Shown here one piece after another: positions 1 to 40,968 of a DNA stretch of 40,968 nucleotides. Source of the DNA: a virus; the IMG/VR virus record IMGVR_UViG_3300004097_000017, positions 1 through 40,968 of that record. The stretch is one strand, 5' to 3'. Position 1 is the first letter of the stretch. Every line of letters starts with the position of its first letter. The notes below the pieces were generated by a model. The model saw only the letters and a list, made by a program, of their open reading frames with translations. It did no database searches and was not told where the DNA came from. Both the position numbers and the translations under genes were made by a program.

Positions 1-530
1 GGTAGTTGACTGATTTTAGTTCCTTGGTTTAAAGACTCAACATCAAATTCGGAAATTTTCCCTACGATTTTAATGTGCCTAAGTAATGGAAGTTCTCCAC
101 TGACCTCATATGAGTAATCGAATGTGCCATTAATATTAACTGGAACTATAACTTGAACTTGCTTTGAGCTAGGTGCCCTTTGAAAACCTCTTAAGTTGAC
201 TGCTTCCATTTCCCCGCTCATAATATTTTCACCAGTGCTCGGATCTATAATTCCTCCTCCTTCGGCCTGAGCTCTTACTTTAACCCTTACATTAGATGCA
301 GTATAGTCTGATTCATCCGCAACATCAATATCCAATATAACCGCAGAGGCTCCAGCTAATGGAGATATAAAACCTAAGTTATTTCTTCCAACTCCGTAAT
401 CAACATTAGTATAGGGATAAGTAACAAAAGAATTAATATTACTATTTGCAATTAAATTGTCTCTTGAGTCATATTCAAAGACGGTTCCCCATGACACTAT
501 CTGCTGATCTGTTAAATATTCTATTTGCAT
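1..530 (-). CDS. Partial beta-rich protein, probable virion component (C-terminus outside window)
   Basis: An open frame on the minus strand starts at an ATG (530-528) and runs without a stop to the window edge, about 176 codons. The protein begins MQIEYLTDQQIVSWG and is rich in alternating hydrophobic, Gly, Asn and Ser residues, as expected for a beta-sandwich structural protein. No signal peptide or catalytic motif is visible. Its start overlaps the end of the upstream 63-residue gene by 10 bases, so the two are probably translated from one message. I do not recognise the family; a virion role is inferred only from composition and from the structural-gene setting. Confidence 0.6.
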   Translation of the reverse strand, partial: MQIEYLTDQQIVSWGTVFEYDSRDNLIANSNINSFVTYPYTNVDYGVGRNNLGFISPLAGASAVILDIDVADESDYTASNVRVKVRAQAEGGGIIDPSTGENIMSGEMEAVNLRGFQRAPSSKQVQVIVPVNINGTFDYSYEVSGELPLLRHIKIVGKISEFDVESLNQGTKISQL

Positions 531-712
531 TTTTTTGAATCAATTTCTTTTTGAAGCAAGCTGTAAACCTTCTCCAGTTCGCCTTCTTTCATCATTTCTG
601 AAGGGCACCTACCGTCACTTGTGATTGGGGTTTTTAGCCATTGGGTAGAAACATATGATGTAAAACTTTTGGATAATAGTTCCATTATAGATAATTTTGA
701 AATTTTTGACAT
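521..712 (-). CDS. Small hypothetical protein, 63 aa
   Basis: A short, lysine- and serine-rich protein without recognisable domain. It is the first gene of the leftward operon and overlaps the next gene by 10 bases. It ends with TAG. The start is supported by a GTGTAA-type element 29 bases upstream on the minus strand (748-742), the mirror image of the one serving the divergent PhoH gene. No Shine-Dalgarno sequence is seen; the leader is almost only A and T. Function unknown. Confidence 0.5.
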   Translation of the reverse strand: MSKISKLSIMELLSKSFTSYVSTQWLKTPITSDGRCPSEMMKEGELEKVYSLLQKEIDSKKCK

Positions 713-741
713 TTGCTATTATTATTAATATAAATATATAG

Positions 742-765
742 TTACACTCATAAAACAAAGTGTAA
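742..765. promoter_or_regulatory. Divergent inverted repeat TTACACT-N10-AGTGTAA between two operons
   Basis: The 82-base gap between the leftward 63-aa gene and the rightward PhoH gene holds two exact 7-base arms in inverted orientation. Each arm lies exactly 29 bases before the start codon it faces. The same AGTGTAA word recurs before other genes of this window, so I read it as a pair of divergent promoters, or an operator between them. Confidence 0.4.
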
Positions 766-794
766 TATATTATATATTAAATTTTAAAAAATTT

Positions 795-1508
795 ATGTCT
801 AGGAAAAAAGCTAATATTTCAGATCAAGATCTGGAAAACCAACTGAAACCGAAATTCGTAGTAAGAGGAAAGAGGCTTACGGACAAGCAGAAAAGATTCC
901 TTGATCTTTGTACCCGTGAGGGGGTACAAGTAGTCTTCGTTGCAGGCCCAGCTGGTTCAACTAAAACGTATATGGCTGTCATGTCGGCATTGAGGTTGCT
1001 ACAAAAAGATGAGAATCTTGATTTACTTTATGTCAGGACAGCTATAGAGAGTGCGGATAAAGGGCTTGGGGCACTCCCAGGTTCGCTTGAAGAGAAATTC
1101 AACCCATACATGGCTCCACTAGAGGATAAGTTGATAGAGCTACTACCCACAACGAATAGCTTAAAGGATGACCTGATTAAATCTGGCAGGGTCCAAGCGA
1201 TGCCAATAAACTTCCTGAGAGGAGCGAGCTGGAATAATAAAATCGTAATTGCTGACGAGTGTCAGAACTTTTCATTCAAAGAGTTGGTTACCCTTATAAC
1301 AAGAATAGGGGAGAACTCTAAGTTGTTTATATGCGGAGACCCAATGCAAAGTGATATTAATGGTAGAAGTGGGTTTAAGCCAATGTTTGATTTATTTAAT
1401 GATGAAGAAAGTCGAGACAACGAAATACATACTTTTGTTTTCACCGAGAAGGATATCCTTAGGAGTGGAATTTTAAGATTTATAGTAAAGAAGCTCAAAA
1501 CAATTTGA
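795..1508 (+). CDS. phoH: PhoH-family P-loop ATPase
   Basis: A 237-residue protein with the compact PhoH ATPase core. Walker A is GPAGSTKT at residues 51-58, Walker B is IVIADE at about 150-155, and the family motif CGDPMQSD follows at 180-187. PhoH-like proteins are common auxiliary genes in marine and other phages. They are ATPases proposed to act on RNA or in phosphate-starvation physiology, but their phage role is not settled. The length is that of a stand-alone phage PhoH. The leader carries the AGTGTAA element and no Shine-Dalgarno site. It opens the long rightward gene block and is divergent from the leftward operon. Confidence 0.93.
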   Translation: MSRKKANISDQDLENQLKPKFVVRGKRLTDKQKRFLDLCTREGVQVVFVAGPAGSTKTYMAVMSALRLLQKDENLDLLYVRTAIESADKGLGALPGSLEEKFNPYMAPLEDKLIELLPTTNSLKDDLIKSGRVQAMPINFLRGASWNNKIVIADECQNFSFKELVTLITRIGENSKLFICGDPMQSDINGRSGFKPMFDLFNDEESRDNEIHTFVFTEKDILRSGILRFIVKKLKTI

Positions 1509-1512
1509 TTTT

Positions 1513-1519
1513 AGTGTAC
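1513..1519 (+). promoter_or_regulatory. AGTGTAC element just before the GAF-like gene
   Basis: A one-base variant of the AGTGTAA word, only 2 bases before the ATG at 1522 and right after the PhoH stop. The spacing differs from other copies, so it may be coincidental. Confidence 0.15.
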
Positions 1520-1521
1520 CT

Positions 1522-2154
1522 ATGAGTATGGAGTGGACTGAAATAATAGTAGCATTCATCGGTGCTACAGCTACAATAACATGCACGTTGCTAGGTAAAC
1601 TAGTTATAGACAAAAGGAAGGCTGCTAAAAAAGATCCCATCATGCAGGATGTGGAAAATAATGATAATATAGAAATATGTCTTTCTTACATACTGGATCA
1701 AGTAGGAGCCGACAGGGCTTATATTATGCAGTTTCATAATGGAGGTTATTATGTGTCTGGGAAAAGCCAGCAGAAATTTAGTTGTTCTCACGAGATAAGT
1801 AGTCCAGGTATCAGTAGGGAATGTCACGATTCTCAAAATCATCTTATATCTAATTATCACAATTACATTGGCGATATAATGAAAAACCATGAATACTGCT
1901 ATGAAGACACCGAGGACATTGAAGACCAGGCTTTTAAGAATGTCATCATGACAAAAGGAGTGCTTTCTATATACAATATACCTTTAAAAACACTAGAGGG
2001 TAAAATTATAGGCATACTGGGTCTCGATTTTGTAAAAAGTAAAGCTAGCCCAATATATAAATTTGCAAAAGATCCTAAATCATGCAAATCCCACAATGAT
2101 ATAAACCAATTCATGAGAAGGCAGGCAAGAATTTTATCTGCATATTTAATTTGA
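1522..2154 (+). CDS. Membrane-anchored GAF-like domain protein
   Basis: The first 30 residues form one hydrophobic segment (IIVAFIGATATITCTLLGKLVI) followed by a Lys/Arg-rich stretch, which suggests a single N-terminal membrane anchor with the rest in the cytoplasm. Residues of about 50-180 look like a GAF fold: the segment GADRAYIMQFHNGGYYVSG is the typical first strand region, and PLKTLEGKIIGILGLDFV the typical last strands. GAF domains sense small ligands or mediate dimer contacts. No effector domain (kinase, cyclase) is attached, so the output is unclear. It lies directly after PhoH and before the transcription-factor genes, so a role in takeover or host sensing is possible. Family call is moderate; function unproven. 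Confidence 0.6.
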   Translation: MSMEWTEIIVAFIGATATITCTLLGKLVIDKRKAAKKDPIMQDVENNDNIEICLSYILDQVGADRAYIMQFHNGGYYVSGKSQQKFSCSHEISSPGISRECHDSQNHLISNYHNYIGDIMKNHEYCYEDTEDIEDQAFKNVIMTKGVLSIYNIPLKTLEGKIIGILGLDFVKSKASPIYKFAKDPKSCKSHNDINQFMRRQARILSAYLI

Positions 2155-2189
2155 ATTGATTTTTTTATAATATTTTATTATTATAAGCC

Positions 2190-2486
2190 ATGAGGTCAAT
2201 ATTTTGTACAAATTGTGGAACGAAGATGGAGTACTCTTCAGAGAAGCCTAAGTTTTGTAGTTCATGTGGTGAGTCTATGTCGGCGAGCTCTGTGGGTTCA
2301 ATCTCCAGTTCAAAAACGAGAAGCCCCAGCAGGAAGAAGCCAGCTGCTATAAGTGAAGTAGGAGAAGATTCTACTGATGCTACTGAAGTTCCGCATTTAA
2401 CAAATTTTGAATATGATATAGATGTACCTCAGAACAATATATTTAATCTAGGCAATATATTGCATGAGCGGCGAGAAGAAAAATAG
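2190..2486 (+). CDS. Zinc-ribbon protein, 98 aa
   Basis: The N-terminus has two CxxC knuckles (Cys6/Cys9 in FCTNCG and Cys23/Cys26 in FCSSCG), the standard zinc-ribbon pattern. It is followed by a Ser/Lys-rich basic linker and an acidic tail. Such a layout suits a nucleic-acid or RNA-polymerase adaptor. It ends with TAG and overlaps the sigma-like gene by 23 bases, so translational coupling is likely and the pair may work together in phage transcription. That link is inference. The leader has no Shine-Dalgarno sequence. Confidence 0.7.
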   Translation: MRSIFCTNCGTKMEYSSEKPKFCSSCGESMSASSVGSISSSKTRSPSRKKPAAISEVGEDSTDATEVPHLTNFEYDIDVPQNNIFNLGNILHERREEK

Positions 2487-3210
2487 CAGCATATATGAAG
2501 ACTTCTCTGATGTAATTGATTCCGAACTAGCAAAGCGAAGAAACAATTGGTTTCTGAACTCTGTTTCGTGGATTGATTTTGATGATGTAAGCCAAATAAT
2601 TAGGGCTCATATACATAGAAAGTGGAGTCAGTGGGATCAGTCTCGACCCATAAAACCTTGGTTGAACAAAATCATATCCAATCAATTTAAAAACATTCTA
2701 AGAAACAACTATAGCAATTATGCTCGGCCATGCCTGAATTGCCCCTTTGCTATGGAAACCTCAGAAAATCAATGTATGTTTACTCGCAGCGGCTCGCAAG
2801 ACAGCAGCTGCCCTTTGTACAGGAAATGGGAAAAGACTAAAAAACAAGCCTACAATGTAAAAATTACCTTATCCATAGATAATCATTTACATGAAGTTGA
2901 GAAAACTTATACTGAATCAGATCAAGATATAGAGCAATCCATAAAAAAATTAGTTTCTGAGCTTAAGAAAGTTTTAAACAAGAGGCAGTGGCAAGCTTTC
3001 GATTTACTTTTTGTAAAAAATCTATCCGACGAAGAAGCTGCTAAGGAAATGGGGTTCAAGAGTAGTGAGTCAGGGAGAAAAGCTGGTTATAAGCAGATAA
3101 AAAACCTAAAAAACATCCTAAAAGATAAGGCTGAGAAAATTCTCAACGACAAAGGGATAGTATTTTTAAACGGAGATAACGATGAAACTAACAGATCAGC
3201 AGAAGAATAA
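2464..3210 (+). CDS. Sigma-factor-like protein with four-cysteine insert
   Basis: Residues 36-82 resemble sigma-70 region 2: WIDFDDVSQIIRAHIHRKW, then PWLNKIISNQFKNILRN, matching the ECF-type pattern of an acidic helix followed by WL..I..N...D.LR. Residues of about 170-222 look like region 4, a helix-turn-helix (RQWQAFDLLFVKNLSDEEAA and following). Between them sits a cysteine cluster, Cys90-x2-Cys93-x10-Cys104-x11-Cys116, probably binding zinc or possibly an iron-sulfur cluster. Phage sigma-like factors such as T4 gp55 direct host RNA polymerase to late promoters; this gene may do the same for the AGTGTAA elements in this window. It overlaps both neighbours (23 and 29 bases). The sigma assignment is from pattern only; an ordinary DNA-binding protein is the alternative. 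Confidence 0.62.
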   Translation: MSGEKKNSSIYEDFSDVIDSELAKRRNNWFLNSVSWIDFDDVSQIIRAHIHRKWSQWDQSRPIKPWLNKIISNQFKNILRNNYSNYARPCLNCPFAMETSENQCMFTRSGSQDSSCPLYRKWEKTKKQAYNVKITLSIDNHLHEVEKTYTESDQDIEQSIKKLVSELKKVLNKRQWQAFDLLFVKNLSDEEAAKEMGFKSSESGRKAGYKQIKNLKNILKDKAEKILNDKGIVFLNGDNDETNRSAEE

Positions 3211-4231
3211 ATTACTCGAAAATTTCAACAGCACACCAAATCTAACTCAACTAACAAGATTGGTCTTTGAGGACGAAGCTTTAGACGGAAGAACAAAAGA
3301 GGGTAGAGCTGTTAGGGATTTTCTTGCCAGCAGGAGCTTGGACTATGAAACTACTGCATGGGAGAAGGTTAAGGATGTTGACCTATCAGAAAGAGAAATT
3401 GATTTCATAAAGGTGCAGGCAGAAAACGGACTAAGCGCTTTCCAGATATCTGAAATATTATATCCAGATATAAATGTAAAGAGATTGTCAAAGCATCACT
3501 TGGCCGTATTAGAGTTCTTGAAAGAATATGAGCCTAATTTCGTGCATGAAAGTGAGTCTGCAATAAACCAGGAATATAAACCACCTAAGACTGTCACGGT
3601 GTCTATAGAAAAAATAAATAGATATTGCCATCTAGGACATAAAGAAGGTACAATGAATCATGACGACTTAGAATGTGCGAAGCAGTTAGTGAAGAATTTG
3701 TCTGCCCCTAGGTTAATACAAGTTATAAATAATTATAGCAGTAAGAAGGATAGAGAATTATTCGAGGCTGAATTTGTAAGAGCTATATGGGACAAGCCAG
3801 ATCTTACCAGCGACGAAGTAAACCTATATATCAATGTATGTGTTGATTATATTAATTTAAAAAATATTTCATCACATATAGAGAAATTAAATATAATGTT
3901 TAATGAAGTTGAGGATCAACAGGATATGACTGTCAGGCTGGCAGAAGTACTTAAATCCAAAACAGATGAATACGATAAATGTGAGAAAAGAATGGAGTCT
4001 TTAATTAAAAAACTCAACGGTGATAGGGCTGAGAGACTCAAGAATAGATTCAAGGAAAATGCAAGTATACTGACACTAGTTAGAAACTTTCAAATAGAAG
4101 AACAAAGAAACCATATGGTAGAAATAGCAGAAATGCAGAAAAAATTAGTTGAAGAAGAGGTCGACAGATTAGATAATATGGAAAGCTGGAAGGCCAGAGT
4201 TTTAGGAATATCAAAAAAGGATGCAATATGA
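3182..4231 (+). CDS. Helical protein with predicted coiled coil, unknown function
   Basis: A 349-residue, highly charged and mostly helical protein. The N-terminal part (residues 1-125) looks like tandem small helical units, including LSEREIDFIKVQAENGLSA, which resembles a helix-turn-helix. The C-terminal third (about 230-340) is rich in E, K, R and L and is a likely coiled coil. It overlaps the sigma-like gene by 29 bases and the next gene by 4. Position upstream of TerL and the HTH-plus-coil layout would suit a small terminase subunit or a transcription cofactor, but no family motif supports either. Confidence 0.6.
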   Translation: MKLTDQQKNKLLENFNSTPNLTQLTRLVFEDEALDGRTKEGRAVRDFLASRSLDYETTAWEKVKDVDLSEREIDFIKVQAENGLSAFQISEILYPDINVKRLSKHHLAVLEFLKEYEPNFVHESESAINQEYKPPKTVTVSIEKINRYCHLGHKEGTMNHDDLECAKQLVKNLSAPRLIQVINNYSSKKDRELFEAEFVRAIWDKPDLTSDEVNLYINVCVDYINLKNISSHIEKLNIMFNEVEDQQDMTVRLAEVLKSKTDEYDKCEKRMESLIKKLNGDRAERLKNRFKENASILTLVRNFQIEEQRNHMVEIAEMQKKLVEEEVDRLDNMESWKARVLGISKKDAI

Positions 4232-4482
4232 AGAAAATTGAATTATTAATCGGCGATCATGAATATGAATTGATTGAGAAGATCTTTGAAAAAGAACCCG
4301 ACTTCAGTCCAGTCACTGAGACTGATCAAGTTATTATTAAAGCCCTTAGCGCTATCATTAGCCCTAGGAACTTGGCAGAAGAGAATGTCGGTGGCAAAGA
4401 AGTCACCACTACATCTTACCAGAAAGTCCAAGAACCCGAAGACAAGACTATTGATGGAAGCACCCATATCGAGAGTTTATGA
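4228..4482 (+). CDS. Small acidic hypothetical protein, 84 aa
   Basis: Starts on an ATGA overlap with the preceding gene and ends on an ATGA overlap with the SNase-like gene, so it is embedded in a tightly coupled operon. The first half is predicted helical, the second half is polar and probably disordered. No motif recognised. An overlapping frame at 4274-4621 is a shadow. Confidence 0.5.
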   Translation: MKKIELLIGDHEYELIEKIFEKEPDFSPVTETDQVIIKALSAIISPRNLAEENVGGKEVTTTSYQKVQEPEDKTIDGSTHIESL

Positions 4483-4871
4483 CATTAGGTCTATATGTCT
4501 ACGAGCTAGACAACATAAGAGTTATAGATGGAGATACAGTAGAGGCAGATATAGATCTAGGTTTCCACATAACAGTAAGAAAGACAATAAGACTATATGG
4601 AATAAATACTCCAGAGGTTAGATTACAAAGTAAAATTAAAAATCTAGAAGATCGTAAAAATGAGAAAAGTTTGGGGCTATCTGCTAAGGCTCGCGTTAGC
4701 GAGATCTGCAGTACAAGCAATATATATCTCGAAAGCGTTACAATAGGCAAGTACGGGCGGGTGGTAGGTAATCTATATTACATTGAAGACGATATGGGTA
4801 TTGAAGAAGATTTTGTTTCTATTAATGATTTGCTTGTTAGTGAAGGGTATGCTCAAGTTTATAATAAATAA
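4479..4871 (+). CDS. Staphylococcal-nuclease-like (TNase/SNase) protein
   Basis: A 130-residue single SNase domain. Family motifs are in order: VIDGDT (residues 15-20), the metal-binding and catalytic stretch IRLYGINTPE (37-46, Arg38 and Glu46), and KYGRVVGNLY (91-100, Arg94). These correspond to the catalytic Arg-Glu-Arg set of micrococcal nuclease. The Ca-ligating Asp of the GIDTPE form is Asn here, a common variant. It would be a DNA/RNA endonuclease. No signal peptide is present, so it probably acts in the infected cell, for example in host DNA degradation or genome processing before packaging. It is translationally coupled to the upstream small gene. Confidence 0.85.
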   Translation: MTLGLYVYELDNIRVIDGDTVEADIDLGFHITVRKTIRLYGINTPEVRLQSKIKNLEDRKNEKSLGLSAKARVSEICSTSNIYLESVTIGKYGRVVGNLYYIEDDMGIEEDFVSINDLLVSEGYAQVYNK

Positions 4872-4888
4872 TTATTTGTTTTATTTTT

Positions 4889-5809
4889 ATGAGCGTAGAA
4901 TGCAAAGTATGTGGACAGTCGTTCAAGAACGACAAGGGCCTTCATATGCATATATCTAAAATTCATAAAATTACATTAGCTGAATATTATGTTAATTTTT
5001 ATCAGCGTAAAGATTTGCATAATGGTGCCCTTTTGCCATTTACCAATAAACAAGATTATTTTATAATTAATTTTTTAAATAATGATAATTTAATTTCATG
5101 GTCAAGCTACGCTGACCCAGTCGAAGTAAAGAAATATTTACTCGAACGATTGTCTTACAGGATTGAGAGTAAAAAATTGCAATATGCTCCATGTCACACT
5201 GAGATTGCTCTGAACGAACTTCCGAGCATTGATTTATATAAAAAGTTCTTTGGGTCCTATTCTAAGGCTTGTGAGGAACTAAAAATAATGCCATTATTTG
5301 GCAGAAATATAATGAAAGATTTTTTTAAGAAAGATGATTTTTTTAAGAGTTTGAAAATACTAATCGACACCAGGGAGCAGCAACCCTTAGAGTTTAATAA
5401 GTCAATGACCATGAAGCTTGACTTTGGGGATTATACCCTAGGGGCTCCCCATTATGATTATACATACGTAGATAGAAAAAGCGAGACAGACTTTAAGGGC
5501 ACATTCTCTTCGGGCTTAGATAGATTCAAAAGAGAACTAGACAGGGCTAAAAACTTCTCATCCTATGTCTTTGTTGTAGTTGAGTCAACAATAGAAAACA
5601 TTATCAAAAACAACTTGAATAGTCCCTACAAATCAAACTTATCATACGTTTGGCATAATGTCAGGGAGATTTGCCACGAATACAGGGGGGTGTGTCAATT
5701 CGTATTTACGGGAGGAAGAAGACAGTCGGAAGAAATTATACCTAAAATCTTATTCCATGGAAAAAAGCTTTGGGATATTGATTTACAATACTTTATAGAT
5801 AAAAAATGA
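4889..5809 (+). CDS. C2H2 zinc finger / ERCC4-type nuclease fusion
   Basis: The N-terminus is a C2H2 finger (CKVCGQSFKNDKGLHMHISK, residues 5-24, with a further His26). Residues of about 111-135 (LPSIDLYKKFFGSYSKACEE) look like the short repeat associated with homing endonucleases. Residues 157-300 are an ERCC4/XPF-like nuclease: ILIDTREQQP (157-166), DFGDYTL (178-184) and VDRKSETDF (194-202), which match the GDX(n)ERKX3D active site with Asp in place of the usual Glu. XPF/Mus81 enzymes cut branched or flap DNA. The gene abuts TerL with a 4-base overlap, so it may clear branched replicating DNA ahead of packaging, as endonuclease VII does in T4. The last point is inference. Confidence 0.82.
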   Translation: MSVECKVCGQSFKNDKGLHMHISKIHKITLAEYYVNFYQRKDLHNGALLPFTNKQDYFIINFLNNDNLISWSSYADPVEVKKYLLERLSYRIESKKLQYAPCHTEIALNELPSIDLYKKFFGSYSKACEELKIMPLFGRNIMKDFFKKDDFFKSLKILIDTREQQPLEFNKSMTMKLDFGDYTLGAPHYDYTYVDRKSETDFKGTFSSGLDRFKRELDRAKNFSSYVFVVVESTIENIIKNNLNSPYKSNLSYVWHNVREICHEYRGVCQFVFTGGRRQSEEIIPKILFHGKKLWDIDLQYFIDKK

Positions 5810-7683
5810 CTTGGGAAACAGGAAGCCAAAACTACCACAACGAGTTTGATAATGTCAATGATGAATTAAAAAAAATCAAAGGATACTTGGATGAGGACGA
5901 GGCCAAGTATCATTTGTATAAATTTCTCAGAGCTAATGTGACTTTTGCTACTGATTTGATTTCTGGAGTACAGTTATTCCCTTTTCAGCATTTAGCTATC
6001 AAGGCGATGCTGGAAGCTGATTACTTCCTAGGTATATGGAGTCGTGGTATGTCTAAATCTTTCAGTACAGCTATATATGCATATCTTGATGCTATGTTCA
6101 ATCAAGGGATTCAGATAGGCATTATGGCCGCAACATTTAGGCAGTCAAAAATGATATTTGAAAAAATAGAGGATATAGCTAAAAAACCTGAAGCCGAGTT
6201 CCTGTCTCAATGTATCACTAAAAAATCCAAAAAGAATGACCAGTGGACTCTTGAAATAGGGGACTCTAAAATAATTGCTTTACCATTAGGTGATGGGTCA
6301 AAACTTCGTGGGTTTAGGTTTCACAGAATAATTATAGATGAGTTCTTGCTGATGCCTGAGCACATTTACAACGAAGTTATACTTCCATTTCTTAGTGTGG
6401 TGCAGAACCCTACTGAAAGGGAAAACTATACAAAAATAGAAGATAAACTTATTGCGAAGGGAGAGATGAGAGAAGAGGATAGGAAAAGATGGCCAAACAA
6501 TAAATTAATAGCCTTATCTTCTGCGAGCTATAAGTTTGAATATTTGTATAAGGTTTACGAAACTTTTGAAGATCTAATACTTAATGGTAGGGATGAAATG
6601 AATAAAGACCTATCAAATAGGTGCATTATGCATTTTAGTTATGATGTAGCACCTAAAGCCCTGTACGATCAAAATTTGATTAATCAGTCTAAGCAAACAA
6701 TGAGTCAATCTCAGTTTGACAGAGAGTTTGGAGCCATCTTTACAGATGATAGTTCTGGTTTCTTTAAGACATCTACCATGAAAACCTGTACGGTTAAAGA
6801 TGGAGAGGACCCGTCTACTGAGATAGCTGGAGACAGGGATTCAAAATACCTATTGGCATTTGACCCTAGTTGGGCAGAAAGTGAAAGCTCTGACGACTTT
6901 GCAATGCATGTCTTAAAATTAAATGATAATACGAAAACAGGAACCCTGGTGCATAGTTATGCTGTACCTGGATTGAAAATGAAAGAGCATATAAATTACT
7001 TTCATTATATACTTGAAAACTTTAATATAGTTGCTATAGTGGGCGACTACGGAGGAGGTGTCCAGTTTATTCAAGCCTTGAATGCCAGTGAGCTGTCCAG
7101 CAAGAAAAAGATAGAGATAAAAGAAATCACAACAAACTTAGACGACTCAGAGAACTATCAAGAATCCCTTAGGGAAGCAAAGACCCAATACGATTTAAAA
7201 GACAACAGGATTTGCATATTGAGGAAGCCTACCGCTGACTGGATAAGGAAAGCAAACGAATTGTTACAAGCAAATTTTGATCATAAGAAAATATGGTTTG
7301 CCTCAAGACCTCTAGACAAAGCTTACAATCTTCAGATAAAAAAGAAAATAGATATAAGTGATTTGAAGTTTATGCCAAATCAAGATGATGCAAAAAAATC
7401 CTCTGTAGATTTGAATATAATTGATTTCTTAGAACACCAGTATGATATGATTAATTACACAAAGAATCAGTGTGCATTAATACAAGTAACATCTACCCCT
7501 CAAGGCACCCAGACTTTTGGATTGCCGCTAAACCTAAGAAGGCAGAATGGTCCAGGAAAAGCGAGGAAGGATTCTTATTCTGCACTTATATTGGGGAACT
7601 GGATGGTAAAGACTTATTACGACATGATGAATGTAGAGGAGAACTCTGTAACAGCTACCTTTATTCCAGTTTTCATAAGTTAA
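5806..7683 (+). CDS. terL: Terminase large subunit (TerL)
   Basis: A 625-residue packaging motor. The ATPase part shows a deviant Walker A, SRGMSKSF (residues 79-86), Walker B IIIDE (175-179) and a coupling motif LSSAS near 237-241. The RNase-H-like nuclease starts with LLAFDPSWAES, where Asp353 is the first metal ligand, and continues with IVGDYGGG near residue 415. Length and order match myovirus/siphovirus TerL. The start overlaps the ERCC4-nuclease stop (ATGA). No separate small subunit is recognised. Downstream follow portal, protease and capsid in the usual head-gene order. Confidence 0.93.
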   Translation: MTWETGSQNYHNEFDNVNDELKKIKGYLDEDEAKYHLYKFLRANVTFATDLISGVQLFPFQHLAIKAMLEADYFLGIWSRGMSKSFSTAIYAYLDAMFNQGIQIGIMAATFRQSKMIFEKIEDIAKKPEAEFLSQCITKKSKKNDQWTLEIGDSKIIALPLGDGSKLRGFRFHRIIIDEFLLMPEHIYNEVILPFLSVVQNPTERENYTKIEDKLIAKGEMREEDRKRWPNNKLIALSSASYKFEYLYKVYETFEDLILNGRDEMNKDLSNRCIMHFSYDVAPKALYDQNLINQSKQTMSQSQFDREFGAIFTDDSSGFFKTSTMKTCTVKDGEDPSTEIAGDRDSKYLLAFDPSWAESESSDDFAMHVLKLNDNTKTGTLVHSYAVPGLKMKEHINYFHYILENFNIVAIVGDYGGGVQFIQALNASELSSKKKIEIKEITTNLDDSENYQESLREAKTQYDLKDNRICILRKPTADWIRKANELLQANFDHKKIWFASRPLDKAYNLQIKKKIDISDLKFMPNQDDAKKSSVDLNIIDFLEHQYDMINYTKNQCALIQVTSTPQGTQTFGLPLNLRRQNGPGKARKDSYSALILGNWMVKTYYDMMNVEENSVTATFIPVFIS

Positions 7684-7715
7684 AAGTAACTTTTAATTTA
7701 ACTTTCGACTTTTCT

Positions 7716-7724
7716 GTGTATAAT
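7716..7724 (+). promoter_or_regulatory. GTGTATAAT element before portal gene
   Basis: A GTGTAT word that also contains a perfect TATAAT box, 8 bases before the portal ATG when measured from the end of GTGTAT. There is no Shine-Dalgarno site. If the element is a -10 box, the transcript would be nearly leaderless. Confidence 0.4.
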
Positions 7725-7729
7725 ATATT

Positions 7730-9781
7730 ATGCCTAGAAAATATACTAAGAGATCTGATTACTGGAATAAGTTTAATGCCCACGAGAAAACTTTAGATGA
7801 TTTAGCTAAGTCAAGTGCATCTACTGGACCAGCTTTTGCTGGGGAGAACTTCTATGTAGCAGAAGGTTCTTATATTAGAAATGTAAGGCAACCTCAAGAC
7901 AATGAGACAAGCAGGGAGAGATGCTCAACCAATGCAAGGAAGCCTGCATGCGATAAGTATTCCCATATTAAGGCATTAAGCCTACCTTACTCTTACAAGG
8001 AAAACCACATATCCCCCAGAGATTCTATATTAATGTGCCAGAAAGCTTATGCGAATGTGCCGATTTTCAGAAATGCTATAGATGTAATGGCTGAGTTTTC
8101 TAATTCAGATATATACTTAGAGGGTGGGTCCGAGAAGGCTCAAAATTTTATATACAAATGGCTCGACAAGATTCAATGTTGGAAAATGAAAGATCAGTAC
8201 TTTAGGGAGTATTATAGGTCTGGAAATGTATTTATATATAAACTTGAGGGTTCTTTCGGTAGAGAAGATATATTAAAATTGAATAAAGTATATGCTGACT
8301 CAAATTTTGCTAACTCTTCTATCCCCATGAGATATGTGTTCCTTAACCCATATGATTTTGTTGCTGATAGAGCTATAACATTTGACTCTAAAAATGGAGT
8401 ATACCAGAAGTTGTTAAGCGAGTATGATATAGAAAGATTAAAAAATCCAAAGACTGAATACGATCAACAGGTTTACGATTCTCTACCTCCTGAAGCAAAA
8501 GAAAAAATAGCGAAAAAATCTTTCAATAGAGATGGTGTTAAAATCGAATTAGATCCAGAAAAGTTAATATATTCTTTTTATAAAAAACAAGACTACGAGC
8601 CCTTTGCTACTCCTTTCGGCTTTGCTGTACTGGATGATATCAATTGGAAAATGGAGTTAAAGAAAGTTGACCAAGCGATTAGTAGGACAGTTGAGAATGT
8701 CATACTCTTAATAACTATGGGTAATACGCCTGACAAAGGAGGAGTGAACCCTCATAACCTACAGGCTATGCAGCAATTATTTATGAATGAAAGTGTTGGG
8801 CGAGCTCTAATAGCAGACTACACTACGAAAGCTGATTTTATTATACCAGATTTAAATAAGGTACTAGGCCCCGAAAAATATGAAATAGTTAACGAAGATA
8901 TCAAAGAGGGTCTTCAGAACATAATAGTAGGCAAAGAGAATTATTCTAGCACCCAGATTAAAGCTCAAATTTTTCTAGAAAGATTAAAAGAAGCAAGGAA
9001 TGCATTTATAAGCGATTTCTTGCAACCACAAATTAAAGAGATATGTAAATCTGTAGGTCTTAAAAACTTCCCTAAGGCTAAGTTCGTTGAAATAGATATT
9101 AAGGACGAAGTGCAGTTGCAAAGAGTAGCATCCAGGCTAATAGAGATGGGTATCATTACTCCAGAGCAAGGAATGACAGCTATTAAAAAAGGCATTTACC
9201 CAAATCCAGAAGATCTTGGCGCTGCCCAAGAGAAGCTAGTGGAAGACAGGGAGAAAGGATACTATGTTCCACTGTCTGCATCTCAACCCATTTTAACGGA
9301 AGAGGATCAGGACATGAAAAAAGAGAAGCATGAGGCGGAAGTAGAGAACATGCAAAATCCTCCAGCTCAACCACAGACAGCACCAAATAATAATGTACAG
9401 CAAGAGAACGGAAGACCTGCTGGGACAAAAACAAAAACAAATAATGTAGTGGGTTCAGAGAGTTACAGTAGGAAGGATATTCAGTCAACCGTATACGAAA
9501 TAGAAGGCTTATTTAAAAATGCAGAATCTTCAATGAGAAAGAAGACTGGTAAAAAGCGATTAAATAAAAATCAAAAAGAATTAATAAGCACACTTATTGA
9601 ATCGGTAGTTGCGTCTACAGAAAAAGAAGAGTGGAACGACACAATAGAAGAATGCATAGAAGATTTTAATCATATTGAAAAATTAAATATTTTACCTGAT
9701 ATATTAGATATCTCTATTAATCATGAAATAGTTTCCTATCCTGCGGCTATATTATATCATAGCAAAAACGTCTCAAAATAA
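7730..9781 (+). CDS. Portal protein
   Basis: A 683-residue protein directly after TerL. The core (about residues 85-440) has typical portal features: a helical clip/stem region following MCQKAYANVPIFRNAIDVMAEF, and the segment REYYRSGNVFIYKLEG that is shared by many portals. The C-terminal 170 residues are charged and Pro/Gln/Asn-rich, then helical, which may be a crown or an internal extension. It would form the dodecameric ring at one capsid vertex through which DNA enters and leaves. Assignment rests on sequence character plus the invariant TerL-portal-protease-capsid order. Confidence 0.88.
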   Translation: MPRKYTKRSDYWNKFNAHEKTLDDLAKSSASTGPAFAGENFYVAEGSYIRNVRQPQDNETSRERCSTNARKPACDKYSHIKALSLPYSYKENHISPRDSILMCQKAYANVPIFRNAIDVMAEFSNSDIYLEGGSEKAQNFIYKWLDKIQCWKMKDQYFREYYRSGNVFIYKLEGSFGREDILKLNKVYADSNFANSSIPMRYVFLNPYDFVADRAITFDSKNGVYQKLLSEYDIERLKNPKTEYDQQVYDSLPPEAKEKIAKKSFNRDGVKIELDPEKLIYSFYKKQDYEPFATPFGFAVLDDINWKMELKKVDQAISRTVENVILLITMGNTPDKGGVNPHNLQAMQQLFMNESVGRALIADYTTKADFIIPDLNKVLGPEKYEIVNEDIKEGLQNIIVGKENYSSTQIKAQIFLERLKEARNAFISDFLQPQIKEICKSVGLKNFPKAKFVEIDIKDEVQLQRVASRLIEMGIITPEQGMTAIKKGIYPNPEDLGAAQEKLVEDREKGYYVPLSASQPILTEEDQDMKKEKHEAEVENMQNPPAQPQTAPNNNVQQENGRPAGTKTKTNNVVGSESYSRKDIQSTVYEIEGLFKNAESSMRKKTGKKRLNKNQKELISTLIESVVASTEKEEWNDTIEECIEDFNHIEKLNILPDILDISINHEIVSYPAAILYHSKNVSK

Positions 9782-9789
9782 TAACAATA

Positions 9790-9796
9790 AGTGTAT
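9790..9796 (+). promoter_or_regulatory. AGTGTAT element before protease-scaffold gene
   Basis: An AGTGTAT word in the 26-base gap after the portal gene, 11 bases before the next ATG. No Shine-Dalgarno sequence is present. Confidence 0.35.
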
Positions 9797-9807
9797 CTAA
9801 CATTTAA

Positions 9808-11403
9808 ATGAAATTACCTTTTAAGTATACTGCATCTTTTGCTAATGATATAGAGCTTAAGTCTTTTAATAAAGATTCTATTTCTACAGCTTCCCTAGAA
9901 AACTTAAAGTCAATCATACCTGAAGGTATTGATTTTGAAAAAAATATAGACCTCGTTGGGGTAGCTTTTAATGCTGCAGTAGCTAACAGGTTTAATAAGA
10001 ATGGTGACGGCATAGATTCTAAAACAGCAGTTGCCATTAAAGATTATTTTATACATAAGCCCACTAATATAGAGCACCAAAGAGCTAAGGTAGTTGGACA
10101 CATTGTAAGCGCATCTTTTTCTACATACGGAGATAACCAAATCATCGCTGACGAAGAAATTGAAAAAATTGCTACAACTAGTAATGCATTTAATATAGCA
10201 CTTTCAGCTGTTATATATAAAGGTGTTAATCCTGACTTTGCTGCATTGGTGGAAAAAAGCACTGATGAATCAAGTGAACTTTACCACAAGGTGTCTGCTA
10301 GTTGGGAAATTGGATTCAATGATTATGCAATTGCACTGGGGAGCGAGGACCTGTCTAAGGCAGAAATTATAGAAGATGAAGATTTAAAAGAAGATTTATC
10401 CAAACATTTAAAAGCTTATGGAGGATCTGGAAAAACTGATGATGGAGTTGCGATATACAGATTAATTAAAGGTGATATCTATCCAATAGGAATTGGTTTT
10501 ACAGCTAACCCAGCGGCTGCAGTAAAGGGTCTTATTAGTAATAAGGTCACAAAAGAGCAATCCGAAGATGACGCATTGAGCTCCGAGTATTTCGAAAAAA
10601 TAAAGATATCTCAAATTAAATGCGAAGAAAAAATTTCCCAAAAAGAAAAAGACAATGTAAATTCTTACAACATTCAAAAACCTAATTCAATTATGGAACA
10701 AGATATTCTCGAACAATTCAAAGAAGTTTTGGAAGCCAACGCCTCCTCTAAGAAACTATCAGAAGAAGCCGTCGCTAACATGACGAAAGTTTTTCATGAT
10801 GCTATCGTAGAGAAAAGCACACAATGGCAATCTGAAAAAGAAGCAATGGAAACTGAAAAGGACACATTGCAAGACACAGCTGAATCTCAAGCCAAAGAAC
10901 TTGAAGAGCTTAAAGTAAAACTTCAGTCAACTGAAGAAGAGCTTGAAACTATCAAGACAGACGTGGCCGCCGCAGAAGCTGTAGAACATTTTAACAACCG
11001 TATGAGCGAGCTCGACGACAATTTTGAGCTAGAAGACGAAGATCGTCAATTAATTGCAGCAGAACTTAAAGAGCTTGATAGCGACGAAGCATATGCTACT
11101 TATAAAGGGAAGCTTGAAGTTCTCTGGAAGCATAAGACTAAGTCTTTCAAGGAAGAGCAAGAAAAAGCTATCCAAGAAAAAATCGAAGCAGCAGTTCAAG
11201 AAAGATTGGGCGGCGAAGCAAACTCAGGAACTTCAGAAGAGATACAAACAGAAGAAGAAGTAGTAGAAGAAGCTATTGAAAATGCCGAAGTTGAAGAAGA
11301 AGCATTGGCTAACAATAACGGATCAACTACCGAAGAATCACTTTCTATTAGAGAAAAGTTTGCAAAAGCTTTTTCTGAAGATAACGTAACAATTCAATAT
11401 TAA
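9808..11403 (+). CDS. Prohead protease fused to scaffold domain
   Basis: Residues of about 40-250 look like a herpesvirus-assemblin/prohead protease fold, with His90 in the segment TNIEHQRAKVVGHI and a candidate nucleophile in KVSASWEIGF (Ser163 or Ser165). Residues of about 296-531 are extremely rich in Glu, Lys and Ala and form a long coiled coil, as expected for an internal scaffold that the protease later removes. The order protease-scaffold, small head protein, capsid is standard. Codon use changes near Met296 (10693): upstream codons are AT-rich, downstream the gene uses CGT, GCC, ATC and AAC like the capsid gene. This hints at an internal start making scaffold alone. Confidence 0.82.
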   Translation: MKLPFKYTASFANDIELKSFNKDSISTASLENLKSIIPEGIDFEKNIDLVGVAFNAAVANRFNKNGDGIDSKTAVAIKDYFIHKPTNIEHQRAKVVGHIVSASFSTYGDNQIIADEEIEKIATTSNAFNIALSAVIYKGVNPDFAALVEKSTDESSELYHKVSASWEIGFNDYAIALGSEDLSKAEIIEDEDLKEDLSKHLKAYGGSGKTDDGVAIYRLIKGDIYPIGIGFTANPAAAVKGLISNKVTKEQSEDDALSSEYFEKIKISQIKCEEKISQKEKDNVNSYNIQKPNSIMEQDILEQFKEVLEANASSKKLSEEAVANMTKVFHDAIVEKSTQWQSEKEAMETEKDTLQDTAESQAKELEELKVKLQSTEEELETIKTDVAAAEAVEHFNNRMSELDDNFELEDEDRQLIAAELKELDSDEAYATYKGKLEVLWKHKTKSFKEEQEKAIQEKIEAAVQERLGGEANSGTSEEIQTEEEVVEEAIENAEVEEEALANNNGSTTEESLSIREKFAKAFSEDNVTIQY

Positions 11404-11420
11404 AAACGAGGAACTAAAAC

Positions 11421-12041
11421 ATGGCACTCAGAATCTTACCATTCAGACAGTATAACGAACATAATGTCGTAAACTTGTACGCTCTTGACGGCTCGGCCAC
11501 CATTCCTGGTGACCTTGCTACAGAGGGTGACGGTGACGCAGGCATTCTTGTAAAAATTAAAGCAGGAGATTTCGATAAAGGAATCGAGTATGACTTTTCC
11601 CAGGGCTACTTAGGGAAGACAGACTATCCCCACGTCGGGGCAAACGGTTATCCTAAAGTAACAGGCATGACATTCGAGCCTACAACTGGACTTGAAGATA
11701 CTGGCATTCTCGGAATCACGCTTAGACAAACCGCAACGCATGACGAAAACGGAGAAAAGCTTCTCTATTATCGCCAAAAAGCTATCGAGCATCAGGCTGT
11801 ACTTCCAGGTGAAGTCGTTCCTGTTCTCACCGCTGGTCTTGTGACTCTTGCAGCGTCGGCATTCGATGCAACCCCAACACTTGGAGCTACATTAGGAGCT
11901 GGAGCTGACGGAGTGCTTACAGTTGGAGGAACTGGAGTTGGTCGAGTCCTAGCAGTAGGATCTCGTAAAGCAGGTGATAATCCTGACCAATTCTCAGGAA
12001 CTGGTACGGCTGCATATGCTTTAGTCAAAATTGAACTTTAA
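11421..12041 (+). CDS. Probable capsid decoration/stabilisation protein
   Basis: A 206-residue, Gly-, Ala-, Thr- and Val-rich beta protein placed between scaffold and major capsid protein, where many phages encode a decoration protein. The C-terminal part has a Gly/Ala-rich low-complexity stretch (LGATLGAGADGVLTVGGTG). The leader AAAACGAGGAACTAAAACATG contains a GAGG ribosome-binding site, and codon use resembles the capsid gene, both signs of high expression. No enzyme motif. The specific decoration role is inferred from position and composition. Confidence 0.65.
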   Translation: MALRILPFRQYNEHNVVNLYALDGSATIPGDLATEGDGDAGILVKIKAGDFDKGIEYDFSQGYLGKTDYPHVGANGYPKVTGMTFEPTTGLEDTGILGITLRQTATHDENGEKLLYYRQKAIEHQAVLPGEVVPVLTAGLVTLAASAFDATPTLGATLGAGADGVLTVGGTGVGRVLAVGSRKAGDNPDQFSGTGTAAYALVKIEL

Positions 12042-12063
12042 TAACAGAGAGGACTAAAAAAAC

Positions 12064-13164
12064 ATGAAGATCACACTCAAAAAGACAGAAGAGCAAATAG
12101 AACTGGTAAAGGCTATGGCTTCCCGCAACCGTGACGTTGCTTATGAAGCTCAAATGGCACTGGCTGAATTTATTAGCCCAGTATTAGTTAAAGTTATTAA
12201 TCAGGCTCCAGTTATTAGTAATCTATTTAACAATTTTTCATTCAACGAAATGGACAGCCCGAGCCTTCCGCTTGATCTGTACTACGACATTACTGCTCCT
12301 GAATACGTTAAAGTATACAGCACATCCGTTCCTGGTGGTTTACCAACGAACACTGTTGTACCTACCGTATCCGAGATGAAGTTCACAACCTATCGTCTTG
12401 ATAGCGCTGTTGACTTTGACAAACGTTATGCTGCTAAGTCCCGTATGGACGTCGTTGGAAAAACATTTACACGTATCGCTCAAGAAGTTCTTCTTAAGAT
12501 GGAAGCTACATCCCAGTCGCTTCTTCTTGGAGCTCTTGACCAGGCAACAACCAATGGTGTGGATCACTTCACTAAAGCTGGTAGTACCTTGATTCTTGAC
12601 GATTTCAACGAATTGTTGACTAAGTCAAAACGTATCAATACTGCATGGACAGGTTCTGCTCCAGAAGGTGGACGTATTAAAGGAATTACAGACCTTATCA
12701 TGAGTCCTGAAGCAATTAAAGGACTTCGTGAAATGGCTTACAATCCTGTGAATACTAAGACTGGTCCTGGTACCTCTGACAACGGAATCCCTGCTACTGA
12801 CAGCATGAGGGATGGCATCTACAATAACGCTGGAACTCCTGAGTTCTTTGGTATTTCCATTATGGAAATTAATGAACTTGGTCCAGAACAGAAGATGACC
12901 AATGCTTTTCAAAATCTTCTTGGCGGATATGCCGCTAGTGCTACCTTTAAAACTGGCGATGACTTGTGCATCGGTCTTGATCGTTCTCGTGAGTCGTTGT
13001 TCCGCGCGGTTGCTACTGATTCTGAAAGTGGCAGTGAGCTTAACCTCGTTGCTGATGATCAGTACAGTGTGCGTCAATCCAAGATCGGATACTTCGGATC
13101 AATGGAAGAAGGACGTATGATTCTTGACGACAGAGTTCTTACAGGACTCCATATTGTCAAGTAA
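12064..13164 (+). CDS. Major capsid protein
   Basis: A 366-residue protein following protease-scaffold and decoration genes and followed by a strong terminator. The N-terminal 40 residues are helical, then come mixed alpha/beta segments such as LPLDLYYDITAPEYVKVYS and DFDKRYAAKSRMDVVGKTFTR, compatible with an HK97-like fold (E-loop, P and A domains). Codon use is strongly biased (CGT for Arg, CTT for Leu, TCC for Ser, AAC and GAC), unlike most neighbours, as expected for the most abundant protein. The leader has an AGAGGA ribosome-binding site. Family call rests on context, length and expression signs rather than a single motif. Confidence 0.85.
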   Translation: MKITLKKTEEQIELVKAMASRNRDVAYEAQMALAEFISPVLVKVINQAPVISNLFNNFSFNEMDSPSLPLDLYYDITAPEYVKVYSTSVPGGLPTNTVVPTVSEMKFTTYRLDSAVDFDKRYAAKSRMDVVGKTFTRIAQEVLLKMEATSQSLLLGALDQATTNGVDHFTKAGSTLILDDFNELLTKSKRINTAWTGSAPEGGRIKGITDLIMSPEAIKGLREMAYNPVNTKTGPGTSDNGIPATDSMRDGIYNNAGTPEFFGISIMEINELGPEQKMTNAFQNLLGGYAASATFKTGDDLCIGLDRSRESLFRAVATDSESGSELNLVADDQYSVRQSKIGYFGSMEEGRMILDDRVLTGLHIVK

Positions 13165-13210
13165 AAAATGCAAACCGTATCCTAATATTTAGGAAAAAAA
13201 GTTTCTCTCA

Positions 13211-13241
13211 AAAGATCCACCTTTTTAGGTGGATTTTTTGT
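13211..13241 (+). terminator. Intrinsic terminator after the major capsid gene
   Basis: A perfect 7-base stem ATCCACC/GGTGGAT (13215-13221 and 13228-13234) with a 6-base loop TTTTTA, preceded by AAAAG and followed by a run of T. It ends the head-gene transcript 50-75 bases after the capsid stop. A weaker hairpin TCCTAA-TAT-TTAGGA lies just upstream, at about 13179-13193. Confidence 0.88.
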
Positions 13242-13260
13242 TTCTATATATTATTATAGT

Positions 13261-13267
13261 AGTGTAA
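13261..13267 (+). promoter_or_regulatory. AGTGTAA element restarting transcription after the capsid terminator
   Basis: An exact AGTGTAA word about 20 bases after the terminator and 30 bases before the next gene start. A promoter is expected here because the terminator would stop upstream transcription, so this copy is one of the better arguments that the element is a promoter. Confidence 0.45.
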
Positions 13268-13297
13268 TCATGTCTAAATTCAAAAAGGAGGATTGTT

Positions 13298-13687
13298 ATG
13301 CCCAGGAAAAGGAAAATAGTTAAAAAGGAAGTACAAAAAGTATCTAAGAAAAAGATAGAATTTGCAGACGGCAAAGATGTCTCTAAAGAAGAGAACATTG
13401 AGTCGCTCGTAGGATTTAAAGTCAAAGGTAGTTATGGAGTAAGCACAGCACAGGAGTTTGAGGACAAGATTAATTTAATGTCCCTATCAGACCTTCAAGC
13501 TTTAGCTGTAACTAACGGGGTATTCCCGTCAGGAACCAAAGCAATGCTCAAGAACAAGCTTAAAAAGGCTTTTGCTGAATATTCGGCCTATAACGGCAGG
13601 ACACCGACTCAGGGTGTTACAACCCCTATAATGGACCCTGAATCAAAAGCTGCTAAAGAGTTTCTGAGAATAATGAACGGCAGTTAA
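13298..13687 (+). CDS. Small basic protein with SAP-like motif
   Basis: A 129-residue protein with a very basic N-terminus (PRKRKIVKKEVQKVSKKK). Residues of about 62-95 read LSDLQALAVTNGVFPSGTKA followed by LKNKLKKAF, the pattern of a SAP-type helix-turn-helix that binds DNA. The ribosome-binding site AAGGAGG is the strongest in the window, 8 bases before the ATG, so expression is probably high. A DNA-binding protein packaged in the head, or a head-completion protein, would fit its position after the capsid gene. Function not proven. Confidence 0.65.
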   Translation: MPRKRKIVKKEVQKVSKKKIEFADGKDVSKEENIESLVGFKVKGSYGVSTAQEFEDKINLMSLSDLQALAVTNGVFPSGTKAMLKNKLKKAFAEYSAYNGRTPTQGVTTPIMDPESKAAKEFLRIMNGS

Positions 13688-13688
13688 G

Positions 13689-15260
13689 ATGGCTGGATAT
13701 AAAAAAATCAGGGATTTAGGGTCTTTCACTACAATAACGAAAGACCATATTGTACCCGTATCAACCCCCGTAGGCTCACCTACCGAAAGTACAGGACATA
13801 CGACTGCATCTAATTTTTTTGGAGCTTTCTTAGGAGGCTCCTCGTCCATGGAATTAGATGCTAACGGTAAGTTAAAAATTAGAAGTGGAGCAGTAAGCGC
13901 TGAACAGTTTGAGCCAGGAGCTCTTTCGGACAGTAATGCAAGCGTACAAAACGCCACAACCGCAACGGAAATGGCTGATTTGACTGGGAATGTATTAAGT
14001 ATAGCAACTGGAAATTTTGGAAAACTTGCAGCTATTGTGATTACGGATCATCCTGCGGCAAATGACATAGGGCCAGACCCTAGGGAGATCAGTATTGTCG
14101 CAACTGGTAATACAATAATAACTTGCATCAAGAACGGTTTTGCACATCCTACACAAGCAACCAGGCACGAGGTTACTATATACTCTGAAGGAGGAGATAT
14201 TCCGACCCCATTAGATGAAGCAAAAACATATTTTGCTCAAGCTATAGGTGCGGATTCTTTTCAGCTTTTCGAGACTGCTAACGGTGGAAGCGCTATCCAG
14301 TTTGCGGACACAGGTAGTGGTATACTAAAAGTAAGAAGAAGAAGTGTGTTTGCATTACAAAATGGAAATCTAAACGGAGGAGTTTATTCCCCTAATGCAT
14401 ACAATGCCTATTGGGGCGACTCAACTATTGTAGCTATAAATAATGTGTTTGCTTCATTTGAAGGTGCTTACAACTGGATACTCAGAAATAATGCTGGACA
14501 AAATTTGGTTTTAAATATAGGGAGTGCCTTGTACCCGAAGTGCAATTATAATCAGCCTGGATCAACCAGCGGAAGACTAGCTGTTGATCCAGAATTTACA
14601 AATGTTAATAAATTTAGAATCACTGGAAATCGATGGGATATAGCGACTAACGCAATAACAACCGCATCCATGACTTATAGCGGCGGTGAACCAACTGGTC
14701 ATCAGACCAAAAACTGTGCTCGTCTAGTAGTTTATGTAAAGATTGGCGGCTTGCATATTTGGGTAAGGGAAGCAATACATAGAATCCAATTTATTGGATG
14801 GATTTATGATGGCCAAAACTCAGGCGCAGATGCTCCTAATGAATTTTACCGAAGTGGAGCTCTTGGCACTGTAACAAATTGCAGTTGGACACTTATAAAT
14901 TTTAATGGTGGTGGAATGCCAGATTCCGCAATAGCGTCAGTTGGTGGAGGTGCAAATACCTATTTGACTGGAGATACTTTTGTTGACTATTACGGCGGAG
15001 GAAGCAATAGCTGGAAAAACACTATAACTGCGGCAAACGTTAGGGTTTTTACCTCATTCCAGGGGGGCAGAGGATTTGTGTTTGCCAACGGACCATCCAG
15101 GCTCGCAATAAAAAATGCAGCAAACCAAGTAATGGGTAAACTTACGGCCGACTGGCTTTATGTTAATGCCGCTTCAGAATGCACTCTTCGTGCGGATCGT
15201 TCTCATAACTTCCAAGCCCCTGCCGCCCTCTTAAATCAAGCTAGTTTGACAACATATTAA
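13689..15260 (+). CDS. Tail fibre/spike-like structural protein with KIRDL N-terminal module
   Basis: A 523-residue Gly-, Asn-, Thr- and Ser-rich protein without signal peptide. The first 50 residues (starting MAGYKKIRDLGSFTTITKD) share a pattern with three other genes of this window (15611, 22953, 23909) and may be a virion-attachment module. The remainder alternates short hydrophobic and polar stretches, with repeated Asn-Gly and Gly-Gly turns, as in beta-helical or beta-sandwich spikes. It starts 1 base after the SAP-like gene. A head fibre is possible, because the gene sits next to the capsid block rather than next to the tail genes. Confidence 0.65.
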   Translation: MAGYKKIRDLGSFTTITKDHIVPVSTPVGSPTESTGHTTASNFFGAFLGGSSSMELDANGKLKIRSGAVSAEQFEPGALSDSNASVQNATTATEMADLTGNVLSIATGNFGKLAAIVITDHPAANDIGPDPREISIVATGNTIITCIKNGFAHPTQATRHEVTIYSEGGDIPTPLDEAKTYFAQAIGADSFQLFETANGGSAIQFADTGSGILKVRRRSVFALQNGNLNGGVYSPNAYNAYWGDSTIVAINNVFASFEGAYNWILRNNAGQNLVLNIGSALYPKCNYNQPGSTSGRLAVDPEFTNVNKFRITGNRWDIATNAITTASMTYSGGEPTGHQTKNCARLVVYVKIGGLHIWVREAIHRIQFIGWIYDGQNSGADAPNEFYRSGALGTVTNCSWTLINFNGGGMPDSAIASVGGGANTYLTGDTFVDYYGGGSNSWKNTITAANVRVFTSFQGGRGFVFANGPSRLAIKNAANQVMGKLTADWLYVNAASECTLRADRSHNFQAPAALLNQASLTTY

Positions 15261-15261
15261 A

Positions 15262-15621
15262 ATGAGAAAATATAATAGGTATCACTATGGACCAATGAAT
15301 GACTCGGTCTTTGATTTAGAAACTGGCGAAAATCATCATGATGGAACTTGGGAATATCGTCAAATTTTAGATTCAGGCGTTGATATAGCAGATTTTACTG
15401 GAGAAAGACCATTAAATGTAAAACAACAAATAGAGTTAGACATAGAAAAAGCAAAACAAAATGCATGGTCAGCCTTATTTACCACCGATTGGTACTTTGT
15501 TAGAAAAATTGAGACAGGTAAAGAAATACCTGAAGAAATAAAAAACCAAAGACAATCCATAAAAAACAGTCTAGAAGAACATTTATCCGTCCTCCAAGAA
15601 GAGCTCAAGAATGAGCTATAA
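15262..15621 (+). CDS. Tail-fibre-assembly-like protein
   Basis: A 119-residue protein between two fibre/spike genes. The segment TTDWYFVRKIETGKEIPEEI and the following RQSIKNSLEE match the pattern of Caudovirales fibre-assembly chaperones (a 'sDW..' motif, then 'P.e...yR..lR'). Such proteins help fold or trimerise fibres and are not always in the virion. It starts one base after the upstream spike gene and overlaps the next by 11 bases, a layout typical of fibre-chaperone pairs. Confidence 0.6.
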   Translation: MRKYNRYHYGPMNDSVFDLETGENHHDGTWEYRQILDSGVDIADFTGERPLNVKQQIELDIEKAKQNAWSALFTTDWYFVRKIETGKEIPEEIKNQRQSIKNSLEEHLSVLQEELKNEL

Positions 15622-17356
15622 ATTAATCAGAGAGCTCAATCAATATGAGCAAGATGAAAATATACCTGCAAGCGGATATCTTATAGCTGCATCAAATCCT
15701 GATGGCACTCCTGCGGAAGAAACATACAGGATGAGCGTTAAGGATATCGTTAGTGAATATAATCGAGAGATAGCAAAGGAGCAGGCTGAAAAAGCTGCCG
15801 CTGGAGATACATTAATGGGAAGTACTTTTTCTGAAGTACAAATAATTAACGGACAAGAAGTTTTAGTGGATGCAACCCCAATTACTGCAGCAAACATAGA
15901 CTCACTAGTTGACCCTGGAAGCGGTCTTGAGGTTGTAGAAATATGTTATGATATATCAAAGAATACGGTTCCTTGTACTATCAACGGACAGCCCAATCCA
16001 GCTGTCAAATACAAGCAAAAAAAATTAAGCTTTGCTAAGAGCGCTTCTTCAAAGTCTATAACTCTACATGTAAATGCTAATACGGGAGTAGATTATGGAA
16101 ATAATCCTGGGGACTTTAGGGTTGGCTCCAGTGGGGCTGTTGATCAGAGGTTTTTGAATGTGAGGGATGCTTTCCTTTATATGAATGCTGAAGTTGTTTC
16201 GACCAGTATAACAATCAATATATATCTTGAAACAGATACTGAGGAACCTTGGTTTTATGGCAATGGATATACGACAGCTTTACAGTTTAAGAGAATAAAT
16301 ATTTACGGAGCTGATGCAGCTGATCAAAACTTAAGAAAAATGCATGTAAAGCACGGGGTAGGGGTAACATATGTGGATCCGAGCCAGATATCTGCGGCAA
16401 GCTTAAGTGAGATGAACGCTCAGTGGAACGGTGTTCAGCAATTTAGGCACGGTCAATATAGGGCGAGAGCGACAACTGCAAACCCGAATCCAACAGACCA
16501 AACTACATTACCCGCAGGAGTTGTATTGACAATACATGCATGCTGCCCTTTCTGGGTTAACGCGGACATATATTGGAGGGGTGTTCATTTTATTGTAGAG
16601 CTTCATGGCGAATCAATTTTCGCCCTATACAGACAAGTTCGTTCTCAGGTTTACTTTGGTCAGTGTAAGTTTTCAGCAAAATCATATACGAGACCAGATA
16701 TTAATGGAGGCATACCCTCAACAAGTTCTACCTTGGTGGGTATATCTCATTTTTTTGATATCAGAGATAATTCAAGAATGCATGTACTAAACATTGCAGA
16801 CGGAACATCTTTCCAGGATTTCTCTGGTATAGCATGGAAGGGTATAGACACTTCAGGTTTAGAGCTAGATCTTGGTGGGGTTAATTATATAGCTGCAATG
16901 TTTTTACTTGAAAGTGGGTCAAGACTTTCAATTATCGAATATCAAGCTGGCTCACATGCGGCCAACGGACAGGCAGCTAGAACTATGCCATCTAGGTTGA
17001 CTATAACCAGTCCTATCGTTAATTGCCAAAATTTCTTTCAGCTTACTGAGGCTTCTGTTGTTGTAGCTAATGCCCCTATCGTTATAGCTGATCATCTTTC
17101 CGTATCAGACATTAAAGTGGATTATGCGTTAAAAGCAGAAGGTTTTAACACCATAAGAATGTGGGGGTACAGCGATGAAAATGGAGCCGCTCAACCTCAT
17201 GTGATACCTGGCACTGCTCTCGAAAATAAGGGGGGCGGTTCGCTAACTACACCAAATGTAGATTATAGAAATACCAGTAATGTATTAAATGGAATAGGTA
17301 ATATGAAATTTTACTCTCAGTATTACGATAATTATACTAACTGGACAGTTTATTAA
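15611..17356 (+). CDS. Tail fibre/spike-like protein with N-terminal KIRDL-like module
   Basis: A 581-residue protein starting MSYKLIRELNQYEQDENIP, a variant of the module of the 13689 gene. Residues of about 140-580 are beta-rich and contain typical parallel beta-helix phrases (SITINIYLETDTEEPWFYGN, LQFKRINIYG, LELDLGGVNYIAA). This architecture is common in receptor-binding spikes and polysaccharide-degrading fibres, but I see no catalytic set. It overlaps the assembly-like gene by 11 bases. The stop overlaps that of the convergent gene (17353) by 4 bases. Confidence 0.68.
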   Translation: MSYKLIRELNQYEQDENIPASGYLIAASNPDGTPAEETYRMSVKDIVSEYNREIAKEQAEKAAAGDTLMGSTFSEVQIINGQEVLVDATPITAANIDSLVDPGSGLEVVEICYDISKNTVPCTINGQPNPAVKYKQKKLSFAKSASSKSITLHVNANTGVDYGNNPGDFRVGSSGAVDQRFLNVRDAFLYMNAEVVSTSITINIYLETDTEEPWFYGNGYTTALQFKRINIYGADAADQNLRKMHVKHGVGVTYVDPSQISAASLSEMNAQWNGVQQFRHGQYRARATTANPNPTDQTTLPAGVVLTIHACCPFWVNADIYWRGVHFIVELHGESIFALYRQVRSQVYFGQCKFSAKSYTRPDINGGIPSTSSTLVGISHFFDIRDNSRMHVLNIADGTSFQDFSGIAWKGIDTSGLELDLGGVNYIAAMFLLESGSRLSIIEYQAGSHAANGQAARTMPSRLTITSPIVNCQNFFQLTEASVVVANAPIVIADHLSVSDIKVDYALKAEGFNTIRMWGYSDENGAAQPHVIPGTALENKGGGSLTTPNVDYRNTSNVLNGIGNMKFYSQYYDNYTNWTVY

Positions 17357-18426
17357 AGTGTGTATAAATTCTTTTCTAGGTCTTCTATTTTGAATCTGAA
17401 GTAACTGCTGGAGCTATCACCTATACCAGTAAATGCATAAATGTATTCTTCGTGTGCCACACAGGAGGATGTGTATAAAACGCCAGAAAATTGACCAGGA
17501 GTAGATATCCCTCCTCCTAGAATTGGCTTCGGTGTCCATGCAATTGGCTTTAGTGTGTCTTTATTAATTATTAAAGCATGTTGATAATATGTTCTATTTC
17601 TGCTACCTTGTAGTGATGCATTTGGGTAAAAGTATTGATGCAAGAACATTAAGTAAACACTACCTAAGGATTGTATATTTATTTCAATAGGATTTGTGCT
17701 GCATGCCATGTATGAATTACCAAGTCTTTTTATCTTAAAATTAGTTCTTTCATATGAAATAGCATTACCAGAATCATCAAATTCAATAACAACCCATGGT
17801 TCGCAACAGTAGACCGCTTTTAGTTTACCGTTGTGAGAGAAAAATGCCCAGTTCTTTTCAAGCTTAGATTCGCCTAGGCCTATCCTGGATTGATCGCACT
17901 CCCTTAAGAACTGCATTCTTTTACCAAGAATTAGTGAAAGCCCCATGGAGCATCTTACTGTTTTTTGAGGCCAGCCCCTATCAAGATAATAATAGTTAGA
18001 GAAATTAGAATAAACCCTATCTTTGTGCCTAAACATTCTCCAGTCTTCTGGCCTGCAGGCAGCTGGCATGCCATTGTCGAATTTTTTTAATTTACTAAAT
18101 TCTATTTCATTATTATTATTTATTGTTCCTGTACATTTTAATGAGGAGGCTTTATCTGTCATTAAGTAACCACTAAAACTTGCATCAGTGTCCTCTCCCC
18201 TGAATAATAAATCAATTGTATTGTCTTCGTTTTTTATCGAGCCTGGGTTTATTATGGAACTATGACCTAAGCCTTGGTCTCCTGGTTGGAATATGTTAAA
18301 CTCATGGATATCCATGTCGTTTGAGTTCTTGAAGTGGTCCAGGGTTTTTACTTTTTCCCCTGGAGAAAGAGTCGGAAAAACTTCTGATATTTTAGTCCGC
18401 CTTAAGAAGTCTTCGTTTTTTTCCAT
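17353..18426 (-). CDS. Glycosidase-like beta-propeller protein
   Basis: A 357-residue protein. I chose the ATG at 18426, one base after the upstream stop, because an upstream in-frame ATG (18492) would add only an out-of-frame reading of the neighbour's GSGPQ repeat. Segments CRPEDWRMFRHKDRVYSNFSN, LEKNWAFFSHNGKLKAVYC and FSGVLYTSSCVAHEEYIYAF resemble blade motifs of five-bladed propellers of the GH43/GH130 kind ('eDpR.f...Y', 'eKNW.pf..dg.l..vY', 'f..G......Y...yG..D'). It may bind or trim glycans on the virion or host. It is last in the inverted neck operon, which makes a virion role likely. The call is tentative; catalytic residues could not be fixed. Confidence 0.5.
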   Translation of the reverse strand: MEKNEDFLRRTKISEVFPTLSPGEKVKTLDHFKNSNDMDIHEFNIFQPGDQGLGHSSIINPGSIKNEDNTIDLLFRGEDTDASFSGYLMTDKASSLKCTGTINNNNEIEFSKLKKFDNGMPAACRPEDWRMFRHKDRVYSNFSNYYYLDRGWPQKTVRCSMGLSLILGKRMQFLRECDQSRIGLGESKLEKNWAFFSHNGKLKAVYCCEPWVVIEFDDSGNAISYERTNFKIKRLGNSYMACSTNPIEINIQSLGSVYLMFLHQYFYPNASLQGSRNRTYYQHALIINKDTLKPIAWTPKPILGGGISTPGQFSGVLYTSSCVAHEEYIYAFTGIGDSSSSYFRFKIEDLEKNLYTL

Positions 18427-18427
18427 T

Positions 18428-19696
18428 TTAGAATTGAGACTGTGGTCCTGATCCTTGTGGTCCTGATCCTTGTGGGCCTGATCCTTGTGCATCTCTCCTC
18501 AGTACATATACTAACGTGCCTTTTTTATGAAAGTTTAGGGTAGGTATGTCAATTATAATTGAGCCAAAGTTTGTTACTATTCTTTTTTCTTCTATAGGCA
18601 TTCCTGGTGCGATTGATATTTCATCTCCAATTTGGAATATTGATTGGTCGCAAGGGATTAATGTTGTTGTGCCAGCCTCGGAGTCTTCGCATAAATTTGT
18701 AGCAGCAATATATGTTTCTGGCGGGCGATTCTTTTCCTTACCGATACATGGCGGTGGGGGAGGTGGTGGAGCGGGAGGAAAGCATCTTCTAGTAAACCTT
18801 GATTGGCAGACCTCGAAATCTATAAAGCCTAAAAATAAATTTGGATTAGTTGTCTTAGATAGTCTGTCGCTTATTTTCGACGACTTTACATCGTCAACAA
18901 ACATAAGTTTTGGTATTTTCTCTGAACCCTTGGCTGTTTCGTAATAACTGAAGTAATAGTCTTTTGTGTCGCCAAATTCATTAAGCGGGTAATCGTCAAA
19001 ACCTATATTACATATACCTGCATTGTAGGCGTCCGCGCAAAGAGCCATAGCTCCGTCCAATTGGTATAAGTTTTCAGCAAATATTACAACTCTATAGTAT
19101 AGATGAGTAAGGTCTTCGCCACCAAGAGCAAACGGTGTGTTTACGGTTCTTTCCATGGATACAAAGGCAGCTGGAGCCACTTGTTCATATGGCTCTAGTC
19201 CCTGTCCTTTGCCTAAATCTGGAACAGTCCTACTGTTGACATTGTACTTATTTTGCAAAACTAAATTTTCCTCAACATCATCTGCCAGGTATATATTTAT
19301 ATCCTTTACTGCAAACTGCGATTTAATTTTAAGCTTATCATAAATTTCAGGGAAATAAAATCCGCTAACCAAAACCCTGCCGTTCTCGAAGTCTATGTTT
19401 ACTCCGCTTTCCCCTCTATGGCAGAAGTCATAACCAGCTCCAGTATCTATGTAGACTCCAGAGGGCACAATTGCTCCTTCTGCTGTAGCATCATTATTAC
19501 ATACCCACTGCTTGTACTCACTATTATAGCTAGCCAAGCCTAAGATTGGGTCTTCTGGATAAACGGGAAGCCTTTCATCTGGCTTGTAATAAAGCCCTCC
19601 TTCTTTATTGGAAAAACCTTCTCCTTGTCTAATAAAATAATTATCTAACCAGAGGGCAAAACTTGTAGTGGCTTCGTGTTGGAATTGCGGTTTCAT
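18428..19696 (-). CDS. Virion structural protein with polyproline linker and C-terminal GSGPQ repeats
   Basis: The ATG at 19696 overlaps the upstream stop (TAATG) and is preferred over the longer frame beginning at 19747; it gives 422 residues. The N-terminal 310 residues are beta-rich (segment TTSFALWLDNYFIRQGEGF near the start). A run of prolines (PPAPPPPPPP) links to an 80-residue domain, and the protein ends with three copies of GSGPQ. The repeat is built from a 15-base DNA unit repeated three times. A similar GSGP tail is on the protein at 24773. Probably a neck or tail-completion component because it is coupled to two such genes; not recognised by family. Confidence 0.6.
   Translation of the reverse strand: MKPQFQHEATTSFALWLDNYFIRQGEGFSNKEGGLYYKPDERLPVYPEDPILGLASYNSEYKQWVCNNDATAEGAIVPSGVYIDTGAGYDFCHRGESGVNIDFENGRVLVSGFYFPEIYDKLKIKSQFAVKDINIYLADDVEENLVLQNKYNVNSRTVPDLGKGQGLEPYEQVAPAAFVSMERTVNTPFALGGEDLTHLYYRVVIFAENLYQLDGAMALCADAYNAGICNIGFDDYPLNEFGDTKDYYFSYYETAKGSEKIPKLMFVDDVKSSKISDRLSKTTNPNLFLGFIDFEVCQSRFTRRCFPPAPPPPPPPCIGKEKNRPPETYIAATNLCEDSEAGTTTLIPCDQSIFQIGDEISIAPGMPIEEKRIVTNFGSIIIDIPTLNFHKKGTLVYVLRRDAQGSGPQGSGPQGSGPQSQF
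18440..18489 (-). repeat. Three tandem 15-base units encoding GSGPQ
   Basis: On the minus strand the unit is GGATCAGGACCACAA, repeated three times with one or two substitutions. It encodes the flexible C-terminal end of the structural protein. In another frame it also gives an HKDQ repeat that artificially extends the downstream ORF. Confidence 0.8.
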
Positions 19697-20340
19697 TATA
19701 GTGACTGTATATTTCCTCCTGTAAGTTTTGCAAACTGCTTTGCCCAACGATTAAGGAATGCTGTTATGTATTGCGTGTTAGTGAATCTGCCGCCCCTGAT
19801 TTTTGATTGTGTTTGTATGCCCGTGCCAGATCTACTAGTGCTTGAGCTTTTATTCATATACATACCTAGGCCAGACATCCCTATTTCAATTCTTTGAGTC
19901 CAGCTAATTCCTGGTGCCCAAGGCAAGGGGGTTGCTCTAAAAATTTGATCACGACTTGGCATTTCAACGGTAATATTAATGACTCCGCGCACCATTCTGG
20001 AGCAATTGAAATTTGTCTGAGAAAGTAACTCTACGATTGGGTCAATGGGCCTGTCTGATTTATTGAAACCTATGAAGGTGAAAAGATTGCCGTATCCACC
20101 TAGTGTACCACTGGAATTTGTGCTGCTTGGTCCATCTGAAATCTCTTTAGTAATAGGATGATTTAAGAAATTTCTAATCATCTCCTGTTTTAATTTTTCA
20201 AATTCTTTAAACAAGTTTTTACCACTGTTTGTTTCTAGCTCTCTTTTGAATGCATTAGGGTCATTTAGTTTACCCATTGAGTTAATGACATCTTTTTTAA
20301 ATGCACCTTTATTTGTGCTAAATGTAACTCTAGGCCTCAT
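19696..20340 (-). CDS. Probable neck/tail-completion protein
   Basis: A 214-residue protein whose central part, GYGNLFTFIGFNKSDRPIDP, resembles a conserved element of small phage head-tail joining or tail-completion proteins. The N-terminal 60 residues are helical (LFKEFEKLKQEMIRNFLNHP), the C-terminal part is mixed. Its start overlaps the preceding stop (TAATG) and its stop overlaps the next start (TAATG), so the operon is tightly coupled. Exact position in the virion (connector, stopper or terminator) is not resolved. Confidence 0.55.
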   Translation of the reverse strand: MRPRVTFSTNKGAFKKDVINSMGKLNDPNAFKRELETNSGKNLFKEFEKLKQEMIRNFLNHPITKEISDGPSSTNSSGTLGGYGNLFTFIGFNKSDRPIDPIVELLSQTNFNCSRMVRGVINITVEMPSRDQIFRATPLPWAPGISWTQRIEIGMSGLGMYMNKSSSTSRSGTGIQTQSKIRGGRFTNTQYITAFLNRWAKQFAKLTGGNIQSL

Positions 20341-20789
20341 TAGTCTGCTGGCTGTAAGTAGTATGTAAAAAATTTAGGTCTAAATAAACCGTGTTTCTTT
20401 ACATCAGTTATTTTAAAAAATAGTCTACCGTCAATTTCTACCCGTTTGGCCTGCTGAAAATACTCATTACCTTCTTGGTCTACTTTTATTCTCACTTCAC
20501 CAATATTTTGAGTAACTTTTATTTGACTGTCAACTTGTGCATCATAGGTTATTTCGTTCTGTTTGTCCATGTAGCTTATGCGAGCTGTTATAGCTTTAAA
20601 TTGGCTTTTTCTCACAGTTTGACTGACCCCTTTAACATTATTATATAAAAAGTTAAAATTTGGATCTGTGCTTACGATAACCTTTAGTGATTCTTTATAA
20701 GCGTATATAGTTCTAGCGAATGTATCATGCATATTTTGCATAACTTCTTCGTACTCTTTTTTGTCTTTAGAATTTAAATAAGAAGGCAT
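20340..20789 (-). CDS. Probable head-tail connector/neck protein
   Basis: A 149-residue protein that opens the leftward operon. It has a helical N-terminal 40 residues and then a beta-rich domain (KAITARISYMDKQNEITYDA, VRIKVDQEGNEYF, VEIDGRLFFKITDVKKHG), the sort of small beta-barrel used by head-closure or stopper proteins. The AGTGTAA element lies 11 bases upstream of the ATG on the minus strand. Assignment is by fold impression and operon position. Confidence 0.5.
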   Translation of the reverse strand: MPSYLNSKDKKEYEEVMQNMHDTFARTIYAYKESLKVIVSTDPNFNFLYNNVKGVSQTVRKSQFKAITARISYMDKQNEITYDAQVDSQIKVTQNIGEVRIKVDQEGNEYFQQAKRVEIDGRLFFKITDVKKHGLFRPKFFTYYLQPAD

Positions 20790-20800
20790 AACATATAAGA

Positions 20801-20807
20801 TTACACT
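20801..20807 (-). promoter_or_regulatory. AGTGTAA element for the leftward neck operon
   Basis: Reading the minus strand, AGTGTAA lies 11 bases before the ATG of the connector gene. The plus-strand gene at 20858 does not have its own copy; its leader holds CATAAATATATAATATAA. Confidence 0.45.
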
Positions 20808-20857
20808 TTACTTGAAAAAAAGCTGTCATAAATATATAATATAATTAGGTACAAGGA

Positions 20858-21139
20858 ATGAATGCAACGGATATATTTTCAGAAACTAATCATAAACATA
20901 TTAAAACTTTGTTTAAATCTTTTCTAATTTTAATTGAAGATTTGCATAAGGAACACGAAATTAACTTCGATAAGTTAAAAAAGAGCTTGCCCGAAGATCA
21001 GCAGTTAATAGTGCAAGCCGACTATTTTGATGAAGATAAGTTAAAGTATTTAAGAAAAAAAGTTTTAGACATGGGGAATGAAGTTATTAGAAGTAACGAT
21101 AATGATCTAGAGAATTTTACTATAAGTTTTAAGTTTTAA
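20858..21139 (+). CDS. Small helical hypothetical protein, 93 aa
   Basis: A charged, helical protein (segment FKSFLILIEDLHKEHEINFD near residues 19-38). It precedes the tail assembly chaperone-like gene by 25 bases with an AAGGA ribosome-binding site in its own leader. The A/T run CATAAATATATAATATAA about 35 bases upstream resembles a T4-type late promoter (TATAAATA). No known domain. Confidence 0.5.
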   Translation: MNATDIFSETNHKHIKTLFKSFLILIEDLHKEHEINFDKLKKSLPEDQQLIVQADYFDEDKLKYLRKKVLDMGNEVIRSNDNDLENFTISFKF

Positions 21140-21164
21140 TTTTACAATAAGGAACAAGGTTAAT

Positions 21165-21929
21165 ATGCAAAAAAATAAGATATACTCATTTACAGTCAAC
21201 TTAGAAAAAGAAGTTGAGGAATCAACTGTTACTAAGAAGAAGAATAAAGAGACTGGAAAGATGGAAGAAATCCAGACAGTTAAAAAAGTGACTAAAGAGG
21301 TCCCAAATACGGTTACCCTTTATGAGCCATCGCGCAGGCAAGTTGAAGAGGCTGACATGGAGTTTAGTATCGAGATGAGTAAATGCATTAAAAGGGGCAT
21401 CCTCACTAAAGCTATGTTGGCTAAAAAATATAGCGACTCAGGCGGATTGTTGACAGAAGAGGATTCTCAAAAATTGGTGAGGAGTTATTCTAAACTAGCT
21501 GAAGTTCAAAATGATTTAGGTAGGATCATGGCTAAAAAGAAAAAGAATCAAGAAGAAAAAGACGCAGAAACTAAGCTAACTGAAGAGTTTGCGAAAACCC
21601 GCAGAGATATTGTTGATCTAGAAACGGCATATCAAAATGTATTTAATCATACTGCAGACACCAAAGCTCAAAATAGAACAATCTTGTGGTACCTAATAAA
21701 TTTATCTTTTGTAACAGATTCAGCTGGAATTGAAAGACCTTTATTTGAGGGGGATGATTACGATGAGATGCTTGATAATTATTATCTTAAGGATGAAAAA
21801 GGTGACGAGATATATGATGTTTGCAGAGAAAAGGTTATGGCCTTCATTAGTTTTTGGTATTTCAGTCAAAATGCATCACAAGAGGATTTTAAAAGTCTAG
21901 AAGAAGAAATTGAGACTGGAGCTATTTAG
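21165..21929 (+). CDS. Probable tail assembly chaperone (first part)
   Basis: A 254-residue, Lys/Glu-rich helical protein just before the tail genes. Its N-terminus (KIYSFTVNLEKEVEES) is followed by a Lys-rich loop and a coiled coil. Position and character suit a tail assembly chaperone, the protein class usually made in two versions by programmed frameshift. Here it ends with TAG at 21927-21929, and the next ORF is in the same reading frame one codon later. Readthrough would fuse the two (see findings). The assignment is from context; no specific motif proves it. Confidence 0.5.
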   Translation: MQKNKIYSFTVNLEKEVEESTVTKKKNKETGKMEEIQTVKKVTKEVPNTVTLYEPSRRQVEEADMEFSIEMSKCIKRGILTKAMLAKKYSDSGGLLTEEDSQKLVRSYSKLAEVQNDLGRIMAKKKKNQEEKDAETKLTEEFAKTRRDIVDLETAYQNVFNHTADTKAQNRTILWYLINLSFVTDSAGIERPLFEGDDYDEMLDNYYLKDEKGDEIYDVCREKVMAFISFWYFSQNASQEDFKSLEEEIETGAI

Positions 21930-21932
21930 GAT

Positions 21933-22916
21933 GTGTCTAGCACTCCTTACAGGAAAAACTTAGTTGAGATAATTGACGGTTCTAGTACCGCTTTTATAAG
22001 AAACCAGCGGGTATTCATAAAACATAAGAATGTATCTGATGTCGTAGACTACGAGATCATATACGATAATTTTTTTGAAAGAGCACAAGAGAGAGGGCTA
22101 CCTACTCAAAAAGAAATCATAGAGGAGCTTGAGGTCGCAGAAATATGGACGAAGGCAGATGAGGATTATACTCAAACGCAAAAAAGCTTCATAGAGGGTT
22201 TAAGGATTAGTAAGGGCTCTCTTTATATAGAGTCAGCTATACAGCAAATTAATAAACAATTAGAGAATGCTGAAATAGAGCTAAATCAGCACCTCAATAA
22301 AAGAGCAAACCTTATACAAAATTCTTGCGAAACCTATGCATCAAACAGGGCGAACGATTACTACATATTAAGATCCTTCTTTAAGGATAAGGACACCTCT
22401 GAACCCCTTTATACGGAAGAAGAGTTTGAGTATCTTGAGTCCAGTATACTGGCAGAGGTTATTGATTCATACAATGTGTTTCATGGGAAATTTTCTGAAG
22501 AACAAATAATGGAATTAGTCGTTCAAGATTTTTATAAAATTTACTACTCATTCTCCGAGACTGCTACAGATTTTTTCGGGAAACCAGTGGCTAGGCTGAC
22601 TAACTTCCAGTTGAACTTGCTGATATATACAAGGATATTTAAAAACATATTTGAGCAAAACAATGACATCCCCGAAAGAATGCATAAGGACCCGCAAGCC
22701 TTACTTGATTTTGCTTCGTCTTCTAGCTCCAGGGAAAAAGCTAAGGGAGAATTAAATAAGGAAGGATCAGCTGGTGCGAGTGTTCTTGGAGCAACAAGTC
22801 AAGATATGGAGGACTTGGGTTTAAATACAAGCACCCAAAAAAACATGAATACATTAGTTAAAGAAAAGGGAGGATCTTTAAGCATGAAAGATTTGATGGA
22901 TTTGAATGGTATTTAA
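21933..22916 (+). CDS. Probable tail assembly chaperone-like/tail protein (second part), GTG start
   Basis: A 327-residue helical protein. No ATG fits the N-terminus; the frame opens with GTG at 21933, directly after the previous stop, giving VSSTPYRKNLVEIIDG. An ATG two bases earlier is out of frame and stops after 10 codons. The middle (about 60-250) is helical and charged, and the C-terminal 70 residues are Ser/Gly/Lys-rich and probably flexible. It could be expressed by reinitiation at the GTG or by readthrough of the TAG codon. No enzymatic motif seen. Confidence 0.55.
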   Translation: MSSTPYRKNLVEIIDGSSTAFIRNQRVFIKHKNVSDVVDYEIIYDNFFERAQERGLPTQKEIIEELEVAEIWTKADEDYTQTQKSFIEGLRISKGSLYIESAIQQINKQLENAEIELNQHLNKRANLIQNSCETYASNRANDYYILRSFFKDKDTSEPLYTEEEFEYLESSILAEVIDSYNVFHGKFSEEQIMELVVQDFYKIYYSFSETATDFFGKPVARLTNFQLNLLIYTRIFKNIFEQNNDIPERMHKDPQALLDFASSSSSREKAKGELNKEGSAGASVLGATSQDMEDLGLNTSTQKNMNTLVKEKGGSLSMKDLMDLNGI

Positions 22917-22935
22917 TTCGCCTGAATAAAATATA

Positions 22936-22942
22936 AGTGTAA
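22936..22942 (+). promoter_or_regulatory. AGTGTAA element before the S74 fibre gene
   Basis: An exact AGTGTAA in the 36-base gap, 10 bases before the ATG. It overlaps a weak CGGAG sequence that could also serve as a ribosome-binding site. Confidence 0.4.
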
Positions 22943-22952
22943 CGGAGTAAGT

Positions 22953-23915
22953 ATGGCTCTCATAAAACTAAGAAACTTACCTGCGTCACAGCCTGGAGAT
23001 TTTACTGGACAAAACTTGCTTGCGGTTGCACTTGAGGATGAAAATCTAGATAAGGAAACTAAGGCATTCACCTGCGGGGAAATGATATCAGGGATGATGC
23101 AAGTTTTTTCTGGGGATGGCAATTTTGCAAACTTCCAGAATGGGTTAAGAGTTAGCGGGGAATCTGTTTCTACTGGGGATGCAGGTGCCTCAATAGGCGG
23201 AGAGAAGATTTTGAACGAAGCTGCTGATGGTAGTATAATGTTCGGGGGAATGGATCCAGGTGATACTAAGGATATTTTATTTGCTCATGGGGGTGATGAG
23301 AAAATGAAAATCACAGCAGATGGAGTAAATATTCAGCCAGGTTTAACCGTAAATGGTTTATCGGTATTGACTCAGGGGTCTAATATATCATCCCTGGCTA
23401 ATGACGCTGGTTATATAACTATTGCAGATATACCCTCAAACTTAAGTCAGTATACTAATGATGCAAATTTTCTTACTGCTGTAGATTTACCAGGCTTAAT
23501 AAGTGTTGGGGCATTAACCTTAATGAATGGAACAAAAAACCTTGGAACTTTTGTTAGTAGCACTACTAGTGTTATAGATATCAATGTTCCAGAGTATGAA
23601 GAAGTGGAGGCTGCGTTTCTAGATTCCGACATGACTCTTAAGGATGAATTAAGCTTAATTACCGACCCCATGGTTAAGGTGGAGAAAATAAATGGCTACA
23701 ATTTCATATGGAACGAGGATGCTGGAGGTGATAAACATGGAGAAAAGGATGTTGGGGTAATAGCTCAAGAAATTAAAGAGGTTATGCCCGAGGCTGTAAA
23801 AAATAAAGATGGCACACTAAAAGTTGCATACCATAAAATCATTCCATTGTTAATTGAGTGTATAAAGGATCAGGAGAAAAGAATAAAACACTTAGAAGGT
23901 AAAATGAAATGCTAG
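22953..23915 (+). CDS. Tail fibre with C-terminal S74 intramolecular chaperone
   Basis: A 320-residue fibre protein. The N-terminus (MALIKLRNLPASQPGDF) is the shared KIRDL-type module. The middle has fibre repeats of the NDAGYIT/NDANFLT type (residues of about 150-175). The C-terminal 100 residues are a peptidase S74 chaperone: the self-cleavage region SDMTLKDELS starts at Ser225 and has Lys230, followed by INGYNFIWNEDAGG and DVGVIAQEIKEVMPEAV. S74 domains trimerise the fibre and then cut themselves off. A terminal coiled coil (IKDQEKRIKHLEGKMK) fits trimerisation. It overlaps the next gene by 7 bases and ends with TAG. Confidence 0.88.
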   Translation: MALIKLRNLPASQPGDFTGQNLLAVALEDENLDKETKAFTCGEMISGMMQVFSGDGNFANFQNGLRVSGESVSTGDAGASIGGEKILNEAADGSIMFGGMDPGDTKDILFAHGGDEKMKITADGVNIQPGLTVNGLSVLTQGSNISSLANDAGYITIADIPSNLSQYTNDANFLTAVDLPGLISVGALTLMNGTKNLGTFVSSTTSVIDINVPEYEEVEAAFLDSDMTLKDELSLITDPMVKVEKINGYNFIWNEDAGGDKHGEKDVGVIAQEIKEVMPEAVKNKDGTLKVAYHKIIPLLIECIKDQEKRIKHLEGKMKC

Positions 23916-24196
23916 GATTTAGAAAAATTAGAGATCTACCTGCGGGGGTACCTACCAGCGGCTCAATGCTTATGTTTGCTAATGATGAAGAGGCTGAGTT
24001 TAAGCAGACCAATGCAGCTACAGTAAGAGATCTTCTTCCTCTTTCTTTTTTTGAATTAGAGGAAGGTGTACTGACAGTAACAGAAAGGCCCACTACATTT
24101 AAAAAAGTAGGCGGTAATCTATATTTAAAAAGTGCGTGCATAGGTACTGCCACATTTCAGGTAGACGGCGACAAGCTTGTAATCACAACAAAATAA
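23909..24196 (+). CDS. Small virion-associated protein with KIRDLP module
   Basis: A 95-residue protein that is nearly only the shared N-terminal module: MLGFRKIRDLPAGVPTSGSM, then an A-T-V-x-D-L-L segment and a short beta-rich tail. Its size suggests that the module folds on its own. It overlaps the S74 fibre gene by 7 bases. Probably a minor fibre or an anchor for fibres; enzyme function not indicated. Confidence 0.55.
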   Translation: MLGFRKIRDLPAGVPTSGSMLMFANDEEAEFKQTNAATVRDLLPLSFFELEEGVLTVTERPTTFKKVGGNLYLKSACIGTATFQVDGDKLVITTK

Positions 24197-24200
24197 TACT

Positions 24201-24767
24201 ATGTTTAGTATATTCCCAAATAATGTAATAAACGAAGATCATGTTTTAAATGTTAATGGTGTAGACGTACCTTACCATGATCCAGATAATGGAGTAAACC
24301 CAAGTCCAGTAATAATAAATTTAGCGGCGGGTACACTTTGTACGGCATATATGAGATACAACAGCTCTGACTTTACATTTAACATGTGGGGAGGGCTGGA
24401 TGGTTTTTCTACTGTCAACCCTGACACTAGTAAGAGTTATGTTTTAGATGCTAACGGAGAAAAATTTAATAGTAAGGCTATTGCGCAGGTGACTGTAGCT
24501 GGGCCTTTGACCGAAAATAGAGTCCAGTGGATAATGCCATCATTTAATCTGCAGATTATACCAATAGTTACTAGTTCAACCGCTGTTGGTGTTAGTCCAG
24601 AAGTAAGGGTGAACCTAGCTGCCATTAACGAAATTGAGTTTAATGGAGAAACAATAGATAATCTCTTTATCGATGGGGTCATGCAGTGGGATGCCTCTTT
24701 GCCTCCAGGAGGAAAATTTGTAGATGCAACTGCTGGTATAACATTTTTAATAGAGGACGAAAGTTGA
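24201..24767 (+). CDS. Hypothetical beta-rich structural protein, 188 aa
   Basis: Starts 4 bases after the previous stop. The sequence is beta-rich and lacks charge clusters, with segments such as VLNVNGVDVPYHDPDNGV and PEVRVNLAAINEIEFNGETI that resemble immunoglobulin-like or jelly-roll strands. Lies between fibre and tail-tube genes, so it is probably a virion component. Family unknown. Confidence 0.5.
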   Translation: MFSIFPNNVINEDHVLNVNGVDVPYHDPDNGVNPSPVIINLAAGTLCTAYMRYNSSDFTFNMWGGLDGFSTVNPDTSKSYVLDANGEKFNSKAIAQVTVAGPLTENRVQWIMPSFNLQIIPIVTSSTAVGVSPEVRVNLAAINEIEFNGETIDNLFIDGVMQWDASLPPGGKFVDATAGITFLIEDES

Positions 24768-24772
24768 TTAAT

Positions 24773-25480
24773 ATGAGTAGTGAAGAAGTAAATCAAATAG
24801 GAAAGATAGCTAGTGGCTTACTAATGTATGAGTTCGATTATTTATCTGAAGAAAGTAGGCCATTTGAGCTTCAGTTGATATCTGGTAGTTTGAGTGGAAG
24901 AATGGGGGAGCTTAATATACTATTAAACCAATCATTTTCTTTTACTGGTGATGACGGGAATCCATTTCCTAGATTGCAAAAAGAAGAATCGGATATACTA
25001 GAACTGTTGTACCTTAGGGATTACAATACAAAACAAGCTCAAAAGTTATTAAGAGGGGTATATGATGTAGGTACCTCAGATTCTATAGCTGACTCACCTA
25101 CGCCATGGATAGAACTATCAGAAGGCGACACTACCATTAAGAGAAGCCCAAACAGTAATGGTAGCTCTGCCGCTAATAGAATTACAATGAGTAAGGACTT
25201 TAAGTCTCTATCTCAAGAAGCTAGAGAAAAGATAGAGCAGTTGGTTTATGCATACAATATGTATGGGGCTGAGCCAAGGCAGGTTATAGCAGATGATTGC
25301 TGCGATTCTTGCCATTGTGCTGGCGAAGAAAATGAAACGCCAAAACAGCAGAATCCAGCCACTCCTCCTCCTAGTCAAGGGTCGGGCCCCAGTCAGGGAT
25401 CTGGACCAATTCAAGGTTCTGGCCCCGCAGCCGAAAACGCTGAAGAAGAAATCGATGATGAAATCGTATCTGATATCTAA
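24773..25480 (+). CDS. Virion-associated protein with Cys cluster and C-terminal GSGP repeats
   Basis: The ATG at 24773, 5 bases after the previous stop, is chosen over an earlier in-frame ATG (24686) that lies inside the upstream gene; it gives 235 residues. The first 150 residues are helical. A cysteine cluster DDCCDSCHCAG may bind metal. The C-terminus holds three GSGP units (QGSGPSQGSGPIQGSGP), then an acidic tail. The same GSGP tail is on the minus-strand structural protein ending at 18428, although the rest of the two proteins is unrelated. It directly precedes the tail-tube genes; role unknown. Confidence 0.55.
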   Translation: MSSEEVNQIGKIASGLLMYEFDYLSEESRPFELQLISGSLSGRMGELNILLNQSFSFTGDDGNPFPRLQKEESDILELLYLRDYNTKQAQKLLRGVYDVGTSDSIADSPTPWIELSEGDTTIKRSPNSNGSSAANRITMSKDFKSLSQEAREKIEQLVYAYNMYGAEPRQVIADDCCDSCHCAGEENETPKQQNPATPPPSQGSGPSQGSGPIQGSGPAAENAEEEIDDEIVSDI

Positions 25481-25537
25481 AATATAATTTCACATTGTTT
25501 TAAAACTAATGTAATTGATAGAAAATACTAAAATCTT

Positions 25538-27157
25538 ATGTCTTTTACATCAGTACACAGAAACAGGGTAATTTATCAGTCTGAAGCACTATTTATAAGT
25601 CCAGACGCGACAGGCTACCATTATACAGGAGTAGGCGGTTACGGCCTCTCGACTCCTTCTTTGCAAGATAACCCAGCTAATTCATATGGAGGAACCTTTA
25701 ATGACGGAAAAATGTTTGGGTGGAATCCAGATCCAAATGTAGGGGGCGGTATGGCTACTTGGCCAGATTGGAATCCTGCAAAAACAATAACTATAGGATC
25801 AACTGCTGGAGAGTTGGAAAACCCCGCTTTACCTTCTGGGCACGGAACAGTTATTCAACAACTTAAAAGAGTACAAACAGTTAATTATGGTTTTACTGTA
25901 AATCGTACTGATGTTAATCAGTTTGGTCATTTATCTAGGCTTGATTCTATTGTTATTGAATCTCCTACGGTAAATTTAGATTTCAGTTATTTTTTACTTG
26001 ATGGCTGGAATGAAAGACAGCTAGAGTTTAGCACAGACGGAGAAACAAATTGTTTAAGCGGTGCATTATCACCTGAACTATACCAAGCTGGAAATAATTT
26101 CTTTTTGCTTACTGTACCAGAGGCTAGAGACGCAGTCAAGGGTGATAAAAATGTATCCGAAGAAGAGGCTCCTAGAACAAAAAGTGTTGTTTCTGTTGGG
26201 AATGGATTTTTAACAGATTACAGCGTGGAACTTTCGGTTGGTTCTATCCCTACAGTATCTTGTACTGTCGAAGGAATGAATATTCAGACTGAATTAGATC
26301 AAACAGGATTAAATCTACCAGCTGTAGACATGGTAGATGGCAGTAAGGTAAGTGATGCCTGGACTTACAACGCTAATGGAGAAAAAACTTCTTACGATGG
26401 AGGTTGCACTGGTTTATTCAGTCTTCCAGAATCTAAAAGCGGCTATACTGGTTGTGAAGATGTGGCGGCATTAAGGCCAGCAGATATATGGATTGACATC
26501 AAAGGTCAGGGTTTAATGTCAAAGCAAGTTTCTGGAGATATAAATAATGCACAAAACGGTACGGCTCATATTCAATCAGCTAGTATCAATATACCAATGG
26601 CAAGAACCACACTACAAAGACTTGGTTCTACTTTTGGCTTTTCAAAGGCACTAGATGTGCCTGTTACAACAACTTTAAATGTGTCGGCTATTCTTTCTGA
26701 ATTGCAGGAAGGTAATTTAATGGATCTGCTTTGCGGATGCACGGAGACCGATATTACTATTTCAATACACGATCCAGAGTGTGCAGCTTGCGAAATGAAA
26801 ACAGGAGCCCCAGCAATGAGGTTTACATTCAAGGGAGCTAGGTTGGATTCAGAAAACTTTTCAGCATCGATTGGCGACAATAAAACAGTAGACCTGGCAT
26901 TTAGTGTTCAGGCTGGAGGAGCCGATGACATGCATAAAGGATTGTACATCTCAGGAAAAGAGTCCCTAGAACAGAGAGTGGGAGCGCCTGCAGGTGTATT
27001 AAATGATGGTGTTCCACCAGCATGGACAGGTACAGACGGTAGAGTAAACATTCCTGTAGATACTTCAATCTCAACAGAGAGGGACAAACTAAATACTGCT
27101 CTTTCTGCAAATCTTGCAGGGCTTACGAACCCAGTAGTACTAGGATATAGAGCATAA
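25538..27157 (+). CDS. Tail-tube-like protein, paralogue 1
   Basis: A 539-residue protein, closely related to the next gene over its whole length. Both open with HRNRVIYQSEALFISPD and share VNRTDVNQFGHLSRLDSIV-like and GSIPTVSCTVEGMNI segments. The recurring pattern of long beta strands with DxxNxxG turns and the location before the tape measure gene suggest a tail-tube fold with extra surface domains. Several conserved cysteines (for example CGCTETDIT and CAAC) occur in the C-terminal half. It has no clear ribosome-binding site, unlike its paralogue. Confidence 0.6.
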   Translation: MSFTSVHRNRVIYQSEALFISPDATGYHYTGVGGYGLSTPSLQDNPANSYGGTFNDGKMFGWNPDPNVGGGMATWPDWNPAKTITIGSTAGELENPALPSGHGTVIQQLKRVQTVNYGFTVNRTDVNQFGHLSRLDSIVIESPTVNLDFSYFLLDGWNERQLEFSTDGETNCLSGALSPELYQAGNNFFLLTVPEARDAVKGDKNVSEEEAPRTKSVVSVGNGFLTDYSVELSVGSIPTVSCTVEGMNIQTELDQTGLNLPAVDMVDGSKVSDAWTYNANGEKTSYDGGCTGLFSLPESKSGYTGCEDVAALRPADIWIDIKGQGLMSKQVSGDINNAQNGTAHIQSASINIPMARTTLQRLGSTFGFSKALDVPVTTTLNVSAILSELQEGNLMDLLCGCTETDITISIHDPECAACEMKTGAPAMRFTFKGARLDSENFSASIGDNKTVDLAFSVQAGGADDMHKGLYISGKESLEQRVGAPAGVLNDGVPPAWTGTDGRVNIPVDTSISTERDKLNTALSANLAGLTNPVVLGYRA

Positions 27158-27195
27158 ACAATAATTTTTTTAACTGAAAAAACGAGGACAAAATC

Positions 27196-28749
27196 ATGGC
27201 AGTTCACAGAAACAGAGTAATTTATCAATCAGAGGCCTTATTTATTAGCCCAGATTCAACTGGCTACCATTATACTGGTAAGTATGGCTACGGATTGATG
27301 ACACCCCCTATAAACGCAGACCAGGCAGCTGGAGGCATCAACGAAAAAGGCCAAATGGTCGGATGGAAATGCGGAGACGCGTGGCCAGAATGGAATGCTG
27401 ATGGTTCAGATGCTGATTATGCAGAATCCCACGGGTCAATAATAAAGCAATTAAAAAGGGTTCAGAGTGCAAACTACGGATTCTCTATTAATAAAACAGA
27501 TATCAACCAATACGGTCACCTATCAAAGCTTGACTCGATTGTTGTAGAGTCCCCAACAGTTAACTTAGATTTTAGTTATTATCTCCTAGACGGATATAAC
27601 GAAAGAATGCTTGAGTTCGTAACGAACGGTGAAACAAACACTTTGAGTGGAGCCATGTCCCCAGAGTTGTATCAAGCTGGTAACAACTTTTTTATTCTTA
27701 CATTGCCTGAAGCTAGAGACGCTGTTGCAGGTGATGTAGATCTCGACGAAAGAGGAGTGCTGGAAGACAAAACTGTTATCTCTTTGGGTAACGGATATCT
27801 TACTGACTATTCTGTTGACATCTCTGTAGGTTCTATTCCAACAGTATCTTGTACTGTGGAAGGAATGAATATTAGAAGTGATATTGGAGAAACTGGGCTC
27901 GACTTACCTTCGGTTGACGCTAATGACGGAAGTTTGATTAGTAATGCGTGGTATCAAGGACGTAATGGAGAATGCAGACCTCCAAATGAAGCTGCATGTA
28001 CTGGCTTGTTCTCGCTTCCTGCCGCAAATAGTGGATACACAGGCTGCGACGATGTTCCAGCACTTCGCCCAGGCGATGTTGTTTTGGATTTGCAAAATAA
28101 ATCTTTGATCACAACCCAAGTAACTGGTAGTGCTGATCGACCACTTCGTGGAAGCGCACACATCCAGTCTTGTTCCATTAGTCTTCCAATGGGTAGAACT
28201 ACCCTACAAAGACTTGGTTCTACTTTTGGTTTCTCTAAAGCTATTGACTTGCCTCTTACGGTAACGATGACAATCAATGCATTGGTGTCCGAGCTTAAAG
28301 AAGGAAACATGGTTGATCTTTTATGTGGATGCGACGAGCACGAACTTTCTGTTAAGGTCTTCGACCCAGAGTGTTTTGATTGCGTAACTAAAGACGGACC
28401 TCTTGCTGTTATGTATACCCTGAAGGGGGCAAGACTTGAAAGCGAAAATATTACATCTTCTATTGGTGACAACAAATCTGTTGACCTTACCTTCTCCGCT
28501 CAAATTGGTGGAGCAGATGACGGGGGAAGGGGTTTGTTTATCTCTGGTAAAGAAGCTCCCGAAGCCTCTATACCAGGTTTACCACCAGGTTGGACGGGGC
28601 TTGGAGGAAAGGAAAATACTCCATTCATCTCCGAGGTACCGCCCGATGCAATTGCATATAATCCTTCTCAACAATACAAGTTGAACCGAGTTATTCAAAA
28701 TGGTACACAGTACTACATCGCTAAACAATCCATTAAATACAGGAATTAA
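27196..28749 (+). CDS. Tail-tube-like protein, paralogue 2 (likely the abundant copy)
   Basis: A 517-residue paralogue of the preceding protein with the same domain order. The leader AAAAACGAGGACAAAATCATG is nearly the same as that of the decoration protein, with a GAGG ribosome-binding site, and codon use is biased (CTT, ATC, TCC), like that of the capsid gene. I therefore infer that this copy is the major tail-tube protein and the 25538 copy a minor one. The last 50 residues differ from paralogue 1 and read like a small carbohydrate-binding tail (PDAIAYNPSQQYKLNRVIQN). Confidence 0.62.
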   Translation: MAVHRNRVIYQSEALFISPDSTGYHYTGKYGYGLMTPPINADQAAGGINEKGQMVGWKCGDAWPEWNADGSDADYAESHGSIIKQLKRVQSANYGFSINKTDINQYGHLSKLDSIVVESPTVNLDFSYYLLDGYNERMLEFVTNGETNTLSGAMSPELYQAGNNFFILTLPEARDAVAGDVDLDERGVLEDKTVISLGNGYLTDYSVDISVGSIPTVSCTVEGMNIRSDIGETGLDLPSVDANDGSLISNAWYQGRNGECRPPNEAACTGLFSLPAANSGYTGCDDVPALRPGDVVLDLQNKSLITTQVTGSADRPLRGSAHIQSCSISLPMGRTTLQRLGSTFGFSKAIDLPLTVTMTINALVSELKEGNMVDLLCGCDEHELSVKVFDPECFDCVTKDGPLAVMYTLKGARLESENITSSIGDNKSVDLTFSAQIGGADDGGRGLFISGKEAPEASIPGLPPGWTGLGGKENTPFISEVPPDAIAYNPSQQYKLNRVIQNGTQYYIAKQSIKYRN

Positions 28750-28755
28750 TAAATT

Positions 28756-30483
28756 ATGAGTACATTAAAGCAAGAAATATTAAAAGAAGTCTTGAAGGGG
28801 GAAAACGTCCTTCAGAGTTATGATGCTGGAGCGGCTAGCGCTCATGGAAACGAAGGCAATGTCTATGAATGTAGATTTGATGCTCCCGTTTATGACACTG
28901 AAACTGGAAGCGGAATTACCGCTCTAGACGGTGATCTTCGCAAGTATTCAAGGGAAGACGCTAATGGAGATCCAGTTACTTACGTTGTCAAGAAGGCTAA
29001 CGGAGTAGGACAAGAGCTTGTTTACAATGCAGACGCTTCTGGTAAAATCGGAAAAGTTGGAGATGCTCTTAATATCGCAACATTTATTAATACGACAATC
29101 AGTCTCAAAGATGGTGAAGATTTGTTGAAAAATGAGAATAAGTATTTTACAAGATCTCACGCTGCTATCACAAGTACTCTCGGAGGAGTTACTACTACAG
29201 CTAAACTTACAGGGTCAGCAACAACCGATGCAAAGATTTTCCTGGGAGACGCTAATTTACTTAAGGAAAGTTGGGGAGATGTTAGGGATGATGTATTTGT
29301 CACACCTACAGTAACAACCAGTTCAGCTGATGCTGGTCAATTGATTTTCCCAGTAACGCATCCAACTACCAGTACGGAAGAAGCAAGAATTTTCTCCAAG
29401 AAATTTATTGGAAAAATCGATGACACTACAACTGATATAGACCCAGGTACCATCTTCTATTATGATGGAACCGAAGCTATTTTTAATGATGGCACTGGCA
29501 CTATGACTGCTATTGCTACTTGCAAGGGCTGGTATCAGGTTGTAGGTGTAGCGCCTGTCAATATCAAAGATGAAACTAATGCAGGAACACCGCCAACCGC
29601 TATTGTTTATGATGCAGCCGCAAGGAATGCCGCTACTACCGCAGCTACTTTGCCTGCAACTTACATTTTGGCTAGAGATACTGGAGGAGCTGCGGTGACA
29701 TTTTCTACCGCTAAGGGTCATGTTGATTTGGGTACTCCAGAAATTGTAGCAACAGATAAGGTTTGGACTGAGACGATCCACGGCGCTGCGCAGCGCGAAT
29801 TAATCATGAATCCAGCAGCGACAAATGCTTACTGGGGTCTTGATGCTGCTGCTACCGAGCCTGTGGATGATGGTGTTGGGGCAGCTGCTGCAGCGACTGC
29901 AGCTGGCTGGGACTTGACAACTGCTGAAGATCTAGAAGATGCAGACTACTGGAATAAAATTTCAGAAGGATTTATCGAGGATCATGATATACCTGTTGGT
30001 GCTGCTGGCTTAGAAGGCGCAGATCTTGGGGGAGAGTATTCTCCATTTGATTCTGCTGGAGCCAATAAGGCTGCTTATACTGGTTACACTCCTGTACCGA
30101 ATAATGCTACATATAGAGTCAATGAAATATTGTCCACTAGCACGGCTGGAACAAGTACTCCAGTTGAGGTTGTTACTGAATTTAAGCATGGTCTCGAGCC
30201 TGGTGATGAGATAATTATCGCAGACGTAGAAGATGGTGCTGGAAATGCTATTGCTGCAGTCAATGGAACTCATACAGTGGGTCGAGTAGGTGGAGCAGCT
30301 GGAACTGATCCATTTACTTTTGAGCTTGATGGAACTGACTTGACAACATTGGGCATCCCATCGGTAGCTGCAAGTAGTGGTAAGGGAACTGCTTCTTTCA
30401 CAGCCGCACAGAATATCGCGCATACTGTATGGGGATCTCATAATCCTCCTACCACCGATCAAGCTTTAGTTTACAGGCATTAA
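28756..30483 (+). CDS. Ala/Thr/Gly-rich major structural protein
   Basis: A 575-residue protein rich in Ala, Thr, Gly and Asp, with highly biased codon use, placed 6 bases after the tail-tube paralogue. The composition (segments AAAAATAAGWDLTTAEDLED and NAGTPPTAIVYDAAARN) suggests a secreted-style or virion surface protein of beta-sandwich domains. It could decorate the tail tube. I see no catalytic motif and no link to sheath proteins. Two 150-residue antisense frames inside it are by-products of the codon bias. Confidence 0.55.
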   Translation: MSTLKQEILKEVLKGENVLQSYDAGAASAHGNEGNVYECRFDAPVYDTETGSGITALDGDLRKYSREDANGDPVTYVVKKANGVGQELVYNADASGKIGKVGDALNIATFINTTISLKDGEDLLKNENKYFTRSHAAITSTLGGVTTTAKLTGSATTDAKIFLGDANLLKESWGDVRDDVFVTPTVTTSSADAGQLIFPVTHPTTSTEEARIFSKKFIGKIDDTTTDIDPGTIFYYDGTEAIFNDGTGTMTAIATCKGWYQVVGVAPVNIKDETNAGTPPTAIVYDAAARNAATTAATLPATYILARDTGGAAVTFSTAKGHVDLGTPEIVATDKVWTETIHGAAQRELIMNPAATNAYWGLDAAATEPVDDGVGAAAAATAAGWDLTTAEDLEDADYWNKISEGFIEDHDIPVGAAGLEGADLGGEYSPFDSAGANKAAYTGYTPVPNNATYRVNEILSTSTAGTSTPVEVVTEFKHGLEPGDEIIIADVEDGAGNAIAAVNGTHTVGRVGGAAGTDPFTFELDGTDLTTLGIPSVAASSGKGTASFTAAQNIAHTVWGSHNPPTTDQALVYRH

Positions 30484-30508
30484 TTTTATTCCTAGATAAC
30501 CGAGGTAG

Positions 30509-30514
30509 GTGTAT
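30509..30514 (+). promoter_or_regulatory. GTGTAT element before the third tail-tube-like gene
   Basis: GTGTATATAAA in the 39-base gap, with GTGTAT ending 8 bases before the ATG. A GAGG lies about 18 bases upstream of the ATG, too far for a usual ribosome-binding site. Confidence 0.35.
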
Positions 30515-30522
30515 ATAAACAT

Positions 30523-31944
30523 ATGCCTCAGTTAAGGAATGCAATTAGATATAATGCGGCGGGCCTGTTCTTAACAGACTCTCCTGCTATACGGCCTGAA
30601 ACAAAGGATATACACTTCTTCAATAGAGTGCAGAAGGCAGATATATCTGTGTCTGTAAATAGACAGGATATTAAAAACCTTGGCTCCGACAGTTTTCTTG
30701 ATCGAAAAATAGTATCTGAACCAGATATTACAATTAATTTTGATTATTTTCTAACTGATGGTCATGAAGAAAGCGTCCTTGGTTTTAATATTGCATCGGG
30801 ACATCAAGATGTAAGTGGCTCAATTTATAAGGACTTAAAAGAAGACAAGACTGCATTTCTGGTTATAGGCGAAGAGCCCTTTGATTTAACTGGTTATGCG
30901 GCTAAACCTGGAAAGTTCAAGGGTTGCACTGCGATTGGTTTGGGTAATTGCTATTTAACTGATTACAGTATTAGTGCCTCCGTGGGTTCAATTGCCCAGG
31001 CTAGTGCATCAATGAAATGCTCAAACATAAACTACCAGTGTGTGGAGGGTCATACTTGGGAGGAAATATTAGAAGCAATTGGTGCTATACTTGACCAAGA
31101 AGATAATGCGGACGATGACTTTATAAGGTTTCAAGATGATGGTAGAATAGTTCTGGATGGAGAAAACGAAAATACTGCATTCAAAGGACTGAAAATGCCT
31201 TCACTGGATTTAGTTAATAAAGGCGCGGAGATTACTGGGACTGGATTAATTTTTGATCCTATATTATATAATTCAGCTGCTGCTGCACTGGCTCCTGGTG
31301 GAATAAAAGTTAATCTTGAAAACTTAAATGTGGGTGGACCTATTCTTTCTGGCGACTTTACTGGAACATGTTTTAATGGTCATGCTAATATACAAAGCTT
31401 TAATATAACAGTTCCATTTGAGAGAGAAAATCTATACGGATTTGAGTCTATGCATGCATACGGAAGAAAAATGAAGTATCCACAATTAGGTAATATATCT
31501 TTTGAATTAACTTCTAGTGCTTTTGAAAGTGGAGAATTTTTTGATATACTATGTGATGATAGAGAATATAAAATAGAAATATTATTAAATAATCAATGTA
31601 ACTTTTCATGTTTGGGCTCTGCTAGTAAGGATACCTTTATGAAGTTGATTGTTGATAATGCTAAGTTTGATAATTATAGTATAAGTAATAGTATTGGTGG
31701 ACAGGCTAGTACCGTGTCCTGTAATTTTTCTTTTGGTATGAGTAGGGGTGAGGGGTTTTGTATGAGTGGTAGCTATCCGAACACCAGGGAAGAGGATTGC
31801 TTGCCGTCAACCCAGCATGTACCTTTTGATTTTGACGTATCTAGGGTATTGACGGATGTCGATACAGCAACGAATGTTAAAGTGCATACGATACTTGGTG
31901 ATGAGAATAAGCCAGCAGATCTCACGACCGAAAGAGAGCCGTGA
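30523..31944 (+). CDS. Tail-tube-like protein, divergent paralogue 3
   Basis: A 473-residue protein with the same plan as the two preceding paralogues but much more divergent: AIRYNAAGLFLTDSPAIRP aligns with their start, SVSVNRQDIKNLGSDSFLDR with VNRTDVNQFGHLSRLDS, and GLGNCYLTDYSISASVGSIA with GNGFLTDYSVELSVGSIP. It could be a distal or terminal tube ring, or an initiator at the baseplate. Its GTGA stop overlaps the start of the next gene. Confidence 0.6.
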   Translation: MPQLRNAIRYNAAGLFLTDSPAIRPETKDIHFFNRVQKADISVSVNRQDIKNLGSDSFLDRKIVSEPDITINFDYFLTDGHEESVLGFNIASGHQDVSGSIYKDLKEDKTAFLVIGEEPFDLTGYAAKPGKFKGCTAIGLGNCYLTDYSISASVGSIAQASASMKCSNINYQCVEGHTWEEILEAIGAILDQEDNADDDFIRFQDDGRIVLDGENENTAFKGLKMPSLDLVNKGAEITGTGLIFDPILYNSAAAALAPGGIKVNLENLNVGGPILSGDFTGTCFNGHANIQSFNITVPFERENLYGFESMHAYGRKMKYPQLGNISFELTSSAFESGEFFDILCDDREYKIEILLNNQCNFSCLGSASKDTFMKLIVDNAKFDNYSISNSIGGQASTVSCNFSFGMSRGEGFCMSGSYPNTREEDCLPSTQHVPFDFDVSRVLTDVDTATNVKVHTILGDENKPADLTTEREP

Positions 31945-32897
31945 CATACCTACCCGCAAAAGTAAAGGTTTCCTGGCTGAAGCCTATAGATACCCAAGGG
32001 GTTGAGAAAATAGAACTCTATAGATATAGGAAGTATCTTCATAGGTGCGACGATTATTTAGAATATGGAACAAAGGTTCATGAGACAAACAGAATAGATG
32101 ATGGTTATTATGTTGATGAAGTTAAAAATCCGTCGGATTGGGCTTATGCGGCGTTTTCTGTAAACGAGATAAGCATATCTCCGTGCATAGTTACAATACA
32201 TACGGTTTATGAAGATAAGGATCATGATGGTATAGAGGATAATGTGGATCAATTTTTAAATGACACCGATAACGATGGTATTGATAACAAATGTGATGCA
32301 GATTATTATACAAATATATTCAAGAACGATAATGATGGTGACGGCATAATTGATGAATGCGATACTGATGACGACGATGACGGAATTTTAGATGTTGATG
32401 ACCCATTTCCATGGGACTACAATAGGAAGCTAAAAGTAATTATAGGTGGCTCGGAATACGAGCAGGACTATCCCGATGGTGCAGTTGTTGGTTTAATCGC
32501 ATCCCCAAACTCTACTGATGGCGAAGACTTCTTGGGGTGGGAAGGAGAAGTGTCTGAATCTAGCGAATTAATCACATCTGTGGTTATGAACAAAGATCAG
32601 GTGGTGAAAGGTTTATTTGGTGAGAAGTATTTTGAAATTACCATAGAGCAAAGATTAGGCATAGATGCAAATGGAAATACTGTAAATATCCTAGGAACAT
32701 ATGGCAATGTGTTGGGGGCTGGACAAAAAAGATTTGCGAGGGAGGTTGGCGTTATAGCTCAACCAAGCGCTGGTTACGAATTTATGGAATGGCAGGGTAA
32801 TTTAGTATTAGATAGTGTAAGCAAATATTCACCTAGTTTTTCATTTATAATGCCAGAATATGATTTTACATTGTATGCTATATTTAAATCGGCATAA
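31941..32897 (+). CDS. Adhesin-like protein: FN3-like, Ca-binding repeats, InlB-like repeats; GTG start
   Basis: The frame opens at GTG 31941, overlapping the previous stop. Residues of about 1-90 look like a fibronectin-type III domain (KVKVSWLKPIDTQGVEKIEL). Residues of about 93-155 are thrombospondin-3-type calcium-binding repeats of the form D-x-D-x-D-G-I-x-D, in four copies. Residues of about 160-318 hold two divergent InlB-type repeats (segments DFLGWEGEVSES and GYEFMEWQGNL). No signal peptide, so it is exported as part of the virion rather than by Sec. Probably an adhesive tail-tip or fibre protein. Confidence 0.7.
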   Translation: MTYLPAKVKVSWLKPIDTQGVEKIELYRYRKYLHRCDDYLEYGTKVHETNRIDDGYYVDEVKNPSDWAYAAFSVNEISISPCIVTIHTVYEDKDHDGIEDNVDQFLNDTDNDGIDNKCDADYYTNIFKNDNDGDGIIDECDTDDDDDGILDVDDPFPWDYNRKLKVIIGGSEYEQDYPDGAVVGLIASPNSTDGEDFLGWEGEVSESSELITSVVMNKDQVVKGLFGEKYFEITIEQRLGIDANGNTVNILGTYGNVLGAGQKRFAREVGVIAQPSAGYEFMEWQGNLVLDSVSKYSPSFSFIMPEYDFTLYAIFKSA

Positions 32898-32926
32898 TTA
32901 ATTAACCTTTAAATTATTTATCGTAA

Positions 32927-32933
32927 AGTGTAA
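32927..32933 (+). promoter_or_regulatory. AGTGTAA element before the LamG adhesin gene
   Basis: AAAGTGTAATATACTATATG: the AGTGTAA word ends 8 bases before the ATG, and the gap is A/T only. No ribosome-binding site is visible. Confidence 0.45.
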
Positions 32934-32941
32934 TATACTAT

Positions 32942-35002
32942 ATGAATTTTCTTACTAAAAAACTAAAGGTTACATGGAAGAGACCCCTCCATATAAATGA
33001 TACTGTGTCTCTTGTTATTTATAGATACAAGCAAGATATTATTCAGCCTACTTGCGAAAACATGCCTACTATGGGTGAGTTGGTTTACGAGACTCATGTT
33101 ATAGATGAAGGCTTCTTTGATGATGAGGTTGCTTCAGGTACATGGCATTATGCAATATATTCAAAAAATAAAGCGGGCTTGTCTCCTTGTGCTATAGATA
33201 CATATGAAATAATGTTCGACTCTGACGGCGATGGTGTACCCGATGACCTGGATCAGTATCCGTATGATCCTAATAGGGCGTCTGGTGTTGATAGCGATGG
33301 GGATGGGATAGATGACGAGTTTGATGCTGTAAGTGCGAATATTGCAATTAATTCAGTAGATCTAAATAGCCTGCAGGCCACATTTGATATATCTATAATT
33401 GGCACAGATATACAAGCATGGACATTTAGTATAGATGGAGGAGCTCCAGTGCAAGGAACCAATACCACATTCACAGTTCAGTTAGCTTCAGATGGTGTGC
33501 ATACTGTATTATTTGAAGGATTTGATGGGGCTGGTAATTTCCTTATCGACGAAGAGGAGTCATTTAACTTATCGGAAGACGCATACATAGATATAGAAAG
33601 ATTAGAGGTTAATGCCGCTGGACATATTGAGGTAGATGTTGATGTAGGTGGAACCGATGTTGAGGCTTGGGGGGTTCAAGTTTACAATGAGTCTGATGCT
33701 TTAGTTTCTTATACGGAGCCTAAGCATTTGATTTCATCTGGGATCACGACAGACATAAGGGCTAATGTGAATGGTGGGGCTAGATACAAAGTTATGGTTG
33801 TAGCTGTGGATTCAAGTGACGGTAACCTTGCTGTTAATCAGCAATTTATTAACTTGCCCAACGAAGGCGCAGATTCTCTCTGGGGCACCGATACTGGGAG
33901 TGGTCAGCTTGGTATACCTGAACCAGATTTAAATTTTTATACTGGCGCGCAGGGTGGTTATGCAATTTATGAGTATCCAGATAGATCGAGTCCCGCTTTT
34001 AATGTGACTCATAAGTCTACGGTTTTTACGGGATTCTTGAGTTCTAGTTTTTACACAGATCAGGCGGATGTTTGGCTTTACCAGTTAAGATCCTCTGTAT
34101 ATAGTGAGATGGTTCCTGAAAAATGGTACCAAATGACAACGGTATCTATAACTAATACCAATGGAGATAGGTGTATCAGATTGTTTGTTAATGGAATATT
34201 AACTGGGCAGATGGTTTTACATTCGACGCAATCTTCATCCCAAAACAGAAACTTACTAATTGGTGCAGTAGATGTTAGTAGCTGGCAACTTGATCATGCT
34301 TTTAATGGTAGAATTGATCAACCTTGTTTTTGGGGAAGAACTTTATCAAATAGTGAGGTACTTGATTTATACAACCAGGGTAGCGGGCTAAGTTACGGTA
34401 ATATGAGTTCATCAATGAAGACTGATATTAAGAAGTGCTACGAATTTGATTCCCCTTCGGTGGTGTCAACTAGTTCTCACTCTGGTGTAAGTTCTGCAGA
34501 GAAGTTCAACGCTTTTGGTTATTCGGTTGAGAAGGTTAGTAACCAAGATGCAGATATAAAGGTTGCTGGAGCACAATTCATAAACCACCCAATTACCCAG
34601 CCAGGGGGCAAGGTTTCAAGTCATGCATTCACTCCTTGCTTTTTACCTTCTTTAAAGGACGGAATTAACCCCTCTACTGGAGTAGAGTATACCACGGCTG
34701 AGCTTGCTGATTTTTATGGAAGAGACACCAGAAAAGTTTCTACAATAATTGTTGATAGAGCTGGCGATGCCGTTAAGCATATACCTGCAGATTTTAGAGA
34801 TTTTTCAAGTTCAATTTGGTTGAAGAGGGAAGGTAGGGGCCCTGGGATGACTTCTAACACTGCTACATTAAGGGGATCTGCTGTAGCTTATTTGATGGCT
34901 GAGTATGCGGGCTGGTCAAGCGGGAAGGTTTCTAAATTCACAATGCTTACAAGCGGCCCGAGCTATGAGACTGATGCTAATTATTGGATGATAGGCAAGT
35001 AA
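32942..35002 (+). CDS. Adhesin-like protein: FN3-like, Ca-binding repeats, beta-sandwich, LamG-like domain
   Basis: A 686-residue protein whose first 130 residues parallel the preceding gene: FN3-like (KLKVTWKRPLHINDTVSLVI) and then thrombospondin-3-type repeats (DSDGDGVPDD and DSDGDGIDDEFD). Residues of about 135-310 look like two immunoglobulin-like beta-sandwiches. Residues of about 345-490 match a LamG/concanavalin-like jelly roll (PEKWYQMTTVSITNTNGD, RLFVNGILTGQ, NGRIDQPCFWGRTLSNSE), a fold that often binds carbohydrate. The tail of about 170 residues is not recognised. It lies just before the tape measure gene. It is probably a glycan-binding tail protein; no signal peptide is present. 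Confidence 0.75.
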   Translation: MNFLTKKLKVTWKRPLHINDTVSLVIYRYKQDIIQPTCENMPTMGELVYETHVIDEGFFDDEVASGTWHYAIYSKNKAGLSPCAIDTYEIMFDSDGDGVPDDLDQYPYDPNRASGVDSDGDGIDDEFDAVSANIAINSVDLNSLQATFDISIIGTDIQAWTFSIDGGAPVQGTNTTFTVQLASDGVHTVLFEGFDGAGNFLIDEEESFNLSEDAYIDIERLEVNAAGHIEVDVDVGGTDVEAWGVQVYNESDALVSYTEPKHLISSGITTDIRANVNGGARYKVMVVAVDSSDGNLAVNQQFINLPNEGADSLWGTDTGSGQLGIPEPDLNFYTGAQGGYAIYEYPDRSSPAFNVTHKSTVFTGFLSSSFYTDQADVWLYQLRSSVYSEMVPEKWYQMTTVSITNTNGDRCIRLFVNGILTGQMVLHSTQSSSQNRNLLIGAVDVSSWQLDHAFNGRIDQPCFWGRTLSNSEVLDLYNQGSGLSYGNMSSSMKTDIKKCYEFDSPSVVSTSSHSGVSSAEKFNAFGYSVEKVSNQDADIKVAGAQFINHPITQPGGKVSSHAFTPCFLPSLKDGINPSTGVEYTTAELADFYGRDTRKVSTIIVDRAGDAVKHIPADFRDFSSSIWLKREGRGPGMTSNTATLRGSAVAYLMAEYAGWSSGKVSKFTMLTSGPSYETDANYWMIGK

Positions 35003-35019
35003 TATAAAAAAAAATAATA

Positions 35020-35039
35020 TTACACAACTTATTGTGTAA
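35020..35039. promoter_or_regulatory. Perfect palindrome TTACACAA-CTTA-TTGTGTAA before the tape measure gene
   Basis: Two exact 8-base arms with a 4-base loop in the 75-base gap ahead of the tape measure gene. The right arm contains the GTGTAA word on the plus strand, 38 bases before the ATG. It could be a promoter, an operator, or a weak hairpin ending the upstream transcript, although no T run follows. Confidence 0.4.
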
Positions 35040-35077
35040 CTATAACTGACTTTTATACATAAAAAGGAATAAGGAAA

Positions 35078-38000
35078 ATGGCAGGAATTAGGGTAAATAT
35101 TAGGGCTCAAGTGCCCCAGTCGGATTTAAACCGTGTTGAAATGCAATTCAACAAGGTTATGAATCGCATGTCTGGGAAGGAAGTAGCATTTAATATTAAT
35201 GGAAGAAGTTTTACTCAGCCATTGGGGAGAATTACCGCACAGGCGAATGAGTTTACTAAATCTCTGGAAGCCTCTAATGCCCGTGTTATAGCCTTCGGTG
35301 CATCTGTTGGAATTATTAATGCTGTAAGTGACGCCTTTAAGGGGCTTGTTGCAGAGACTATAAAGTTTGAAAAGACATTGGGTGACATCAATGTCATATT
35401 AAATTCGTCAAACCAGGGTTTGCAGAAGTTTGGGGATAACCTTTTTAGGGTGGCTAAAAATACCGCACAAAGTTTTAATGTAGTTGCTACGGCTGCTCTC
35501 GAGTTTTCCAGGCAAGGTTTATCCATGGAGGAAACCCTCAAGAGGACAAATGATGCCTTGATACTAACAAGGTTAACTAGTTTAAAGGCGGAAGAAGCTG
35601 TGGCTGGATTAACGGCTGCAGTAAATGCTTTTGCTGAGACTGGCCTAACCACTACAAACATTATTGATAAATTAGCTGCTGTCGATGTTAGGTTTGCTGT
35701 TAGTTCCGAAGATCTGATTCACGCCTTAGAGAGAACTGGCGCTGTCGCTATTGATGCTGGAGTAGAGCTTAACGATTTAATAGGTTTGGTTACAGCCCTA
35801 CAGCAGACTACTGCTCGTGGTGGTGCTGTTATTGGTAATGGATTGAAAACTATTTTTACTAGAATACAAAGACCTGAAGCTATCAGACAGATAGAAGAAC
35901 TTGGAGTCAGTGTTAGGAATTTAACTGGAGCAGTTTTACCTGCTGATAAAATATTGCTAAATATGGCTAAGTCTTTTGACAAGCTGACCCAATCACAACA
36001 ATCAAATGTGGTGCAGTTTTCGGCTGGAATATTTCAGGCCAATGTTTTTCGAGCCGCATTAAGAGATTTAGCGAAAGATTCAAGTTTGTATGAGCAAGCG
36101 TCTAAAGTTGCTGGAGATGCAGCTGGAGAAGCCGCACTTAAAAATGAAAAGTTAAATAAAACTTTAGCTGCATTAGCATCTCAAAGCTCAAGTGCAGTAA
36201 GAGAGCTCGCTGGAGTGCTTGGTGAACTAATGATTAAGCCTGAATTGGGTACATTCATGGAAGGCTTCCTTAGTACTGTCGAAGGTTTAAAGAATGCACT
36301 GGGAGGAGGGGAAGAAGAGGGAAGTACATTTGCGAAAGGTTTTGTTAGGGGTATAGGTAATATTTTAACTGGACCTGGTCTTTTGGCATTTGGTGCAGTA
36401 TTTATTAAGATGTTGATGAATGTAGGTAAATTTGCTAGCCAGAGTATTAAAGATGTATTGGGGATCGTGGATAAGAAGGAGAAAGTTAGGCAGATAGAAG
36501 AGGCTATTGTTAAGGTATTGTCCCAGAATAAATCAATACAGGAAGGCCTTAATGAGCTAGAGGGGGATCGAGTTGGGCAAGAACAATTTATGCTAAAAAT
36601 TATTGAGGCTCAAACCAATGCAATGGTTAAGCAAAAACAAATAGCCGCCTCATTATCGAGCCCTTTGCTGAGGGCTGGAATCAGTACTGACTTAACAGTA
36701 GACTCGAGCGACTTTGTGGACTTAGATAAAAATGCTAAGATTGATAGCTTTGGGGCAAAGGGTGTTATACCAAGAACTACGGTACAAAGAGAAAAACAAG
36801 GAGCAATGAGTGCGGGATATCAGCCTGGACCAGTAGACTCAATGGAGGTAAAAGGCATGGGAAGGGTTGTTTACAATAAAGCTGAAACAGTTAAGCAATT
36901 CCCTGGAATGGATCAACCAGCAATTATGCCCCCAAGTTCCAGCCGAGCAGGACAGACCTATAAGAAAAATTTCAACAAGCAACATGGGTTCGACCCGTAT
37001 AGCGAATTAAGTGCTCAAAAATATTCTGGCTTTATACCTAACTATGCAAAAGTTGGATTGAAAAATAATGTTACGGAGAATCAAGAGAGAATGCATCTAA
37101 GGGGAACTCCTTATCAGAACTTGCCAGATTATGTATTAAAGGACATCGGGGGAGCGGGTAACCTGGCAGGAGCTAATATAAAGTTTAAAGTCAAGACATC
37201 AAGCTTTACAGGTAAAATAGGTAATATAGGTAAATATTTAAATGCACTTGGTGTAGATGATGTGGAGACCACAATACCTTTTGATTTTGTTGATGTTCCA
37301 GTAACTAGTAAGGGTAGAATGACAAAGGCTGCAAAAGTTGGACTCACCACTGGCACCACAAAGCAAAGAGGTAACTATGCAGAAAGTCAGTTTCTTAAAT
37401 CGGATGCGGGGAAGGGCTATTTCTCAACCGCTGCAGACGATCAGTCTGTTGTTGATGGTATTAGTGAAGGAGGCGCTCCTACAGAGGTTAAGGCTGCAAG
37501 TATTGACCTTCAGAATATTTTATCAAAAAGTATAAGGAGATACTCTAATCAAAAATTTAGAGAAACATTAATGAGTGTTGTATCTCACCATAAAGATGTC
37601 GCAAGATCAACAATACCTAATAATTTAGTAGACGGATTCAGTACTAATGGTGAAATAGCTGACGCATTATCTGGCTCAGTAGCAAGGTTAGAAGAAGATA
37701 GTATAGTTAAAAACTTGAGTACTCTGGCAAGAATGGGGCAATATACTATTCCTGGAATGACTCCCGAAGAAGTTAAATCTTCTATCCATAAGCAATCTTT
37801 CAGGCAGGACCTTTTGTCTAGTGGCGTGGGTCAGGACGAGAAAGACCTTCTTATAAGTTACGGAATGAGTGGTGGACTGATACCTAACTTTGCTGCTCAG
37901 AAAAAAACCATGACAAACGATTGGTATGACTTTGATGAGACTTTAGCCACCTATCCTGAGACCGTGACTTCTGACGATTTATTTCATGCAGAATCCGCGC

Positions 38001-40968
38001 GGCTTGCTAGGCCAACTGATCTAGCGAAATCACTAGCAAAATCGCTTAAGGGTAAACCCCTTAATGTTATGACCGCAAGAGCTGGGGAGTCAAGACCTTT
38101 TATTAGTGATAAGTTGAAATCTTGGGATATAAATCCTGGCAGGATAATAACAACTGGAAACATTAAGAATAACCAGACTCCTGCTCAGAAAAAAGCCATG
38201 ATTCTTGAAGACATGTGGAAGAAAAATGGAGGGCGGTACAATTTGACAGACGATGCTCCTGAGAATATTGCAGCAATTGAGGCTTTAGGTAACAAAGACA
38301 TAATGGGGAAATTACATTTGTTTGATGGGCAAAGTGCAGGCAGGGGTAGTGGTAATTCAGGGGGTCTTATTCCTAATTTTATAAAATGGTCTGATAGGCC
38401 AGGCGGGGGTAGTAAGATCCCGAAACCAGATAACCCAGGACTTTACAGTAAGGAGGAAGTCGAAGAGCTTAAGAGTATGGGTTACAAAAGAACAGATAGT
38501 CATGGTTGGCATTTTGCCAAGCCTACTGGTCTTAAGCATACACCTCCAACAACTTCGTCTCCTTTTGGTCTGGCTGGACCAGTATCATTTGACTTTTTAA
38601 GCAGAATGATTCAGCACGATAGGGAAATGTATAGCATACCAAACCGAGGTGGTGATAATGCTAATCTGGATGAATTAGGGCAGAGCCTCATTAAGGGTCA
38701 AAAAAATGCCGCTATTATAGGTTATGATTCGTCAGTAAATAAAATGCAACTCATTGAGGGTAACCACAGGGTTGCAGCATTAGGTAGGTTAAACAAAGAC
38801 AGAGCTAAGACTCAAAAATTTTACACAGGCATGCATGCTTATGTGTCTGGCGTACCACTAAGAGATCCTTCGCAGATGGATCATGCCGCAGGCTTCGTGA
38901 ACCAGCAAATTTATCCACCAAAAGTTCCAGATGATATAATTGAAGCTAAAAAGGATCCGTATAGAGGTCCAGGTCAATTTGTTCAAGGGTCTTGGGCTCC
39001 AAGCGATTTCGGTATACCAAATTTTGCAGGTGACGAATTTTGGGACAATGGATATTTTCGAGAAAAAACTAAGGTTATATCTGACAAGGAAACTGGAACA
39101 ACATTAAAATATAAGAACTTATCTCCTGGCTATGCAGATATTTCACATATCCAGCAAGGAGAGAGCGGGAAAAAGGGAGGGGCATTTAGAAACTTTAATA
39201 AACTAGCCTCCCAATACGATTCAATTGGGTCAGGGTTCTTGACTCCTCAGCGTGCAGGAGTTGGGCCAACACCTTGGGCGAAATTAGTTCACATGTTCCC
39301 TCAAATGAAGAACAGAATACAGGAGGGTATGGAAACAATGGGGGAGTTCAGAATAGATGAAACAGAAATTCCTTTTAAAAGTCTAGTGGGTTTAAAAAGG
39401 GACTACGGATCATTAGTAAGAGAAATGCCTGACATTGAAACTTTTGTAGAAAATTACGGTAACGGGCCATTTTTTGATGAAGGAGTGGCTCTAGAGAACC
39501 TGTCAACATATAAAGTAAAGGGTAAGGGGGACGGCGCTGCTGGATTTAAATCAAAAGGTTTAGTGCCTAACTTTTTTAATCCAATAGAAGGTTTAAGTAA
39601 AACTTATAAAAGAATTTCAGGGTCGAGCAACCCAGATAAGGTTGTCCTTACGAACAAGGTAGATCATGTTATGCCTAAAAAAGAAGGCGAGACTTGGCCG
39701 ATGTATGAGGATAGGCATTTGCAGTATCTTAATAGTAAGGGTATTAATGTGCAGGATGGAAATAGTCTTAATTACGGCAAGACCTCTGCGGTAGATGGGT
39801 TTGAGCCACCCTCTTCCACTTCTGGAAAAGATGTATTCTTGAATTTATCTGAGGCTAAAAGTGGAAAGTTCAGGAATATACTTGTTGGTGATAAATTTAT
39901 TAGAGGTCCGTATGAAAACATGGAAAGTGACAGTACGCTCTGGGGGGCAAACCAGTCCCCCTTTGAGAACCCATTAAAGCAAACCATACATGTAACTGGT
40001 CACCTCGTAAAGTCAAAAGCTAAAGGTTTAGTACCAAATTTTGTAGACTTAGAAAAGGTAAAGCAATTAGCGGCAAGAGGAGTTGGAGGAGAAAAAGCAA
40101 ACGCTCAAAGAATTTTAAATAAAAGATCTATTAAATCTAAAAATATGTTTCATGATATTATTCTTGATTCGTTTTTAGATAACCCTAATCAGGACTATCC
40201 TCCTGGTACATCTATAGTTGACCATTTAATATCACTAGGCTATGATGAAAAACAAATAAGATCTGCTGCTAAAAACCCAAAAGGTTACAGAAGGGCAGCG
40301 GAAGGGCTGATACCTAATTTTGAAAATGTACACTTAAAGAGGGGACAGACTGATCCAGATGCGCCCCTCATGGAGCCTAGTATTAATCCGTTACTTTTTG
40401 AGCCTATACTCTCAGCTAACACACCAGATGATGTTTATCAAAAGCTATTGAGTTTTATGCAGGCTCATGCTACTGGGGGTTTTTCAGGCAGGTCATCTGT
40501 GGGCACAACAGGTCAACTTGGTAAAAAACTAGAAGACTATATAAGTAAATCTTTTCTGCACTCTAGTGGAGCTTTTGAGACTTGGGACGAGGATAGCGAC
40601 CCTTATTCTGAGAAGTGGATTAACAGTGAAGGTTTAGCGGCTGATCAGGTCCATTCTTCTGGAATGATGAACATAGGGTCAGGGGCCGTTTCCTTTACAA
40701 CTAGGGACGCAATAGCAGATCAATTTCACAAGTCAAAAAAAGACGGAGGAAAATCAAAGGGTAAGGTACATGAGTTGACGGTTCCTCGAAAAAATATCTT
40801 TGGTAAAAAGAAATTACTAAGGATGCTGAACATGGGAGCCAAGCCACCTCACTATCCAATGGTTGATAAGCTTAAAAGTTCAATAAAAAACGGTTCATTT
40901 TCTGACTACTGGAAAAATAAAGGTGGGCTGTTCATGAATATTGACGGAGAAAGAAATGATCGCAGTTT
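35078..40968 (+). CDS. Tape measure protein with embedded enzyme-like domains (C-terminus outside window)
   Basis: I translated the frame from the ATG at 35078 to the window end: 1963 codons with no stop, so the gene is partial. Residues of about 1-470 are a classical TMP core: SRQGLSMEETLKRTNDALI, then AGLTAAVNAFAETGLTT and GGAVIGNGLKTIFTRIQR. Hydrophobic helices follow near 425-450 (ILTGPGLLAFGAVFIKMLM) and a coiled coil near 470-530. From residue 560 on, domain-sized blocks alternate with the motif G-[FLV]-[IV]-P-N-F or variants at 562, 651, 933, 1096, 1312, 1494, 1650 and 1743. Blocks show nuclease, HAD, ParB-like, possible GNAT and ADP-ribosyltransferase signatures. The ribosome-binding site is AAGGA. 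TMPs set tail length and are ejected into the host with DNA, so these blocks could be delivered effectors. Confidence 0.85.
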   Translation, partial: MAGIRVNIRAQVPQSDLNRVEMQFNKVMNRMSGKEVAFNINGRSFTQPLGRITAQANEFTKSLEASNARVIAFGASVGIINAVSDAFKGLVAETIKFEKTLGDINVILNSSNQGLQKFGDNLFRVAKNTAQSFNVVATAALEFSRQGLSMEETLKRTNDALILTRLTSLKAEEAVAGLTAAVNAFAETGLTTTNIIDKLAAVDVRFAVSSEDLIHALERTGAVAIDAGVELNDLIGLVTALQQTTARGGAVIGNGLKTIFTRIQRPEAIRQIEELGVSVRNLTGAVLPADKILLNMAKSFDKLTQSQQSNVVQFSAGIFQANVFRAALRDLAKDSSLYEQASKVAGDAAGEAALKNEKLNKTLAALASQSSSAVRELAGVLGELMIKPELGTFMEGFLSTVEGLKNALGGGEEEGSTFAKGFVRGIGNILTGPGLLAFGAVFIKMLMNVGKFASQSIKDVLGIVDKKEKVRQIEEAIVKVLSQNKSIQEGLNELEGDRVGQEQFMLKIIEAQTNAMVKQKQIAASLSSPLLRAGISTDLTVDSSDFVDLDKNAKIDSFGAKGVIPRTTVQREKQGAMSAGYQPGPVDSMEVKGMGRVVYNKAETVKQFPGMDQPAIMPPSSSRAGQTYKKNFNKQHGFDPYSELSAQKYSGFIPNYAKVGLKNNVTENQERMHLRGTPYQNLPDYVLKDIGGAGNLAGANIKFKVKTSSFTGKIGNIGKYLNALGVDDVETTIPFDFVDVPVTSKGRMTKAAKVGLTTGTTKQRGNYAESQFLKSDAGKGYFSTAADDQSVVDGISEGGAPTEVKAASIDLQNILSKSIRRYSNQKFRETLMSVVSHHKDVARSTIPNNLVDGFSTNGEIADALSGSVARLEEDSIVKNLSTLARMGQYTIPGMTPEEVKSSIHKQSFRQDLLSSGVGQDEKDLLISYGMSGGLIPNFAAQKKTMTNDWYDFDETLATYPETVTSDDLFHAESARLARPTDLAKSLAKSLKGKPLNVMTARAGESRPFISDKLKSWDINPGRIITTGNIKNNQTPAQKKAMILEDMWKKNGGRYNLTDDAPENIAAIEALGNKDIMGKLHLFDGQSAGRGSGNSGGLIPNFIKWSDRPGGGSKIPKPDNPGLYSKEEVEELKSMGYKRTDSHGWHFAKPTGLKHTPPTTSSPFGLAGPVSFDFLSRMIQHDREMYSIPNRGGDNANLDELGQSLIKGQKNAAIIGYDSSVNKMQLIEGNHRVAALGRLNKDRAKTQKFYTGMHAYVSGVPLRDPSQMDHAAGFVNQQIYPPKVPDDIIEAKKDPYRGPGQFVQGSWAPSDFGIPNFAGDEFWDNGYFREKTKVISDKETGTTLKYKNLSPGYADISHIQQGESGKKGGAFRNFNKLASQYDSIGSGFLTPQRAGVGPTPWAKLVHMFPQMKNRIQEGMETMGEFRIDETEIPFKSLVGLKRDYGSLVREMPDIETFVENYGNGPFFDEGVALENLSTYKVKGKGDGAAGFKSKGLVPNFFNPIEGLSKTYKRISGSSNPDKVVLTNKVDHVMPKKEGETWPMYEDRHLQYLNSKGINVQDGNSLNYGKTSAVDGFEPPSSTSGKDVFLNLSEAKSGKFRNILVGDKFIRGPYENMESDSTLWGANQSPFENPLKQTIHVTGHLVKSKAKGLVPNFVDLEKVKQLAARGVGGEKANAQRILNKRSIKSKNMFHDIILDSFLDNPNQDYPPGTSIVDHLISLGYDEKQIRSAAKNPKGYRRAAEGLIPNFENVHLKRGQTDPDAPLMEPSINPLLFEPILSANTPDDVYQKLLSFMQAHATGGFSGRSSVGTTGQLGKKLEDYISKSFLHSSGAFETWDEDSDPYSEKWINSEGLAADQVHSSGMMNIGSGAVSFTTRDAIADQFHKSKKDGGKSKGKVHELTVPRKNIFGKKKLLRMLNMGAKPPHYPMVDKLKSSIKNGSFSDYWKNKGGLFMNIDGERNDRS
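37049..37870 (+). other. TMP block 2: PD-(D/E)XK nuclease-like domain (residues 658-931)
   Basis: Inside the tape measure protein between two motif copies. The helix NYAESQF supplies Glu769, then SVVDGI gives Asp793, and TEVKA gives Glu803-x-Lys805. Order and the ten-residue gap between Asp and E-x-K match the PD-(D/E)XK core. A helical region of about 100 residues follows. If active, this would cut DNA or RNA. Confidence 0.55.
37895..38359 (+). other. TMP block 3: HAD-superfamily phosphatase-like domain (residues 940-1094)
   Basis: All four HAD motifs are present in order: DFDET (Asp951, Asp953, Thr955), MTARAG (Thr999, Arg1001), a Lys in AQKKAMILED (1038/1039) and LTDDAPEN (Asp1058, Asp1059, Asn1063). 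The 155-residue length fits a compact HAD without a cap. Substrate is unknown; polynucleotide or nucleotide phosphatases of phages are in this superfamily. Confidence 0.72.
38384..39010 (+). other. TMP block 4: ParB/sulfiredoxin-like domain (residues 1103-1311)
   Basis: The segment AAIIGYDSSVNKMQLIEGNH continues into RVAALGRL. This matches the ParB/Srx signature: two strands, then [DE]GN-H-R-xxA (Glu1227, Gly1228, Asn1229, His1230, Arg1231). Members of the fold bind or cleave nucleic acid or use nucleotides. The first 90 residues of the block are not recognised. Confidence 0.5.
39029..39556 (+). other. TMP block 5: possible GNAT acetyltransferase-like domain (residues 1318-1493)
   Basis: Strands KVISDKETGTTLKYKN and YADISHIQ precede a glycine loop QQGESGKKGGAFRNFNKLA (from Gln1359), where GNAT enzymes place the acetyl-CoA loop and following helix. 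The helix is followed by SGFLTPQR and a PWAKLVHMFP segment, similar to the late GNAT strands. The loop is not a perfect Q/RxxGxG/A, so the call is weak. Confidence 0.3.
39575..40024 (+). other. TMP block 6: unrecognised domain (residues 1500-1649)
   Basis: A mixed alpha/beta block with segments DKVVLTNKVDHVMPKKEGE and GKDVFLNLSEAKSGKFRNIL, bounded by two GLVPNF motifs. No family recognised. Its boundaries make it a separate domain candidate. Confidence 0.4.
40043..40303 (+). other. TMP block 7: small helical block (residues 1656-1742)
   Basis: An 87-residue helical block with KVKQLAARGVGGEKANAQRI near its start, a pattern reminiscent of short helical domains of the DUF2786 type. It is the smallest of the motif-bounded blocks apart from block 1. 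Function unknown. Confidence 0.3.
40322..40966 (+). other. TMP block 8: ADP-ribosyltransferase-like domain (from residue 1749, continues past window)
   Basis: The strand VHLKRG (Arg1755) fits the first R-motif of ADP-ribosyltransferases. AVSFTTRDAIADQFHKSKKD fits the S-T-S strand and its helix (Ser1872, Thr1874), and KVHELTVPRKNIF the following strands. The catalytic Glu would lie downstream, possibly beyond the window. Phage ARTs such as T4 Alt are injected with DNA and modify host RNA polymerase, which would suit a TMP cargo. Confidence 0.5.

Follow-up and report, generated by a model that had tools for sequence, protein, structure and literature searches.

Four genes of the analysed viral DNA (IMG/VR virus record IMGVR_UViG_3300004097_000017, positions 1 to 40,968; the window is this whole stretch of 40,968 nucleotides) encode proteins that share an N-terminal segment, as sequence profiles confirm. 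This segment probably anchors fibre and spike proteins to the virion; it is a KIRxL variant, specific to this clade, of the widespread KI[SR]xL family. The four genes, all on the plus strand, are found in the ORF list at the starts given in the original prediction and are designated here by these starts: 13689 to 15260 (523 aa; putative fibre or spike protein), 15611 to 17356 (581 aa; spike), 22953 to 23915 (320 aa; S74 fibre), and 23909 to 24196 (95 aa; small protein). The module comprises residues 1 to 48 of the 13689 protein (13689 to 13832; subtype AGYKKIRDL, slot B; profiles A1 and A2), residues 1 to 50 of the 15611 protein (15611 to 15760; SYKLIREL, slot B), and residues 1 to 48 of the 22953 (22953 to 23096; LIKLRNL, slot C) and 23909 (23909 to 24052; LGFRKIRDL, slot C) proteins, the last three on the basis of profile matches.

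The motif first proposed for these N-termini, Y/F/I-K-x-[IL]-R-[DEN]-L, literally fits two of the four genes, whereas all four carry the corrected core [KL][IL]R[DEN]L. Within the first 15 residues, this core occurs in exactly these 4 of the 172 window ORFs of at least 40 aa and in 24 of 5,171 ORFs of the window and loci L005 to L103 and L106 to L109 taken together; in 1,000 residue shuffles of the window ORFs, the mean count was 0.04 and the maximum was 3. From the window alone, the similarity among the four N-termini appears weak. When three genes were searched against the fourth, the E value was 0.0003 for 23909 and 0.12, 0.59, and 1.3 for the others, and the left-out gene 22953 ranked only second. 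A profile of 22 relatives' rows, containing no window row, retrieved the four genes with E values of 7e-23, 1e-14, 4e-11, and 1e-6, the next of the 172 window ORFs being found at E 3.1. Because this relatives-only profile recovers all four window genes, we accepted the shared N-terminus as real. A stricter 13-row profile, which leaves out L005, L007, L011, L013, L014, and L016, found three of the four (E values of 2e-10, 4e-4, and 0.013) and missed 13689.

An iterated profile search of 5,129 ORFs of related IMG/VR loci identified 26 proteins, in each of which the match begins between residues 1 and 9 (reversed and shuffled controls gave at best E 0.99 and 1.4, respectively). In four relatives, five further genes that precede a PhoH-like gene (named by eye) also have the module at the N-terminus, with all five matches beginning between residues 1 and 8. 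Up to four copies are present in one record, as in the window and record G008. The profile search gave no module match in 34 of 50 related records, which may be fragments; in L008, L024, and L029, slot C has no module gene in the gene maps, and their records gave no match. A KIRNL pattern scan, which took arginine as AGR only and therefore under-sampled G+C-rich genomes, yielded 50 stretches, with 10 of the 50 matched ATGs opening a frame of at least 100 aa. Nine of these 10 frames are module genes by eye, eight of them from contigs already in the set. The two loci obtained by scanning with the spike were likewise from contigs already in the set, and scanning with gene 25538 found no loci.

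The module is ~45 residues long and consists of a KI[RS]xL turn, a beta hairpin, and the start of a helix. Its invariant residues lie within the first 10, before the hairpin, with the exception of one T column. Two of the four N-termini were modelled for the common-fold test, and both are predicted to have the same order of elements at a module pLDDT of 47 to 63: a turn at residues 6 to 8, strands at 24 to 28 and 37 to 41, and a helix at 43 to 63 in 15611, and a turn at 7 to 9, strands at 20 to 24 and 34 to 38, and a helix at 39 to 42 in 23909. The AlphaFold models of the two proteins are poor (mean pLDDT, 54.8 and 54.2).

Downstream of the module, the four proteins differ as originally described: no pair of bodies is homologous at E values of ≤1e-8, the 95-aa protein being too short for this test. 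Its tail (24053 to 24196, plus strand; ~47 residues) is strand-rich, and its last 35 residues gave no match to other module proteins at E values of ≤0.01. Neither the 13689 nor the 23909 protein matched any PHROG or Pfam family, and the spike label given to 13689 was therefore not confirmed. The 13689 body (13833 to 15260, plus strand), which homology searches and DNA comparison with relatives suggest is exchangeable, is distantly homologous to its counterpart in L005 (26% over 220 aa; E 1e-11) whereas the body that occupies this place in L007 showed no homology to it at E values of ≤0.01; faint protein similarity past the module fades out by about residue 75. For 15611, the spike label agrees with the model. 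Its body (15761 to 17356, plus strand) contains the segment TPITAANIDSLVDPGSGLEV...KYKQKKLSFAKS followed by a predicted right-handed beta-helix, for which the clear scores come from VIA-align only: pectate lyase (Z 12.3, rmsd 3.3, 180 aligned, residues 208 to 556) and the Acinetobacter phage AS12 gp42 tailspike (Z 11.9, rmsd 3.8, 230 aligned, residues 149 to 560). Foldseek searches of the PDB and BFVD with this model, in which much of residues 139 to 310 is at a pLDDT of <50, gave no match at E values of ≤0.001 (best, E 0.048). The 22953 body (23097 to 23915, plus strand) is a fibre body ending in an S74 intramolecular chaperone, as had been predicted (Peptidase_S74, PF13884, at the C-terminal end; E 9e-12; residues 225 to 283 matched), and the protein also matches PHROG tail fibre families. 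The gene at 15262 to 15621 (plus strand; 119 aa) encodes a putative tail-fibre-assembly-like chaperone (phrog_4912, tail fiber assembly; E 2.6e-4). The S74, fibre-assembly, and beta-helix partners of the module were counted for its reading as an anchor.

Two parts of the original prediction are supported, namely, one N-terminal module on structurally unrelated fibre and spike bodies and the exchange of bodies behind it. The exchange can be followed between close relatives, in which the body is replaced past codon 45. An 84% DNA identity between the window and the near relative L007 enters gene 13689, ends at codon 45, and returns at gene 15611; the identity ends at position 13823 with L007 and at 13825 with L005, both in codon 45. 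The body and the chaperone gene differ from those of L007, and the module is retained. Since L007 and L005 lack the chaperone gene here, and none of the 30 mapped loci shows its label, it was probably swapped along with the 13689 body.

Profile comparison also indicates that the KIRxL module is a clade-specific form of a widespread N-terminus of phage fibres, KISDLP...PVVQxGxTkK. In one comparison, hhalign aligned the KIRxL and KISDLP profiles with a probability of 92.7% (E 4e-7). The two profiles score 32.9, whereas 100 column shuffles reached at most 11.1, although this score profits from the motif by which the KISDLP set was collected; with the motif cut off, the score was 9.8, compared with a best of 6.4 in 100 column shuffles. 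When single sequences of one motif group are compared with the other, the matches are weak (best, E 0.056, for 23909 against the KISDLP profile). The KISDLP-type sequences resemble the window modules in their N-terminal position and in the succession of KI[SR]xL, a short variable stretch, a hydrophobic strand, and a T-x-K-x-T strand, whereas in the window modules R replaces S, the P after L is often missing, and the inter-strand loop is longer. A bridging N-terminus, KISELTQQ...YLVLAKTDEDNYKITFKDL, was found in record G030, among the more distant capsid-protein relatives. A 548-aa frame in record G019 contains a KISNLP copy internally, at residue 383, which means that the N-terminal location does not hold everywhere. 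The KISDLP scan yielded at least 120 stretches. In the first 80 loci there are 59 distinct ORFs of at least 60 aa, of which 50 join the profile (an in-sample count); alignments A3 and A4 contain 44 and 36 of these 50, respectively. Membership extends to 70 of 83 ORFs among the 120 loci listed and, in the 40 loci outside profile building, to 20 of 24 distinct ORFs, all of which share the search motif. The KISDLP group occurs at up to three places per record.

Neither Pfam nor PHROG has a family for the module itself. At E values of ≤1, every Pfam or PHROG match of the 26 KIRxL N-termini was seen in one member only, and these matches (best, E 0.025 and 0.026) were treated as chance. Among 44 KISDLP N-termini searched against PHROG at E values of ≤0.01, four matched parts of phrog_23037 and two matched parts of phrog_23703; five other PHROGs, including tail, tail spike, and virion structural families, matched one N-terminus each, and one N-terminus matched Pfam MotCF at 0.0035. 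PDB profile searches gave no significant match beyond repeat artefacts. The TAL-effector repeats (E 0.001 and 0.006) had no single significant stretch and look like such an artefact; GAPDH, an anti-repressor, a receiver domain, and others (E 0.77 or worse) were treated as chance; and chain 9rkv_G, named "Structural protein," matched the profile at E 1.5. A tblastn search with the 15611 N-terminus gave Mycobacterium, Sphingomonas, and UCB24 matches at E 3 or worse, and the UCB24 match proved on reading to be another protein. The strings KISDLP, KISQLP, ISDLPA, and KISELP were not found in a literature text search. The module may already have been described elsewhere or in the phi92 paper, where a discussion of N-termini common to these phages would most be expected. 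This probable anchor family, which lacks its own Pfam or PHROG entry, is widespread in phage contigs, with several occurrences in a genome. With a recognised profile, probable virion-attached receptor-binding proteins could be picked out even when their bodies match nothing, and the junction where phages swap bodies would be marked.

Conserved anchors with exchangeable bodies are already known. In T7/K1F and Klebsiella anchor/branch systems, according to the excerpted text of PMC6872550, a conserved N-terminal anchor carries an exchangeable receptor-binding body, and a conserved peptide attaches a second protein. The T7/K1F anchor has ~140 residues, compared with ~45 for the module, and no Pfam anchor-domain family was found with whole proteins at E values of ≤0.1 or with the 26 N-termini at E values of ≤1. 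The neck fibre gp82 of Anabaena phage A-1(L), likened to the module by description, is trimeric, with an N-terminal domain of 125 residues that fixes the fibre to a neck protein (PMC10966104, in part). The T4 fibritin (collar whiskers) name is not among the PHROG and Pfam matches of the module proteins. In phicrAss001, gp22 (PDB 7qoj) is a trimeric tail fibre whose residues 1 to 26 lie in the gp38/gp39 tail docking hub, as excerpts of PMC10172136 describe. Residues 29 to 60 of gp22 show a faint likeness to the module's second half (E 0.99; E 0.38 at Z=5000); the similarity is not significant, gp22 has no KI[SR]xL hook, and it was not listed in the profile A4 search. The isolated Escherichia phage 4MG (Vequintavirinae) has the same arrangement, with the module on gp47 and gp49, two different bodies in one genome (E 0.055 and 0.97, respectively, with the KIRxL profile); the carriers, inside the baseplate cluster, are a 712-aa colanic-acid spike and a 224-aa tail fibre. 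Single records here (the window, G008) have up to four copies, and the part of the 4MG genome read has two. A YadA-domain structural protein of Synechococcus phage S-CAM22 (AOV60861) has the N-terminus TRKISQLDTISDANLSGEGILPVVV...RKVKINQL in the same register as the module (tblastn, E 2; KIRxL profile, E 0.029; KISDLP profile, 0.15). It differs in having KIS rather than KIR, and there is one copy in 24 of the 172 kb read.

Inference gives good support to the idea that the module anchors exchangeable fibres. As for the trimer, the hook, the docking, and the docking site, we infer that each fibre would be a homotrimer in which the first ~10 residues form a hook seated in a tail or neck docking protein, while the beta hairpin and the helix start would close the trimer above the hook. 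The receptor-binding or polysaccharide-binding body would come after the module. Recombination would swap bodies just behind the module, at least once with a chaperone gene, so that the host-facing part could change while docking stays.

The original prediction, which is partly supported as a whole, placed all four proteins at the same virion site. Separate or slot-specific docking positions seem at least as likely, because the four window modules are 18% to 32% identical pairwise and are grouped by slot. Modules group by genomic slot and not by genome: nearest neighbours are in the same slot in 28 of 30 cases (mean 12 and maximum 23 in 10,000 label shuffles). This test left one 88-aa fragment (L016) out of the 31 modules and used positional A/B/C labels only, since the finer B1/B2/C1/C2 labels are partly similarity based. 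The best same-slot identities in relatives reach 74% (13689), 91% (15611), and 56% (22953). Bodies cross slots in 48 of 87 homologous-body pairs. A beta-helix body like that of 15611 is found in slots A, B, and C of the window and relatives behind modules 16% to 33% identical, and bodies homologous to it follow other module subtypes in the relatives' slots A and C. Each subtype could dock at its own position, with one virion showing several fibres at once, which we rate a little below an even chance. Against it, the 23909 module reaches 39% identity at best and 32% with its L014 counterpart, neighbouring genes in L021 and L106 have 63% to 67% identical modules that fit one shared position, plain vertical descent of each locus also gives divergence by slot, and the relatives are not independent. 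The fuller proposal, possible and distinctly short of even, is that the module is an address code: subtypes would be tied to slots and docking positions, at least four different fibres or spikes would be present on a virion at once, and recombination would distribute bodies and their chaperones over the addresses, in a very broad range of phages using the KI[SR]xL family. The slot pattern renders the question of one site or many directly testable.

The module could instead be a trimerisation or folding seed, or an in-register joint, that starts a fibre segment, with attachment by other parts. Its modelled hairpin followed by a helix (43 to 63 in 15611) would suit a trimer base, and it is the sole part common to very different bodies; the G019 copy, being internal, is more in keeping with a joint than with a plug, which slightly raises this reading and slightly lowers that of an anchor. 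However, it is hard to see why all fibre bodies that already have trimerising parts (S74, beta-helix) should need the module, the invariant residues other than one T column precede the hairpin, and module subtype tracks slot whereas bodies cross slots, so we consider a seed or joint unlikely. Conservation of the common 5' end at the DNA or mRNA level, as a recombination site or for the translation start and not for the protein, would account for the DNA identity of close relatives ending near the module end, but paralogous modules keep the R, L, and T columns at 18% to 32% protein identity and the KISDLP relatives use other residues, making this very improbable. Chance or low-complexity similarity is ruled out by the relatives-only profile together with the reversed and shuffled controls. 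With the N-terminal position added, the same evidence leaves hardly any room for a chance or convergent likeness of short, T- and A-rich N-termini, for which the low window-only leave-one-out scores speak.

Slot C has two further features in the relatives. The place-equivalent of 23909 in L014 (18314 to 19003) encodes 229 aa and is thus longer than the 95-aa window protein, and a conserved neighbour gene, located at 21933 to 22916 in the window (plus strand; 327 aa), directly adjoins the slot-C module genes in relatives (30 mapped loci).

A shared N-terminal module had been proposed for four genes of the window, here named by their start coordinates: 13689 (523 amino acids), 15611 (581 amino acids), 22953 (320 amino acids; an S74 fibre), and 23909 (95 amino acids). 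The module spans about 45 residues and carries the motif KIRxL. In the alignment of these four N-termini, only the R, L, and T columns agree, and the statistics are weak if similarity is judged on the window alone. An iterated profile search of the 5,129 ORFs of the related loci confirmed the module, settling at 26 ORFs from the window and 17 further loci. Every match begins within residues 1 to 9, and the best E value for a reversed or shuffled ORF was 0.99. The majority consensus of the 26 rows reads MxYIKIRxL, followed by a variable stretch, YL..AL, a loop, and T...T. Of the 50 whole IMG/VR records searched, 16 had module matches, among them five further module genes beyond the reach of the window; these five lie together upstream of a gene identified by eye as PhoH-like. 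The AlphaFold models of the 95-residue protein and of 15611 were poor overall (pLDDT, 54.8 and 54.2), and in both modelled modules, two of the four N-termini, a short turn at KIRxL leads into two strands and a helix. The body of 15611, behind its module, was identified as a beta-helix by VIA-align of the predicted model (Z up to 12.3).

The KIRxL modules belong with a wider group of phage fibre N-termini, KISDLP, as indicated by a profile-profile match that persisted after removal of the motif. A DNA pattern for M-x-x-x-K-I-S-D-L-P was found in at least 120 IMG/VR stretches, and many of the long ORFs behind it continue with sequence like LTGAELVPVVQSDVTKKTT. One profile takes in 50 of the 59 distinct ORFs from the first 80 KISDLP loci and also 20 of the 24 ORFs from 40 loci outside its construction set. 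Among the ORFs of the window's clade, the two top-ranked hits of this profile were module proteins, at weak E values (0.056 and 1.0). A tblastn search with one KISDLP N-terminus (E ≤ 1) gave 104 places in 72 phage records; the names among the 60 matches listed are often tail fibre, spike, or colanic-acid degradation, the others being hypothetical. Of 357 ORFs from two stretches of the isolated Escherichia phage 4MG (68.6 of 148.6 kb) and one of S-CAM22, exactly two scored below 1e-8 with the KISDLP profile, namely, 4MG gp47 (712 amino acids) and gp49 (224 amino acids), both flanked by baseplate genes. This isolate repeats the pattern of the window, with the module on two proteins of different sizes. 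The module system is a variant of the known design of an anchor with exchangeable bodies, and the anchor family itself is unnamed and widespread.

Module genes occupy two places on the gene maps of 30 loci, slot B (between 13298 and 18428) and slot C (beside the homologue of 21933, a conserved gene for 327 amino acids), and a third, slot A, upstream of the PhoH-like gene in four records. On these maps, one locus (L008) has no module gene at slot B or C and two (L024 and L029) have none at slot C; the fibre genes are accessory at the slots that lack them. The window and its near relative L007 are 84% identical in DNA across 11002 to 13823 and 15612 to 20723, where the L007 locus ends, with no match in between. 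The identity breaks at codon 45 of 13689, as it also does against the second near relative, L005, and the tail-fibre-assembly-like chaperone gene 15262 is absent from both. Since the body of 13689 and its L005 counterpart are still distant homologues (26% identity over 220 amino acids; E value, 1e-11), wholesale replacement of the body is demonstrated for L007 only. Faint protein-level similarity behind the 13689 module fades by about residue 75, and so the exchange junction is close to the end of the module without coinciding with it.

Bodies are shared across slots. The 15611 beta-helix body is also found behind modules of slots A and C, and the bodies of L106 5869 (slot A) and an L025 protein (slot C) are 47% identical over 521 amino acids, versus 16% for their modules. 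Homologous bodies were paired across slots in 48 of 87 cases, 12 of these 48 spanning at least 300 residues, and the nearest-neighbour module lay in the same slot in 28 of 30 cases, both counts being inflated by near-identical loci. The original prediction, a plug attaching exchangeable fibres to one virion site, is supported in part: the single common site is not supported, and divergence of the modules by slot fits separate docking addresses. However, that divergence is also explained by plain descent of each locus. A second shared segment, TPxxxxNLDsLVDPGxGLEV...YKTKKLS, follows the module at 15860 to 16060 and in L022, L106, L108, and L109; its presence in spikes of all three slots implies at least two levels of modular build.

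A purely N-terminal plug is disfavoured by record G019, in which the combined profile matched internally (E value, 2e-6). This copy, KISNLPSATNLKDDDLFVIS (KISNLP), lies at residue 383 of a 548-amino-acid frame on the minus strand of G019:C1:6000-12500 (locus L285), the first part of which is 48% identical over 148 amino acids to the body of a module protein of L026. It may have arisen by fusion of two genes, or it may serve to join fibre segments. In phicrAss001 gp22, the N-terminal 26 residues are seated in a hub (PMC10172136). By analogy with gp22 and other anchored fibres (PMC6872550, PMC10966104), the KIRxL part would act as a hook, and by analogy with the same fibres the hairpin and helix would form a trimer base. 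For the 95-residue protein, possible roles are that of a short adaptor or of a cap over a position left unused.

The window is a single virus record of 40,968 bases, and its terminase is encoded by gene 5806 (PHROG terminase; E value, 3e-28). Putative portal- and protease/scaffold-like genes follow it, assigned by gene order only, and a PHROG search gave no match for them. Gene 12064, with a weak PHROG major head protein match (E value, 0.099), encodes the putative major capsid protein. The window has no close relative among 50,697 phage records, because a tblastn search of these with the 12064 protein gave no match and terminase identity was at most 23 to 27% among the 15 matches listed of 50. 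Relatives of the 12064 protein are encoded in 147 IMG/VR stretches, the best 80 of which were used.

Some relatives, including L021, L022, and L036, carry the block from 18428 to 21933 (within 17353 to 22916) in the opposite orientation with respect to the capsid genes; the block has thus been inverted or moved. A 15-bp tandem repeat at 18441 to 18489, inside the 17353/18428 gene overlap, is translated as repeated QGSGP in one frame and as HKDQD in the other; QGSGP repeats like these also occur in gene 24686, at about 25370 to 25430. Three long proteins (25538, 27196, and 30523) look related by eye, 25538 and 27196 sharing the start HRNRVIYQSEALFISPD; they had no match in a PHROG search and are likely paralogous tail components. 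Two proteins ahead of the tape measure (31941 to 35002) have an InlB-type repeat (PF18998) and a laminin-G-like domain (PF13385), as well as, by eye, D-rich calcium-binding-like repeats. The tape-measure gene (35078 to 40966; PF10145; E value, 2e-23) encodes at least 1,963 amino acids and runs in an open frame to the window end. It has recurrent G[LI][IV]PNF segments; by eye, these alternate with stretches that are phosphatase-like and ParB-like, suggestive of embedded enzyme domains.
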